From positions 1-59,925 of the forward strand of contig CAJWEM010000005.1 in assembly GCA_913031205.1 (NCBI GenBank): a stretch of DNA of 59,925 nt, in the 5' to 3' direction. This document shows, piece after piece, positions 1-59,925 of the stretch; position 1 is the stretch's first letter; each line of letters begins with the position of its first letter. Origin of the DNA: an uncultured Gammaproteobacteria bacterium (GTDB lineage Bacteria > Pseudomonadota > Gammaproteobacteria > Poriferisulfidales > GCA-002705445). Made by a program: the position numbers and the translations under genes. A model generated the notes under the pieces. It did no database searches. It was not told the DNA's origin and worked only from the letters and a program-made list of their open reading frames with translations.

Positions 1-55
<55 letters not shown>

Positions 56-95
56 CCTAGAAAGTCAGTGATTTTGAGGCTGATTATTACTAAAG

Positions 96-1478
96 TCAAG
101 TAATCAAAGTTTTTGCAGCCCCAAGCCTTTTAATACAACGTTCTTTGCCAAGTAAAAAAATAGTTGTGTCAATTGATGGTGATGATAAAGAGCCGGTTAA
201 GGCCACTCTTGTTGGCTTTGCAAATTCTGGCAGCTTTAAATTAAGTCTTGCCATGATATTGTCGATAAGATCTTTAATAACAGCCAAAGACCAGTTATCT
301 ATTTTATTTAAATCATCGAGCAATGATTCAAATATAACCCTATTTGATTCAACAATAAATTTTGTCATAAGTTTATCGTTTATTTCAATATTAATATCTA
401 AAAAATACCTACTTTCATCTATAATTTCTTTAATGCTTTTACATCTATCTCTCTGAGCTTCAATAATTTCAAGTATTTTAGTTTTTCCAAGATCTTTAAA
501 TTCTCCAGTTAAAAATATAAATTCATTATATAAATCATCTATTTGCGATTGTTTTATAAAATATTTATTAATATTATAGAGCTTATTATAGTCAAATATT
601 GAGGACGATTTATTTAACGAATCTAGCCTGAAAAACTCAACTAGCTCTTCAATTGTGAATTTTTCTTTATCCCCAAAAGACCACCCAAGTCTTGCTAAAT
701 AATTTACCATTGATAAAGGAAGAATACCTTCGCTTCGAAAATCATATGCGCTTACAGCCCCATGTCTTTTTGATAATCTTTTTCTATCTTCGCCAAGAAT
801 TAATGGTATATGTGTATAAACCGGCATTTCTGATTTTAGAGCATGAATCATATGAATCTGTCTAAAAGTATTATTAAGATGATCGTCTCCTCTTATTACA
901 TTTGTGATACCCATATCTAAGTCGTCTACGACAACAGTAAGATTGTAAGTTGGTGAACCATCAGCTCTTTGAATTATCAGGTCATCAAGCTCTTTATTAT
1001 TTACAGAAACCTTCCCTTTCAAAGTATCATTTAGAGTCACTTCTCCTTCCAAGGGTGTTTTAAAGCGAACAACAGCGCCTGGTTCTTTTTTTAGCCCCTT
1101 ATCCCTGTTCCTTCCGTCATATTTAGGCTTTAAGCCCTTTTTTTGTTGATCTTTTCTGAGACTTTCAAGCTCTTCTTTTGAGCAATTACAATAATATGCA
1201 TTATTTTCTTTAAGTAACTTATCTATTATTTCATTATACCTTTCAGTCCGTTCGCTCTGATAAACAATATCCTTATCTGGGTTAATTCCTAACCAGCTCA
1301 TTGCCTCAAGGATTCCCTCTGTATACTGTTGTTCAGACCTATTTTTATCAGTATCTTCGACCCTTAATAGAAATAAACCAGAGTTACTTTTAGCGTAAAG
1401 CCAGTTAAAAAGAGCTGTTCTTGCGCCACCAATATGCAAATGGCCTGTTGGGCTTGGAGCAAATCTAGTTATAACCAT
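96..1478 (-). CDS. gltX: Glutamyl-tRNA synthetase
   Basis: Cytoplasmic class I aminoacyl-tRNA synthetase that loads glutamate onto tRNA-Glu. The protein (about 460 aa, normal length) starts MVITRFAPSPTGHLHIGG, giving the HIGH-type motif at residues 15-18; the second signature KRLSKRHG lies near the middle, and a CNC pair after residue 100 resembles the zinc-binding knuckle of many GluRS. An upstream in-frame start at 1553 would add 25 hydrophobic residues that the family lacks, so I chose ATG at 1478, which has AAGG about 9 bases upstream. It is divergent from zapE and is followed by tRNA-Glu. Whether it is discriminating or non-discriminating cannot be told by eye. Confidence 0.97.
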   Translation of the reverse strand: MVITRFAPSPTGHLHIGGARTALFNWLYAKSNSGLFLLRVEDTDKNRSEQQYTEGILEAMSWLGINPDKDIVYQSERTERYNEIIDKLLKENNAYYCNCSKEELESLRKDQQKKGLKPKYDGRNRDKGLKKEPGAVVRFKTPLEGEVTLNDTLKGKVSVNNKELDDLIIQRADGSPTYNLTVVVDDLDMGITNVIRGDDHLNNTFRQIHMIHALKSEMPVYTHIPLILGEDRKRLSKRHGAVSAYDFRSEGILPLSMVNYLARLGWSFGDKEKFTIEELVEFFRLDSLNKSSSIFDYNKLYNINKYFIKQSQIDDLYNEFIFLTGEFKDLGKTKILEIIEAQRDRCKSIKEIIDESRYFLDINIEINDKLMTKFIVESNRVIFESLLDDLNKIDNWSLAVIKDLIDNIMARLNLKLPEFAKPTRVALTGSLSSPSIDTTIFLLGKERCIKRLGAAKTLIT

Positions 1479-1488
1479 TATTATTACC

Positions 1489-1517
1489 TTGAAAAATGAG
1501 TATAAGAATTGTATTTT
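1489..1517 (+). promoter_or_regulatory. Candidate sigma-70 promoter for zapE-mdh
   Basis: TTGAAA at 1489-1494 and TATTTT at 1512-1517 are separated by 17 bases, with the zapE ATG about 40 bases downstream. The site lies in the 78-base gap between the divergent genes gltX and zapE. In DNA this AT-rich such matches arise by chance, so this is only a candidate. Confidence 0.35.
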
Positions 1518-1556
1518 AATTTGTCTTAAATAGAAATAAAAATAAAAAAACAAATT

Positions 1557-2678
1557 ATGCTAATTGACGAATACAAGGCTCTTGGATCAAGAAATGATTT
1601 TTTCATTGATGCAGAGCAAGAAAAAACGATAGGTAAGTTTCAAGAATTATACAATAGAACTTTAGGCATAAAAGGCTCGAGTGAATCAATTTTAGGTAAT
1701 ATAGGATTAAATTTATTTAATGGAGCAACGAAGAAATCAAATAAGGGGATATATCTTCATGGTGGTGTAGGAAGAGGGAAAACTTTCTTAATGGATATGT
1801 TTTATAAAGAACTCCCCATAAAAAATAAAAAGCGAATACATTTTCATAGATTTATGAATAGTATTCACGAAAAATTAAATTCTATAAAAAATGTAGAAAA
1901 TCCAATAGATATAATTTCAAATGAAATTTCAAGCGAAATAGAAGTTTTATGTCTGGACGAATTTATTGTAAATGATATAGCTGATGCAATGATACTTGGA
2001 GAATTACTTAAAGGCTTATTTGCAAATAACTTAATAATTGTTTTTACTTCAAATACTGAACCAAAAAACCTCTATCAAGATGGTTTGCAGAGAGAGAAAT
2101 TTTTGTACGCAATAACTCTTATAGAAGAAAATACAGAAATAATTCACCTTAGCAGTAAAAAAGATTATAGGTTATTAAAGTTTGGTAATGTAAGGACATA
2201 TCATTATCCTATAAATGAACAAACAGATGTTAGTATGCAGCAATATTTTTCTTCAATATCGCCAGATTGGTTTAATTGGTTTACAAGAAAACCTGTTTTT
2301 GAAGGAGCAACTATAAAAATTAATAATAGAGATATTAATGTTAGATTTTTATCGTCAAACACAGTCTGGTTTAAATTCGATATTATATGTGGCAATGGGA
2401 GATCGCCAAATGATTATATAGAAATATCTAAAATTTATAAAAATGTTTTTATATCTGATATTCCAAAAATGAATGATACACATATCGATGAAGCAAGAAG
2501 ATTTATTAATTTGATTGATGAATTTTATGATAGACATGTTAAAGTTATTATCTCAGCTGAATCTGCTATTGATGATTTATGCAATATTAAAAAAATCAAT
2601 AAAGATTTTGAAAGAACGAAAAGCAGACTTCAGGAAATGCAATCTGATGAATATATGGAAAAACAACATAAAAAATAA
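1557..2678 (+). CDS. zapE: Cell-division ATPase ZapE (AFG1-like family)
   Basis: P-loop ATPase of the AFG1/ZapE family; in E. coli ZapE associates with the Z-ring and is needed under low oxygen and heat, while mitochondrial homologues act in protein quality control. At 373 aa it matches the family length. Walker A is GGVGRGKT (about residues 69-76) and Walker B is VLCLDEF (about residues 130-136), followed by the family's long C-terminal half. No signal peptide or membrane segment is seen. It lies 18 bases upstream of mdh on the same strand and the two are probably cotranscribed. Confidence 0.93.
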   Translation: MLIDEYKALGSRNDFFIDAEQEKTIGKFQELYNRTLGIKGSSESILGNIGLNLFNGATKKSNKGIYLHGGVGRGKTFLMDMFYKELPIKNKKRIHFHRFMNSIHEKLNSIKNVENPIDIISNEISSEIEVLCLDEFIVNDIADAMILGELLKGLFANNLIIVFTSNTEPKNLYQDGLQREKFLYAITLIEENTEIIHLSSKKDYRLLKFGNVRTYHYPINEQTDVSMQQYFSSISPDWFNWFTRKPVFEGATIKINNRDINVRFLSSNTVWFKFDIICGNGRSPNDYIEISKIYKNVFISDIPKMNDTHIDEARRFINLIDEFYDRHVKVIISAESAIDDLCNIKKINKDFERTKSRLQEMQSDEYMEKQHKK

Positions 2679-2696
2679 TTTTTCGAAGAGGATGCG

Positions 2697-3674
2697 ATGA
2701 ATAAACCAGTAAATGTAGCAGTCACCGGAGCGGCAGGAAATATAGCTTATGCCGCAGTCTTTAGGATAGCTTCAGGGCAGATGCTCGGAAAAGAACAACC
2801 AATAAATCTAAAACTTATTGACATCGAGCCTGCAATGCAAGCTTTGAAAGGAGTGCAGTACGAGCTCGAGGATTGTGCCTTCCCTCTTCTAAATTCAATT
2901 TCAATTACATCAGATTTAAATGAGGGTTTTGGTGATTGTGATTTTGCGCTTTTAATTGGCGCTAAGCCAAGAACAAAAGGTATGGAAAGAAAAGACTTGC
3001 TTAAAGATAATGGTAAAATTTTTCAACCACAGGGGAAAGCTATCAATGATAATGCAAGGCCGACTGTTAAAGTTTTAGTAGTTGGAAATCCTGCAAATAC
3101 AAATGCATTAATTACTATGCATAATGCCCCTGATATTGATGTAAAACAATTTACATCAATGATGAGATTAGATCACGATAGAGCAAAAGCTCAAATTGCT
3201 TTGAAATACGCAACATCAATTAAAAAAGTAAAAAAAATCATTGTTTGGGGGAATCACTCAAATACACAAGTTCCAGATTTAACAAAAGCAGAAGTAAATG
3301 ATGAAGAAATAAAAGAATTAATGAATACAAATTGGTATAAAGACGAATTTATACCAAGGATTCAAAATAGAGGAGCTGAAATTATTGAATCCAGAGGCCT
3401 ATCATCTGCCGCGTCCGCAGCAAATGCTGCTATTTCTCATATGCGAGACTGGACTTCAGGTAATAGTGACTGGTTAAGTATTGGCCAAATATCAAACAAT
3501 AATCCTTTCGGAATATCTGAAGACATCATCTTTTCTTTTCCATCAAGATGTAGCAACGGAATATTTGAAATGGTAACCGATATGGAAATATCGAAATCTA
3601 TTCAAAGCTTAGTTAAAGAAACAGAAGAAGAGCTTATCAAAGAAAGAGATTCGGTTTTAGAACTCTTAAGATAA
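2697..3674 (+). CDS. mdh: Malate dehydrogenase (NAD-dependent, cytosolic/type 2 family)
   Basis: Interconverts malate and oxaloacetate in the TCA cycle. The 325-aa protein has the Rossmann loop GAAGNI (residues 11-16), the substrate-binding MRLDHDRA segment and the catalytic His in WGNHSNTQ. These features, and the long helix ending in [11 protein letters not shown], are those of the cytosolic/chloroplast-like bacterial MDH group rather than the E. coli Mdh group. The ATG at 2697 follows a GAGG ribosome site; an out-of-frame ATG lies between. It is convergent with the hydrolase gene across an 88-base gap that holds an inverted repeat. Confidence 0.96.
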
Positions 3675-3676
3675 AA

Positions 3677-3756
3677 TGAGTGTAGTTTATTATTTTTATA
3701 AATGAAATTTATTCACATTTCTACAATAACAACATTGAGGCAATAAACTACACCCA
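3677..3756. repeat. Inverted repeat between convergent genes (possible bidirectional terminator)
   Basis: GTGTAGTTTATT at 3680-3691 is the exact reverse complement of AATAAACTACAC at 3742-3753. Allowing one mismatch, the arms extend to 3677-3691 and 3742-3756. The 50-base interior contains a smaller hairpin, ATAAAT-GAA-ATTTAT, at 3698-3712. The repeat lies exactly between the 3' ends of mdh and the hydrolase gene. The long loop and lack of a clean T-run make a classic intrinsic terminator doubtful; it could also be a remnant boundary of an inserted segment. Confidence 0.55.
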
Positions 3757-3762
3757 AATATT

Positions 3763-4629
3763 TTATAATTTTACTCCTTCCCATTCGGTAATAAAATCTT
3801 CAATATATGCTGACACAACATCTGGCCTATCTTCTTGAGACCAATGTCCTGCCCTCTCTATAAATTGCAGTCTTACTGGTCCAGCAATATCCTGCTTTAA
3901 TCTTTCTCCAGACTCTTTAGGCATCCATGCATCATGTAAAGCCCAAAATACCGCTGTTGGACAGGTAATTTTCTTATGATCAACTGCTAATGTTTCCGCA
4001 TTTGTTGGTTGAGAACATATTTTCACTAAAGACTTAAAACCATGAAGACCATCGCGACCCCAATGACATAAGTAGTTCTCCTTAACATTTTTGTCGGTAA
4101 AAGCGATTTTATCATGACTACCTGTTCGCATTAGCCCAGCAAATTGAGCTACTGCTCCAGGCATTGCCGCAGCTAATACTTCATCACTTGCGCCTACTAA
4201 CCCGTTAAAGGCTTCAACTTCCAACACAGGCCAATAATCATAGGCCACAGGATTTAAAAGGACCAATCTACTTATGTAATCACAATATTTTGAAGCAAAA
4301 ACCTGGCAAACTCCTCCGCCATGATCATGACCAACTAAAATCACATTACCCTTTACCCCAAGTTCCTCTATAACTCCTTTTATAGCTTCAGCTTGGTTAT
4401 TGAAAGTATGCTCGAAATCATCAAGCGGCATCGATGATTGCCCATAACCTACCATATCCATGGCATATGAATGGAATTTATTCTCGAGATTTTTCTGTAC
4501 ATGTCTCCACAATCTTGCGTTAGTCGGAATGCCATGTACAAAAAGGATTGGCGTACCTTTGTTGTTTTTTCCATACTCCTCAAGATGAATTTCTAAATCT
4601 TGACCACAAGCGTTTATATTAACTTTCAT
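3763..4629 (-). CDS. Alpha/beta hydrolase with Asp nucleophile (epoxide hydrolase/dehalogenase-like)
   Basis: A 288-aa alpha/beta-fold hydrolase. The oxyanion-hole motif HGIP is at 32-35; the nucleophile elbow GHDHGG places Asp102 where esterases have Ser; the acid is probably Asp233 (LHDAWMP) and the catalytic His is His262 (AGHWSQ). An Asp nucleophile is typical of epoxide hydrolases, haloalkane dehalogenases and fluoroacetate dehalogenases, which work through an ester intermediate. The HDW signature common to many of these is HDH here, so the substrate is open. ATG at 4629 is preferred over 4647 because a GGGGAG ribosome site lies just upstream. The gene stands alone, with dyads on both sides; its G+C (about 43% in two samples) is above that of mdh but equals sdhA. 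Confidence 0.85.
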   Translation of the reverse strand: MKVNINACGQDLEIHLEEYGKNNKGTPILFVHGIPTNARLWRHVQKNLENKFHSYAMDMVGYGQSSMPLDDFEHTFNNQAEAIKGVIEELGVKGNVILVGHDHGGGVCQVFASKYCDYISRLVLLNPVAYDYWPVLEVEAFNGLVGASDEVLAAAMPGAVAQFAGLMRTGSHDKIAFTDKNVKENYLCHWGRDGLHGFKSLVKICSQPTNAETLAVDHKKITCPTAVFWALHDAWMPKESGERLKQDIAGPVRLQFIERAGHWSQEDRPDVVSAYIEDFITEWEGVKL

Positions 4630-4660
4630 TGTAATTTCTCCCCACAAAGCATTGTTTTTA

Positions 4661-4687
4661 TATGTAATTATGTTTATATATTACATA
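4661..4687. promoter_or_regulatory. Perfect 8-bp dyad, candidate operator
   Basis: TATGTAAT at 4661-4668 is the exact reverse complement of ATTACATA at 4680-4687, with an 11-base spacer. It lies in the short gap between the divergent starts of the hydrolase gene (4629, minus) and the J-domain gene (4713, plus), where a repressor could control either or both. No regulator gene is adjacent. AT-rich dyads can arise by chance. Confidence 0.35.
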
Positions 4688-4712
4688 GTTTATAAATATA
4701 TCTCAATAAAAT

Positions 4713-5153
4713 ATGGTTTATGCAATATCCACTATAATTATAATACTTTCAATAGTTTACATATTGAAAAAATTTAAAAAAAACTCACAAAGACTATTTT
4801 TTTTACTATCAATAGTGGTGATTTTTCTAGTCTTGACAGGGAGAGCGCACTGGATATCTGCGATTGTCGTTGCATTAATTCCGGTTGTAAAAAAACTTTT
4901 TTTAATTTTAAGATACTTACCAATACTTCAGAGGTTTAATTCTTTCTATCGTCAAAAAAAGAATAGTAACTTCAAACAATCTATGTCAAAAGAAGAAGCT
5001 GCAAATATTTTAAATATAGATGTCAGCGCTTCAGAGAATGAAATTATTTTAGCTCACAAGAAAGCAATGCAAAAAAACCACCCTGATAAAGGTGGTTCAA
5101 AAGAAATTGCTTCTAAAATAAATTCTGCCAAAAAAACGCTTCTAGAAAAATAA
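4713..5153 (+). CDS. Membrane-anchored J-domain protein (Tim14/Pam18-like)
   Basis: A 146-aa protein with two or three hydrophobic segments in its first 75 residues, a short basic linker, then a C-terminal J domain starting near MSKEEAANILNIDVSASE. The HPD tripeptide needed to stimulate DnaK ATPase is present in NHPDKGGS. A J domain at the C terminus after an N-terminal anchor is the arrangement of mitochondrial Tim14/Pam18 and related bacterial proteins, unlike DnaJ or CbpA, where it is N-terminal. It should recruit an Hsp70 to the inner face of the cytoplasmic membrane. The client is unknown. It is convergent with the MoeB-like gene, 1 base apart. Confidence 0.85.
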   Translation: MVYAISTIIIILSIVYILKKFKKNSQRLFFLLSIVVIFLVLTGRAHWISAIVVALIPVVKKLFLILRYLPILQRFNSFYRQKKNSNFKQSMSKEEAANILNIDVSASENEIILAHKKAMQKNHPDKGGSKEIASKINSAKKTLLEK

Positions 5154-5154
5154 A

Positions 5155-5907
5155 TTAATCGTTGCAAATTTTGCAGGTTTGATTCTGCTTTGTATTTATA
5201 GAATCAACTGAAAAATTTAACCCATTAACTACTAAAAGTTTTTTATCGAAAGAGGATTTGTTCCCTGTCAATATATTTATACACTCTAAAGCCATCATTG
5301 AACTTATCATTCCAACAAGTGGTGCTAAAACTCCTGCATCAGAGCAGGAATTAGAGTCAATTAGATCTTCATATATACACTCATAACAAGGACTCTCAGA
5401 GGAAAACATTGTCATCAATTGCCCTGTATAGCCTTCCACAGCACCTATAATAAGTTTTTTATTTTTTTCGACACATGCTTTATTAATAATTTTTCGAACA
5501 TGAAAATTATCTGTTCCATCCAAGACTATATCTGAGTTAGATACGATAGACATAACATCATCACTTGTTTCAATCTTTTTATTATATTTTTTAATTTCTA
5601 AAGATTTAAATTTATTATTCAAAAATTTTTCTATTACATCAACCTTAAATAAACCAATATCATTATTTGAAAAATTTATTTGCCTTTGTAAGTTTGTCTC
5701 TTCCACGACGTCAAAGTCGATGATATTAATTTTTTTTATACCTGAGGATGCTATATAAGTTGATAATAAATTTCCAAGTCCACCAAGACCAAAAATAGAG
5801 ACTTCTGAAATATTTAGCCTTTGCTGGCCCTCAATACCTATTGTTGGCAAAAGAATGTGTTTTGAAAAATAAAGAAGATCTTTATCATTAAGGTAACTGA
5901 ATTCCAT
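5155..5907 (-). CDS. moeB: ThiF/MoeB/HesA-family adenylyltransferase, probably MoeB
   Basis: E1-like enzyme that adenylates the C-terminal Gly-Gly of a small sulfur carrier (MoaD in molybdopterin synthesis, ThiS in thiamine synthesis). The 250-aa protein has the nucleotide loop GLGGLGNLLS, the NLQRQI segment that contributes the catalytic Arg, and two zinc Cys pairs: CYEC in the middle and CKIC at the extreme C terminus. There is no rhodanese domain. Sequence alone does not separate MoeB from ThiF; mobA and mobB nearby favour MoeB. It follows the DUF1244 gene by 1 base. Confidence 0.82.
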   Translation of the reverse strand: MEFSYLNDKDLLYFSKHILLPTIGIEGQQRLNISEVSIFGLGGLGNLLSTYIASSGIKKINIIDFDVVEETNLQRQINFSNNDIGLFKVDVIEKFLNNKFKSLEIKKYNKKIETSDDVMSIVSNSDIVLDGTDNFHVRKIINKACVEKNKKLIIGAVEGYTGQLMTMFSSESPCYECIYEDLIDSNSCSDAGVLAPLVGMISSMMALECINILTGNKSSFDKKLLVVNGLNFSVDSINTKQNQTCKICND

Positions 5908-5908
5908 A

Positions 5909-6208
5909 TTATTTTTTTCTTGAATTAAATTTCTCTAATTGCTCCTTAGTTGCTTCTTTTTGATACTTTTCTTTCCAAGTGTTGTATGGCATACCATAAA
6001 CTATTTCCCTAGCTTCATCATATGAAATTTCAACACCCTTTTCCTTTGCTGCTGCAACATACCATTTTGATAAACAATTTCTACAGAAATCTGCAAGGTT
6101 CATTAAGTCTATATTCTGAACTTCAGTTTTTTTTTGCAAATGTTTTATTAAAGTTAAAAAAACCTCTGACTGTATTTCCATCTGAAGTTTATTATTGCTA
6201 TCATTCAT
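5909..6208 (-). CDS. DUF1244 family protein
   Basis: A 99-aa soluble protein carrying the block FCRNCLSKWYVAAA that I recognise as the core of the DUF1244 family, small helical proteins common in Proteobacteria. Function is unknown. The two conserved cysteines (FCRNC) could bind metal or be redox active, but nothing in the sequence proves this. It is the first gene of a two-gene unit with the MoeB-like gene and is divergent from mobA, which may hint at a sulfur- or cofactor-related role. Confidence 0.85.
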   Translation of the reverse strand: MNDSNNKLQMEIQSEVFLTLIKHLQKKTEVQNIDLMNLADFCRNCLSKWYVAAAKEKGVEISYDEAREIVYGMPYNTWKEKYQKEATKEQLEKFNSRKK

Positions 6209-6279
6209 AGTAGTATTTCTCCATTAATATTAATTGTTTCTATTATAAGATATTATTCTTAATTTCTACAGAGGTGTTT

Positions 6280-6861
6280 ATGTTAGAAGTAGATGATCTT
6301 TCAATTGGAATTCTAGCTGGGGGTAAGGCAACTAGAATGAACAATCAAGATAAAGGTTTAGTAAATCTTAAGGGGAAACCCTTTGTTGAAAGACTAATTG
6401 AAATCATTAAGCCACACACACCAAATATAATTATCAATGCAAATAGAAATATTTCAGAGTATGAAAAGTATAATTATCCTGTGATTAAGGACGAAATGAA
6501 CAATTTTCAGGGCCCGCTATCAGGAATATACTCAATGTTAAAAGCAAGTAAAAACAAATACCTCTTTACATTACCTTGTGATTGCCCAAATTTTAGGTGG
6601 GAGGTTGTCGAAATCTTCATGAAAAATGTCAGTAATAAAGAACTATATATAGCTCATAACCACGAGAGATCGCAGCCAGTTTTTATGCTTATTTCGAAAT
6701 CAAAAATAAATTCCTTACAAAATTTCCTTGAAAATGGTGAAAGAAAAATTGACGCTTGGTATCAACAGAATGATCACGAATATATTTATTTTGAAAAAGA
6801 AAAGCATTTCTTTGATAATATTAATACTTTAGACCAGTTAAAAGAATATAATGAAGAGTAA
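6280..6861 (+). CDS. mobA: Molybdenum cofactor guanylyltransferase
   Basis: Attaches GMP to molybdopterin to form the guanine dinucleotide cofactor used by DMSO-reductase-family enzymes, including most formate dehydrogenases. The 193-aa protein opens with the nucleotidyltransferase signature ILAGGKATRMNNQDKGL, then the conserved GPLSGI and LPCDCPN (metal-binding Asp). A GTG at 6274 is in frame, but GAGG at 6271-6274 is correctly spaced for ATG at 6280, which I prefer. It overlaps mobB by 11 bases. Confidence 0.93.
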   Translation: MLEVDDLSIGILAGGKATRMNNQDKGLVNLKGKPFVERLIEIIKPHTPNIIINANRNISEYEKYNYPVIKDEMNNFQGPLSGIYSMLKASKNKYLFTLPCDCPNFRWEVVEIFMKNVSNKELYIAHNHERSQPVFMLISKSKINSLQNFLENGERKIDAWYQQNDHEYIYFEKEKHFFDNINTLDQLKEYNEE

Positions 6862-7369
6862 AAAAATTATAGGTTTTGCTGCTTTTAGTGGAACAGGCAA
6901 AACAACATTAATAAAAAAAATTGTCAGTATTTTAAGTAAAAAAAAATACACTGTTTCTGTTATAAAACATGCTCATCATAATTTTGACTTAGATCAACCA
7001 GGTAAAGATAGTTACGAAATTAGAAAATCAGGGGCAGAAAATATTTTAATCTCTTCGGAAAAAAGATGGGCATTAATTCATGAAAATAAAAATAACCAAG
7101 AGTTATCTCTAGAAGATCTTTTAAATATTCTAGGAAATATTGACTCTGATATTATTTTAGTTGAAGGTTTTAAAAAAGAGAATTTTCCAAAAATAGAGCT
7201 TTATAGAGAAGAAATAGGAAAGGATATTCTTTTTTATAATGACAAGAACATAGTAGCCTTTGCAACTGACGTAGATATAAATATTGAACAAAATATAGAA
7301 AAGCTTGATATTAACGATCCACAGCAAATCGTTGATTACATAATAAAATTTCTATCTTTAGACAAATAA
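6851..7369 (+). CDS. mobB: Molybdopterin-guanine dinucleotide biosynthesis adaptor MobB
   Basis: GTP-binding partner of MobA. The 172-aa protein has a P-loop (FSGTGKTTL, residues 13-21), the conserved IKHAHHNFDLDQPGKDS block and the later ILVEGFK motif, all typical of MobB. It starts inside the end of mobA, so translation is probably coupled. About 105 bases separate it from gltA, where I find no convincing promoter or terminator. Confidence 0.93.
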   Translation: MKSKKIIGFAAFSGTGKTTLIKKIVSILSKKKYTVSVIKHAHHNFDLDQPGKDSYEIRKSGAENILISSEKRWALIHENKNNQELSLEDLLNILGNIDSDIILVEGFKKENFPKIELYREEIGKDILFYNDKNIVAFATDVDINIEQNIEKLDINDPQQIVDYIIKFLSLDK

Positions 7370-7475
7370 AAAATACATAACTTAAAAAACTTGCCTATAT
7401 ATGTTAGTATATTTTTTCTTTGTTTCGGCAGAGATTTCGATGGTATAACCTCACAAGATAACAATATATGGTGAA

Positions 7476-8774
7476 ATGACAGAAAAAAAAATCACAATCA
7501 AAGATGGACAATCTGATAATGAAATTGAGCTCCCTGTATTAGATTCAATTTTAGGCCCTGATGTGGTTGATATTCGTTCACTTGAAAAAAATCTTGGCTA
7601 TTTGTCGCATGATCCGGGTTTTATAGCCACATCTAGCTGCGAAAGTAAAATTACCTTTATAGATGGAAATGAGGGTAAGTTGTGGTACAGAGGCTATCCG
7701 ATTGAGGAACTTGCCGAAAAAAGTAATTTTTTAGAGACAGCTTATCTTTTGTTAAACGATAAGTTACCTAGCAAGGTAGAGCTTGAGTCTTTTTCTAATG
7801 ATGTTGCCAACGGTTATGACGTTGATGAATCGGTTAAAAAAATAATTAAAGTTTTTAATAAAGATAGCCATCCAATGGCAATAATGTCAGCATGTTTAAG
7901 CTTCCTATCTGCGAAATATCACAATGAAATAAATATTCAAGATATTGAATATAGATATAAATCCACAATTAATCTTATTTCTGGAGTACCGGTGATCTCC
8001 GCTTGGATATTAAATTTTATTCTTGGAAAAGATTTTACTAATCCAGAAAAATCATTATCAATAGCTGGAAATTTTATAAATATGTCCTTTCCAGATCTTA
8101 ATGATGATCAAAAAAAGCTTTCGTCTAGAGCAATGGATGTAATTTTTCTTCTACATGCAGACCATGAGCAAAACGCATCAACTTCAACAGTAAGGCTCTC
8201 TGGAAGCTCCGAGACAAGTCCATATGCTGCGATTGCAGCTGGAATATCTACCCTTTGGGGGCCAACTCATGGTGGCGCAAATGAAGCTGTTATCAATATG
8301 CTTGAAGAAATAAAAAATTCTGATAAAGATGTTGAGTATTATATTGAACAAGCAAAAGATAAAGAAAATCCATTTAGATTAATGGGCTTCGGTCATAGGA
8401 TTTATAAGAACTATGATCCAAGAGCAAAAATAATTCAAGAAATTGCACACGAATATCTTCAAAAACTTGATAGTAGTAATCCTAATAAGCCGCTTTTTGA
8501 CATAGCAATGAAGCTGGAAAAATATGCTCTCGAGGACGAATACTTTGTATCAAGAAAATTATACCCAAATGTTGATTTTTACTCGGGTATTGTACTAAAA
8601 GCTATTGGAGTTCCACAATGTATGTATACAGTTATGTTTGCTTTAGCAAGAACAGTTGGTTGGGTAGCTCATTGGAACGAAATGATTGAGGATAAAAACT
8701 TCCGAATTGGAAGACCAAGACAGCTTTACACTGGAAAAGATAAAACAAGTTATAAAGATATTGAAGAACGCTAG
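7476..8774 (+). CDS. gltA: Citrate synthase
   Basis: Condenses acetyl-CoA and oxaloacetate, the entry step of the TCA cycle. The 432-aa length and N-terminal extension are those of the large hexameric type I enzyme of Gram-negative bacteria. Catalytic His residues lie in WGPTHGGANEA (near residue 265) and GFGHRIYKNYDPRA (near 305). The last codon falls in a CTAG palindrome shared with the stop codon of the convergent metX gene. Confidence 0.97.
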   Translation: MTEKKITIKDGQSDNEIELPVLDSILGPDVVDIRSLEKNLGYLSHDPGFIATSSCESKITFIDGNEGKLWYRGYPIEELAEKSNFLETAYLLLNDKLPSKVELESFSNDVANGYDVDESVKKIIKVFNKDSHPMAIMSACLSFLSAKYHNEINIQDIEYRYKSTINLISGVPVISAWILNFILGKDFTNPEKSLSIAGNFINMSFPDLNDDQKKLSSRAMDVIFLLHADHEQNASTSTVRLSGSSETSPYAAIAAGISTLWGPTHGGANEAVINMLEEIKNSDKDVEYYIEQAKDKENPFRLMGFGHRIYKNYDPRAKIIQEIAHEYLQKLDSSNPNKPLFDIAMKLEKYALEDEYFVSRKLYPNVDFYSGIVLKAIGVPQCMYTVMFALARTVGWVAHWNEMIEDKNFRIGRPRQLYTGKDKTSYKDIEER

Positions 8775-9892
8775 TCTTTGAAAAAATCTGAAATAACTTT
8801 TGAAAATCTCTCTTCATCAACTAAGAAAGAATCATGTCCCTGAATCGAGTCTAATTTTTTAAAAGAAAAGTTCTTTTTTGCTTTCTCAAAACCTTCAGCA
8901 AGCTCTGCTTGTTGGTCAATAGGAAATAAAATATCTGACTTTACTCCAATTATAAGATTTCTCTTTGTATGTATCTTTGCTAATCCGGCATTGACTGTTC
9001 CTCCATGTTCAGCTACATCAAAAAGATCCATTGCTCTCGATAAATACAGATAGCAATTTGGATCGAACATAGAGATAAACTTTTCTGAGTTATGATCCAA
9101 GTAACTCTCAACTTCAAATTCAATATCAAACATTTTTTGATCTTCGTTTTTCTTTATCCTTGCTCTATTAAATCTCTCTCGCCATTCGTTGGCTGCTCGA
9201 TAAGACATCAAGCCAAGTTTTCTAGCAAGCTTCATTCCATTTAAGGGAGCTAAATCTTTTGTATAATTTCCCTTTTCCCATTTTGGATCACTTCTTATTA
9301 ATTCTCTTTGTAACGATCTTATTGATATTGTAAACGGCAATGCTCTTGCAGCCGCAGATATTACTATTAAATTTGATAAATCTTTCGGGTAAAGTAAAGC
9401 ATATGCCAGAGCTGTCATTCCACCCATTGACGGCCCAATTACGGTGTGTGCTTTATCTATTCCAAGTAATAAAAGAACCATGTGCCCTGCTTTAGCAATA
9501 TCCTCAATAGAAAGTTCAGGAAATTTAGTTCCGTAAATACTACCTGTCTCTTTATCAAGGGTCGCTGGGGATGTTGAGCCAAAGCAGCTTCCAAGTGAAT
9601 TTATACATATTACAAAATATTTATTTGTATCAATAGGTTTATTAGGTCCAATCATATATTCCCACCACCCAGCTTCTTTATTAGTATCCGAAGATGCTGC
9701 ATGAGATGATGGCGAAAGACCTGTAAATATTAAAATCGCATTGTCGTTATTTATTGATAGCTCACCCCAGGTTTCATAAGCGATTTCAACATTATTTAAA
9801 ACACCGCCTTTGAACATTTTAAAACCCGTACTCCCATAGTCGCTTGGGAGTTTTGCAATTTTTATACCTTTAACTTGAAAATCGTTTGACAT
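8771..9892 (-). CDS. metX: MetX-family O-acyltransferase (homoserine O-acetyl/succinyltransferase or serine O-succinyltransferase)
   Basis: Alpha/beta-hydrolase-fold acyltransferase of 373 aa that activates homoserine, or in some subfamilies serine, for sulfur assimilation. The nucleophile Ser lies in IGPSMGGM, the acid in KSDILFP and the His in QGHDSF. The segments LSPSSHAASS, GWWEYMIGP and GSCFGSTSPA differ from the GGCYGTTGPS form I associate with homoserine acetyltransferases and resemble what I remember of the serine O-succinyltransferase subfamily of Xanthomonas-like bacteria. Substrate is therefore uncertain. No metW follows it. It shares its stop palindrome with gltA. Confidence 0.88.
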   Translation of the reverse strand: MSNDFQVKGIKIAKLPSDYGSTGFKMFKGGVLNNVEIAYETWGELSINNDNAILIFTGLSPSSHAASSDTNKEAGWWEYMIGPNKPIDTNKYFVICINSLGSCFGSTSPATLDKETGSIYGTKFPELSIEDIAKAGHMVLLLLGIDKAHTVIGPSMGGMTALAYALLYPKDLSNLIVISAAARALPFTISIRSLQRELIRSDPKWEKGNYTKDLAPLNGMKLARKLGLMSYRAANEWRERFNRARIKKNEDQKMFDIEFEVESYLDHNSEKFISMFDPNCYLYLSRAMDLFDVAEHGGTVNAGLAKIHTKRNLIIGVKSDILFPIDQQAELAEGFEKAKKNFSFKKLDSIQGHDSFLVDEERFSKVISDFFKD

Positions 9893-9922
9893 AAAACTAA
9901 TCTAAAAAAAATTTTTTATGAA

Positions 9923-10384
9923 TTATACTTTAGAGTACAGATCAAATGAATAACCTTTCTGTAAGCAATTTTTTAACCATAAATGTAAGAAGTAATTTTT
10001 ATACCATTTTCTAAGCCTAATATCATGAAAGCTTTTAATATTATTTGCTTGTATACCTTTCCTAGACCTATTGAAATCAATAATTTCAACCTGTTTTGAA
10101 TCAAAATAAATCTTTAAGGAAACATATTCAATAAATTTATTTCCAGGAAAGAAATTATAAGAAAACTTAATTTCTGCAGTATGGTTAGAAATTGAGCAGA
10201 TATTTAATCTTAAGCTATTATCTGTAATATTAGGTTTAGCTTCAAAAAATTTACTGATATTTTTCTCTGTGATAATTCGAAAATCGATTAAATCTCTTAA
10301 TAGTCTGAAGTTTCTTTCATAAGATTTCATGAGTGAAAGAAAGTTATTTTTACTAACAGAATTTATGCTTACACCTACATTCAT
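9923..10384 (-). CDS. DUF1249 (YqiB-like) protein
   Basis: A protein of about 153 aa with two segments that match E. coli YqiB/DUF1249: an N-terminal MKSYERNFRLLRDL-like stretch and a C-terminal block FLHLWLKNCLQKGYSF. Function unknown; the family is cytoplasmic and common in Gammaproteobacteria. Start choice is uncertain: TTG 10405, ATG 10402 and ATG 10384 are all in frame and none has a clear ribosome site. No partner gene is adjacent on this strand apart from the upstream cold-shock gene. Confidence 0.72.
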   Translation of the reverse strand: MNVGVSINSVSKNNFLSLMKSYERNFRLLRDLIDFRIITEKNISKFFEAKPNITDNSLRLNICSISNHTAEIKFSYNFFPGNKFIEYVSLKIYFDSKQVEIIDFNRSRKGIQANNIKSFHDIRLRKWYKNYFLHLWLKNCLQKGYSFDLYSKV

Positions 10385-10454
10385 AAGTGTAATAATACAC
10401 ATCAAAAAGTTGACTGTCTATTTGTATAAAGATAAAAATTAACCAAACAAAGTC

Positions 10455-10476
10455 ATATTGTTAATTTAAACAATAT
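10455..10476. repeat. Perfect 8-bp dyad between the cold-shock and DUF1249 genes
   Basis: ATATTGTT at 10455-10462 and AACAATAT at 10469-10476 are exact reverse complements around a 6-base spacer. Located downstream of the cold-shock gene and upstream of the DUF1249 gene on the minus strand, it may form a weak RNA hairpin or be an operator. The rest of this 180-base gap shows no ORF or strong terminator. Confidence 0.35.
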
Positions 10477-10564
10477 TCTTTAAAGACATATGATGATTAG
10501 ATTTTAAAATGAATAAAAGCTAACTCTTGATCTTTTTTTAATTCTTAAAACTAGTTTGATTTAG

Positions 10565-10780
10565 TTATTTAGCTTCTACATCTGTAGCAGTTAAACCTTT
10601 TTCGCTCTCAGTTACAGTAAATTCAACAGCTTGCCCTTCTTTAAGAGTCCTGTATCCATCGCCTTCAATCTTAATTGCACCGAAGTGAACGAATACATCT
10701 TTTCCGCTTTCTCGTTGAATAAACCCGTAGCCTTTAGAGTCGTTAAACCATTTAACTGTACCGGTTTCTCTATCTGACAT
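10565..10780 (-). CDS. Cold-shock domain protein (CspA family)
   Basis: A 71-aa single-domain RNA/DNA-binding protein. It has both nucleic-acid-binding motifs: KGYGFIQ (RNP1, near residues 16-22) and VFVHFGAI (RNP2, near 29-36), and the family's tail GLTATDV. It acts as an RNA chaperone; whether it is cold-induced cannot be told. The upstream 80 bases to sdhE are AT-rich with long A and T tracts and no long structured leader of the E. coli cspA kind. Confidence 0.95.
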
Positions 10781-10861
10781 ATTATTCTTCTATATGTTTA
10801 TTAATCAAAAAAAAGTTATAGTTAAAAAAAACAAAACTTTTTTAGCTATTTAGAGAATAAA

Positions 10862-11107
10862 TCAGTTTTGATTTAAACTCATATTACGTATCATATCAGC
10901 AATTTCATTTACTGCAATGTCTTTTGAAGAAATTTTATTTAGAAGTAAATCATAAATTGTTGGATCTTCGAGTGATAATAATTTGACAAATGCTTTTTTA
11001 TGAGTACTAGAAACACTGTGATAGCAATTGTTAAAAAAACCACTCATTAGCATATCAAGCTCTTTGGTGCCTCTTCTGCATTTCCAAATAATTTCTTTTT
11101 CGTCCAT
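10862..11107 (-). CDS. sdhE: FAD assembly factor SdhE
   Basis: Small (81 aa) helical protein that helps attach FAD covalently to SdhA. The signature RRGTKELD near residue 11, containing the RGxxE motif, is present, as is the length of the SdhE/YgfY family. It is the last gene of the sdhCDAB-sdhE operon, 2 bases after sdhB, which supports the assignment. Confidence 0.92.
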   Translation of the reverse strand: MDEKEIIWKCRRGTKELDMLMSGFFNNCYHSVSSTHKKAFVKLLSLEDPTIYDLLLNKISSKDIAVNEIADMIRNMSLNQN

Positions 11108-11109
11108 AC

Positions 11110-11895
11110 TTAAATTTTATTTGAAACCATCAAGGATTTTATTTTTGCAATTTGTTTTGCTGGGTTTAAACCTTTAGGGCACGCGTTAGTGCAGTTCATG
11201 ATTGTATGGCATTTATAAAGTTTAAATGTATCCTCCAATCTCTCAAGTCTTTCTTTTTGATGTTCATCTCTCGAGTCAGCTATCCATCTGTACGCCTGCA
11301 TTAATGTTGCGGGCCCAAGATATTTATCGCTATTCCACCAATAGCTTGGGCAACTTGTCGAACAACAAGCACAAAGAATACATTCATCTGAACCATCTAG
11401 TTCCGCTAGCTCCTCCTTAGATTGAAGTCTCTCTGTTGTAAGATCCTCTGGTTCATCTGCTTGAAGCCACGGTTGAACAGATTCATATTGTTTGTAAAAA
11501 TTAGATAGGTCAGTAACTAAATCTTTTACGACCGGCATATGTGGTAGTGGATATATTTTAATATCACCTTTAACTTCCTCGATACTTTTAGTGCAAGCTA
11601 AAGCATTTCTACCATCGATATTCATTGAGCATGATCCGCAAATTCCTTCTCTACAAGATCTTCTGAAAGTGATTGTAGTATCAATTTCATTTTTTATCTT
11701 CAATAAAGCATCAAGAATCATTGGTCCACAATCTGTAGTGTCAATCTCATATGTGTCTACACGTGGATTCTTTTCATCATCAGGGTCATACCGATAAATT
11801 TTGAACTTCCTAATGTTCTTTTCATCGGCGCCTTCGCACTTGAAATATTTTCCAGTTTTAACTATTGAATTTAATGGTAATGTGAACTCAGCCAT
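11110..11895 (-). CDS. sdhB: Succinate dehydrogenase iron-sulfur subunit
   Basis: Electron-transfer subunit of complex II, 261 aa. Clusters are all accounted for: [2Fe-2S] ligands in CREGICGSC with a later Cys, [4Fe-4S] and [3Fe-4S] ligands in [12 protein letters not shown] and [14 protein letters not shown]. The length and sequence style are those of the alphaproteobacterial/mitochondrial-like SdhB, slightly longer than E. coli SdhB. The gene lies 2 bases after sdhA. Confidence 0.97.
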
Positions 11896-11897
11896 TA

Positions 11898-13688
11898 TTA
11901 ATAAACCCTCTTCTTGGGTGGAACTGCTTCAACTTCATCCGTTAAAGTTGTTAAAATAACCCTTCTGTAACATATATCTACTATACCACTATCATCTATT
12001 GATGCAATTGTATGTTTGAGCCATTCCTTATCGTTCCGATCAGGAAAATCATCTCTTGCATGAGCCCCTCTAGATTCTTTTCTATTATACGCTGATTCAA
12101 CAGATACAATGGACTGAGTAATTAGGTTTTCCAATTCTAAGGTTTCTAATAATTCTGTGTTCCACTTCAAAGAATTATCATTTAGGTTTATATCGGAGAA
12201 ATCTTTATATATGGAGTGAATATTTTTTCTGCCTTCTTCTAATGTTTCTTCGGTTCTGAAAACAGCGACGCTTTTCTGATTTTCTTTTTGCAATTTTGAC
12301 CTTAATTGCGCTGGATTGTGTGTACCTGAGGAGTACCTTGTTTTGTCAAGTCTAGATATAATTTTATCTAATGATTCTTTATTTGAATCAGGATGCTTTA
12401 CTCCGGTTTTTACAAGTTTTGAGGCCTGTTTAGCAGCAGCTCTTCCAAATACAATAAGATCTAATAGTGAATTCGAGCCAAGTCTATTTGCGCCATGAAC
12501 AGATACACATGCTGTTTCTCCAATTGCCATTAACCCAGGAACAATAGTTTCTTCTTTTTCGTTTTTTGGTATTACGACTTCCCCAAAATAATTTGTGGGT
12601 ATTCCTCCCATATTGTAATGAACAGTAGGTATTACCGGGATTGGTGCTTTTGTAACATCAACACCAGCAAAAATTCTTGCTGACTCAGCAATACCGGGAA
12701 GTTTTTCATTTATTACATCTTTGCCTAAATGTTCTAAATGAAGTTCTATATGATCTTTATCTTTTCCAACGCCTCTACCTTCGTTAATCTCTATTGTCAT
12801 TGATCTACTTACAACATCTCTAGATGCAAGATCTTTTGCGTTTGGCGCGTATCTTTCCATGAACCTTTCACCATCAGAATTAGTAAGGTATCCACCTTCG
12901 CCCCTTGATCCCTCAGTTATAAGACATCCTGCACCGTAAATTCCTGTTGGATGAAACTGAGTAAACTCCATATCTTGAAGAGGTATTCCCGCTCTTTGCG
13001 CCATACCACTTCCATCACCAGTACAGGTATGAGCTGATGTTGCAGAAAAATATGCTCTGCCATAACCGCCAGTTGCAAGTAGTGTTACATGCCCTTTGAA
13101 CAGGTGAAGTTTTCCGCTAGCAAGATCTATTGCAACAACACCAGTACATTTTCCGTCATTCATTACCAAGTCAATTGCAAAATACTCTATAAAAAACTCT
13201 GCTTTGTATTTGAGTGATTGTTGGTAAAGAGTGTGCAAGATAGAGTGGCCTGTTCTGTCTGCAGCAGCACATGTTCTCTGCGCTGTTCCATCACCATAAT
13301 GAGTTGTCATTCCACCAAATGGTCTTTGATAAATCTTCCCAGCTTCAGTTCTTGAGAATGGAACCCCATAGTGTTCTAGTTCAATAACTGATGGTATTGC
13401 TTCCCTACACATATATTCAATTGCATCTTGATCACCAAGCCAGTCAGAACCTTTTATTGTGTCATACATATGCCAACGCCAATCATCTTCGCCCATATTT
13501 CCAAGGGCAGCACTCATTCCACCCTGAGCTGCGACTGTATGACTTCTTGTAGGAAAAACTTTTGTAATACATGCAGTTTTTAAACCTTCAGTCGCCATCC
13601 CAAGTGTGGCACGTAATCCAGAACCACCAGCACCTACAACTATTACGTCATATTCATGTACGGTCATTTCGTAATCATTTTTATTCAT
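11898..13688 (-). CDS. sdhA: Succinate dehydrogenase flavoprotein subunit
   Basis: Catalytic subunit of complex II, oxidising succinate to fumarate; 596 aa, full length. The FAD loop is GAGGSGLRA (near residue 20), the His that carries covalent FAD lies in [10 protein letters not shown], and HPTGIYGAG and the C-terminal [12 protein letters not shown] are conserved. Its start directly abuts the sdhD stop. Two 60-base samples have about 43% G+C, so conserved, highly used genes here are richer in G+C than their neighbours. Confidence 0.98.
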
Positions 13689-14042
13689 CTAAAGCTGCAC
13701 TCCAAAATAAATTTTTGCAATAGCGATTAAACCCAAAAATGCTAGGAAATAATAGATAATATTTACAAGTTTGATATAAAAATCTCTAAACTTGATAGTA
13801 GAAATATAATCCTCCAGTATTACTTGTATCCCAAGCTGAAAATGTCGAGCAGAAATTATAATTAAAATTGAAAGTAAAATATAGTTTGGGGTTCGACTAA
13901 TCCAAAGCACCATATTTTCATGGGTAATTTCAGGAATAAGGCTTAAGGAATATATAATCCAAAGTGCTAGCGGGAAGAAAAGGATCGTAGAAAACCTATG
14001 GTATAACCAATGTTTTTTTCCATGTAAAACTTTTAATAGCAA
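13689..14042 (-). CDS. sdhD: Succinate dehydrogenase membrane anchor SdhD
   Basis: A 117-aa membrane subunit with three hydrophobic segments. His67 in SARHFQLGIQVILEDY aligns without gaps to E. coli SdhD His71, one haem b ligand, and Asp78-Tyr79 align with the quinone-site Asp82-Tyr83. These key residues are therefore kept, in contrast to the partner SdhC. It lies 23 bases after sdhC. Confidence 0.9.
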   Translation of the reverse strand: MLLKVLHGKKHWLYHRFSTILFFPLALWIIYSLSLIPEITHENMVLWISRTPNYILLSILIIISARHFQLGIQVILEDYISTIKFRDFYIKLVNIIYYFLAFLGLIAIAKIYFGVQL

Positions 14043-14065
14043 CTTTAATTCTCCTCTTACTTATT

Positions 14066-14446
14066 CTATAGCAAATAAAGCAAGACTGTAATAATTGTCA
14101 TCAGTGCTGTAGCTGATAGCACTATTAGAGACCAAATAAAGGGAGCATTTCCGCTAAAACCGTAGCCAAGATCCCAAAAAAGATGCCTAACCTCATTGGA
14201 CATATACAGATACAAGGAAAATATCCAGAGGCCCGATAAAACCTTACCAATAGTACTAGTAAATATTGTATAGCTTATATTATAGATTTCACTACCTGAT
14301 GCAATCGAAATTAGGAAAATTATAAATAATGCATAAGCCATACCATTCACAACAAAACAGGCTCTGCTTGATATTGACACAAGCGCGACAAGAGGTAATC
14401 TGTATACTTGAAGATGTGGTGAAAGTGGAACTTTATTTAGTGACAT
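14066..14446 (-). CDS. sdhC: Succinate dehydrogenase cytochrome b556 subunit SdhC, lacking the usual haem-ligand His
   Basis: A 126-aa, three-helix anchor of complex II in the mitochondrial-like style (SPHLQVYRLP near the N terminus, VRHLFWDLGYGF later). Gap-free alignment to E. coli SdhC puts Tyr81 (codon TAT at 14204-14206) at the position of His84, the haem b axial ligand, and Ser27 at His30 of the SILHR motif. Ser24 and Arg28 (E. coli Ser27 and Arg31, ubiquinone site) are retained, as is His88 (E. coli His91). The subunit is otherwise full length and in a normal operon, so this looks like a real change rather than decay. Confidence 0.92.
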   Translation of the reverse strand: MSLNKVPLSPHLQVYRLPLVALVSISSRACFVVNGMAYALFIIFLISIASGSEIYNISYTIFTSTIGKVLSGLWIFSLYLYMSNEVRHLFWDLGYGFSGNAPFIWSLIVLSATALMTIITVLLYLL

Positions 14447-14489
14447 TTTTCTCCTAATTATAAATAATTAAATATTACTAAACCTGTAC

Positions 14490-15473
14490 ATGATAAACGA
14501 TTTTTTCGTAAAATTCCTCACAAAAAAGCCAGTAATGGACGATTATGGTCTTTCATATAACCATGATTTTGCCGATGAAATTCAAATGATCAAGAACAAT
14601 TATTCTTTATCACAACTATCAAATAAAGTATTAATAAAGTGTTCTGGCGAGGGGGTAGATAATTTTCTCAATACACAGTTTACCAATGATATAAAAAAAC
14701 TTGAAAAAAATGAGATTTTACTTTCAGGGTATTGCAATCCAAAGGGAAGATTAATATCAGTTTTCTATATTTTTCAATTAGATAAAGATTATTATTTATA
14801 TACAACATTAGATTCATCTGAGCTATTAATCAAAAAGTTAAACATGTACAAAATGGCTTTAAAAATTGATTTTGTGCCAATTAATGAAATTTTAGTTGGT
14901 GTTTCAAATATAAAAGAAAACCCAAATTTTTCATATAACGAACTTTTAGAGAAAAAAATATTAAAGAAAGATAACTCAATAATTTTTCTTCTGTATGAAA
15001 ATTACGCAATAATTTCCACAAATTTAGAGGATTTTCAAAAATATCTAGATATTGAAAAAGCACACTTATTAGGCTATAAGTCTTCTGATTTTTTGGATAT
15101 ATATAATTACACGCCCTTTATAAATAAATTAGCCATAGAGGCTTTTACACCACAAATGATTTCTTTAGATACACTAAAAGGGGTTTCATTTGAGAAAGGC
15201 TGTTACCCAGGACAAGAGATTGTTGCACGGACACATTATTTGGGAGAAGCAAAAAAATCCTTATTTAGATTTGAATTAAAAGCCGATAATGTTTTAGATG
15301 GACAAACAAAAATACAAAATCAAGATAAGAAACAAGCAGGAGATATAATAAATATCAGTAAGACAGATAATAATAAATATTCATGTCTCGGTGTATTGAG
15401 GAAAGAATTTGCAAATCAAAACTTATCAATAGACTCAGATATAGCTGTTTCTAATGTTAAAGGAGTTGAATAG
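14490..15473 (+). CDS. ygfZ: tRNA-modifying/Fe-S protein YgfZ (folate-binding GcvT-like)
   Basis: A 327-aa GcvT-fold protein that uses folate and supports synthesis or repair of certain Fe-S enzymes. The diagnostic motif KGCYPGQEIVAR, with the essential Cys, lies near residue 250. It is divergent from sdhC across 43 bases, as ygfZ is next to the sdhE gene in many Gammaproteobacteria. If the cell carries H4MPT, it would be worth asking which pterin this protein binds. Confidence 0.93.
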   Translation: MINDFFVKFLTKKPVMDDYGLSYNHDFADEIQMIKNNYSLSQLSNKVLIKCSGEGVDNFLNTQFTNDIKKLEKNEILLSGYCNPKGRLISVFYIFQLDKDYYLYTTLDSSELLIKKLNMYKMALKIDFVPINEILVGVSNIKENPNFSYNELLEKKILKKDNSIIFLLYENYAIISTNLEDFQKYLDIEKAHLLGYKSSDFLDIYNYTPFINKLAIEAFTPQMISLDTLKGVSFEKGCYPGQEIVARTHYLGEAKKSLFRFELKADNVLDGQTKIQNQDKKQAGDIINISKTDNNKYSCLGVLRKEFANQNLSIDSDIAVSNVKGVE

Positions 15474-15476
15474 AAT

Positions 15477-15623
15477 ATGATAAAGTATCTAATAATATTA
15501 ATTGTACTATTTATATTGTTAATAATTTTTATAAATCGAAAAAATAAAGATCTATTCTGGCCTTTATTGATACTCGCATTAGTACTTTTAATAGTTATAG
15601 TTTTAGCATTTATCGGATACTGA
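15477..15623 (+). CDS. Small membrane protein, 48 aa, two predicted transmembrane segments
   Basis: ATG at 15477 lies 3 bases after the ygfZ stop, and the frame runs to TGA at 15621-15623. The product begins MIKYLIILIVLFILLIIFIN, then has a short polar turn (RKNKDLFW) and a second hydrophobic stretch ending FIGY. That is two membrane helices with a charged loop. AGGAG near 15460 could serve as a ribosome site. No homologue is recognised. Tight coupling to ygfZ and the helix-turn-helix design make it more likely real than chance, but AT-rich DNA readily encodes Ile/Leu runs. Confidence 0.5.
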   Translation: MIKYLIILIVLFILLIIFINRKNKDLFWPLLILALVLLIVIVLAFIGY

Positions 15624-15629
15624 TGGATT

Positions 15630-17108
15630 TCAACGCATTAAAGGGAATAAAAGAACATCTCGAATAGATGGCGAGTCACTGAGGATCATTACAAGCCTAT
15701 CAATCCCAATACCCTCTCCTGCCGTAGGAGGCATACCATATTCTAGCGCTTCAATGTAATCTTCGTCTAAATACATTGCCTCTTTATCGCCTTTATCCTT
15801 GAGCTCAACTTGTTTTTCAAATCTTAACCTTTGATCGTCAGGATCATTTAATTCAGAAAATCCGTTCGCAATTTCTTTTCCCATAATAAAAAATTCAAAC
15901 CTATCAGCGATTTTCGGATTGTCATCATTTACACGCGCTAAGGGTGAAACTTCTATTGGATATTCAGTAATAAATGTTGGATTTATAAGATTAGCCTCAA
16001 CGTTTTTTTCAAAAATTGCAAAATGCATTTCACCAAGTGATTGATGAATTTCTGTATCGATTTGCTTCGTCTTACAGTATTCTTTCAAGTATTTTTCATT
16101 TAATAAATGATCTTCTTCAAGTTCCTTTGAAAATTTTAAAATTGATTCAGACAGCGTCATTCTCGAAAATGGTTTTGAAAAATCTATGTCGTAATCTTGG
16201 TATTTTAAAATATCTGAATTTTTTACTTCCTTGACAACTTTTTTTAATAATTCTTCCGTTAAATTCATCATATCTATATAATTTGAATATGTTTGATAAA
16301 ACTCAATCATTGTGAATTCAGGATTATGTTTTGAAGAAACACCTTCATTTCTAAAGTTTCTATTAATTTCATAAATTTTGCTAAAACCTCCAACAATTAA
16401 CCTTTTTAAGAAAAGTTCAGGAGCGATTCTCATATATAAATTCATATCTAAAGTATTATGATGTGTCACAAATGGTCTTGCAGTAGCGCCCCCAGGAATT
16501 TTGTGCATCATGGGCGTTTCGACCTCTATATAACCATGATTATCAAAAAAATTTCTTATACTCTTCATAGTTTTGAATCTAATATCAAAGGTTTTTTTTG
16601 TTTCTTCATTGCATATCAGGTCTAAGTAACGCTTTCTGTACTTTATTTCTTGATCTGTAAGGCCGTGGTATTTTTCAGGAAGTGGTCTTAAAGATTTTGT
16701 TACTATGTCAAAGTGTGAGCAATAAATTGTCAGCTCTCCGGTTTTTGTTTTAAACAAATAACCTTCAACATGAACAATATCACCAATGTCAGATTCTTTG
16801 AATAATTGAAAAATATCTTTATCTAGGCTTGTTTTGTCAACGTAAAATTGCAAACTACCAGTTTCATCTTTTAAATTAGCAAAACTAGATTTACCCATTA
16901 CCCTTTTTGTCATCATTCGCCCATTTACAACAAATAATTTTTCTTTATCATCAATTACATCATTTTCTATTGATTTTTTAATAATTGATTCGATTGTATA
17001 ACCTTTAAGAAAATTATTTTTATAGCTATTTCCACTTTCTTTTAGTTTTTGGAGTTTCTTTCTTCTCTCTAAAATGAGTCTGTGCGATTCATCTGTTTTT
17101 TTATTCAT
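15630..17108 (-). CDS. lysS: Lysyl-tRNA synthetase (class II)
   Basis: Loads lysine on tRNA-Lys; about 492 aa, the usual length. The anticodon-binding OB domain is N-terminal, followed by class II motifs: motif 2 around FRNEGVSSKHNPEFTMIEFY and motif 3 GEGIGIDRLVM near the C terminus. ATG at 17108 overlaps the end of prfB and has GGGTG at a suitable distance; an in-frame GTG at 17117 is the alternative. prfB-lysS is a conserved gammaproteobacterial pair. Confidence 0.97.
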   Translation of the reverse strand: MNKKTDESHRLILERRKKLQKLKESGNSYKNNFLKGYTIESIIKKSIENDVIDDKEKLFVVNGRMMTKRVMGKSSFANLKDETGSLQFYVDKTSLDKDIFQLFKESDIGDIVHVEGYLFKTKTGELTIYCSHFDIVTKSLRPLPEKYHGLTDQEIKYRKRYLDLICNEETKKTFDIRFKTMKSIRNFFDNHGYIEVETPMMHKIPGGATARPFVTHHNTLDMNLYMRIAPELFLKRLIVGGFSKIYEINRNFRNEGVSSKHNPEFTMIEFYQTYSNYIDMMNLTEELLKKVVKEVKNSDILKYQDYDIDFSKPFSRMTLSESILKFSKELEEDHLLNEKYLKEYCKTKQIDTEIHQSLGEMHFAIFEKNVEANLINPTFITEYPIEVSPLARVNDDNPKIADRFEFFIMGKEIANGFSELNDPDDQRLRFEKQVELKDKGDKEAMYLDEDYIEALEYGMPPTAGEGIGIDRLVMILSDSPSIRDVLLFPLMR

Positions 17109-18211
17109 TTTTTTCACCCATCTTTAAACTAGCTTCAATAAACATGTCAATATTACCATCTAAAACCGATTGAGTATTGCTTGTTTCAATATTTGTTCTC
17201 AAATCCTTAATTCTTGATTGATCTAATACGTATGATCTTATTTGGCTTCCCCAGCCAATGTCAGCTTTTTGGCTCTCAATATTTTCTTGTTCATTTTTTT
17301 TCTTTTGAATTTCTATTTCGTAAAGCTTTGCTTTTAGTTGCTTTAAAGCTGTTTCTTTATTCTTATGCTGAGATCTCCCATTTTGACACTGAGTAACCAC
17401 ACCAGACTTTAGGTGCGTAATTCTAACAGCAGATTCTGTTTTATTAACATGTTGACCTCCAGCGCCACTTGCCCTAAATACATCAATTCTTAGCTCACTT
17501 GGGTCGACTTCAATTTCAATATCATCATTAATTTCAGGCGTAACAAATATAGATGCAAATGACGTATGTCTTCTGTTTCCTGAATCAAATGGAGACTTGC
17601 GAACCAACCTATGAACACCTGTCTCTGTTTTTAACCATCCAAATGCATATTCGCCATCAAACTTTAATGTTGAGCTTTTAATTCCAGCTACCTCGCCGCT
17701 TGTTATGCTAATTGTTTCCACAGAGAAACTATTTTTCTCTCCCCATCGCAAGTACATTCTTTGAAGCATTTCTGCCCAGTCTTGAGCCTCGGTACCACCT
17801 GAGCCAGCTTGAATATCTAAGTAAGCATTACATTTATCAGATTTTCCTGAAAAAATCTTTAGAAAAGATAACTTTTCGATAGAAACTTTAATTTTTTTAA
17901 TTTCATTATTTAAATATTCAGCAACCTCGTTAGACTGATCCTCGTCATATAAATCTTTAAATTCTTTAATTTGAATAAAGTCTTCATTAATTTTTGAAAA
18001 TTCAGAAATTTCTTTCTCTAAAGAAGATTTTTTCTTTGATAAAGACAAGGATTTATCTCTATCTGACCAAATATTTTCATCTTGAAGCTGTACTTCTAGT
18101 CCTTGAACTTCCTCTTTTTTTGAATCAATGTCAAAGAAACCTCCCAACCTCTAAAATTTCTTTTTCAATATGGGTAATTTGCATATCGAAATCATTTTCA
18201 AGCTTATTCAT
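17101..18211 (-). CDS. prfB: Peptide chain release factor 2, expressed by programmed +1 frameshift
   Basis: RF2 ends translation at UGA and UAA. Reading starts at ATG 18211 (MNKLENDFDMQITHIEKE...), runs 26 codons to CTT, meets TGA at 18131-18133, and must slip forward one base to continue with GAC in the frame that encodes the remaining 343 residues, giving about 369 aa. The SPF tripeptide that recognises UGA/UAA (RKSPFDSGNRRH) and the catalytic GGQ (SGAGGQHVNK) are present. Starting at TTG 18147 would lose the N-terminal helix, so the frameshift reading is preferred. It lies 4 bases after proA and overlaps lysS. Confidence 0.95.
18131..18145 (-). promoter_or_regulatory. prfB programmed +1 frameshift site
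   Basis: On the minus strand the sequence reads GGGAGG TTT CTT TGA C: a Shine-Dalgarno-like GGGAGG at 18140-18145, three spacer bases, the slippery CTT at 18134-18136 and an in-frame TGA at 18131-18133 followed by C. Spacing matches the E. coli site, where low RF2 lets the ribosome slip and so autoregulates RF2 synthesis. Confidence 0.95.
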
Positions 18212-18215
18212 AATA

Positions 18216-19472
18216 TTACCTTATGTTTCCATCGCCAATAACAATATATTTTTCGTTAGTTAAGCCCTCTATTCCTACTGGGCCACGTGCATGAAGTTTA
18301 TTTGTGCTAATGCCAATTTCTGCGCCTAATCCGTACTCGAATCCATCGGCAAAACGTGAGGAAGCATTGTGCATCACTGAGCTTGAATCGACGTTCCTTA
18401 AAAAAGAATTAGCAACTTGATCGTTCTCCGTAACGATAACATCTGTATGACCTGAGCCATATGTTGAAATATGATTAATAGCTCCTGATAAATCTTCTAC
18501 TATTATAATTGAAAGAATAGAATCTAAATATTCAGTTTCCCAATCTTCTTGCGTTGCATCTTTGACAGAATTTATAATTTTTTTTGTTTTTGAGCAGCCT
18601 CTAAGTTCTACTTTTTTCTCAACTAACTTTTCTTCCAATAAAGGAAGGAATTTTTCAGATATATTGGTGTCAACAATAAGAGTTTCCATAGCATTGCACA
18701 CGCCGGTCCTTTGGGTTTTTGAGTTCACTGAAATCTCCAAGGCTTTATTAATATCTGCATCCTCATGAATATAAACATGGCATATACCGTCTAAGTGCTT
18801 CAAAACAGGTATTGATGAAATTTCATCCACTAGCTTAATTAAGTTCTTACCGCCCCTTGGTATAACAATATCGATAGAGTCATTCCTAACTAATAATTCA
18901 TTCACAATTTTTCTGTCTACTTTGTTTATAAGCTGAACGGCATTTGTGTTTACATTATTTTCTTGCAATGCTTTTTTAACACATTTTTCTAGTACAATAT
19001 TTGTTCTGATAGACTCAGACCCTCCCCTCAGAATAATTGAATTACCAGATTTGATGCTAAGAGCAGATGCATCAATTGTAACATTTGGCCTAGATTCGTA
19101 TATCATTGCAATTACTCCTAGAGGCATAGACATCTTGCCGACTTTAATTCCGCTAGGCATCGTTTTTAGTTCTTTTATATCCCCAACAGGATCATCTATA
19201 GCAATTATTTCTACAATACTATCAATCATCGCATCAATTCTAAGATCATTAAGAAGAAGTCTGTCTATGAAGGATTCCGCAAAATTCTCACTTTTTTTAA
19301 GAGCTTCTATATCTATCTTATTCTCTGACTTTATATCTTCTCTGTTCTTCTTAATTTCATTCACTAAATCATTGAGAATTGAATCTTTTTGGGTCTGAGT
19401 AATACAAGAAATTTCACGTGATGATTCACGCGCGAGTAAGCACACATTGTCTACATAGCTATTAATATCCAT
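18216..19472 (-). CDS. proA: Gamma-glutamyl phosphate reductase
   Basis: Second step of proline synthesis: NADPH reduction of glutamyl-5-phosphate. The 418-aa protein is full length and has the catalytic Cys in RTGVCNAMETL, the GGSESIRTN region and the family ending HARGPVGIEGLT. It lies between holA and prfB on one strand; proB is not in the window. Spacing to holA (12 bases) and prfB (4 bases) suggests a shared transcript. Confidence 0.96.
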   Translation of the reverse strand: MDINSYVDNVCLLARESSREISCITQTQKDSILNDLVNEIKKNREDIKSENKIDIEALKKSENFAESFIDRLLLNDLRIDAMIDSIVEIIAIDDPVGDIKELKTMPSGIKVGKMSMPLGVIAMIYESRPNVTIDASALSIKSGNSIILRGGSESIRTNIVLEKCVKKALQENNVNTNAVQLINKVDRKIVNELLVRNDSIDIVIPRGGKNLIKLVDEISSIPVLKHLDGICHVYIHEDADINKALEISVNSKTQRTGVCNAMETLIVDTNISEKFLPLLEEKLVEKKVELRGCSKTKKIINSVKDATQEDWETEYLDSILSIIIVEDLSGAINHISTYGSGHTDVIVTENDQVANSFLRNVDSSSVMHNASSRFADGFEYGLGAEIGISTNKLHARGPVGIEGLTNEKYIVIGDGNIR

Positions 19473-19484
19473 AAATATATTATA

Positions 19485-20513
19485 TTAAGTATATTTAATT
19501 ACTGAAAGTTTATTTTTTGCTAGAGAAACTGATAAATCATAAATTGAATCCCATATATTTCCATATAATGCACCTTTTGATTGCATATCAATTCTCACTA
19601 AAACACCTATATATGACTCAATTTTCTTAATAGATAGTTTATCAATAGAATTCGATACCAGATTTTTTCGCTCGTAAGGCCAAATATTTTTTAAGATCTC
19701 CTGTTTCGATTTTCCCTCATTTATTGACTCAATATAAAATAGAATCGATCTTAAAGTTCTTATAAAAGACCATATTATGTATTGAGTAGGATAATCATTA
19801 TTTTTTAAAAAACTATAACAACTATTAACTTTTTTTAAATTACCATCTATTGCATAATCAACTAAATTATTTGCTACATAGTCAGTATTTTCTGATAGGA
19901 TTTTATTCAAAAAATTTTGGTCAACCTCCCTTTTATCGCCTAACATCAAATCTATTTTAATTAAAGTCTGACTTGCAGAGACCATATTTCCCTCAAACAT
20001 ATCAGCAATGTAATTTATACAATTTTTATCAATTTTATAATTGTATTTTTTAATCAAAATACATATTTCGTCTATCATATTTTTTCTTGTCATTGGGAAA
20101 ATTCTTATTAACCCAACATTATCATTTTTCAATCCTAAATATTTTTTTCTAAATTCAGTAGCTTTTAATTCAGGAAGTCTAAAAATTAAAATAATGTCTT
20201 GTGAAATTGAATCTGTGCACTCTAGAATATTTTTTTCAGCTTGTATTCCAACAGATTTTGTGAGGAATCTAAGCTCTATTATTTTTTTCTCAGAAAATAG
20301 AGATAAATTTGAATTAGTGGTTTCAAAACTTTTCCAGTCAAATGATTTTTCAACATACAGAATCTCGTGTTCCTCGAAACCGGTCTGTTGCGCTTTATTA
20401 ATAATTTTTTGCGTACAGGTGTCCTCTTGGTATGATTCATTTCCTGTAATAATATAGATTGGATGTATTTTTTTATCTAACTCGTTAGTTAATTGATTGT
20501 AATATATTTGCAT
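19485..20513 (-). CDS. holA: DNA polymerase III delta subunit
   Basis: Clamp-loader wrench that opens the beta clamp. The 342-aa protein is full length with the N-terminal IYIITGNESYQEDTC segment and the conserved IFRLPELKATEFRKKY region; the ATPase-like fold lacks a functional P-loop, as expected for delta. In E. coli holA directly follows leuS-lptE; here a two-gene insertion in the opposite direction separates it from lptE. Confidence 0.9.
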   Translation of the reverse strand: MQIYYNQLTNELDKKIHPIYIITGNESYQEDTCTQKIINKAQQTGFEEHEILYVEKSFDWKSFETTNSNLSLFSEKKIIELRFLTKSVGIQAEKNILECTDSISQDIILIFRLPELKATEFRKKYLGLKNDNVGLIRIFPMTRKNMIDEICILIKKYNYKIDKNCINYIADMFEGNMVSASQTLIKIDLMLGDKREVDQNFLNKILSENTDYVANNLVDYAIDGNLKKVNSCYSFLKNNDYPTQYIIWSFIRTLRSILFYIESINEGKSKQEILKNIWPYERKNLVSNSIDKLSIKKIESYIGVLVRIDMQSKGALYGNIWDSIYDLSVSLAKNKLSVIKYT

Positions 20514-20558
20514 TTTATTTATATTACATTATTAAATTATAAACTTAAATTTTTATTT

Positions 20559-21440
20559 ATGAATATTAACAAAAAGAATATTGGCTTTATTGGTACTGGA
20601 ATAATTGGATATCCAATGGCAAAAAATCTTATTAGATGCAAGTTTTCTACATTTGCTTATGTTCGTAATAAAAGAAAGGTTAAAGATCTTAATAATATTG
20701 GCTGTCATGTTATTAATAAACTTGATGAATTTTATCATAAGATCGATATCTTAATACTTGCTGTATCTGACACAAAAGATGTCAAAGAGATATTGGTTGG
20801 GAAAAATGGATTAGTTAGATTTAAAAATAAACCAAATATTATTATTGATATGAGCACAATATGTCCTATCGAGACAATTTCCTTATCAAAAAAACTAGCT
20901 AAACAAAAAATTTCACTTATTGATGCGCCTGTATCTGGTGGAGAAATTGGGGCAATTAAAGGAAATCTATCAATAATGGTTGGCGGAAAGAAAGAAGCAG
21001 TAAAAAAAGTTATGCCGATTTTAAAAGTTCTCGGCGAGAAAATTACACATGTTGGTAATTCAGGTTCTGGGCAGGTTGCCAAAGCATGTAACCAACTTAT
21101 AGTTGGACAAACAATAAATGCTGTAAGTGAAGCATTCATATTAGCTGATAAATTCAACGTTAATAAAAAAAATATTCGTGAAGCATTACTTGGTGGGTTT
21201 GCTAATAGTAAAATTCTTGAAGTTCATGGTCAAAGAATGTTGGAAAATAAATATAAACCAGGTTTTAAAACAAAACTGCATGCAAAAGATATGAGAATTG
21301 TTAAAAATATTACAAAAAAGAAAAAATTAAATTTATCTGGTGTTAATATTGTTCACAAATTTATGCAAATAACAAATAAAATAGGTCATGGTGAAAAAGA
21401 CTCGTCTGCTTATTACTTATCTCTAAAAAGTAAAAAATAA
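20559..21440 (+). CDS. 3-hydroxyisobutyrate dehydrogenase-family oxidoreductase
   Basis: NAD(P)-dependent beta-hydroxyacid dehydrogenase of 293 aa. The dinucleotide loop is GFIGTGIIGYPMA (near residue 8), the substrate motif is DAPVSGGEIGA, and the catalytic Lys lies in GQVAKACNQ. Family members include tartronate semialdehyde reductase, 3-hydroxyisobutyrate dehydrogenase and succinic semialdehyde reductases; no other degradation gene is nearby to choose between them. ATG at 20559 fits the family; an in-frame ATG at 20493 would run over the holA start. It abuts the following membrane-protein gene. Confidence 0.9.
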   Translation: MNINKKNIGFIGTGIIGYPMAKNLIRCKFSTFAYVRNKRKVKDLNNIGCHVINKLDEFYHKIDILILAVSDTKDVKEILVGKNGLVRFKNKPNIIIDMSTICPIETISLSKKLAKQKISLIDAPVSGGEIGAIKGNLSIMVGGKKEAVKKVMPILKVLGEKITHVGNSGSGQVAKACNQLIVGQTINAVSEAFILADKFNVNKKNIREALLGGFANSKILEVHGQRMLENKYKPGFKTKLHAKDMRIVKNITKKKKLNLSGVNIVHKFMQITNKIGHGEKDSSAYYLSLKSKK

Positions 21441-22147
21441 TGCTAATTTTAAAATCATTACTGTTTGGGATGTATTTTATAAAAATTTCTTATAGAAATT
21501 ATCTCCCTCTTTTATTTTTTTTACTTTTATTTAATTACATAGTTCAAAATATAAATAATCCTTTATTAATATTCTTGTCTTTTATACTTTATTTGGTTAT
21601 ATCTTCTCCAATTTGTGTCAACATATATAGAAGCATAATTTTAGAAAAGCCACTTGGAAATCACTACTTACAATTTTTATACGAAGAATACACAAAACTG
21701 TTTATTAAAAAGCTATTTGTTTTAATTTCAGCAATAATTGGAATTTATATTATTCATATAATGATCCTTTCTCCCTTTATACCACAAGATATTTCAAAAA
21801 TGACAATTTTTTTATACGTGCTTTTTCTATATATGATTTATATTTACACAAGACTATTTTTTATTTTGCCAGCAGCAGCATTAGGGAAATCTTATAGTTT
21901 TAAAGAATGTTATTTTATGACCAAAGGGAATTCTATCAAAATATTTTTATACTATATAGCATTAGTGATACCCTATGTTATTCTAAATAATTATATATCA
22001 GATTTATTTTATAGCAGCAAAGACTACGTTGGTTTAGTATTAGGAATTTCATTTCAAATGATATTTATTGTGTTAAGCACATCACTAGTTGCATACCTAT
22101 ATAAAGGTATTATAGACTCAGACCCTTCCCTCAGAATAAAAGATTAA
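21440..22147 (+). CDS. Unknown integral membrane protein
   Basis: A 235-aa, very hydrophobic protein with about six predicted transmembrane segments and few charges: ten or so N-terminal residues, hydrophobic blocks near 20-38, 38-60, 90-112, 120-142, 165-185 and 198-222, then a polar tail SDPSLRIKD. I recognise no family. The KPLGNHYLQFLYEEYTKLFIKK loop and an AALGKSYSFKECYFMTKGN loop are the only strongly polar parts. The start overlaps the stop of the dehydrogenase gene by one base, so the two are probably translated together. Base composition is lower in G+C than in most neighbours. Confidence 0.75.
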   Translation: MLILKSLLFGMYFIKISYRNYLPLLFFLLLFNYIVQNINNPLLIFLSFILYLVISSPICVNIYRSIILEKPLGNHYLQFLYEEYTKLFIKKLFVLISAIIGIYIIHIMILSPFIPQDISKMTIFLYVLFLYMIYIYTRLFFILPAAALGKSYSFKECYFMTKGNSIKIFLYYIALVIPYVILNNYISDLFYSSKDYVGLVLGISFQMIFIVLSTSLVAYLYKGIIDSDPSLRIKD

Positions 22148-22158
22148 TCTAGTAAAAT

Positions 22159-22632
22159 CTAAATTTTACTCCTAACAAAATTAATAGCCTGGATTTCTAA
22201 ATATTTCTTTATATCATTTTTTATTGTATTTTCCTCGCTTTCAGAGCTATTAATACTAGATGAGGAGAATTTGTGATCTTTTGATAAAGAGAAAATTTTA
22301 TTCCTAAATAATGTTGATCCATCTTTATCTTCAAGAGTTATCAAGATCGTTCCAGTTATTGTAAATTCATTTTCAGTAGCATTACTTGTAACCGACGTTG
22401 TTTCTTTTGTATAGTTTGGGCCTTCTATGGAAATACTATACATGAACTCATTATTATTAATTTTAAACCCAGCATTAATGAAAGATTGCTTAAAATTTTG
22501 ATTAGAGAGTATTTTGATAACCGCAACTTTTCCTTGGTTTTCACCAATGGTTTCAAGCCCACCAAGTTTATAACCGCAGCTAGCAAGAAAAATAAACGAA
22601 ATACAATAACTAAATATTTTAAAATTATTCAT
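22159..22632 (-). CDS. lptE: LPS-assembly lipoprotein LptE
   Basis: Outer-membrane lipoprotein that plugs LptD and helps deliver lipopolysaccharide to the cell surface. The 157-aa protein has a short signal peptide and lipobox FLASC (Cys19), followed by GYKLGG, typical of LptE. Sequence beyond this is weakly conserved, so the call rests also on position: it overlaps the leuS stop by 4 bases, as leuS-lptE does in many Gammaproteobacteria. Confidence 0.87.
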   Translation of the reverse strand: MNNFKIFSYCISFIFLASCGYKLGGLETIGENQGKVAVIKILSNQNFKQSFINAGFKINNNEFMYSISIEGPNYTKETTSVTSNATENEFTITGTILITLEDKDGSTLFRNKIFSLSKDHKFSSSSINSSESEENTIKNDIKKYLEIQAINFVRSKI

Positions 22633-25043
22633 ACCACTATATTAACAAGTTTGTCTTGAATATATATTATTTTTTTTATTTTTTTATTATCTGTATATTT
22701 TTTAATTTCATCTAATGATAATATTATATTTTCTATTTCTTCTTTTGATATACCAGTATTAACTTCAATTTTTTTTCGAACTTTACCATTAATCTGAACA
22801 ACCACCAATGAAATATCACTTACTAAAAATTCTTTATTTGCTTTTGGCCAACTTATTTTTTCTTTCATGTTGGTAATATTTAATTCTTTTGAAATTTCTT
22901 GGCATATATGGGGCGTTATTGGATTTAAAATAAGAATTATTTTTTCGTAAGATTCTTTAAGTATTTTTATACTTATATTATTGGTCTCTAAATGTTTTGA
23001 AATGTTATTAAGTAACTCCATACAGGTTGAAACTATCGTATTTAAGCTTAGTCTTTTACCATAATCTTCGGTAACCTTTGCAATGACTTGATTTGTCATA
23101 ATTTGGATTTTTTTTTCTTCTTTGTTATCTATGTTTGTAACAGATTTCTCAGAATTTTTTATTTTATAGCCAACTGACCAAATTTTATTAAGAAATCTAT
23201 GCGCGCCTTCAACACCATTCTCAGACCATTCTAATGAATTTTCTATTGGCGCTGCAAAAATAACAAATAGTCTTACGGTATCGGCCCCATACTTTTCTAT
23301 TAAATCTTCAGGATTTATTACATTACCTTTTGATTTTGACATTTTTGAGCCATCTTTTAAAACCATACCTTGTGTTACTAAAGACTTAAAAGGCTCATTT
23401 GATTTAACTAAACCCTCGTCTCTAAGTAACTTATGAAAGAAACGCGCATATAAAAGATGGAGTACTGCATGCTCTATACCACCAACGTATATATCAACTG
23501 GCATCCAATAATCTGCTTCTTTGCCGACCATCTGTTTACTATTGTCTGGCGAACAAAATCTTGATTGGTACCAGCTAGATTCAAAAAATGTATCTAACGT
23601 ATCGGTTTCTCTTATAGCTTTTAAGCCAGTTTTTTTACATTTTGTATGTTTCCAGCTTGAATGGTTATCCAAAGGATTGCCTGTTTTTGAAAAATCCACG
23701 TCTTCAGGAAGCTCAATTGGCAATTCGTCAAGGTCAACTGGGATAATTTCGCCATCTTCTCTATAAATAATTGGGATTGGACATCCCCAATATCTTTGTC
23801 TAGAAATTCCCCAATCTCTTAACCTAAAATTTTTCTTTGCCTGGCCAATATTATTTTTTTCGATAAATTCAATAATAGATTTTGATGCAGAGGTATTCTC
23901 TAAACCATTAAATTCACTTGAATTTATGATATAACCTCTCCCAGTATATACTTCTTCATTAGAAGCATCTTCGTTTTCTATTACTTTTATAATTTCTAGG
24001 CTGTATTTTTTAGCAAAATCGAAATCTCTTTGGTCATGGGCTGGTACGCCCATTACTGCTCCTGTTCCATACCCAGTTAAAACGTAGTTTGATACCCAAA
24101 TTGGAATTTTTTTATTGTTAAGTGGATGAATCGCATGAAGACCGGTAAAAATACCGTTTATTTTTTTATCTGTCTTATCATGAGAATCCTTTTCGTTGAT
24201 AATTTTTTTTGCAAATTCTTTTAGCTCTAATGATAAATTATCAATTAATTGATGATCTGCTGCGATAGCAAGAAATGTAACTCCAAATATTGTGTCAGGG
24301 CGAGTAGTAAAAACTTTAATAATATCATTTGATTCTGTTAAAAAATCAAATTCAGCACCATTTGATTCACCAATCCAGTTTTTTTGCATAGTAATTACGT
24401 TATCAGGCCAAAAGTCGGTTAATTCATCAAGATCATTCAATAATTCTTCAGAGTATGATGATGTCTTTAAAAACCATTGCGATATTTTCTTTTTTTCTAC
24501 TTCAGCTCCTGATCTCCAGCCTTTACCATCAATAACTTGTTCATTTGCTAAAACTGTTTTGTCAATGGGATCCCAATTTACTAAAGATTCTTTTTTGTAA
24601 ACGAGCTTTTTTTCGAAAAGTTTTATAAAAAACCATTGTTCCCATTTATAATAGTCTTTTGAGCAGGTTGATATTTCCCTATCCCAATCATAACTTAAAC
24701 CTAATTTCATAAGTTGATTTCTCATATTCTCAATATTTGAAGATGTCCATTCCAGAGGAGATAGGTTATTCTGCATAGCTGCATTTTCGGCAGGTAAGCC
24801 AAAAGCATCCCATCCGATTGGGTGAAGAACGTTTTCTCCAAGCATACGATGAAATCTTGCTATAACATCGCTAATTGTATAGTTTCTGACGTGTCCAATA
24901 TGAAGATTACCGCTTGGGTAAGGGAACATTGATAAGCAATAAAACTTTTTCTCCGAAGATACATCTGCCCTAAAGGTTTTATTGGATATCCATTCTTTTT
25001 GAACTTTTTCTTCAATATTTTTTGGATTGTAAATTTCCTGCAT
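22629..25043 (-). CDS. leuS: Leucyl-tRNA synthetase
   Basis: Class I synthetase of 804 aa, slightly shorter than E. coli LeuRS (860). Motif HIGH appears as GNLHIGHVRNY near residue 45, KMSKS as DGSKMSKSKGN in the C-terminal half, and the CP1 editing domain includes TTRPDTIFGVT and GTGAVMGVPAHDQRD. The C-terminal domain is present. It is divergent from nhaA and overlaps lptE. Confidence 0.97.
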   Translation of the reverse strand: MQEIYNPKNIEEKVQKEWISNKTFRADVSSEKKFYCLSMFPYPSGNLHIGHVRNYTISDVIARFHRMLGENVLHPIGWDAFGLPAENAAMQNNLSPLEWTSSNIENMRNQLMKLGLSYDWDREISTCSKDYYKWEQWFFIKLFEKKLVYKKESLVNWDPIDKTVLANEQVIDGKGWRSGAEVEKKKISQWFLKTSSYSEELLNDLDELTDFWPDNVITMQKNWIGESNGAEFDFLTESNDIIKVFTTRPDTIFGVTFLAIAADHQLIDNLSLELKEFAKKIINEKDSHDKTDKKINGIFTGLHAIHPLNNKKIPIWVSNYVLTGYGTGAVMGVPAHDQRDFDFAKKYSLEIIKVIENEDASNEEVYTGRGYIINSSEFNGLENTSASKSIIEFIEKNNIGQAKKNFRLRDWGISRQRYWGCPIPIIYREDGEIIPVDLDELPIELPEDVDFSKTGNPLDNHSSWKHTKCKKTGLKAIRETDTLDTFFESSWYQSRFCSPDNSKQMVGKEADYWMPVDIYVGGIEHAVLHLLYARFFHKLLRDEGLVKSNEPFKSLVTQGMVLKDGSKMSKSKGNVINPEDLIEKYGADTVRLFVIFAAPIENSLEWSENGVEGAHRFLNKIWSVGYKIKNSEKSVTNIDNKEEKKIQIMTNQVIAKVTEDYGKRLSLNTIVSTCMELLNNISKHLETNNISIKILKESYEKIILILNPITPHICQEISKELNITNMKEKISWPKANKEFLVSDISLVVVQINGKVRKKIEVNTGISKEEIENIILSLDEIKKYTDNKKIKKIIYIQDKLVNIVV

Positions 25044-25100
25044 CTTATTATTTTGTTATACTTTTATTAATTTATAGATCTAACATATAATGACTTAATT

Positions 25101-26360
25101 ATGATTATAAACAAAGATACGCTCGAATTTAATAAAAATATATTTTCTAAAAACTTTATCAGGAGATTCTTACAGACTGAATCTGCTTCGGGAGTTCTTC
25201 TTATTATTTTCAGTGTACTGGCTATAATATTAGCTAACTCTGATCTTTCCTACTATTATTATTTAGTAAAAAATACCTACTTAACTATACATATTGATGA
25301 TTTTTTACTAAAAGAGACAGTTCATCATTGGGTTAATGATGGTTTAATGGCGATTTTCTTTTTAGTTATAGGTTTAGAATTAAAAAGAGAAATGATTAAT
25401 GGAAATCTATCAACCATATCAAGTGTTATTCTTCCTGGAATAGCTGCAGTAGGAGGTATGGTGGTTCCAGCGGCAGTTTATTTAATGATAAATAGTAATC
25501 AGCCGCTTGCAACACCTGGGTGGGCAATACCAACAGCAACAGATATTGCGTTTTCTCTTGCGGTCTTATCAATATTAGGAAGTAGAGTACCTGTCGGACT
25601 AAAAATATTTTTATTATCATTAGCAATTATCGATGATCTTGGTGCGGTTATGGTAATTGCCTTGTACTATACAGCTGATATATCTTTTACTTATCTATCG
25701 TATGCGCTCGGGTCATTTATTGCGCTAATGGTTTTAAATCTACTGAATGTAAGATTTTTGAGCGTTTATCTATTTGTTGGCTTATTCTTATGGTATTTTA
25801 TTTTACACTCTGGTGTACATACAACAATTGCTGGTGTAATTTTAGCAGCAACAATCCCTTTTTCAGTTAAAAAAAGCGACTTCTCCCCCTTAAAGTTTCT
25901 GGAAGAGAAACTTCATACGTTTTCAGGATTTATAATTTTACCTTTATTTGCATTTTTTAATGCTGATATAGATTTGGACTCATTAAGTGTTACGTCTCTA
26001 TCAAACACTGTACCTTTAGGAATTATGCTAGGTCTACTATTAGGCAAACCAGTAGGTATTACATTGTTAACCTATATTTCAGTAAAACTAAAATTATGTA
26101 ATTTACCAAGTAATGTATCTATTGTTGATATTTTAGGAGTATCATTTCTTTGTGGAATTGGTTTTACAATGAGCTTATTTATAAACACGCTTGCCTTTTC
26201 AGAGGGCGCTGACCTAATGTTTGGCCAGCAGTATTCAAAATCTGGTATATTTTTCGGCTCAATTTTATCTGGTATTATAGGTTACTTAATTTTAAAAGTT
26301 CAGCTTAAAGATGAAGTCGTTTTAGACAATGAGAGTGAAAAACTTGATGAGCAAAAATAA
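25101..26360 (+). CDS. nhaA: Na+/H+ antiporter NhaA
   Basis: Twelve-helix inner-membrane antiporter for pH and sodium homeostasis. The 419-aa protein carries the ion-binding Asp pair in AIIDDLGAV (near residue 178), the early MAIFFLVIGLELKRE segment and the assembly-helix GIGFTMSLFI. Sodium export fits a saline habitat but does not prove it. It overlaps the start of the next permease gene. Confidence 0.96.
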   Translation: MIINKDTLEFNKNIFSKNFIRRFLQTESASGVLLIIFSVLAIILANSDLSYYYYLVKNTYLTIHIDDFLLKETVHHWVNDGLMAIFFLVIGLELKREMINGNLSTISSVILPGIAAVGGMVVPAAVYLMINSNQPLATPGWAIPTATDIAFSLAVLSILGSRVPVGLKIFLLSLAIIDDLGAVMVIALYYTADISFTYLSYALGSFIALMVLNLLNVRFLSVYLFVGLFLWYFILHSGVHTTIAGVILAATIPFSVKKSDFSPLKFLEEKLHTFSGFIILPLFAFFNADIDLDSLSVTSLSNTVPLGIMLGLLLGKPVGITLLTYISVKLKLCNLPSNVSIVDILGVSFLCGIGFTMSLFINTLAFSEGADLMFGQQYSKSGIFFGSILSGIIGYLILKVQLKDEVVLDNESEKLDEQK

Positions 26361-27372
26361 TACATTATATAAAACTATATTAACTATTAGCGGTTTAATT
26401 ATAATTTTTGCTGGATTGAAAGTCGCAGATAAAATTATAGTTCCATTTTTATTATCAATGTTTATTGCTTTAATATCATTTCCATTATTAAAATTTTTTC
26501 AGTCAAAAAAAATAAATACGCCGATATCAGTGTCCTTGGTGCTGATTACGATAGTATCTGTAAGTTTTGCGTTCGCAGCTTTAATCGGAACTTCAATTAA
26601 TAGCTTTAGAAGATCTCTTCCCGAATATAAAGAAAAAATTAATGTGGGAATTGATAATATTTCAAGAATTGCAGAAAATTTTAATATTAACCTAGATAAG
26701 AATTTTTTATATGAATATATTGATCCGAATTTTATAATGCAATCAGTGGCTAATACAATAAGTGCTTTCGGAAATGTCTTGACAAATTATTTTCTAATTT
26801 TATTTATAGTTATGTTTACTCTTCTAGAGGCAGCAATTTTTTCAAAAAAACTAAAAAAAGCCTTTAGTGATAGTGATAAATCTATAAACAACTTTAAAAA
26901 TTTTAGTGATAATATGAATAAATATCTCTCAATAAAAACAATTGTCAGTATTATTACTGGATTTTTAATTTATTTTGCATTAACTATTATTGGTCTAGAT
27001 CATGCTGTAATGTGGGGTCTTATAGCCTTTTTGCTAAATTATATTCCGAATATTGGATCAATAATAGCGTCTATTCCAGCAATACTTATAGCATTGATTC
27101 AATTTAATATTTATTATGCGCTCTTAGTATCAATAATATATCTTGTTGTAAATGTTGTAATGGGAACTATAATTGAACCAAAATATTTGGGTAAAGAACT
27201 TGGTCTTTCGACGCTCATTATCTTCTTATCTTTAATTTTCTGGGGTTGGTTGCTTGGTCCGGTTGGAATGTTGCTTTCAGTGCCACTTACTATGATTGTA
27301 AAAATTGCTCTTGAAAGTTACGATGATACAAAATGGATTGCAATTTTATTAAGCCGAAATATTAAAGAATAA
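26347..27372 (+). CDS. PerM/AI-2E-family transporter
   Basis: A 341-aa integral membrane protein of the AI-2E exporter (PerM/TqsA/YdiK) family, recognised by its eight-segment layout and the C-terminal block LNYIPNIGSIIASIPA followed by GTIIEPKYLGKELGLSTLIIFLS. Substrate unknown; members include AI-2 exporters and sodium/proton antiporters. ATG 26347 overlaps the end of nhaA by 14 bases; ATG 26329 is an in-frame alternative. Adjacency to nhaA may suggest ion transport. Confidence 0.87.
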   Translation: MSKNNTLYKTILTISGLIIIFAGLKVADKIIVPFLLSMFIALISFPLLKFFQSKKINTPISVSLVLITIVSVSFAFAALIGTSINSFRRSLPEYKEKINVGIDNISRIAENFNINLDKNFLYEYIDPNFIMQSVANTISAFGNVLTNYFLILFIVMFTLLEAAIFSKKLKKAFSDSDKSINNFKNFSDNMNKYLSIKTIVSIITGFLIYFALTIIGLDHAVMWGLIAFLLNYIPNIGSIIASIPAILIALIQFNIYYALLVSIIYLVVNVVMGTIIEPKYLGKELGLSTLIIFLSLIFWGWLLGPVGMLLSVPLTMIVKIALESYDDTKWIAILLSRNIKE

Positions 27373-27384
27373 AATTTTTTCTAC

Positions 27385-28734
27385 TTACCACGTAAAGCTA
27401 CCTTTTGAAAAAAATTTCAAAAATATTGATACTTTTTCTAAACTTTCAATATATTCATCCTCGGGGTTAGAGTCATAAACAATTCCTCCACCAGCCGCAA
27501 AATTTAACTTTCCATTATTTATCATTATTGTTCTAATGCATATGTTAGTATCCATATTATTGTTTTTATCAAGATAGCCAATTGAACCGCAGTATACACC
27601 GCGGGGTCTCTTCTCAAGCTCGCTTATTATCTCCATAGATCGTATTTTTGGAGCTCCTGTAATAGATCCGCCTGGAAAACATGCTTCTAATATATCTATT
27701 GATTTTGTTTTATTGTTTAGCTTACCTTTAATTGTGCTTACCATATGATGAACTGAGGCATAAGTTTCAATATCAAATAGCTTTTCTACTTTTACGCTAT
27801 TTAAATCACAGCATTTACTTAAATCATTTCTCAATAAATCAACAATCATTAAATTTTCTGATAAATTTTTTTCATCATTTTGCAGTATATCTTTTTGCTT
27901 ATTATCTTTAATTTTATCCTGTAATCTCTTTAAGGTTCCCTTAATAGGTTTTGTCTCAACGATATTATCTTTTACAGAAATAAATCTTTCTGGAGAAGAG
28001 CTTATTATAGAATTTTCACCAAATTTGAAAAATGAAGAATAAGGAGCAGGGTTTTTATTTCTTATATCTTTATAAAGTGACCATGTATCTCCAATAAAAT
28101 CTACTTCAAAATTTTGAGAATAATTTACCTGATAACAGTCACCCTCTGATATATATTTCTTGATTTTTTTTACATCTTTTATATATTGATCTTTAGATGT
28201 TAGCTGATTTAAATTAGAAAAAGAATAATCCAATTTTTTAACTTTAATTTTTATATCCAAATTAACAATATCAATAATTTTTTTAATAAAAGAATTCATT
28301 TTCTCATAAGTTAGCCAGGCGCTTTTTTCAACATGATCTATTACTATTGCCCACTCATATAAGCCCACAGCAATATCTGGGAATCTTCCATCAATGTATG
28401 AATCGGTATAATTAAATGCGTCGTATCCAAAATATCCCATAAAACCAGAGTTAAAAGGCAGATCTGATGAGTGTTGAATATTGGAATATTTATAATATTT
28501 TTTGATTACTGTTAAAGGATCTTCCTTATAACTTGATTTAATACCGTCTTTTTCAACAATAATATTATTTTTTTTTGAAATTATTTTTATAACAGGATCA
28601 CAAGAAAGAATGCAATATCGCCCTTCACTTCCTTTGTCGAAGCAACTATCTAAAAAAATAAACCATTCGTTATTTTTTAATATATCAGCGTAATAACAAG
28701 AGTTTTTATGATAATTTATTTTAATTTTATTCAT
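27385..28734 (-). CDS. pabB: Aminodeoxychorismate synthase component I
   Basis: Makes 4-amino-4-deoxychorismate, the p-aminobenzoate precursor. The 449-aa chorismate-binding protein has ETKPIKGT, whose Lys distinguishes PabB from TrpE (PIAGT), and the C-terminal PGGSITGAPKIRSMEII and GGGIVYDS motifs. p-Aminobenzoate feeds both folate and tetrahydromethanopterin. The start overlaps the preceding MfnF-like gene by 8 bases, so the gene is translated as the end of the C1-cofactor unit. pabA is not seen here; pabC is at 33.0-33.9 kb. Confidence 0.93.
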   Translation of the reverse strand: MNKIKINYHKNSCYYADILKNNEWFIFLDSCFDKGSEGRYCILSCDPVIKIISKKNNIIVEKDGIKSSYKEDPLTVIKKYYKYSNIQHSSDLPFNSGFMGYFGYDAFNYTDSYIDGRFPDIAVGLYEWAIVIDHVEKSAWLTYEKMNSFIKKIIDIVNLDIKIKVKKLDYSFSNLNQLTSKDQYIKDVKKIKKYISEGDCYQVNYSQNFEVDFIGDTWSLYKDIRNKNPAPYSSFFKFGENSIISSSPERFISVKDNIVETKPIKGTLKRLQDKIKDNKQKDILQNDEKNLSENLMIVDLLRNDLSKCCDLNSVKVEKLFDIETYASVHHMVSTIKGKLNNKTKSIDILEACFPGGSITGAPKIRSMEIISELEKRPRGVYCGSIGYLDKNNNMDTNICIRTIMINNGKLNFAAGGGIVYDSNPEDEYIESLEKVSIFLKFFSKGSFTW

Positions 28735-29770
28735 TAATTTTTCCGAAATAATTTAAAACAACCAAAGCTGAGGTAAAATGTGAGTAAATATCAAATTGCT
28801 TTTTCTTATTATTAACTATCAATTTATCTATTTTCTCAATTGGAATAAATTTTATTTTGTTATTATGACAAATTTCTTGGATTAGACTTCTTCCTTCACC
28901 AACAGACGTGACTACTAACTCCTCATTTAATAATTTTTCTATATTACTGATGTATTGAACTATGTATTTATTGAATTTTGATTTTAAATTTTTCGCGCAT
29001 GATTGAATTTTCTCTTTATCTTCATTTTTATAATCTTTGCCAATAAGCCTTGAGATTCTATTTAGACTATTAATCTCAGTATAAGGCAAATTGTCAGATC
29101 CAATGTGATTATTTTTCTCAAATTTTATATCATTCAGTATACAAAAAATATCTCCAGATGTTGCATAAACTTCATTGATAATTGGAATTTCTCTTTCATC
29201 AAATTTAGTGGTATTAGCAAACATAGGAACAGGAGTTCTTATCGCTCCTTGATATAGTAATGTCCTGTTTGATAAACGTTTAAAATCATTTATATTTTCA
29301 CTAACACTCATATTCCTATAAATAAAATCAGTTGTTGTAGAGCCTATATCAATGATCAAATTTATTTTATTTTGTCTGTTTAAGTAATTTAATGTAAGAA
29401 TCCAATTCGTTGAATACATACTTATGGGATTTTTTGCAGCCTCCTTAATATTTACATATTTATTATTATTTGAATAATATTTTTTTTCGCCATTTAAGTG
29501 TACATCGCATAAATTAATAATTGATGTTACCCCATGGCTTCTTGTTTCAAAGTTATCACATGCTTCAGCGGTAAATGTTATAAAATGATAATTATCCGAA
29601 CCAGAATATTTTTTTGAAATTTTTTCAATAAACTTTTCAAAAATGGACAAGCTATTCCAGATATTAATATTTTTAAAATAAAAATCAGATATCTCATAGT
29701 TTGAGTTTAAGACTGTTATTTTTGTATTAGCACCGCCAATATCCCAACCAAAATATATACTTTCACTCAT
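28727..29770 (-). CDS. H4MPT-linked C1-transfer protein, MfnF-like (hydantoinase/oxoprolinase-type fold)
   Basis: A 347-aa ASKHA/actin-fold protein. WDIGGANTK (residues 9-17), TFTAEACDNF (65-74), STNWILT (120-126), DIGSTTTD (141-148), YQGAIRTPV (173-181) and YATSGDIFCILND (202-214) match the family found in methylotroph C1-transfer clusters; archaeal homologues (MfnF) couple glutamyl-tyramine to the furan in methanofuran synthesis. It overlaps both neighbours: the ATP-grasp gene (4 bases) and pabB (8 bases). Known bacterial relatives occur almost only with H4MPT/methylofuran genes, so I infer a role in methylofuran-type cofactor synthesis. It is not a hydantoinase or a sugar kinase. Confidence 0.87.
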   Translation of the reverse strand: MSESIYFGWDIGGANTKITVLNSNYEISDFYFKNINIWNSLSIFEKFIEKISKKYSGSDNYHFITFTAEACDNFETRSHGVTSIINLCDVHLNGEKKYYSNNNKYVNIKEAAKNPISMYSTNWILTLNYLNRQNKINLIIDIGSTTTDFIYRNMSVSENINDFKRLSNRTLLYQGAIRTPVPMFANTTKFDEREIPIINEVYATSGDIFCILNDIKFEKNNHIGSDNLPYTEINSLNRISRLIGKDYKNEDKEKIQSCAKNLKSKFNKYIVQYISNIEKLLNEELVVTSVGEGRSLIQEICHNNKIKFIPIEKIDKLIVNNKKKQFDIYSHFTSALVVLNYFGKINE

Positions 29771-30741
29771 GTTATTAGGTTCTTAGAAAATAATTTGTTG
29801 TTATTAATATTAAAATCAAAGTTTATATTATTATAAAGTTGCATAGGATTAAAACCTAAAGATTCATGTAAGAATGAATATGATGTGGTTAGTCTAGGAT
29901 TAATTTCTAAAAAAAATATTTCGTTGTTATCAGTCATTATAAAATCAACACCAAAGAAACCGCTTAAACCCTCGAAGTTTAAGAGAATACTATTTATAAT
30001 ATTATCAAAATCTAAAATAAGTTTATTATACTTTCCAATAAACATTTCCTTTAAGTAGATTTCATGTTCTGATTTTCTTTGATAAATCTGCTCATTAATA
30101 GATAATATTCTATAAAATCCTTTAAATGCAAAAATATTTACTCCTATGGTAACTCCACTAATAAATTTTTGAAAATAATGTTTTTTTGTTAGCTTATTTA
30201 TATTTCTTTCCAAGTCTTCCCTATTCTTAAAAATAAATAAATCTTCAGCGCCTATACCGTCAATTTTTTTTGAAATTATTAATTCATCGGATTCTATTTC
30301 AATATAATTTTGATGCATTGGTAGTGTATTTGACAATATTTTTTTAAATATTTTATTTGTGTCTGATTTATTGGTAGTAATTTTTATCACATTACTTGCA
30401 CTATTAAGATGTGAAATATTATTTTCTTCCATTTTTCTTACAATTTCATACAAGATATAATTCTCCTCAGGGGCAAGAACTAATATTTTGTCGTAATCAT
30501 TCTTATGATTTATAAAATCGTCTATTAAGTCAGATTCATGGTTTCTTTCTAAAATACTCGTATTTTCAAAAAAATTCTTATTTTTTTTGTCAACTAACAG
30601 TGTTATCTTAGAACTTGGATAATTTTTAGATAAATCTTTAATTATGCTATGTATAATTAACTTCGCTTCATTAATTAGTAAAAGAGGTGTGTTTTCATCT
30701 ATCTCTTCTCCTAAAATATACTCGTAAACTAGAATATTCAT
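29767..30741 (-). CDS. ATP-grasp protein of the C1-cofactor cluster (MfnD-like)
   Basis: A 324-aa ATP-grasp ligase. The ATP-binding KKIDGIGAEDLF (158-169) and the metal/substrate block FLEINPRLTTSY (277-288) are clear; the latter is characteristic of the archaeal tyramine-glutamate ligase MfnD and its methylotroph homologues. I infer that it adds glutamate to an amine in methylofuran-like cofactor synthesis. It is first in the operon ATP-grasp, MfnF-like, pabB. Its start is only 5 bases from the start of the divergent HisA-like gene. Confidence 0.85.
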   Translation of the reverse strand: MNILVYEYILGEEIDENTPLLLINEAKLIIHSIIKDLSKNYPSSKITLLVDKKNKNFFENTSILERNHESDLIDDFINHKNDYDKILVLAPEENYILYEIVRKMEENNISHLNSASNVIKITTNKSDTNKIFKKILSNTLPMHQNYIEIESDELIISKKIDGIGAEDLFIFKNREDLERNINKLTKKHYFQKFISGVTIGVNIFAFKGFYRILSINEQIYQRKSEHEIYLKEMFIGKYNKLILDFDNIINSILLNFEGLSGFFGVDFIMTDNNEIFFLEINPRLTTSYSFLHESLGFNPMQLYNNINFDFNINNNKLFSKNLIT

Positions 30742-30746
30742 TTTAT

Positions 30747-31418
30747 ATGAAACTTATACCTGCGATTGATTTAAAAAATAGTAAAGTTGTTACTCCAAAT
30801 AGCAGTGATAGGTCTAATTATCAAGAAATATCACTCAAAAAATCACCTACGTCAGACCCGATACAATTTATTAGATATTTGTTATCGATAAATAATTTTA
30901 ACACAATATATCTTGCTGATTTAGATTCTATTGAAGATTTTAAAGAAAATAATATTTTATTAATTGAAATATTAAATAATTACAGAGATATTCATTTTAT
31001 TGTAGATAATGGGATGAGGAAATTATCACAATTGAGCTATTTAAATAATAATAATTTTACGCAAATTATAGCAACAGAGACATTTATAGATTATGAAAAA
31101 CTATACAAAGCATCAAATATTAACTATATATTATCGCTCGATATTAAAAATAAAAAAATTCTCACAGAAACAGAAGAATATCGATCTCTTAAGCCAAAAA
31201 AAACTATATGTATGAACCTTGATGATGTCGGTAAAAGAAATGGATTAAATATAGAAAATATTGAGTTATGTAAAAATATTTTTCCGGAAACAAAACTCAT
31301 CTATTCTGGCGGAGTGGGAACCCAGGAAGACCTAATTAGTTTGAACAATATGAATATAAAAGAAGTTATTCTTTTAACTTGTATACTAAATAAAGAAATT
31401 ACATATAGTGAATCATAA
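30747..31418 (+). CDS. HisA-related TIM-barrel protein of the C1-cofactor set
   Basis: A 223-aa TIM barrel. The start MKLIPAIDLKN is as in HisA, followed by SDPIQFIRYLL, IYLADLDSIED and a C-terminal phosphate-site motif IYSGGVGTQEDL. This is the HisA-related group (COG1411 as I remember it) that accompanies H4MPT genes in methylotrophs and methanogens. No other his genes are present and it diverges from the rest of the cofactor genes, so a histidine role is unlikely. ATG 30747 is chosen over 30687, which would lie inside the ATP-grasp gene and add a non-homologous leader. Reaction unknown. Confidence 0.82.
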   Translation: MKLIPAIDLKNSKVVTPNSSDRSNYQEISLKKSPTSDPIQFIRYLLSINNFNTIYLADLDSIEDFKENNILLIEILNNYRDIHFIVDNGMRKLSQLSYLNNNNFTQIIATETFIDYEKLYKASNINYILSLDIKNKKILTETEEYRSLKPKKTICMNLDDVGKRNGLNIENIELCKNIFPETKLIYSGGVGTQEDLISLNNMNIKEVILLTCILNKEITYSES

Positions 31419-31420
31419 TG

Positions 31421-32047
31421 TTATTTAATTTTAAAACAGTCCATGATGACATCAGTAATTTGCTTTAAAACTTCCTCCTTATTTCTTTTAGAGTCAATAT
31501 TTTTTATTCTGTCGGGATTTTTTTTCAATAATTCTAAATAACCTAAATAAACATCTTCAAAAAATTTATCATCTAAATTTTCAAATCTATCTTTAGTTTT
31601 TGATTCTGGAAAACGTTTCTTTGCAAGATCATATGACAAATTAAAAAAAAAGGTTAGATCTGGAATAATTTTTCTCGTAAAATTTTCAACTAATAATTCT
31701 ATTTTTTCCAAATTAACTTTTTTACCATAACCTTGATAAGCAAAAGAAGCATCAATAAACCTATCGCATAGTACCCAAATTCCCGAATTTAATTTTGGCT
31801 CTATTACTTCTTTAATATGCTGATATCTGATTGCAAATAGAAGAAGCAATTCAGAATCTACTGGGATTATTGATTCTTTACTTAGAAGAAGATCGCGGAT
31901 TTTTTCACCAAATTCAGTACCTCCAGGTTCTCTGGTACGATATACTTGAATGTTCTTTTGTATTAAAAATTTTTCAACTTCAAAAATTGTTGTAGATTTT
32001 CCTACACCTTCAATACCCTCAAAACTTATAAATTTACCTTTTTCCAT
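31421..32047 (-). CDS. tmk: Thymidylate kinase
   Basis: Phosphorylates dTMP to dTDP. The 208-aa protein has the P-loop GIEGVGKST (residues 10-18), the DR(E) type substrate motif TREPGGTEFGE, and the LID region. It is last in fabD-fabG-acpP-fabF-pabC-mltG-tmk, 3 bases after mltG, the E. coli order. It converges with the HisA-like gene, 2 bases apart. Confidence 0.95.
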   Translation of the reverse strand: MEKGKFISFEGIEGVGKSTTIFEVEKFLIQKNIQVYRTREPGGTEFGEKIRDLLLSKESIIPVDSELLLLFAIRYQHIKEVIEPKLNSGIWVLCDRFIDASFAYQGYGKKVNLEKIELLVENFTRKIIPDLTFFFNLSYDLAKKRFPESKTKDRFENLDDKFFEDVYLGYLELLKKNPDRIKNIDSKRNKEEVLKQITDVIMDCFKIK

Positions 32048-32050
32048 ATT

Positions 32051-33052
32051 TTATTTTTTTTGATACTTATTTACTGCTTTAACATGATCTTGATAATTTT
32101 TTGAAAAAACATGTTTTCCATTCTTATCTGCAACAAAGTATAAGTAGTCGCTAATAATTGGTTTGCTCGCTGCTTTAATTGAGCTTTCTCCCGGTGAGCA
32201 TATAGGAGTTTTAGGCAAACCTTTTATCTTGTATGTATTATATTCGTTTTTCGTATTTAAATCTTTTTTTGTAATATTTCCTTTATAGTTTTTCATGCCA
32301 TAAATTACAGTAGGGTCAGCTTGTAACCTCATATTTTTATTTAGTCTATTTATAAAAACACTAGCAATTATTGGTTTTTCCAGTTTATTCGCCGTTTCTT
32401 TTTCAATTATCGAAGCCATTATTAGCATTTCATAAGGTGATTTGTATGGCAGAGAAAAATCCCTTTTACGCCAGTAATACAGAAGAACATTTTCCATTTT
32501 TTTTTGGCAAATTTTCAAAAAATTTTCAAAGGTAGTTCCCGATGAAAATTTATATGTGTCAGGAAAACATAAGCCTTCTAGTGAAGGATAATTAACTTGA
32601 GATAAGTAGGTTTTTTCATATTTAGCATCAAATTCAACACTATCTATACTATTGTTTTTATATAGGATATTTTTAATTTCATTATAAGTTGTACCTTCGA
32701 TAATAGTAATATTTTCCTGTATTAAATTTCCATTTACAAGTTTTACTAGAAAGCTATATTCAGAGTCATTTTTTTGTACTCTATATCTGCCGTTCAGAAA
32801 AACAGGATTATAGTTGTATAAATAAGCAAGAACCTTGAACCTAAATATTGAATCAATATAGCCTTTTTTGTGTAAATTAAAAATTGTATTACTTACTGCA
32901 TCTCCCTCCTTAACAATAAATATCTTTGAGCTATTATTTTTATATACACTATTTTTAAATGAAAAATTTAAATAGGATAAAAATAATAATATTAATAATG
33001 AAATTACAAAAAAAATAAACTTTAATATTTTTAAATTTTGGAATTTTATCAT
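32051..33052 (-). CDS. mltG: Endolytic murein transglycosylase MltG
   Basis: Inner-membrane enzyme that cuts nascent glycan strands and helps end their elongation. The 333-aa protein has one N-terminal transmembrane segment (about 9-29), a LysM-like region, and the YceG domain with catalytic Glu in ASIIEKETA and the family block RLQADPTVIYGM and IKGLPKTPICSPG. It overlaps pabC by 4 bases, as in the E. coli cluster. Confidence 0.94.
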   Translation of the reverse strand: MIKFQNLKILKFIFFVISLLILLFLSYLNFSFKNSVYKNNSSKIFIVKEGDAVSNTIFNLHKKGYIDSIFRFKVLAYLYNYNPVFLNGRYRVQKNDSEYSFLVKLVNGNLIQENITIIEGTTYNEIKNILYKNNSIDSVEFDAKYEKTYLSQVNYPSLEGLCFPDTYKFSSGTTFENFLKICQKKMENVLLYYWRKRDFSLPYKSPYEMLIMASIIEKETANKLEKPIIASVFINRLNKNMRLQADPTVIYGMKNYKGNITKKDLNTKNEYNTYKIKGLPKTPICSPGESSIKAASKPIISDYLYFVADKNGKHVFSKNYQDHVKAVNKYQKK

Positions 33053-33852
33053 TCTTCTAATAATACACGAAGTTTTTCAACTAAATTATTTTTTTTATAA
33101 CTAAATCCATTTATTGACTTTATCTTCCATACTTGTCTTATAGAATTACAAAAAAAAGCAGCATCAAACTGATTTATACTATTTTTTTTTATATCTAAGG
33201 ACTTGATAGTAATTTTATTTTTTTTTAGTGTATTTATAATTACACTTTTCATAACACCATCAACACCGATATTATTTAGTTTTGGCGTATAAAATTTATT
33301 TTTCTTTATGAAAAATATATTACTTGCCGTACCCTCAATAATATTATCTTTATGATCACATAAAATTACTTCAGGATAATTTTTTGAAATTTCACTTGTT
33401 GCAATAATATTATCAATTTTATTGCAATGCTTTATGTTGTCTATATTTGTGTTTTGAAATAGTTTTGTTTTTGCAAATTTTGTTTTTATCCCATGTGTGT
33501 AATAGCTACTTGGATATTCTGGTATGCGAGTTGTTGAAATAATAATATTAGGTTTTTTTGCTAATTCAATATTGTATCCCCTTTTTTTTGCAAAACCTCG
33601 AGATACATTTATACATAAAACACAATTTATTTGATCTTTTAAAGCTTTTCTTATTTGAATTTCAAGCGCGTTGACATCAAAGTTTTTGATTTTGATATTC
33701 TTAATCCCTTTATTAAGTCTGTTTAAGTGAAGTTTTAAATTTATAGGTTTTTTTTTCTTAACCAAAATTGTTTCAAAAACCGCATCGCCATACAAAAAAC
33801 CTCTATCAAATATACTAATACTTGATCCAGCTTTACCATTTATTAAATTCAT
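33049..33852 (-). CDS. pabC: Aminodeoxychorismate lyase
   Basis: PLP enzyme that releases pyruvate from aminodeoxychorismate to give p-aminobenzoate. The 267-aa fold-type IV protein has FDRGFLYGDAVFET near the N terminus, the PLP Lys in NIKHCNKIDN (near 144) and EGTASNIFF. It is the partner of pabB 4 kb downstream on the same strand. Sequence alone does not exclude D-amino-acid or branched-chain transaminase relatives, but its position between fabF and mltG is the classic pabC slot. Confidence 0.92.
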   Translation of the reverse strand: MNLINGKAGSSISIFDRGFLYGDAVFETILVKKKKPINLKLHLNRLNKGIKNIKIKNFDVNALEIQIRKALKDQINCVLCINVSRGFAKKRGYNIELAKKPNIIISTTRIPEYPSSYYTHGIKTKFAKTKLFQNTNIDNIKHCNKIDNIIATSEISKNYPEVILCDHKDNIIEGTASNIFFIKKNKFYTPKLNNIGVDGVMKSVIINTLKKNKITIKSLDIKKNSINQFDAAFFCNSIRQVWKIKSINGFSYKKNNLVEKLRVLLEE

Positions 33853-33855
33853 AAA

Positions 33856-35106
33856 TTAAATTCGCTTGAAAACTAATGTACCATTTGTGCCGCCAAAACC
33901 AAAAGAGTTTGACATGCTTACGTCAACTTTTACGTCTCTTGCTGAATTTGGGACATAGTCTAAATCACATTCTGGATCTTGATCATGCAAATTAATTGTG
34001 GGTGGAATAACGTTGTCTCTTATAGATAAAACACTGAATACAGCCTCAACTCCGCCAGCTGCTCCCAAAAGATGCCCGATCATTGATTTAGTTGAGCTTA
34101 CAGGAGTATTCTTTGCATTTTCAATTCCGAGTGCTGCTTTTATTGCGTCAGATTCGGCTTTATCTCCAGCAGGTGTTGAAGTTCCATGAGCATTTATATA
34201 GTCAATATCATCAAAGTTTAGAGAGGCCTCTTTTATAGCTTCTTGCATACATTTTGAGGCTCCTACTCCGCCTGCCGCTGGCTGTGTCATATGATGAGCA
34301 TCACTATTCATTCCAAAACCAACAAGCTCACAGTATATTTTTGCACCTCTTTTTTTTGCAGTTTCATAATCTTCCAAAACTAAAATACCTGCGCCATCTC
34401 CCAATACAAAACCATTCCTATTTAAATCCCATGGTTTACTAGCGGTTTCTGGGTCATCGTTATTTGATGAACATAAAGCTTTAGCGGAGGCAAATCCCCC
34501 AATACCAAGTGGGCATGTTGCCATTTCTGCTCCCCCAGCTATCATGCAGTCCACGTAACCATGTTTGATTAATCTTGCAGCATCACCAATGCTGTGAGTA
34601 CCTGTTGCACAAGCAGACACTAAGGACATATTAGGCCCCGTAATACCATATTTTATTGAAAGGTTTCCCGAAACCATGTTAATAATTGAGCTTGGAACAA
34701 AAAAAGGTGAAATTTTTCTTGGGCCACTTTGTAAAAAGTTTCCATAATTTCTCTCAATATAAGGAAGACCACCGATCCCTGAACCAATTGAAATTCCAAT
34801 TTTATCAGCATTTGATTCATTGATTTGCAACCCCGAGTCTTCAATCGCCATAACACTCGCACCAATTCCATAATGAATAAAAGTATCCATTTTTTTCTGT
34901 TCTTTGGGGGTGATATAGTCTTCCGCGTTAAAATCTACTACAGAGCCTGATATTTGAACTGAAAAAGAACTTGCATCAAAAGAATCAATTTTTCTTATAC
35001 CGCTTACGCCTTCTTTAATATTATTCCATGCTTTTTCTATCGATGAGCCGACTGGTGAAACTAATCCTAATCCTGTTACTACAACGCGTCTTATCTTCTC
35101 TGTCAT
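33856..35106 (-). CDS. fabF: 3-oxoacyl-ACP synthase II
   Basis: Elongating beta-ketoacyl-ACP synthase (KAS II). The 416-aa protein has the Cys nucleophile in SACATGTHS (Cys166), then NAHGTSTPAGD and SMIGHLLGAAG with the two His residues, and the GFGGTNGTLVF terminus. It lies 36 bases after acpP in the fatty-acid operon. Confidence 0.97.
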   Translation of the reverse strand: MTEKIRRVVVTGLGLVSPVGSSIEKAWNNIKEGVSGIRKIDSFDASSFSVQISGSVVDFNAEDYITPKEQKKMDTFIHYGIGASVMAIEDSGLQINESNADKIGISIGSGIGGLPYIERNYGNFLQSGPRKISPFFVPSSIINMVSGNLSIKYGITGPNMSLVSACATGTHSIGDAARLIKHGYVDCMIAGGAEMATCPLGIGGFASAKALCSSNNDDPETASKPWDLNRNGFVLGDGAGILVLEDYETAKKRGAKIYCELVGFGMNSDAHHMTQPAAGGVGASKCMQEAIKEASLNFDDIDYINAHGTSTPAGDKAESDAIKAALGIENAKNTPVSSTKSMIGHLLGAAGGVEAVFSVLSIRDNVIPPTINLHDQDPECDLDYVPNSARDVKVDVSMSNSFGFGGTNGTLVFKRI

Positions 35107-35142
35107 CTTAATAAAATTGATAAATTAGATATTCTAATTAAG

Positions 35143-35376
35143 TTACTTACTGTTAGCATTCACGTAAGCATTTGCTTGCGCAACAGTGGTTATTTTTTCT
35201 GCTTCCTCGTCTGGGATTTCGCAATCAAATTCTTCTTCTAGTGCCATTACTAATTCGACAGTATCAAGAGAATCAGCACCTAAATCATCCACAAAGGAGG
35301 CGTTATCTGTGATTTGCTCTTCCTTAACTCCAAGTTGTTCCATTATTACTTTCTTTACTCTATCTTCATTGCTCAT
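35143..35376 (-). CDS. acpP: Acyl carrier protein
   Basis: Carries growing fatty acids on phosphopantetheine. The 77-aa acidic protein has the attachment Ser36 in [12 protein letters not shown] strong ribosome site (GGGGA) precedes the ATG. The 82-base gap after fabG is the longest within this operon and could hold an extra acpP promoter, though none is obvious. Confidence 0.97.
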
Positions 35377-35458
35377 GATGTCCCCTATTGGTTATAAAGC
35401 TATATTAAAAAAACTCGCTCATTCTATTAAATAAATGCTAGATAATCCACGATTTTTA

Positions 35459-36199
35459 TTACATGTACAAACCACCATTCACATGAATCGTTTCTCCAGT
35501 AATATAACTAGCCTTGTCAGAGGCTAAAAAAGCTACCATATATGCAATATCTTCAGCTTTACCCATTTTAGCCATTGGAATACCTTTTGAAATTTGCTCC
35601 TTCTGGGTTTCATTTAGCTGATCAGTCATATCAGTTTCGATGAAGCCTGGGGAAACACAATTAACAGTTATTCCTCTAGTTGCAACCTCTTTTGACAAAG
35701 ATTTACAAAATCCAATCATACCAGATTTTGAGCTTACATAGTTAGTCTGGCCAGCATTCCCAGTACTTGCAACAACAGATGAAATACAAATAATTCGACC
35801 TTTTTTCTTTTTTATCATAGGTTTAACGAATACTTTTGATATTAAATATAAAGAGTTAAGATTGGTGTTTATTGTCTCAAACCATTGATCGTCAGACATT
35901 CTAATTAACAAATTATCATTTGTTATACCTGCATTGTTAATTAATACGTCTGGAGTTTCTGAATAATCACCATTGATATCACTATAAAGCTTTTCAATCG
36001 AATCCTTGTCTTTAACGTCTAAAACATACGCTGATCCCTCTATTTTACTGGATTCCATTTCCTTTTTTAAAGCACCTACTGACTTTTCACTTGTGCCAGT
36101 GCCTATGACAAGAAAATCACTTTTTGCCAATTCTTTAGCAATTGCAAGGCCAATTCCCCTAGTTGCCCCTGTAACGAGAGCTATTTTTCTACTATTCAT
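35459..36199 (-). CDS. fabG: 3-oxoacyl-ACP reductase
   Basis: NADPH-dependent SDR that reduces beta-ketoacyl-ACP. The 246-aa protein has the cofactor motif TGATRGIGLAIA (near residue 11), NNAGIT, the catalytic Tyr-xxx-Lys in NYVSSKSG, and the FIETDMT loop. It overlaps fabD by 4 bases. Confidence 0.97.
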   Translation of the reverse strand: MNSRKIALVTGATRGIGLAIAKELAKSDFLVIGTGTSEKSVGALKKEMESSKIEGSAYVLDVKDKDSIEKLYSDINGDYSETPDVLINNAGITNDNLLIRMSDDQWFETINTNLNSLYLISKVFVKPMIKKKKGRIICISSVVASTGNAGQTNYVSSKSGMIGFCKSLSKEVATRGITVNCVSPGFIETDMTDQLNETQKEQISKGIPMAKMGKAEDIAYMVAFLASDKASYITGETIHVNGGLYM

Positions 36200-37122
36200 A
36201 TGTTTCCTACAGTTTCTAAAGCTGCTTCTAAACTATTTGAGTCAGATACTGACAGAGATTTTATACTATTATCGATCCTTTTGTTGAAAGATGTTAAAAC
36301 TTTTCCTGGCCCAAGTTCAAGGAGTGTATCAACGCCCTGCTGCTCCATTAATTCAACAGTCTCAACCCATCTGACCGAAGAGTACAATTGTCGAACCAAA
36401 GCGTCTTTTATCATTTCCCCATCTTCTTCTACTTTAACATCGACATTATTAATTACAGGTATAGTCGGTTTTGAAATTTTAATATCTTTTATAAAATCCA
36501 TGAAAACTAACGATTGCTCCTTCATCAAAAAAGAGTGTGCGGCTACACTGACGGGTATGGGTATAACCTTCTTTGCTTTTTTTGAGACTGATAAATCAGA
36601 TAATCTCTTTACTCCTTTTTCTGTTCCAGATATAACAATCTGTCCAGGGGCATTTATATTTGCGATGCTTACGTCGTCAAAATTGTTTTCTTCGTAAATA
36701 TTTTTTAAATCCTCAAAATCAATACCAATGATAGCCGCCATCTTTCCATCTGGTGCCGCTTTCATACACTCTGCTCTTTTTTTCACAAGTTTAATAGCAT
36801 CTTTAAATTTTATAGAGTTAGATGCACACAAAGCTGTGTATTCTCCAAAACTATGTCCGGCTAAATAAATTGGAAGTTCGCCGCCCTCATCGTTCCAAAT
36901 CTTCCAAATTGAATATGCTGAGCAAAGCATGATGGGTTGAGTAAATTCTGTGTCATTAATTTTGGATTCAGGTCCATTTTTAGTAATTTTCCATAAATCG
37001 CAGGATAGTAGGTCTGAGGCTTCTTCAAAAACTTCTGAGACAACCTTATATGTAGATTTTAGATCTTTTAGCATACCGATGCTTTGAGATCCTTGACCAG
37101 GAAATAATACTCCAAGACTCAT
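36196..37122 (-). CDS. fabD: Malonyl-CoA:ACP transacylase
   Basis: Transfers malonate from CoA to ACP. The 308-aa protein has LFPGQGSQSIGM at the start, the active Ser91 in GHSFGEYTAL and the conserved His in SVAAHSFLM. It is the first gene of this operon; fabH, plsX and rpmF, which usually come before it in Gammaproteobacteria, are replaced by the divergent infA. Confidence 0.96.
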   Translation of the reverse strand: MSLGVLFPGQGSQSIGMLKDLKSTYKVVSEVFEEASDLLSCDLWKITKNGPESKINDTEFTQPIMLCSAYSIWKIWNDEGGELPIYLAGHSFGEYTALCASNSIKFKDAIKLVKKRAECMKAAPDGKMAAIIGIDFEDLKNIYEENNFDDVSIANINAPGQIVISGTEKGVKRLSDLSVSKKAKKVIPIPVSVAAHSFLMKEQSLVFMDFIKDIKISKPTIPVINNVDVKVEEDGEMIKDALVRQLYSSVRWVETVELMEQQGVDTLLELGPGKVLTSFNKRIDNSIKSLSVSDSNSLEAALETVGNI

Positions 37123-37218
37123 TTAGTTTTTCCTCTTAAATTTAAGCATGTCAATAAAATCACCGCACAAGCTTTATTTCTATTAAAAACAAAAATCTGT
37201 TATATTTGTTATAAGTTT

Positions 37219-37246
37219 TTTAACGTAAAATTAAAAATAATACAAT
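37219..37246 (+). promoter_or_regulatory. Candidate promoter for infA
   Basis: TTTAAC at 37219-37224 and TACAAT at 37241-37246 are 16 bases apart, with the infA ATG 24 bases past the -10 box. The 148-base gap between divergent fabD and infA must hold promoters for both, but the -35 match is weak and AT-rich DNA makes chance hits common. Confidence 0.3.
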
Positions 37247-37270
37247 ATTTAATTTAAAAAAATAAAATTT

Positions 37271-37489
37271 ATGGCAAAAGAAGAACATATAGAAATGGAA
37301 GGTATTGTTGTTGAAACATTACCAAATACTATGTTTAGAGTTGAATTGGAAAATGGTCATATAGTAACAGCACATATTTCTGGGAAAATGCGTAAAAACT
37401 ATATTCGAATTTTAACTGGTGACAAGGTAACTGTGGCATTAACACCATATGACCTTTCAAAAGGAAGAATTACTTTTCGCGATAGATAA
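37271..37489 (+). CDS. infA: Translation initiation factor IF-1
   Basis: A 72-aa OB-fold protein that binds the ribosomal A site during initiation. The sequence [19 protein letters not shown]...[27 protein letters not shown] is unmistakable; it ends KGRITFRDR, as is usual. It lies 19 bases upstream of nudJ. Confidence 0.98.
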
Positions 37490-37508
37490 ATTTATAAATT
37501 TTATAATA

Positions 37509-37961
37509 ATGTCATGGATTCCTCATATTACCGTAGCTTCTGTTATTGAAAATAATAAAAAATATTTATTTGTAGAAGAGTTTGTTCAAGATCTTGTAGT
37601 TCTAAACCAACCAGCTGGGCATTTAGAGGAAAATGAGACAATTAAAGAAGCCTGCGCTCGTGAAGTTCTTGAGGAAACAGCATATAAAGTAAAAGTTGAT
37701 TACCTAATAGGTATATACCAAGAGCGAAGGAAAAATTCTGCTGATATGTGGTTAAGATTTTGCTTTAAATGCACAATAGAGGATGAGGTTCTTAATAGAG
37801 AGCTTGATAAAAATATTATAAGGAAAGTTTGGTTAACCAAAGATGATATTCTAAATCCAAATTATAATCTCAGAAGTAATATGGTTTTGAAATGCATAAA
37901 TGATTATGAATCAGGGCAAAGATATCCAAATGAAATTATTCAATCATCTCTTGAGAAATGA
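37509..37961 (+). CDS. nudJ: Nudix hydrolase NudJ
   Basis: A 150-aa Nudix phosphatase; E. coli NudJ acts on HMP-PP and nucleoside di- and triphosphates. The Nudix box reads GHLEENETIKEACAREVLEE, with Ala in place of the usual Gly after EE-T, a small deviation. ATG at 37509 begins MSWIPHITVASVIE, as in NudJ; an in-frame start at 37449 lies inside infA. The order nudJ-mnmA-hflD (4-base overlap with mnmA) matches E. coli and supports the name. Confidence 0.9.
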   Translation: MSWIPHITVASVIENNKKYLFVEEFVQDLVVLNQPAGHLEENETIKEACAREVLEETAYKVKVDYLIGIYQERRKNSADMWLRFCFKCTIEDEVLNRELDKNIIRKVWLTKDDILNPNYNLRSNMVLKCINDYESGQRYPNEIIQSSLEK

Positions 37962-39040
37962 AAAATAAAATTTTAATCGGGCTTTCTGGCGGAGTTGATT
38001 CTTCTGTATCACTAAAACTCCTTAAGGATCAAGGATATTTTGTAGAAGCGCTTTTTATGAAAAATTGGGACGAAGATGATAAATCAAGCGGCTGTAATGC
38101 TGCTGAGGATTTAGAATATGCTATGGATGTATGTGACAAACTCAATGTTAAGCTTAACACAGCAAACTTTTCTGACGAATATTGGAATAAAATATTTTTA
38201 AATTTTATTGAGAACTATAAAAGCGGCTTCACACCGAATCCAGACATATTATGCAATAAGTATATAAAATTTAAAGTTTTTGTGGACCATGCAAAAGATC
38301 TTGGTTTCGATAAAATTGCTACAGGCCACTATGCAAAAATTATAAAAAAAAATAATAATTATTTTTTAGATGAGCCAAAGGATGCCAGTAAGGATCAGAC
38401 ATACTTCTTGCACAGTCTTAGTCAAAATCAATTGAAAAATGTTATTTTCCCATTATCGAACTACAAAAAAGATGATGTAAAACAAATTGCAAAGGAAAGT
38501 GATTTTAGATCTTATTCAAAAAAGGAAAGCATGGGCATATGCTTTATTGGAAATAAAAAATTTAAAGACTTCATAAAAAAATATATAAGCAATAAACCTG
38601 GTAAAATTTATAACGATAAAAATGAGGTTTTAGGCGAGCATAATGGTATGTTTTATACCACAATCGGCCAGAGAGAAGGTATTGGCATTGGCGGCATAAA
38701 GAATGCTAAGAATTTACCTTGGTACGTTTATAAAAAAGATGTTGATAGTAACTCATTATATGTGTGTCAAGGTAATCAAAATAAATTATTATTCTCTGAT
38801 TTAATATATCTAGATGACATCAATATTATTACAAATGATATAAATGATATATTAGGTCTTAATCTTTCATGTCAAATTAGGCATTTAGGCGAGAAATATC
38901 CTTGCAATGTCATTAGAACGGATAATAATAAATTACTTGTAAAGACAAAGAGCCCTGTAAGAGCAGTCGCTCCTGGGCAGTCCCTAGTTCTATATGATAA
39001 AAATTTATGCATGGGTGGCGGAATAATCTCTAATGCTTAA
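37958..39040 (+). CDS. mnmA: tRNA-specific 2-thiouridylase MnmA
   Basis: Adds sulfur to U34 of tRNA-Lys, -Glu and -Gln. The 360-aa protein has the PP-loop GLSGGVDSS (residues 6-14), the catalytic Cys pair in PDILCNKYIKF and MGICFIG, and the GQREGIGIGG block. It overlaps nudJ by 4 bases and hflD by 8 bases, as a translationally coupled set. Confidence 0.96.
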   Translation: MKNKILIGLSGGVDSSVSLKLLKDQGYFVEALFMKNWDEDDKSSGCNAAEDLEYAMDVCDKLNVKLNTANFSDEYWNKIFLNFIENYKSGFTPNPDILCNKYIKFKVFVDHAKDLGFDKIATGHYAKIIKKNNNYFLDEPKDASKDQTYFLHSLSQNQLKNVIFPLSNYKKDDVKQIAKESDFRSYSKKESMGICFIGNKKFKDFIKKYISNKPGKIYNDKNEVLGEHNGMFYTTIGQREGIGIGGIKNAKNLPWYVYKKDVDSNSLYVCQGNQNKLLFSDLIYLDDINIITNDINDILGLNLSCQIRHLGEKYPCNVIRTDNNKLLVKTKSPVRAVAPGQSLVLYDKNLCMGGGIISNA

Positions 39041-39650
39041 TGCAACAAAAATTAGTGACGATTACGTCATAGCTCTTTCTGCCTTAGTTCAAAGCGCTTA
39101 TATTGTAAATAGATTGGCCACTTCCGAACATGTGGCTAATGAGGATTCTAAAATATTATTAAAAAGTATATACAAGACAGACACTTTCGACTCTATTTCA
39201 ATATATGAAAATAAAAGAAATATCGTTGAAGGTTTAAATATTCTAAAAGATATCCTGATCGGCAAAAATGATATCTTCTTAATAAATATTCAGAAATATG
39301 CTTTATCGATGATGCTAATTCAAAAAAATATAAGTAAAATCAGTGATTTACAAGATTTAATCAGAAAAAAAATTGATAATTATGAAGAAAATAGTATGAT
39401 GGCTACAAATTTTGACGACCTGATAAAATATTCGGAAAACATATATAAAGAATATATTGCGATAATAAGGCCCAAAGTCGTCATATCAGGCAAAAAGGAG
39501 TATCTTGAAAAGAACTCCTCTCTCATAAGAGCATTGCTACTGAGTGGAATAAGAGCTGCATTTCTATGGAGTTATCATGGAGGTTCAAAGTGGCAACTTA
39601 TGTTTAGGAGAAGTGAAATTTTAAATAAATGCAATAAGTTTTTTATTTAA
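39033..39650 (+). CDS. hflD: High-frequency lysogenization protein HflD homologue
   Basis: A 205-aa, mostly helical protein of the HflD/YcfC family, peripheral to the membrane; its cellular role is unclear (in E. coli it affects lambda CII). The segments IALSALVQSAYIVNRLA near the start and RALLLSGIRAAFLWSYHGG near the end are the family landmarks. Position after mnmA is as in E. coli, where purB follows; here acnA and fumC come between hflD and purB. Confidence 0.9.
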   Translation: MLNATKISDDYVIALSALVQSAYIVNRLATSEHVANEDSKILLKSIYKTDTFDSISIYENKRNIVEGLNILKDILIGKNDIFLINIQKYALSMMLIQKNISKISDLQDLIRKKIDNYEENSMMATNFDDLIKYSENIYKEYIAIIRPKVVISGKKEYLEKNSSLIRALLLSGIRAAFLWSYHGGSKWQLMFRRSEILNKCNKFFI

Positions 39651-39672
39651 TTTTAGACAAGGAAAAATTTTA

Positions 39673-42309
39673 ATGAAAAATAGTTTTAAAACAAAAACGG
39701 AATTATCTTGTAGTGGAAAAAATTATACGATATTTGATATCTCTAAAATTAAAGGTGTAGAGGAATTACCGTATTCGATAAAAATTCTTTTAGAGAATCT
39801 TGTTAGAAACGAAGATGATTTGACTGTATCAAAAGATGATATTTCGGCCGTAATTAACTGGCACGAACATGCAACAAAAAAAGAAATTGCGTATCGGCCT
39901 GCTAGAGTCTTAATGCAAGATTTTACTGGAGTTCCAGCAGTTGTTGATCTTGCGGCCATGAGAGACGCAATAAAAAAACTCGGTAAAAGTCCTACAGACA
40001 TAAATCCTCTTCAGCCGGCTGAGCTTGTTATTGATCATTCTGTGCAAGTTGATAATTTTGGAAGTAAAAATGCATTTGGTTTAAATGCAAAACTTGAGTA
40101 CGAGAGAAATATTGAAAGATATAAATTTTTGAAGTGGGGTCAATCTGCTTTTTCAAATTTTAAAGTTGTTCCACCTGATACTGGTATTGTTCATCAAATA
40201 AATATTGAATTTTTAGCGAGATGTATTTTTACAAAAGAAATTAATGGAGAAAATCTTGCTTATCCAGATACAGTTGTTGGAACTGACTCACATACAACAA
40301 TGATTAATGGAATTGGTGTTCTTGGATGGGGTGTTGGAGGTATTGAAGCTGAAGCTTCGATGTTAGGCCAGCCAATATCAATGTTAATACCTAAAGTTGT
40401 AGGCTTTAAATTAACCGGCGAACTTTCTGAAGGAACAACCGCTACAGATCTTGTTTTAAATATAGTCGAAATGTTAAGAATACACGGTGTTGTTGGAAAG
40501 TTTGTTGAATTTTATGGAGATGGTTTAGATAATTTATCTCTTGGAGATAGAGCAACTATTGCAAATATGGCCCCGGAATATGGTGCTACATGTGGAATTT
40601 TTCCAATTGATGAAGAAACAATTGATTATATGAAATTATCAAATAGAGATGAATCTCAAATTGAGCTTATTCATAAATATTCCCAAAAAGTTGGATTGAC
40701 TAGAAACGATTGTAACAAAGCAATTTACTCTGAAAATATTGAGCTAGATATTTCGAAAGTTTTACCATCTATTGCAGGACCAAAAAGACCTCAAGATAGA
40801 ATAGATTTAAAAGATGCAAAAACCTCATATCAGAAAGAGCTTGATTCTATTTCGCCAAACAATAAGCCCTCTAAAATTACTATTGATAATGATACCTTTG
40901 AGATTAAGAATGGTGATGTCGTAATTGCAGCAATAACATCATGTACTAATACATCAAATCCAGGAGTAATGATAGCGGCGGGGTTAGTTGCAAAAAAAGC
41001 AAGAGAGCTTGGACTTGAAAGAAAACCTTGGGTAAAAACATCATTGGCCCCTGGATCGATGGTTGTTACTGAGTATCTAAAAAATTCAAATCTTATCGAG
41101 CCAATGGAGGAGCTTGGTTTTCACAACGTTGGTTACGGTTGTGCTACATGTATTGGAAACTCTGGTCCACTTATTAAAGAAATTAGTGACGGCATAAAAG
41201 AAAACGATTTAGTTGCTGTATCAGTACTTTCCGGTAACAGAAATTTTGAAGGTAGAGTTCATGCTGAGGTAAAATTAAATTATTTAGCTTCGCCTCCACT
41301 TGTAATAGCATATGCGATTGCAGGATCGATGAATATTGATATAACAAAAGAAGCTATTGCAAAAGACAAAAATGGTGAAAATGTTTTCTTGAAGGATATT
41401 TGGCCTTCTAACATAGAGGTAAACCAGATTTTAAATTCTTCGTTAACTGCAGAGCAGTTTAAATCTTCTTATGAAAATATTTATGACGGTGAGGAAGAAT
41501 GGCGCAATATTAACGTTACAAAAAATAATCAATACGAGTGGGATGATTCTACATATATAGCGAATCCGCCCTATTTTGAAAACATATCGGAAAAAGATTT
41601 AGTAATTGAGGAAATTAGTTCAGCTCATGTATTAGCTTTTCTTGGAGACTCTGTTACAACTGATCATATATCTCCAGCCGGGAATATTAAAGAAGATAGT
41701 CCCGCTGGTAAGTATTTAGTAAGTAAGAATGTTAAGCCCAGTGATTTTAATTCATATGGGTCGAGAAGAGGAAATCACCAAGTTATGATGAGAGGTACTT
41801 TTGCAAATATCAGACTGAGAAATAAACTTGTTCCACATATCGAAGGAGGTTATACAATTCATATTCCTTCGAATAAAGAAATGACAATATTTGATGCTGC
41901 AATGGAATATAAAAAAACTTCAACTCCTACAATTATAATTGCTGGAAAAGAGTATGGAAGTGGTTCATCAAGAGATTGGGCAGCTAAAGGACCAAAGCTT
42001 CAGGGTGTTACAGCTGTTTTAGCAGAAAGCTTTGAAAGAATTCACAGATCTAACTTGGTTGGCATGGGAATACTGCCGCTGCAATTTAAAGATGGTGAAA
42101 ATGGTGAAACATATGGTCTAACTGGTATGGAAAAATTTAATATCAGCGGAATAAAAAGTGGCGAGGCTAAAACTGTCAAAATTGAAGCGGATAATGGAGA
42201 AAAAAGCATTTGTTTCGAAGTCAACGTAAGAATAGACACGCCCCAAGAAATTAAGTATTTTAAAAGTGGCGGAATTTTACAATATGTGTTGAAACAAATC
42301 GCTGCTTAA
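39673..42309 (+). CDS. acnA: Aconitate hydratase A
   Basis: Isomerises citrate to isocitrate with a [4Fe-4S] cluster. The 878-aa protein belongs to the AcnA/IRP1 group: DSHTTMINGIGVLGWGVGGIEAEASMLGQP-type core, cluster Cys residues in TSCTNTSNPG (near 425) and GCATCIGNSGPL (near 490), and the C-terminal swivel domain with EYGSGSSRDWAAKGP. It converges with fumC, 2 bases apart. Confidence 0.97.
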   Translation: MKNSFKTKTELSCSGKNYTIFDISKIKGVEELPYSIKILLENLVRNEDDLTVSKDDISAVINWHEHATKKEIAYRPARVLMQDFTGVPAVVDLAAMRDAIKKLGKSPTDINPLQPAELVIDHSVQVDNFGSKNAFGLNAKLEYERNIERYKFLKWGQSAFSNFKVVPPDTGIVHQINIEFLARCIFTKEINGENLAYPDTVVGTDSHTTMINGIGVLGWGVGGIEAEASMLGQPISMLIPKVVGFKLTGELSEGTTATDLVLNIVEMLRIHGVVGKFVEFYGDGLDNLSLGDRATIANMAPEYGATCGIFPIDEETIDYMKLSNRDESQIELIHKYSQKVGLTRNDCNKAIYSENIELDISKVLPSIAGPKRPQDRIDLKDAKTSYQKELDSISPNNKPSKITIDNDTFEIKNGDVVIAAITSCTNTSNPGVMIAAGLVAKKARELGLERKPWVKTSLAPGSMVVTEYLKNSNLIEPMEELGFHNVGYGCATCIGNSGPLIKEISDGIKENDLVAVSVLSGNRNFEGRVHAEVKLNYLASPPLVIAYAIAGSMNIDITKEAIAKDKNGENVFLKDIWPSNIEVNQILNSSLTAEQFKSSYENIYDGEEEWRNINVTKNNQYEWDDSTYIANPPYFENISEKDLVIEEISSAHVLAFLGDSVTTDHISPAGNIKEDSPAGKYLVSKNVKPSDFNSYGSRRGNHQVMMRGTFANIRLRNKLVPHIEGGYTIHIPSNKEMTIFDAAMEYKKTSTPTIIIAGKEYGSGSSRDWAAKGPKLQGVTAVLAESFERIHRSNLVGMGILPLQFKDGENGETYGLTGMEKFNISGIKSGEAKTVKIEADNGEKSICFEVNVRIDTPQEIKYFKSGGILQYVLKQIAA

Positions 42310-42311
42310 AA

Positions 42312-43703
42312 CTATTTAATTCCGCCTTTTGTAAGTTCTAAAGGATCTAGAATTTTTTTTAGCTCGCTTTCAGTTAAATCAGTCTCCTGTAGAGCAACAT
42401 CAATTATTGGCATTCCAAGCTTGTATGCTTTTTTTGCTATATCAGCGCCTTTCTCGTAACCAATAATTCTGTTTAACGCTGTAACTAAAATAGGGTTAGA
42501 GTTTAAAGATGATTCAATATTTTTTTTATTAATAACAAAACTTGAAATAGCTTTTTTACCAAGTGCTTGTGCTGTATTTGAGATTAAATCAATACTTTCA
42601 AGAATATTATATGCGATAACTGGCAGAGTAACATTTAGCTGAAAGTTTCCAGATTGCCCACATAAGGTTATAGTCGTATCGTTCCCAATAACTTGTGAAC
42701 ATGACATTATTGCAGCCTCCGGTATAACTGGATTTACTTTTCCTGGCATAATACTGCTGCCTGGCTGAAGCGATTTTAAAGTAATATCAGAAATACCTGA
42801 ACTTGGCCCCGAATTCATCCATCTTAAATCATTAGATATTTTTATCATTGAAACAGCAATTGTTTTTAGATGCGAACTAAGAAGAACTATATCATCTTGA
42901 GAGCTTAAACCTTCAAATTTATTTGATTTCTCAGTATATTTTATTTTACTATTTTTATTTATTGCTTTAATAAATTCTTTTGAGAATAAATTATGCGCAT
43001 TAATTCCAGTGCCAACCGCGGTACCGCCAATTGGTAATTTATTTATTCTTGATAAGCAACTTTTAAGACTTGATAAATTATTATCAACTTGAGATTTCCA
43101 TGAGGAAAGCTCTTGGTCAAATGTTATAGGCATCGCATCCATTAGATGGGTTCTGCCCGTTTTAACTATGTTCTTTACTTTCTTTGATTTAGAATTAATC
43201 TCTTTTGATAAATCTTCTAATGCAGGAATTAACTTTATAATTAAATTTTTATAAGCCGAATGGTTAATTGCGGAAGGAATAACATCATTAGAACTTTGTG
43301 ACATATTAACATCATCGTTTGGATGAATTTTAATTTTAAATACTTTTTTCGACGTATTTGCAATTACTTCATTAACATTCATATTAGTACTTGTGCCTGA
43401 ACCAGTCTGAAATATATCAATAGGAAAGTTTTTTTGATCGAAATTTTTAATTAAATACTCAGCACTTCTTACTATTGCGTCAGTTTTCTTTTTTTCAATG
43501 AGTTTTAGTTTGAGATTTGCTTTAGCTGCTGCAATTTTTAAATCTAATAAACTAATAATAAAATCCTTTGGCATTACAAGATTGCTTATTTTAAAATTGT
43601 CTATTGCTCTTTGTGTTTGAGGTCCATACATTGCATTCTTAGGTATTTTAACTTTACCCATACTATCGCTTTCAATACGAAATTTATTTTTTGTTTTATT
43701 CAT
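42312..43703 (-). CDS. fumC: Fumarate hydratase class II
   Basis: Iron-free fumarase that hydrates fumarate to malate. The 463-aa protein has SGTSTNMNVNEV, THLMDAMPITF and the superfamily signature SSIMPGKVNPVIPE. Being cluster-free it is oxygen- and iron-limitation-tolerant. It is divergent from purB, another member of the same superfamily, across 76 bases. Confidence 0.96.
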   Translation of the reverse strand: MNKTKNKFRIESDSMGKVKIPKNAMYGPQTQRAIDNFKISNLVMPKDFIISLLDLKIAAAKANLKLKLIEKKKTDAIVRSAEYLIKNFDQKNFPIDIFQTGSGTSTNMNVNEVIANTSKKVFKIKIHPNDDVNMSQSSNDVIPSAINHSAYKNLIIKLIPALEDLSKEINSKSKKVKNIVKTGRTHLMDAMPITFDQELSSWKSQVDNNLSSLKSCLSRINKLPIGGTAVGTGINAHNLFSKEFIKAINKNSKIKYTEKSNKFEGLSSQDDIVLLSSHLKTIAVSMIKISNDLRWMNSGPSSGISDITLKSLQPGSSIMPGKVNPVIPEAAIMSCSQVIGNDTTITLCGQSGNFQLNVTLPVIAYNILESIDLISNTAQALGKKAISSFVINKKNIESSLNSNPILVTALNRIIGYEKGADIAKKAYKLGMPIIDVALQETDLTESELKKILDPLELTKGGIK

Positions 43704-43779
43704 ATAATTATCTCTAAATTAACAATATTTCTATAATTATAGTATAATCTAAACACATATTACTACTGCAATATTCGAA

Positions 43780-45162
43780 ATGGCAAATTTTAACAATGAA
43801 TTTACAATTAATGCGATATCCCCTATCGATGGAAGATACGCTAGCAAAATTCATAGTGAATTAAATAATATAAATAGTGAGTATGGTTTAATAAAAAAAA
43901 GACTTTTTGTTGAAATAGAATGGTTTATCTTTCTCACCTCTTTATCAAGTATTAAAAAAAAATTTCCTTTATCAAAAATTGAAAAAGATTATATTAGAAA
44001 AATATATAAAAATTTTGATAAAAAAGAAGCGCTAAAAGTAAAGAATATAGAAAATAAAATTAAACACGATGTTAAATCTATTGAGTATTATCTTAATACT
44101 AAATTTGATACTCACAAGTCGTTAAAAAATAAAAAAGAACTTATTCATTTTTGCGCAACATCAGAGGATATAAATAACATATCATACGCATTAATGTATA
44201 AAGATAACCGTGAGATAATAATTTCAGAACTATCAAAGCTGTTAAAAAAACTCTTTACCCTTGAAAAGAAATATGCGAATGCGCAAATGCTATCACGAAC
44301 GCATGGACAAAAAGCCAGCCCTACAACATTTGGAAAAGAAATAAAAGTTTTCTCCTCAAGATTAAAAAAACAATTTATTTCCATGAAAAACAGAAAAATT
44401 TTTGCAAAGATGAATGGAGCCGTTGGAAACTATAATGCTCATTGCTTTGTTCTTCCTGAGGTCAAATGGGAAAATGAAACAAAAAAATTCTTAAAAAATA
44501 TCGGTCTTAATCAAAATGAATATACAACCCAAATTGAAAATCATGATTGGCTAGCTGAATCGCTAAACGAAATCTCAATTGTTTCTGGAATACTTTTAGA
44601 TCTATCAAAAGACATATGGATTTATATTATGCTTGATTATATTAAACAAAAATCAAACTCTTCAGAAGTAGGATCATCAACCATGCCTCATAAAGTAAAC
44701 CCAATAGATTTTGAAAATGCTGAAGGAAATTTAGAAATTGTTATTGGGCTATGTCAAACAATTAGTAAGAAACTAGTATCATCAAGGCTTCAAAGAGATT
44801 TATCTGATTCTACAGTTCTTAGAAATATTGGATTAATTTTTGCTCATTTTTATCTCTCAATCAATTCTATACAAATTGGACTAAGTAAAATTGAATTAAA
44901 TAAAAACAAAATTGACTTAGAGCTTGATAGTAGCTGGGAAATTTTAGCCGAGCCAATTCAAACAGTAATGAGATATCATAATATTCCTAATAGCTACGAT
45001 ATAATAAAAAAATCAACGCGTGGAAAAGTAATAGAAAAACAAGAAATTGACAAGATTATTTCAAAAAGTAAACTTGATAAAAATATTAAAGATAAGTTAT
45101 TAAAGTTGAAGCCAAGAGACTACATTGGTTTAGCAAAAAAACTAGCTTTAAAAAAAATTTAA
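43780..45162 (+). CDS. purB: Adenylosuccinate lyase
   Basis: Acts twice in purine synthesis, releasing fumarate from SAICAR and adenylosuccinate. The 460-aa protein starts with AISPIDGRYASK, has the FCATSEDINNISYAL region, the THGQKASP loop and the signature SSTMPHKVNPIDFENAEGN. This is the E. coli-type PurB. thrC begins 3 bases after its stop. Confidence 0.97.
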   Translation: MANFNNEFTINAISPIDGRYASKIHSELNNINSEYGLIKKRLFVEIEWFIFLTSLSSIKKKFPLSKIEKDYIRKIYKNFDKKEALKVKNIENKIKHDVKSIEYYLNTKFDTHKSLKNKKELIHFCATSEDINNISYALMYKDNREIIISELSKLLKKLFTLEKKYANAQMLSRTHGQKASPTTFGKEIKVFSSRLKKQFISMKNRKIFAKMNGAVGNYNAHCFVLPEVKWENETKKFLKNIGLNQNEYTTQIENHDWLAESLNEISIVSGILLDLSKDIWIYIMLDYIKQKSNSSEVGSSTMPHKVNPIDFENAEGNLEIVIGLCQTISKKLVSSRLQRDLSDSTVLRNIGLIFAHFYLSINSIQIGLSKIELNKNKIDLELDSSWEILAEPIQTVMRYHNIPNSYDIIKKSTRGKVIEKQEIDKIISKSKLDKNIKDKLLKLKPRDYIGLAKKLALKKI

Positions 45163-45165
45163 AAA

Positions 45166-46548
45166 ATGTATTACCATAGCACTAGAAACTCAAATCTAAA
45201 TAAAACTTTTGATGAAATAATTATTGAAGGTCTTTCTAGTGATGGCGGCCTTTTTATGCCAAAAACATGGCCAAAAGTTAATACTGAGATTATATTAAGC
45301 AATAATGATATTTCATATGACCAGCTTGCCTCTGAAATATTACAACATTATGTTGGTAATAGTATAAATAAAAATGAACTAGATTTAATTACAAAAAAAT
45401 CCTATATTAATTTTACCCACAAAAAAGTGGCTCCAATTAAAAAAATAGATGAAAATAAATTCATATTGGAGCTTTTTTATGGCCCAACATTTGCCTTTAA
45501 GGACTATCCTCTTCAATTAGTGGGGAATCTTTTTCAATATTATTTAAATAAAAATAATAAAAATATAACTGTTATTGGGGCAACCTCTGGTGATACAGGG
45601 TCAGCTGCTATTGAAGCATGTCGTGATAAAGATAATATTAAAATTTTTATTTTACATCCAAGCATGAAGACATCAGATATACAAAGAAAGCAAATGACAA
45701 CTGTTATGTCTGAAAATGTCTATAACATAGCAATAAATGGCACATTTGATGATTGTCAAAAAATCGTAAAAGACTTATTTGTCTCTAATACTCTGAAGAA
45801 TAAAACAACATTATCAGCAGTAAACTCAATTAATTGGGCACGAATTATCTCTCAAACTGTTTATTTCTTTTGGGCTTATATTCAGGCAAAAAAATATGAC
45901 AAAAAAGTTAACTATATTGTGCCAACAGGAAATTTTGGTAATGTTTATGCAGCACATGTTGCTGAGATTATGGGATTGCCAATAAACAAATTATACGTAA
46001 CAACAAATGAAAATGACATTATGCATAGAACATTGAAAACTGGAGATATGACTTTGAAAAACGTAAAAAGCACGATTAGTCCAAGTATGGATATACAAAT
46101 TTCTAGTAATTTTGAAAGACAACTGTTCGAATCATTAGATAGTAATTCAGATGATCTAAATACCCTAATGTTAGAATTTTATAATGACAAAGGTAAACAA
46201 TTAAATGATAACCTTTTAAAAAAGCTGCAGAAAATATACTCTTCGAAAAGTGTAAATGACTTAGATACTATAAAAACAATTCAATACTTTAACGAAAAAT
46301 ATAACTATATTTCTGATCCGCATACTGCTACAAGCTTAGATGTACTGAGTAATATAAAAAATAATGATTTAAATATATCTCTTGCGTGTGCACATCCTGC
46401 TAAGTTTCCGGATTCAATTGAGAAAGCAATTGGTATAGATGTTGAAAAGCCAAAAAATTTGAAAGAGATTCTAGATAAAAAAGAAAAATATACTGTAATG
46501 GAAAATAATTTTACGAAAGTCCAAAATTATATTTTAGAAAAAATATAG
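45166..46548 (+). CDS. thrC: Threonine synthase
   Basis: PLP enzyme that turns O-phosphohomoserine into threonine. The 460-aa protein has YHSTRN at the start, the GLSSDGGLFMP block, the PLP Lys in PTFAFKDYPLQ and GATSGDTGSAA. Its partner hom is convergent rather than upstream, 1 base between stops. thrB (homoserine kinase) is not in the window. Confidence 0.96.
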   Translation: MYYHSTRNSNLNKTFDEIIIEGLSSDGGLFMPKTWPKVNTEIILSNNDISYDQLASEILQHYVGNSINKNELDLITKKSYINFTHKKVAPIKKIDENKFILELFYGPTFAFKDYPLQLVGNLFQYYLNKNNKNITVIGATSGDTGSAAIEACRDKDNIKIFILHPSMKTSDIQRKQMTTVMSENVYNIAINGTFDDCQKIVKDLFVSNTLKNKTTLSAVNSINWARIISQTVYFFWAYIQAKKYDKKVNYIVPTGNFGNVYAAHVAEIMGLPINKLYVTTNENDIMHRTLKTGDMTLKNVKSTISPSMDIQISSNFERQLFESLDSNSDDLNTLMLEFYNDKGKQLNDNLLKKLQKIYSSKSVNDLDTIKTIQYFNEKYNYISDPHTATSLDVLSNIKNNDLNISLACAHPAKFPDSIEKAIGIDVEKPKNLKEILDKKEKYTVMENNFTKVQNYILEKI

Positions 46549-46549
46549 T

Positions 46550-47866
46550 CTAGGAATTTAACTCTTCAATACGAACGCGTGTAATTTTATCTTTAACAAC
46601 CTCAAGTTTTTCTATCTCATTTAATGCCTCATCAATATTTTTTTCAACTACTTTGTGAGTCACCAAAACAATAGGAACATTTACATCTTTTTCTGCATCT
46701 TCTTTTTGAAGTATAGATTCAATACTGATTGATTTTTTTCCAAATATCTTAGTAATATCGGCTAGTACTCCTGGTTTATTTGTAACTTTTATTCTTAAAT
46801 AGTATCGAGTTTCTATATCGCTAATCTTTGATATATTTTTTTTTGAAATAATATTTTTGTACCCTAGAAAGGGAATTGTATAGTTTATCTTTTGAACTAA
46901 ACTTCTTGATATATCAATTATATCTGATACAACTGCAGATGCTGTTGCAAGACTTCCTGCTCCTGCACCGTAATATAGAGTTGAACCTGCAGCATCAGAA
47001 TTTATAACAACAGCATTTTTTACGCCATTTACATTTGCCAGTAATCTTGTTTTTGGAACCAAACAAGGATGAACTCTGAGTTCGATACCACTATCTTTTT
47101 TTCTAGCTATAGCAAGATGCTTAACCATATAACCAAGCTCTCTTGCGTTTTTTAAGTCTTCAAGTTCTATTTCTTCTATTCCTTCAACATAAATAGAATG
47201 AAAACTTAATGGTATTCCAAAACAAATTGATGCAAGTATTGTCAATTTATGTGCTGCGTCTATTCCTCCAATATCAAATGATGGGTCAGATTCAGCATAT
47301 CCTAAGTCTTTCGCTTCTTGTAATACAGCATCAAAGCTTTTCTCTGAAATAAGCATTTCAGTTAAAATATAATTTGTAGTCCCATTAATTATTCCTGCGA
47401 TCCATTCTATATCATTTGCAGACAAAGATTCTCTTATTACCTTTACAATTGGTACTGCGCCTGCAACAGAAGCTTCATAAAGAATTTCTCTTTCATTCTT
47501 CAAAGATAACTTACTTACTTCGGAGCCATGTAAAGCTATAAGTGCTTTATTTGCAGTAACAACATGAACTTTTTTTTCTAATGCTTTTACTACTAAATCC
47601 TTTGCAATATTTTCACCGCCAATTAATTCAATAAAAATATCAATACTTTCTTTATTAAGCATATCAATAGGATCAGAATAAAAATTTATATTCTTAATGT
47701 CACATGATCTTTTCTTATTTTTATTTGACGCAGAAATACATTGAATAATAAGTTCACATCCAGTGCGTTCTTTTATCTCATTTCTATTTTTGTTGATGAG
47801 ATTTATAACGCCACTGCCAACAGTGCCTAACCCTGCTATGCCAATTTTAATTTGATTTTGAGTCAT
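46550..47866 (-). CDS. hom: Homoserine dehydrogenase
   Basis: Reduces aspartate semialdehyde to homoserine. The 438-aa monofunctional enzyme has the loop GIAGLGTVGSGV (near residue 8), the catalytic GGIDAAHKLTILAS region, and a C-terminal ACT domain (from about 350) that probably gives threonine feedback control. It follows alaC by 7 bases, a pairing widespread in Beta- and Gammaproteobacteria. Confidence 0.96.
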   Translation of the reverse strand: MTQNQIKIGIAGLGTVGSGVINLINKNRNEIKERTGCELIIQCISASNKNKKRSCDIKNINFYSDPIDMLNKESIDIFIELIGGENIAKDLVVKALEKKVHVVTANKALIALHGSEVSKLSLKNEREILYEASVAGAVPIVKVIRESLSANDIEWIAGIINGTTNYILTEMLISEKSFDAVLQEAKDLGYAESDPSFDIGGIDAAHKLTILASICFGIPLSFHSIYVEGIEEIELEDLKNARELGYMVKHLAIARKKDSGIELRVHPCLVPKTRLLANVNGVKNAVVINSDAAGSTLYYGAGAGSLATASAVVSDIIDISRSLVQKINYTIPFLGYKNIISKKNISKISDIETRYYLRIKVTNKPGVLADITKIFGKKSISIESILQKEDAEKDVNVPIVLVTHKVVEKNIDEALNEIEKLEVVKDKITRVRIEELNS

Positions 47867-47873
47867 AGAAATA

Positions 47874-49046
47874 TTATATAATAGTTTTTAAGCTTCTAAC
47901 AGCTTGTCTTGTTCTTTGTTCATTTTCTATTAGACTAAATCTTACAAAATCGTCACCATTCTTCCCAAAACCAATACCTGGTGAAACAGCAACTTTATTT
48001 TCTTTTAAAAGTTTCTTGCTAAATTCAAGAGACCCTAAGCTTCTATATTTATCGGGAATTTTTGCCCATACAAACATTGTTGCACTTGGTGGTGTTATTT
48101 CCCATCCAATATCGTTTAATCCTTTGCAAAGAGAGTCTCTCCTGTTTTTGTACATTTTTCTTATTTCATCCACGCAATCCTGTGGACCCTCTAAAGCTGC
48201 AATTGCACCAACTTGTAAAGGTGTATAAGTGCCATAGTCTACATAAGATTTTATACGCGACAATGCATGCACAAGCTTCTTATTACCACACATAAAACCT
48301 ATTCTCCATCCAGGCATATTGTATGATTTTGATAAAGTATAAAATTCAACTCCAATATCTTTTGACCCTTTTACTTGCAATAATGATGGTGCTTCATAAC
48401 CATCGAAAACTATGTCAGCGTAAGCAATATCATGGACAATATAAATATTATATTTTTTTGCAATCCTAACTAATTCTTTAAAAAAATTTATATCTACACA
48501 GCGTGTAGTAGGGTTAGAGGGAAAATTTGTTATTATCATCTTAGGTGTTGGCCACGAATTGTTTATTGCTGTATCTAATGATTCAAAAAAAACATCATTA
48601 TCTTCATCCACATTGATATATATAATCTCTGCTCCAGCTATTACTGCCCCATAAGGGTGTATAGGATATGCTGGACTTGGAACAATAACTGAGTCCCCTC
48701 TATTTAAAGTGGCTAGTGCCAAATGCGCTAAACCTTCTTTGGAGCCTATAGTAACGATAGCTTCATTTTCATGATCTATTGAAACATTGAATTTCTCTTG
48801 GTACCAATTTGATATAGCTTTTCTAAGCCTAGGTATACCCTTAGAACTTGAGTATCTATGGACATTATCCTTATCGGAACATTCTTGCATTTTCTCAATG
48901 ATATGCGCGGGTGTTTTTTGATCAGGATTACCCATGCCAAAATCGATTATATCGTCACCTTTTTTTCTTGCTATGATTTTAAGCTCATTTACAATGTTAA
49001 ATATATAAGGTGGGAGTCTATTTATTCTATAAAATTCTTCTGACAT
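47874..49046 (-). CDS. alaC: Class I/II aminotransferase, AlaC-like
   Basis: PLP aminotransferase of 390 aa; AlaC makes alanine from pyruvate and glutamate. FGMGNPDQKTP near the start, NFPSNPTTR, and the PLP Lys in LSKSYNMPGWRIGF fit the AlaC group. Adjacent hom suggests a role in aspartate- or pyruvate-family amino acids; substrate is by analogy only. Confidence 0.9.
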   Translation of the reverse strand: MSEEFYRINRLPPYIFNIVNELKIIARKKGDDIIDFGMGNPDQKTPAHIIEKMQECSDKDNVHRYSSSKGIPRLRKAISNWYQEKFNVSIDHENEAIVTIGSKEGLAHLALATLNRGDSVIVPSPAYPIHPYGAVIAGAEIIYINVDEDNDVFFESLDTAINNSWPTPKMIITNFPSNPTTRCVDINFFKELVRIAKKYNIYIVHDIAYADIVFDGYEAPSLLQVKGSKDIGVEFYTLSKSYNMPGWRIGFMCGNKKLVHALSRIKSYVDYGTYTPLQVGAIAALEGPQDCVDEIRKMYKNRRDSLCKGLNDIGWEITPPSATMFVWAKIPDKYRSLGSLEFSKKLLKENKVAVSPGIGFGKNGDDFVRFSLIENEQRTRQAVRSLKTII

Positions 49047-49086
49047 ATATAGTGTTTATTAATTTAAAATTTTATCGGGATTGTGC

Positions 49087-49458
49087 ATGAAGTTTAATGA
49101 ACAAGTTTTAGAGAAAAACTCAAACATAATAAAGTCATATACCTCATCATCAATTAATATTCATGATAAAAATTATAATTATAATGTAATAGTTCCTCCG
49201 TCTGGGCCTTTAATTAAATGTGAAATGAATTTCAACAATATCTCTTCTGATTATATTATAAAAAGCTTAAAAGAAAACGTAAACTTTGTAATAATTGCTC
49301 TTGATAATACAGAATGTGTAGATAAAACACCAATTATTTTAGGTCTTAATGAGTTTCAAATTGGCATAGAGTTTATGAATTATAGTGCTGCTTGTTCAAG
49401 TCATAATATCTTACTCTCTGAAAAAAGAAATTTTTTAACTTTCTTCTTGTTTCAATGA
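49087..49458 (+). CDS. Mth938-domain (NDUFAF3-like/DUF498) protein
   Basis: A 123-aa protein whose C-terminal block GIEFMNYSAACSSHNILLSE matches the Mth938-like fold (GVExMdTxAACrTyNvL-type pattern) also found in the mitochondrial complex I assembly factor NDUFAF3. Function in bacteria unknown. ATG 49087 is chosen over the upstream TTG at 49081. It is divergent from alaC and converges with nlpD 1 base away. Confidence 0.85.
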   Translation: MKFNEQVLEKNSNIIKSYTSSSINIHDKNYNYNVIVPPSGPLIKCEMNFNNISSDYIIKSLKENVNFVIIALDNTECVDKTPIILGLNEFQIGIEFMNYSAACSSHNILLSEKRNFLTFFLFQ

Positions 49459-49459
49459 G

Positions 49460-50200
49460 TCATGGCAAGTATTTTTCTGGGTCAACAGATTTTCCATTTT
49501 TTCTTATTTGAAAATGTAGCATTGGTTTGATGGAGTCTGAATCTCCAAGTTCAGCTATGACCTGACCTTTATCTACTCTGCTATTTTCCTTTACGAGAAT
49601 CCTATTTGCATGTGCATAAGCAGATAGAAAAGTATCATTATGTTTAACGATTATTAGATTACCATAACCCTTTATACCGTCTCCTGTATAAACAACAACA
49701 CCGTCTGATACTGAATAAATCTCATCACCTATATCACCTGATATATCAATACCTTTTTTTCCGATATCACTATATGAAAATGCTTTGGAAATTCGACCTT
49801 CATGTGGTCTAACCCAGCTTAGTTTGCTCGAAAACTTACGTTTTGTATTATTAAGTTGCTTATTAGGTCTAAATTTTTTTGATTTAATTTCAATTATTTG
49901 TCCTGGTTTAATTCTGTATGGTTTTTCTATATTGTTCCACTTCGCTATACTTAAATAATTCACATCGTAAAGCAAAGATATGGTATATAAGGAATCTCCC
50001 TTTTTTACAATATACTCTCCTCCATATTCTTCTGCTTCTTTTGATTTTAAGCCATAGGTAAAATATACTCTTTCTTTAATTGGCTCTTTATCTGGAATTG
50101 GATCTTTTGCTGCGTGTCTATGAATCTTCGTACAAGACGTCAGGATTATTGTAAAAAAGAAAAAAAATAATAACTGGAATTTAATTTTTGAAATATACAT
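49460..50200 (-). CDS. nlpD: NlpD-type lipoprotein with LysM and degenerate LytM domains
   Basis: Outer-membrane lipoprotein thought to activate cell-wall amidases at division. The 246-aa protein has a signal peptide and lipobox ILTSC, a LysM domain (YIVKKGDSLYTISLLY through KPGQIIEIK) and an M23/LytM domain. Zinc ligands are altered: the usual HxGxD motif reads KKGIDI and the HLHFE motif reads MLHFQ, so it is a non-catalytic activator like EnvC/NlpD. It is last in surE-pcm-yqaA-nlpD; rpoS does not follow. Confidence 0.92.
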   Translation of the reverse strand: MYISKIKFQLLFFFFFTIILTSCTKIHRHAAKDPIPDKEPIKERVYFTYGLKSKEAEEYGGEYIVKKGDSLYTISLLYDVNYLSIAKWNNIEKPYRIKPGQIIEIKSKKFRPNKQLNNTKRKFSSKLSWVRPHEGRISKAFSYSDIGKKGIDISGDIGDEIYSVSDGVVVYTGDGIKGYGNLIIVKHNDTFLSAYAHANRILVKENSRVDKGQVIAELGDSDSIKPMLHFQIRKNGKSVDPEKYLP

Positions 50201-50201
50201 T

Positions 50202-50777
50202 TTAACTAAAATATCTCATATAAATAAAAATAATTAATAAAATTGTAGCCGCGTATCCAATATACTCAAAGTAATTTTTTAGCCTATTTGCTCTATCTAA
50301 GCCAAAAAAATAAAAAATAGCTGAAACTAAAAAGAATCTTAGGCCTCTACCTATAAATGATGCAATAAAAAAAGGGATGATTGCAATTGACATATATCCG
50401 GCAGTAATTGTAAAAACTTTATAAGGAAGAGGCGTAAATCCTGCTAAGAATATAATCAAAAAACCATGATTGTTAAATAGTTTTTTCGCCTCAAAAAAAT
50501 TTTCTTCGCTAACTATATTATTTAATATCTCTACCTCAAATAAAAAAGATCCAATTATATAACCAACTATCCCACCAAAAACTGAGTATAATGTTGTAAA
50601 AAAGGCTAGGCGAACCCAATTATATTTTCTTGTTAATGCGATTGGAGCAAGAAGAACGTCTGGCGGAATAGGAAAAATAAAAGATTCTATAAAACTTAAG
50701 CCATACAAATATTTAAGTACTTTTTCTTTATTTGCCAAATTAATTGTATAATTATAAATATTTGTAAAAATTTTCAT
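50202..50777 (-). CDS. yqaA: DedA-family membrane protein (YqaA-like)
   Basis: A 191-aa inner-membrane protein with about five hydrophobic segments and the DedA-like motifs FIFPIPPDVLLAPIAL and FLAGFTPLPYKVFTITAGY; the conserved FxGRxxRFF segment appears as FIGRGLRFFL. DedA proteins flip lipids or support membrane energetics; this subgroup is typical of the surE-pcm-yqaA-nlpD cluster. It overlaps pcm by 4 bases. Confidence 0.9.
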   Translation of the reverse strand: MKIFTNIYNYTINLANKEKVLKYLYGLSFIESFIFPIPPDVLLAPIALTRKYNWVRLAFFTTLYSVFGGIVGYIIGSFLFEVEILNNIVSEENFFEAKKLFNNHGFLIIFLAGFTPLPYKVFTITAGYMSIAIIPFFIASFIGRGLRFFLVSAIFYFFGLDRANRLKNYFEYIGYAATILLIIFIYMRYFS

Positions 50778-51445
50778 TTTTCAGTCCCCTGCAAAAGAGG
50801 CACAAAATTTACAACACCATGAACTTTTTCAGTAATTATTTTGTTATTTTTTTCGATTGACTTTAGATATTGTTTCCCATTTTTTTTAACTGGAGAAATC
50901 AATATTCCGCCTCTTGATGATAACTGTTCAATTAGAGAAGATGGTACTTCTAAAGCACCTGCGGTCACTATTATGGCATCAAAAGGAGATTTTTGAGACC
51001 ACCCTTCGTTCCCATCAGCAAACTTTGTGTATATATTTTTAAATCCTACTTTTCTAAAAATGCTATTTGCTTTTTTATGAAGAAGCTCAATTCTTTCTAT
51101 AGAATAAACTTTATCAACTAAAAGAGACAATATTGCAGCTTGATAACCTGAGCCAGTTCCAATCTCTAAAATTCTCTTCGGATTCCTGTTTATTAAAATT
51201 TCTGTCATTTTAGCAACTATCAAAGGATGCGATATAGTTTGTGATTTTCCAATCGGCAAAGCAGTATTATCATAAGCCTTACCGGCAATAGCTTCATCGA
51301 CAAATATATGTCTTGGCACAATACTCATTGCATTTAAAACTTTATTATTTTTGATGCCTTGTTTTTTGAGTTCAGAAATAAGCTTTAATCTTGATGAGTC
51401 TGAAGTCATACCACTACCTGAAAACTTTTTAAAATCTACACTCAT
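50774..51445 (-). CDS. pcm: Protein-L-isoaspartate O-methyltransferase
   Basis: SAM-dependent repair enzyme for damaged Asp/Asn residues. The 223-aa protein has the substrate region ALPIGKSQTISHP and the SAM loop LEIGTGSGYQAA (near residue 93). It overlaps surE and yqaA by 4 bases each, a coupled stress-survival operon. Confidence 0.96.
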   Translation of the reverse strand: MSVDFKKFSGSGMTSDSSRLKLISELKKQGIKNNKVLNAMSIVPRHIFVDEAIAGKAYDNTALPIGKSQTISHPLIVAKMTEILINRNPKRILEIGTGSGYQAAILSLLVDKVYSIERIELLHKKANSIFRKVGFKNIYTKFADGNEGWSQKSPFDAIIVTAGALEVPSSLIEQLSSRGGILISPVKKNGKQYLKSIEKNNKIITEKVHGVVNFVPLLQGTEK

Positions 51446-52167
51446 GAATTATTCAATTTGTTTAATATTATTGAGTTTGTTAAATCATACGTAATGGGCG
51501 TAATTGAAATTATATTATTATTTGTAGTAAAAAAGTCAGTGCCCTCTCCTTTTTCTTCTGGATCCCCTGCGGCACCAATATTATAAAAATTTTTATCTTT
51601 AATTTTTTTTGCTGGTACAGGAATACCTCTTCTACCAAGTCTTGTATACTCAAAATTCTTTATTAAGTTATTTGAATCAGGAATATTAATATTTAATAAG
51701 GTTTTTTTATTAATTGTCTTGTTTTTAATAATTTCTTCGAAAATATAAGAGCTTGATTGAGCGGCGTTTTTAAGGTTTGTAACGTCTTTTGTTATTAAAG
51801 AAATTGCTATCGGGGAAAACTCGAGATGTCTTCCCTCTAATGCCGCTGCAACAGTTCCAGAATATATAACATCGTCTCCTAAATTTGCTCCCATATTTAT
51901 TCCAGAAACAACAATATCAATTTTTTCTTTAATCAGGCATGTTAATGCAATATGTACACAGTCTGCAGGTGTTCCATCAATCACATAATGATTTTTTTCA
52001 ACATTATCTACTTTTATATCCTTTCTTGTAGACAGTGCACTACTTCCCGCACTGTTATTTTCTAGAGGTGCTGCAACATATATTTCGTGTTTTATTGATA
52101 GTTCTCTAATTAACGCTTGAATACCATCTGAGTAGTAACCATCATCATTGGACAATAATATTTTCAT
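51442..52167 (-). CDS. surE: 5'-nucleotidase SurE
   Basis: Metal-dependent phosphatase of nucleotides and exopolyphosphate. The 241-aa protein opens with LLSNDDGYYSDGIQAL (metal Asp pair), then GTPADCVHIA and VSGINMGANLGDDVIYSGTV, all diagnostic. First gene of the surE-pcm-yqaA-nlpD unit, divergent from smr. Confidence 0.97.
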   Translation of the reverse strand: MKILLSNDDGYYSDGIQALIRELSIKHEIYVAAPLENNSAGSSALSTRKDIKVDNVEKNHYVIDGTPADCVHIALTCLIKEKIDIVVSGINMGANLGDDVIYSGTVAAALEGRHLEFSPIAISLITKDVTNLKNAAQSSSYIFEEIIKNKTINKKTLLNINIPDSNNLIKNFEYTRLGRRGIPVPAKKIKDKNFYNIGAAGDPEEKGEGTDFFTTNNNIISITPITYDLTNSIILNKLNNS

Positions 52168-52208
52168 ATGTGATGATTATACTTAAAATTCTTTATAGAT
52201 GAAGTAAT

Positions 52209-52562
52209 ATGGACGAAAATACTGTTATTGGATGCTGTAAATCAGGCTATCAAAAAAATAAATTTAAAAAATTGAAAAAAGGTGATCTTAGGTATCAGGA
52301 TAATCTTGATCTTCATGGTTACTCGGCATATGAGGCAGAAGTAATGCTAGGGGTCAGAATACCTCAATGGCAAATAAATAATCAGTTAGTTGTCTTAATT
52401 CAGCATGGAAAGGGTAAGGGAATTCTAAAGAAGCTTGTTGATGAATTTCTTCAAAATGATCCAAATGTTCTAGCCTATCACTCTGCCATTCCGAAGCATG
52501 GCGGGACTGGGGCTGTTTATGTTCATTTAAAAAATATTAACAATAATGATGAGTCTAAGTAA
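52209..52562 (+). CDS. Smr-domain protein
   Basis: A 117-aa protein that is almost entirely one Smr domain, a candidate nuclease fold. LDLHGYSAYEAEV, VVLIQHGKGKGILKK and HGGTGAVYVHLK are the family's three blocks, and match the SmrA/SmrB type; E. coli SmrB cuts mRNA at collided ribosomes, but this protein is shorter than that enzyme. It is 3 bases upstream of moeA. Confidence 0.9.
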   Translation: MDENTVIGCCKSGYQKNKFKKLKKGDLRYQDNLDLHGYSAYEAEVMLGVRIPQWQINNQLVVLIQHGKGKGILKKLVDEFLQNDPNVLAYHSAIPKHGGTGAVYVHLKNINNNDESK

Positions 52563-52565
52563 TTT

Positions 52566-53822
52566 ATGAAAAAAAATAAAAAAATTTATAGCTGCATGGA
52601 TGATTACGATCCAAACTCAATATTAATTGAAAATGCTTTAAAAGAAATAAAAAAAATCTCAAAAAAACTGAGATCATACGAGTATGTTTCTCTTTCTGAC
52701 TCATATAATCGAGTCATTTACGAGAATATTAAATCAAAACTAAAAGTGCCTAACTATGATAATTCAGCTATGGACGGTTATGCACTTAATTTAAAAGATC
52801 TTAAAAATAATAATATTTTTAAAGTATGCGGAACGTCGTTAGCAGGATCCCCTTTTAAGAAAAAATTAGGTATTAAAGAATGTGTCAAAATTATGACGGG
52901 AGCTGTTATTCCAAAAGGGACAAATGCTGTAATAATGAAAGAAGAAATAGAAAATCTTAGTAAGGATAAAATTAAAGTTTTATCAAAAAAAGTTCGTGTT
53001 AATCAAAATATTAGATTCTCTGGTGAAGACATTCAAAAAAATAGGATAATTCTTAAAAAAGATCAAATTATCAATTCTGCATCGATGGGTTTATTAGCGT
53101 CACAAGGTATAAACAAAATAAAAGTATACAGGAATCCGAAAGTATCATTTTTTACGTCCGGTGATGAAGTTGTACAAATTGATAAAAAATTACCGTATGG
53201 AAAAGTTCATGATAGTAATAGATATACTCTTATAGGAATGTTAAAAAAAAATAATGTCTCATTTATTGATCTAGGTCATGCTCAAGATAATCCAAAGGAT
53301 ATTAAAAAAAAATTTGCTGAAGCAATAAAGAAAACAGATATAGTTATAACTACTGGTGGAGTTTCTGTTGGAGATGCTGATTATATTAAGGATGTAGTAA
53401 ATAGCTTGGGTGATATTAATTTTTGGAAAGTGGCAGTAAAACCTGGACGCCCATTAGCATTTGGGAAAATAAAAAATACTATTTTCTTTGGATTGCCAGG
53501 TAATCCTGTTTCGGTAATGGTAACATTTCTTCTATTTGTATTGCCGAGTATTAAACTATTATCAAGTGAAAATCATAACTTAACTTTCGAGACTGCTTTA
53601 ATAAAAACAAACTTAAAAAAAAGAAAAGGCAGAGCTGAATTTCAAAGAGGAATTCTTACAATTAAAAATAATAAAAAATATGTACATTCGGTTGGCGAGC
53701 AAGGTTCTGGAATATTAAGCTCCATGGCTAAAGCGAACTGCTTGATTTATCTGCCAGTTGAACAAGGTGCAGTAAAAATTGATGATTATGTAAAAGTATT
53801 AGTATTTAATAATTATATTTAA
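52566..53822 (+). CDS. moeA: Molybdopterin molybdenumtransferase MoeA
   Basis: Inserts molybdate into adenylated molybdopterin. The 418-aa protein has the N-terminal PNYDNSAMDGYAL block, TGAVIPKGTNAVI, the MPT-binding TTGGVSVGDADYI (near 274) and GLPGNPVSVMVTF. It ends in a TTAA palindrome shared with the stop codon of moaE. Confidence 0.96.
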   Translation: MKKNKKIYSCMDDYDPNSILIENALKEIKKISKKLRSYEYVSLSDSYNRVIYENIKSKLKVPNYDNSAMDGYALNLKDLKNNNIFKVCGTSLAGSPFKKKLGIKECVKIMTGAVIPKGTNAVIMKEEIENLSKDKIKVLSKKVRVNQNIRFSGEDIQKNRIILKKDQIINSASMGLLASQGINKIKVYRNPKVSFFTSGDEVVQIDKKLPYGKVHDSNRYTLIGMLKKNNVSFIDLGHAQDNPKDIKKKFAEAIKKTDIVITTGGVSVGDADYIKDVVNSLGDINFWKVAVKPGRPLAFGKIKNTIFFGLPGNPVSVMVTFLLFVLPSIKLLSSENHNLTFETALIKTNLKKRKGRAEFQRGILTIKNNKKYVHSVGEQGSGILSSMAKANCLIYLPVEQGAVKIDDYVKVLVFNNYI

Positions 53823-54256
53823 GTATTTTTCTCAACCCATTTCGAGGAATTATCGATAAAGTATTCTTTCTTCCATAGTGGAGCATTGTGCTTAAGGTCT
53901 TCTAGAATAACTTCAACTGCTTCCATCGATTCTTTTCTGTGAGAAGTCCAGCATGCTACAACAACAATACAATCACCCGGAAAAACTTTTCCAATTCTAT
54001 GAGCTATCATAAAATTTAATAATTTAAATTTATCTTTTACTTTTTCACCTAAATTTTCTAAATAAAACTTGGTCATTTCTGGATAGTATTCTAAATCCAT
54101 TGCCATGACATCATCTCGTTGGATATTATTATTTCTCATAAACCCAATAAAATTACTTTGCGCTCCGATTGTTTTTGCGTCACAGTAAGTATTTTCATAA
54201 TCACTTATTAATTTATAGGGGTCTATTTTTTCTTTTGATAGTATTATAGGGTTCAT
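53819..54256 (-). CDS. moaE: Molybdopterin synthase large subunit MoaE
   Basis: With MoaD, adds two sulfurs to precursor Z. The 145-aa protein has FIGFMRNNN, AHRIGKVFPGD and the C-terminal catalytic Lys region APLWKKEYF. MoaD and MoaC are not in the window. It is divergent from moaB and converges with moeA. Confidence 0.94.
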   Translation of the reverse strand: MNPIILSKEKIDPYKLISDYENTYCDAKTIGAQSNFIGFMRNNNIQRDDVMAMDLEYYPEMTKFYLENLGEKVKDKFKLLNFMIAHRIGKVFPGDCIVVVACWTSHRKESMEAVEVILEDLKHNAPLWKKEYFIDNSSKWVEKNT

Positions 54257-54319
54257 ATTCTATATTATATAAAATTTAACTGTTTTGTATATTTTAACAA
54301 TAAAGAATATAATTTACAC

Positions 54320-54829
54320 ATGGCTGATAAAATTAAATTGAATATTGCGATACTTACAATCTCCGACTCTAGATCTGAGGATAATGATAAATCTGGAAAA
54401 ATTCTTTATGACCTTATTAATGAATCTGGGCACCATGTTTCAGATAAATCAATTGTTAAAGATGATATATATGCTATTAGAAGCGCAATGTCGACTTGGA
54501 TTGAAAACAACGAAATTGACGTTATCGTGAGTACAGGCGGTACCGGGGTAACAGGAACAGATGGCACTCCTGAAGCTGCAGAAGTTTTATTTGATAAGAA
54601 AATAGAGGGTTTTGGTGAAATATTTAGATATATATCATTTAAGAAAATAAAAACCTCAACTATACAATCAAGGGCTACTGCGGGAGTTGCGAATTCAACA
54701 TATATTTTTTGTTTACCAGGATCTCCAAGCGCATGCAAAGATGCATGGACAGAAATAATTCAACATCAATTGGATTCTAATAACAAGCCATGTAACCTTG
54801 TTGAATTAATGCCAAGGTTAAAGAGTTAA
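54320..54829 (+). CDS. moaB: Molybdopterin adenylyltransferase, MoaB type
   Basis: A 169-aa MPT-binding protein. TISDSRS near the start, STGGTGVTGTDGTPEA (near 73-88) and LPGSPSACKDAW match MoaB/MogA. The role is adenylation of molybdopterin before MoeA acts; E. coli MoaB itself appears dispensable because of MogA, but no mogA is seen here. The stop sits in a TTAA palindrome shared with the convergent moaA. Confidence 0.93.
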   Translation: MADKIKLNIAILTISDSRSEDNDKSGKILYDLINESGHHVSDKSIVKDDIYAIRSAMSTWIENNEIDVIVSTGGTGVTGTDGTPEAAEVLFDKKIEGFGEIFRYISFKKIKTSTIQSRATAGVANSTYIFCLPGSPSACKDAWTEIIQHQLDSNNKPCNLVELMPRLKS

Positions 54830-55836
54830 CCTCCAATATAAGACATTTCTGCCTTTTTAATAAGTTTATATGAATTTTTACTCATCCTTGTTTCAGAATA
54901 CCTATCATCACGTTCCGACCACATATCCATCAGATAATTACTAATCGAAATATTTGACTCGGAAGACCTAAGAATTTTTTTAACGTCATGAGAGTTGCTC
55001 GCAAAAAGGCATGTGAATAATTTTCCCTCAGCAGTAAGTCTAACTCTAGAACAATCGCCACAAAATGGCTTTGAGATTGAACTAATTATTCCAAATTCTC
55101 CACCTTCGTATGACCACCTTTTTGCAACTTCGCTCTTATAATTCCTCTCTAATGGAGATACAGAATATTTTTCAGATATTATATTTATAATATCATTTAG
55201 GGTAAGAACGTCACTTTTTTCCCATAGATTTACATTTCCAACATCCATAAACTCAATAAATCTCACAATACATCCAGTGTCTTTAAAATGATCGAGCATT
55301 GACAATATATCTGTTTCGTTTATATTTTTTTTTACAACAGTATTAATCTTTATATTTTCAAAGCCTGAATCTTTTGCATTTTCAACCCCTTTCAGGACAT
55401 CTTGTGGGGAGTATTTACTCCCACTAATCTTGTGAAATTTTTCTGGGTCTAGTGAATCTAAGCTTACAGTAAGTCTATTTAATCCAGCCTCCTTTAAAAG
55501 CTTAGCTTTCTTTTTTGACAAAAGAACTCCGTTAGTTGTCATACTAATATCTTTGATTTCATCAATTTTTTTCAGCTCCTCAACTAGCAAGTGGATATTA
55601 TTTCTAAGTAAAGGTTCTCCCCCTGTCAGTCTTACTTTTTTAACACCAAAAGAAGCTAAAATTTTTGTAATTCTTATAATTTCTTCAAAATTTAAAATTT
55701 CAGATTTTTTAAAAAAATTATAATTGGAATTATAGATTTCCTTCGGCATGCAGTAGGTGCATCTGAAATTACACCTATCAGTAACCGAAATCCTAATATC
55801 TCTTAATTTTCTTGCAAATTTATCTGTAATTATCAT
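54826..55836 (-). CDS. moaA: GTP 3',8-cyclase MoaA (radical SAM)
   Basis: First step of molybdopterin synthesis. The 336-aa protein has the radical SAM cluster CNFRCTYCM (near residue 22), a second [4Fe-4S] cluster in FCGDCSRVRLTAEGKLFTCLF-type sequence (two Cys, then one), and the essential C-terminal Gly-Gly (SYIGG). It lies 16 bases from the tRNA-Ala gene upstream on the same strand. Confidence 0.96.
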   Translation of the reverse strand: MIITDKFARKLRDIRISVTDRCNFRCTYCMPKEIYNSNYNFFKKSEILNFEEIIRITKILASFGVKKVRLTGGEPLLRNNIHLLVEELKKIDEIKDISMTTNGVLLSKKKAKLLKEAGLNRLTVSLDSLDPEKFHKISGSKYSPQDVLKGVENAKDSGFENIKINTVVKKNINETDILSMLDHFKDTGCIVRFIEFMDVGNVNLWEKSDVLTLNDIINIISEKYSVSPLERNYKSEVAKRWSYEGGEFGIISSISKPFCGDCSRVRLTAEGKLFTCLFASNSHDVKKILRSSESNISISNYLMDMWSERDDRYSETRMSKNSYKLIKKAEMSYIGG

Positions 55837-55852
55837 TTTTAATTTCTATGTA

Positions 55853-55925
55853 TGGAGCTAGGCGGTCTCGAACCGCCGACCCTTTGCATGCCATGCAAAT
55901 GCTCTACCAGCTGAGCTATAGCCCC
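55853..55925 (-). tRNA. tRNA-Ala (anticodon GGC)
   Basis: The minus strand reads GGGGCTATAGCTCAGCTGGTAG, then anticodon arm TTTGCATGGCATGCAAA with loop anticodon GGC, and GGTTCGAGACC in the T-arm, ending TAGCTCCA. It resembles E. coli tRNA-Ala(GGC). The next three bases are not CCA, so the CCA end must be added after transcription. It sits upstream of moaA. Confidence 0.95.
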
Positions 55926-56014
55926 TATTCCTAAATCTTAAAATATGGATTGCACATGTCAAGCTATCTAATTATCTTAACATTTTATCAATAATGATGT
56001 TAAAGTTTTAACAT

Positions 56015-56683
56015 ATGAAAAAGTTAAAGATACTAGCGGTATTTCTTTTTACAACATTAACAAATATTTCCCTTTCAGCAGATGGTATTTGGCAAGGCGT
56101 TTTTGATATAAATGGCCATGGAAGATATGACTTCACAGGACTTGTTAATAACCAGGATGTAACAGCATATACGGAAAAGGCAAAGGTTGTTTACAGAGGC
56201 GAAATAAATATTACAGAAGAAGATTTTATTTGGAGTCTTAAAATGTATCTCCAAGATGGTACTATGTTTGGCACTGCAGTTATTAAAGGAAAAATTCTTA
56301 ACGGAAACATTATGAGCGGGAAATGGTCAACAGAACCAGCGAAAGACTATGGAAATATATACTTAATAAAGAATGAAGAAGGTATAGAGGATGCAGAAAA
56401 CCAAATAAATAGAGCATGGACATCAATAAATTCAAAAGTCAAACAAGATATAGTAATCGAAAAAAACAAAATTCTTGGTAAAGATGAAAATGGTTGTAAT
56501 TATTACGGAGATATTAATAATTTAAATAATAAAATATATATGGTAAATCTTGAAATTGCATCATGTGGTATCTCTGATGGAGTTTACAATGGTATGGCAC
56601 ACATTGAAAAAAATGAAAAAAAATCAATTTTAAAAATTAATGCAACAAATAAAAATTTTAGTTTATTAATGATATTTGAATAA
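56015..56683 (+). CDS. Unknown exported protein
   Basis: A 222-aa protein with a clear Sec signal peptide (KKLKILAVFLFTTLTNISLSA, likely cut after residue 22 before DGIWQ). No lipobox Cys is present. The mature part is rich in Gly, Asn and beta-prone residues, with blocks such as DGIWQGVFDINGHGRYDF, GTAVIKGKILNG and NGCNYYGDINN, suggesting a beta-rich periplasmic or outer-membrane-associated fold. Two Cys (near 161 and 183) could form a disulfide. I recognise no family. It is isolated, between tRNA-Ala and a convergent DMT permease. Confidence 0.8.
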   Translation: MKKLKILAVFLFTTLTNISLSADGIWQGVFDINGHGRYDFTGLVNNQDVTAYTEKAKVVYRGEINITEEDFIWSLKMYLQDGTMFGTAVIKGKILNGNIMSGKWSTEPAKDYGNIYLIKNEEGIEDAENQINRAWTSINSKVKQDIVIEKNKILGKDENGCNYYGDINNLNNKIYMVNLEIASCGISDGVYNGMAHIEKNEKKSILKINATNKNFSLLMIFE

Positions 56684-56688
56684 CATAA

Positions 56689-57570
56689 TTATTTTCGAGA
56701 GATATATATAGAAATAATGACTAAAAAAAGAGATAAAATCGAATAAAAATTAAATTGCTCTTTCAAAAAAACTATACCTGCAAAAAATGCGAAAACAGGA
56801 ATTGGGTAGTTTACTAAGCTTAAAAAATTTGGACCATAATTTTGAATAATTTTATAATATAAGACAGTAGCAAATGCTGTTGATAAAATTGATAAAATTA
56901 TTATTGATATTAAAGCATCTAGATAAATTTCACTTTCTAGTAAATAAATCTCATCACTAAAAAAAGATAAAAATATTAATTGCACAGTTGAAAAAGTCAT
57001 TACAACTGCAGATAGTGGTATCACTTCAATATCATTAATTTTTTTAACAAGTAAAGCATTAAGGGCATAAAAAAAAGCGCTTATTATAACAGCAATTTTT
57101 GAGTATATATTATTAAAAAAATTAATATTCTCATTATTATTTAACAACAGTATTAAGAGACCAAGAAATCCAACAATGAAACCTAAAATCTTGTTAGCAG
57201 TTAATTTTTCGTACTTAAAAAGATAATGTGATCCAAGAACTGTAAATAACGGCATAAACCCAATTAAAATACCTGTTTCACTGCTGCTAATTGTTTGTTG
57301 TGCCCAACTAATTAAAAAAAAAGGAATTGTAGTTCCAGATAATCCTAGTATAAAAAGAAGATTAAAATATTTATAAATAAAATTTAACTTATAGCCTTGT
57401 GCAATAGAATAAATTAGAAGAAATATTGAAGCAAAGAAGACTCTAAAAAAAGCTATCTGCGTAGGAGAAAATGAATTTAAAGATAACTCAATTAAAACAA
57501 AAGCACTGCCGAACAATACAACTAGTATAGAAAAATAAAACCATTTTAAAAAAACTTCATTTAAGTACAT
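56689..57570 (-). CDS. DMT-superfamily (EamA) permease
   Basis: A 293-aa protein with ten predicted transmembrane segments in two repeated halves; the EamA features AFFRVFFASIFLLIYS in the first half and NYPIPVFAFFAGIVFLKEQ in the second are clear. Substrate unknown; relatives export amino acids, nucleosides or drugs. It overlaps pgpA by 14 bases and ends the riboflavin/thiamine operon. Confidence 0.9.
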   Translation of the reverse strand: MYLNEVFLKWFYFSILVVLFGSAFVLIELSLNSFSPTQIAFFRVFFASIFLLIYSIAQGYKLNFIYKYFNLLFILGLSGTTIPFFLISWAQQTISSSETGILIGFMPLFTVLGSHYLFKYEKLTANKILGFIVGFLGLLILLLNNNENINFFNNIYSKIAVIISAFFYALNALLVKKINDIEVIPLSAVVMTFSTVQLIFLSFFSDEIYLLESEIYLDALISIIILSILSTAFATVLYYKIIQNYGPNFLSLVNYPIPVFAFFAGIVFLKEQFNFYSILSLFLVIISIYISRK

Positions 57571-58009
57571 GAATTATAATGAATAAAGTGATGCCAGAGA
57601 ATAGTCCAGCTATTATATCATCTAAAATAACACCAAGAGCATTTTTCATTTTTTTATCAATTAAAGAAATTGGATACGGTTTAACAATATCAAATAGTCT
57701 GAAAATCAAAAAACTAGAAAATAAAACAAATAATGTATTATCAAAAAATATTATAAAAATAAGATATCCTATTACCTCATCAATAACTATACTTTTATCG
57801 TCAATATCTTTAAAAACTTGTTTCTTATATGATTGACTCAAAAGAAAGAGAGATATTAAAAAAAGTAGAAAAACAATGGAAATTTTTGTAATTAAGTTGA
57901 AATCATAAATTAATAAAAAGATTGGAATAGCCAATAACGTTCCAAAAGTACCTGGGGCATACTTTATTTTACCAATATAAAATCCTGTAAGTATAAATTT
58001 TAGAATCAT
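57557..58009 (-). CDS. pgpA: Phosphatidylglycerophosphatase A
   Basis: Membrane phosphatase that makes phosphatidylglycerol. The 150-aa protein has GFYIGKIKYAPGTFGTLLAIP, DEVIGYLI and the acidic metal-binding FRLFDIVKPYPISLIDKKMKNALGVILDDIIAG-type region. Start and stop codons interlock with thiL, and nusB-thiL-pgpA order matches E. coli. Confidence 0.93.
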   Translation of the reverse strand: MILKFILTGFYIGKIKYAPGTFGTLLAIPIFLLIYDFNLITKISIVFLLFLISLFLLSQSYKKQVFKDIDDKSIVIDEVIGYLIFIIFFDNTLFVLFSSFLIFRLFDIVKPYPISLIDKKMKNALGVILDDIIAGLFSGITLFIIIHVLK

Positions 58010-58932
58010 TACTCAAAATGCTCAAATTCTTTGTATATATCTAATTGTAATTTTTTTGATTTTTGAAAAAAATCTATATTTTTACTATCGTTTAATTTTC
58101 CAATTTCAAATATCTCTATACATTTTTGGTCGCAATATTTTTTTAATTTTTCTATATTACTAGAGCTAACAGTGAAAAAAAGCTCATAGTCTTCACCATA
58201 ACCAAAAGCATCTTCCCATGTATTTTCGTTCTCTAATATTAAATGACGAATATTTTCATTTATACAAATTTTATCGAGATTTATTTCAGCACCTAGTTTA
58301 CTTCTTTTACATATATTTCTTAATGATTTGAATAAGCCATCTGACATGTCAGTGCATGCGTTTGCGTAGTTTGCAAGCAACTTTCCAAGTTCATTTCTAT
58401 CTTGGTGTAAGAAATATTTATTATTCATGTGCGCATACATTGTTTCCGCTACTGATCCTGAAATATATATGTTATCACCAGTCTTTGCTGATGATGTTTG
58501 CATAAAATTATTTGATTCTGTATAACCTACCAGTGTCATTGATATGCTCAATTCACCTTTTGTAGTATCTCCTCCTAAAATAGTCATTGAAAATTTATTG
58601 AAAACTTTGTTATACCCTTCTATTAATTGTTTTATAAAAATGTCTGAGGGTTTTTCTATGGTTAAATTAATAAGCGCAAAAGCTGGTTCAGCACCCATAG
58701 CTGAGAGATCACTAATATTTGATATAGCAGATATGTACCCAAGTTCATAAGGCGTAATATTTGATTTAAAGTGAGTATTGAGAGCCATGGTATCAGTTGT
58801 AATTACCATATTTGTCTCTTGCTTTGGGAAAATTACTCCCGCGTCCTCGCCTATTGGAATTATTACTTCCTCTCTAAAGCCATTATTATTTGAAACCAAT
58901 TCGATTATTTTATCTTCAGATATCTTTTTCAT
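58009..58932 (-). CDS. thiL: Thiamine-monophosphate kinase
   Basis: Makes thiamine pyrophosphate from thiamine monophosphate. The 307-aa protein has PIGEDAGVI near residue 27, TTDTMALNTHFK, the LGGDTTKGELSISMT block and NACTDMSDGL. It overlaps nusB by 4 bases and pgpA by 1 base. Confidence 0.95.
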   Translation of the reverse strand: MKKISEDKIIELVSNNNGFREEVIIPIGEDAGVIFPKQETNMVITTDTMALNTHFKSNITPYELGYISAISNISDLSAMGAEPAFALINLTIEKPSDIFIKQLIEGYNKVFNKFSMTILGGDTTKGELSISMTLVGYTESNNFMQTSSAKTGDNIYISGSVAETMYAHMNNKYFLHQDRNELGKLLANYANACTDMSDGLFKSLRNICKRSKLGAEINLDKICINENIRHLILENENTWEDAFGYGEDYELFFTVSSSNIEKLKKYCDQKCIEIFEIGKLNDSKNIDFFQKSKKLQLDIYKEFEHFE

Positions 58933-59357
58933 TCTTCTAATTTTTTATAATTTTCTAAAAAAGCATTAATGAACTTATAGCTATCTTGACCACCAAATTT
59001 TTTTGCTAGCTTAATTGATTCAGATATAATCACCTCATAAGGGAATTTTTTATTATAAATGATTTCAAAGACATAGCATCTAATAATGGAAAGCTCCACA
59101 ATATTAATTTTAGTAATATCTATATCAGATTTATCCTGAATTGAGTCATCAATATGCTGAATGTTATTAATTACCCCGGTAATAATATCATTAAAATAGT
59201 CGCTATCTGATTTCCCGAAGTTTGTATCATTGCTAAATAAGCCTAAAAGGTCTTCAATACTACATGGGTTAATAGACCAAGAGTAGATAGCTTGAAACGC
59301 TAATCTGCGAGACCAGATATTACGATTTGTATTTCGCATTTTTGCACTAACTGTCAT
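58929..59357 (-). CDS. nusB: Transcription antitermination factor NusB
   Basis: With NusE, binds boxA RNA and prevents early termination in rRNA operons. The 142-aa all-helical protein has RRLAFQAIYSW near the start, ELSIIRCYVFEI, the VIISESIKLAKKFG motif and KFINAFLEN, all family landmarks. It lies between ribH (36 bases) and thiL. Confidence 0.94.
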   Translation of the reverse strand: MTVSAKMRNTNRNIWSRRLAFQAIYSWSINPCSIEDLLGLFSNDTNFGKSDSDYFNDIITGVINNIQHIDDSIQDKSDIDITKINIVELSIIRCYVFEIIYNKKFPYEVIISESIKLAKKFGGQDSYKFINAFLENYKKLEE

Positions 59358-59393
59358 TTTTTTTAAAAAGTTTTAGGCGGTAATATGAATCTC

Positions 59394-59858
59394 TTAATCT
59401 AATACAGCATCATACATAAGAGTCTTTGCAGCATTAGCCACATTAAACCCTATATTTCTATTATCAGGGTTATTAAAATTTATCTCAGATCTAGCAATAG
59501 CTTGTTCTTTATTTAACGCAGTAATTACACCAAATAATATTGGAATTTTACTATTAATATTTAAAGTTGCTAAAGCATTTGCACAAGCACTTGAAATATA
59601 TTCAAAATGAGCTGTTTCTCCTTTAATTACACAGCCAAGAGTGATAATACAATCTATATCTTTATATTCTTCATTATCTAAAACTTTCTTTGCCATGTAT
59701 GGGAGCTCAAATGCGCCAGGAACATGTATGGGCTCTAATTGAATGATTTCAACTTCACTATTTTCCAAACTTTTATTAACGCCATAGTGTAGGTTATCAA
59801 CAATTTCAGAATTAAAGGTTGATTTAATACATAAAACTTTATAACCGTTATTTGACAT
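59394..59858 (-). CDS. ribH: 6,7-dimethyl-8-ribityllumazine synthase
   Basis: Penultimate step of riboflavin synthesis. The 154-aa protein has VPGAFELPYMAKK, the GCVIKGETAHFEYISSA block with the catalytic His, and PILFGVIT. The order ribBA-ribH-nusB is conserved. It starts 4 bases after the ribBA stop. Confidence 0.96.
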   Translation of the reverse strand: MSNNGYKVLCIKSTFNSEIVDNLHYGVNKSLENSEVEIIQLEPIHVPGAFELPYMAKKVLDNEEYKDIDCIITLGCVIKGETAHFEYISSACANALATLNINSKIPILFGVITALNKEQAIARSEINFNNPDNRNIGFNVANAAKTLMYDAVLD

Positions 59859-59862
59859 ATAA

Positions 59863-59925
59863 TTATTCCGTTATATATTTTTCTATTTCAAGACCATATC
59901 CGCCTAAACCATAAAAAGTTTTAGG
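59863..59925 (-). CDS. ribBA: C-terminal end of a RibBA/GTP cyclohydrolase II-type protein (cut by window edge)
   Basis: Only the last 20 codons are in the window; they encode PKTFYGLGGYGLEIEKYITE and then TAA. The GLxGYGLEI segment is typical of the RibA-like C terminus of RibBA. The call depends on this short match and on the downstream ribH. Whether the gene is a bifunctional ribBA or only ribA or ribB cannot be seen. Confidence 0.72.
   Translation of the reverse strand, partial: PKTFYGLGGYGLEIEKYITE

Follow-up and report, generated by a model that had tools for sequence, protein, structure and literature searches.

Genes of the archaeal methanofuran and tetrahydromethanopterin (H4MPT) type lie next to pabB in this DNA, which raises the question of what the locus makes and whether pabB belongs to it. 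The window, the whole 59,925-nucleotide stretch analysed, is contig C5 of an uncultured gammaproteobacterial assembly of 908 kb in 30 contigs (estimated completeness 93.6%). The ORF list placed three minus-strand genes and a divergent HisA-like gene within 27385-31418, with the motifs, the overlaps and the orientation that the sequence-only reading had described:

27385-28734, minus strand: pabB, aminodeoxychorismate synthase component I, 449 aa, above the TIGR00553 cut-off
28727-29770, minus strand: mfnF-like gene (orf9), 347 aa, with the motifs DIGSTTTD and YATSGDIFCILND
29767-30741, minus strand: mfnD-like ATP-grasp ligase gene (orf1), 324 aa, with the motif EINPRLTTSY
30747-31418, plus strand: orf17, HisA-like TIM barrel, divergent from orf1, matching PF00977 and TIGR00734
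31421-33852, minus strand: tmk, mltG and pabC (pabC at 33049-33852), presumably, as named from sequence and from the usual order fabF-pabC-mltG-tmk

From this gene content and order, we consider it highly probable that the window genes are the orf17/orf1-orf9-pabB end of a bacterial H4MPT-methylofuran island, detached from the remainder, and that they serve to make carriers for C1 oxidation.

The genes of the module are tightly packed. orf1 and orf9 overlap by 4 bases (29767-29770), and orf9 and pabB by 8 bases (28727-28734). The start codon of orf17 is most likely the ATG at 30747 (MKLIPAIDL), the GTG at 30687 being a mechanical ORF start only. With this ATG, orf17 and orf1 start only 5 bases apart in opposite directions (30739-30749), so that no promoter or ribosome site fits between them. 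Every genus-mate measured had a gap of 5 or 6 bases here, as had two genomes of family f2; the gap was 0 bases in the family's other genus and 18 in family f3. We observed that tmk, mltG and pabC were conserved neighbours within the family, where the module sits between fabF-pabC-mltG-tmk and AI-2E/nhaA/leuS genes. Elsewhere in the window, ORFs at 6274-7369 and 52566-55836 resembled mobA, mobB, moeA, moaE, moaB and moaA by eye, molybdenum-cofactor genes of the kind required for a molybdenum formate dehydrogenase.

Profile searches returned the protein families expected from the sequence, though three of the four proteins scored under the curated cut-offs. PabB passed its cut-off (TIGR00553, 379.4 bits; cut-off 328.4). 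The MfnF-like protein fell below both of its models (TIGR03123, 199.5 bits, cut-off 244.1; NF040623, 144.9 bits, cut-off 520), whereas MfnF from order relatives in families f2 and f3 and from three same-class genomes passed the TIGR03123 cut-off with 288-330 bits. The window MfnF was only 19-25% identical to copies outside its family. Residues G8, D10, G12, G13, D141, G143, T145, T146 and D148 were invariant across 13 sequences. Judged by conserved position and residues, Orf9 appears MfnF-like, rather than a certified equivalog.

The ATP-grasp protein matched PF02655 (80.7 bits), and its best NCBIfam match was MfnD (NF040722, 82.9 bits; cut-off of 400 missed). MyfA and MyfB have been reported to add glutamates to methylofuran, and several strains to carry a second protein closer to MfnD, Orf1 (PMC8141765). 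In a midpoint-rooted FastTree phylogeny of 95 proteins, the window protein grouped among 74 Orf1/MfnD-type tips (support 0.86), apart from 21 MyfA tips (support 1.0). The tree rules out its assignment as MyfA/OrfY, and the MyfA of this genome is a separate gene on contig C14. Deletion of orf1 in Methylobacillus flagellatus raised formaldehyde sensitivity (PMC8141765).

The remainder of an H4MPT island was found on C14, where one strand carried purL-mptG-mtdB-myfA-mch-myfB-orf7-fae-PTPS-like-holB. Pfam matches on this island were Mpt_N, MCH and Fae. Fae scored 215.6 bits against PF08714 and had two copies in the genome; MptG (beta-RFAP synthase) scored 196.9 bits against TIGR00144, passing the cut-off of 113.5. 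The second Fae homologue (L002:1474-2022), which starts MSDRIVMRVAESLVAGGPPGTAAEPEVVIGELDG, stands alone on contig C3, away from other C1 genes. holB directly follows the island (L003:11350-13403), while in the window tmk lies next to the detached module. In Escherichia coli, tmk adjoins holB. The island may once have lain between tmk and holB and later been split. Between fae and holB lies a gene for a 381-aa protein (L003:11350-12495) with a PTPS/QueD-like domain at its C-terminal end and no Pfam match in its first 230 residues. It was ruled out as orf17, since Orf17 is described as HisA-like (PMC8141765).

Contig C6 carried genes for 5-formyl-H4F cyclo-ligase, FhcD and FolD, followed by serine-cycle-type genes (L138:9265-17151, about 15764-23650 of the contig). 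The latter were read as serine-glyoxylate aminotransferase, malyl-CoA lyase, malate-CoA ligase subunits and hydroxypyruvate reductase. Because the best NCBIfam match of the aminotransferase was the related BhcA, under cut-off, the assignment to a serine cycle draws on the whole C6 gene set. No PQQ alcohol dehydrogenase was found, so the assembled part gives no obvious sign of methanol, oxidised by such an enzyme, as the C1 source. No PF00282 tyrosine decarboxylase, the MfnA candidate, was found in the genome; the product is likely a tyrosine-type methylofuran.

We also assessed the supply of p-aminobenzoate. Only two chorismate-binding enzymes (PF00425) were found in the genome, the window PabB and one in the trp cluster adjoining trpG/trpD-like genes, leaving the window gene as the sole pabB. 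FolP is also encoded. With a single PabB and with both FolP and MptG present, folate and dH4MPT must both draw on the p-aminobenzoate that PabB makes. The proposal that pabB is partly dedicated to a C1 carrier thus holds in the form of a shared supply. The inference of a C1-oxidising cell also stood, with the C14 island, FhcD and serine-cycle genes in the same assembly. Further H4MPT and methylofuran genes, on which that inference depended, were found elsewhere in the genome: fae, mptG, mtdB, myfA, mch, myfB and orf7. Of the Fhc genes, FhcD was found and FhcA was not. With such genes present, and with the proteins in the expected families, these data support the sequence-only reading.

The module was conserved in relatives. 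MfnF was present in 10/11 genomes of the genus, including this one (the single exception is just 79% complete). The only further genus of the family has it too, as do all eight genomes from two sister families within the order. mfnD-mfnF-pabB was intact in 21/21 relatives read, and 20 of these had the divergent HisA-like gene beside it; the exception, G047, had no adjacent HisA-like match. In three genomes of the same class outside the order (G021, G030 and G047), mfnD-mfnF-pabB was contiguous with mch-myfB-orf7-fae. The same run was found in named methylotrophs, methanotrophs among them, including Methylobacillus flagellatus (L113), Methylomonas (L053), Methylohalobius (L103), Methylopumilus, Methyloprofundus and others. 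Shared by 20/21 relatives and many named methylotrophs, the four-gene arrangement is far from chance. Downstream of pabB in G021 come a kinase-like ORF, which looks MfnE-like by eye, and then a gene for a PF00282 decarboxylase (L030:6297-8092), which could plausibly be the tyrosine decarboxylase MfnA, encoded within the island. The close relatives are metagenome-assembled genomes of uncultured Gammaproteobacteria, and their isolate names suggest marine metagenomes.

Three other explanations were weighed against this reading. The HisA-like gene could encode the phosphoribosyl isomerase with which the cell makes histidine, as its PF00977 match (75 bits) and its retained PAIDL and SLD aspartates would allow. 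Its best match, however, was TIGR00734 (hisAF_rel, 88 bits; cut-off 179.9), and it missed the cut-off of the HisA profile (TIGR00007, 65.7 bits; cut-off 229). The genuine hisA and hisF form a pair on contig C2, beside a hisH-like ORF, and scored 280-284 bits, against 71 for the window gene, in which VDNG replaces HisA's GGG phosphate loop. In a Methylorubrum strain whose genome includes hisA and hisF as well, the Orf17 orthologue (PF00977) is required for methylofuran and not for dH4MPT (PMC8141765). A role in histidine synthesis can practically be dismissed. With hisA and hisF proper located on C2, the window gene is Orf17, a PF00977 homologue beside orf1/fae and distinct from both. The VDNG loop may point to a substrate with one phosphate rather than two. 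For MfnF, MfnD and Orf17, the kind of family is clear, with the exact activities left uncertified by scores below the curated NCBIfam cut-offs.

Those low scores, with the low identity of MfnF to copies outside its family and the failure to find FhcA in the assembly, would also fit remnants or repurposed genes in a streamlined genome that has lost methylofuran synthesis, its MfnF and MfnD having drifted to another ligase function. Against this, FhcA was present in 11/11 relatives searched, four of them from the same genus, the catalytic-type residues of MfnF were invariant, and MfnF was kept throughout the genus save in the one 79%-complete genome. We therefore regard decay or repurposing as very improbable. 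The relatives' genes also led us to read the apparent absence of FhcA, FhcB and FhcC as most likely an assembly gap. A somewhat stronger case can be made for pabB lying beside the methylofuran genes by chance, as a folate gene unconnected in function with dH4MPT: folate requires the single PabB anyway, given FolP, and many Burkholderia-type loci (Burkholderia, Paraburkholderia, Caballeronia) carry mfnD-mfnF without pabB. Yet many unrelated lineages have pabB right after mfnF, the two genes overlapping or closely spaced. Of 80 named loci drawn from the genome collection, 74 had room for the count, and pabB lay directly downstream of mfnF in at least 27 of these. The true number may be higher, as the distance rule misses GC-rich loci with long mechanical ORFs (e.g. 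Thiobacillus, L094). MptG is described as using p-aminobenzoate (PMC6787355), and the literature groups pabB with H4MPT genes (PMC4109929, PMC3615186). Chance placement of pabB is thus unlikely.

As part of a detached H4MPT-methylofuran island, the window genes can be assigned reactions by analogy with studied homologues. Orf1, a predicted tyrosine/tyramine-glutamate ligase of the MfnD type, would ligate glutamate to tyrosine or tyramine. The MfnF-like Orf9 is predicted to join furan pyrophosphate to this glutamyl-tyrosine or glutamyl-tyramine unit, giving methylofuran-Glu1, which MyfA and MyfB from C14 would lengthen. Orf17 would act in an early step of methylofuran synthesis. PabB, with a glutamine amidotransferase partner and with PabC for the lyase step, would yield p-aminobenzoate, to be condensed with PRPP by MptG for dH4MPT and taken by FolP for folate. 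Methylofuran and dH4MPT would then serve Fae, MtdB, Mch and Fhc in C1 oxidation, feeding a serine cycle.

The only FhcD in this assembly, encoded at L138:9901-10818, was a divergent second type (FhcD2). FhcD was present in 12/12 genomes examined and FhcA in 11/12, with this assembly the exception. All nine order genomes examined carried FhcD2, and eight of them carried an ordinary FhcD as well. The trio cyclo-ligase-FhcD2-FolD was found in 8/8 order relatives read, from three families (L181-L186, L190, L191), and in family f1 it heads the serine-cycle-type operon. No PF01268 formate-H4F ligase was found in the nine order genomes, bar three weak partial matches at 19-23 bits, of which the one in this genome sits within an ORF read as a Mrp-type ATPase; strong PF01268 matches were present in 3/3 genomes outside the order.

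Within the order, FhcD2 proteins were 72-99% identical to the copy in this genome, and 36-40% identical to ordinary FhcD. Across the f1-f2 split, FhcD2 was more conserved (72-75% identity) than ordinary FhcD (52%). It retained the glutamate aligned with Glu245 of Methanopyrus Ftr. FhcD2 scored higher with archaeal Ftr (221 bits) than with Methylorubrum extorquens FhcD (162 bits), whereas the ordinary FhcD of the genus (L187:10775-11659) showed the opposite ranking (283 and 299 bits, respectively). At a strict threshold, FhcD2 was found in no other genome of an even sample of 398 from the phylum; the one other match scored 210 bits, which falls within the scores of ordinary FhcD.

These observations are compatible with a role for methylofuran in assimilation as well as oxidation. 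We think it quite possible, short of probable, that FhcD2 transfers a formyl group to or from N5 of H4F, with methylofuran (or dH4MPT) as the other carrier, and so replaces formate-H4F ligase; the acceptor, the direction and the replacement of the ligase are all inferred. Ftr formylates the N5 of its pterin, which would explain a 5-formyl-H4F cyclo-ligase next to FhcD2. After such a transfer, the cyclo-ligase and FolD could give methylene-H4F for serine, and C1 units would reach biomass without free formate. The reverse direction, in which H4F-bound C1 units are oxidised through methylofuran, is equally plausible. If true, transfer by FhcD2 would directly link the methylofuran/H4MPT and folate C1 pools, a departure from the textbook serine cycle with formate as the branch point. 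No such bypass was found among the titles and abstracts listed in literature searches of openly accessible papers.

The link between pabB and the carrier genes is real, though it had been described before. The order orf17, orf1, orf9, pabB appears in a gene list for Methylophilaceae H4MPT islands (PMC4109929), and PMC3615186, citing work from 2004-2005, describes pabB as a common companion of H4MPT synthesis in methylotrophs. The window piece itself is ordinary, and our data confirm p-aminobenzoate supply as belonging to the H4MPT island. What is new is the split island in a streamlined genome of ~1 Mb, conserved across a whole order. The gammaproteobacteria of this order, small in genome and apparently marine, seem to retain the complete H4MPT-methylofuran route, unlike the small-genome marine Methylophilaceae, reported to be without it (PMC4109929).

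Compared with Methylorubrum extorquens, homologues of Orf17, Orf9, MyfA and MyfB are common to both, whereas the MfnD/Orf1 homologue present here has no counterpart in that strain (PMC8141765). MfnD- and MfnF-type enzymes are shared with the archaeal MfnA-MfnF methanofuran synthesis of Methanocaldococcus jannaschii, at low identity; here the search for a PF00282 MfnA candidate was negative, and bacterial-type MyfA/MyfB ligases for building the tail are present. The 'archaeal-like' H4MPT/methylofuran island of Methylophilaceae, as in Methylobacillus flagellatus, has orf17 divergent from orf1-orf9-pabB in identical order (PMC4109929). In the present genome, by contrast, the module is detached between tmk and AI-2E/nhaA/leuS, with mptG-mtdB-myfA-mch-myfB-orf7-fae on another contig, and serine-cycle-type genes are present where the Methylophilaceae use the RuMP cycle for C1 assimilation.
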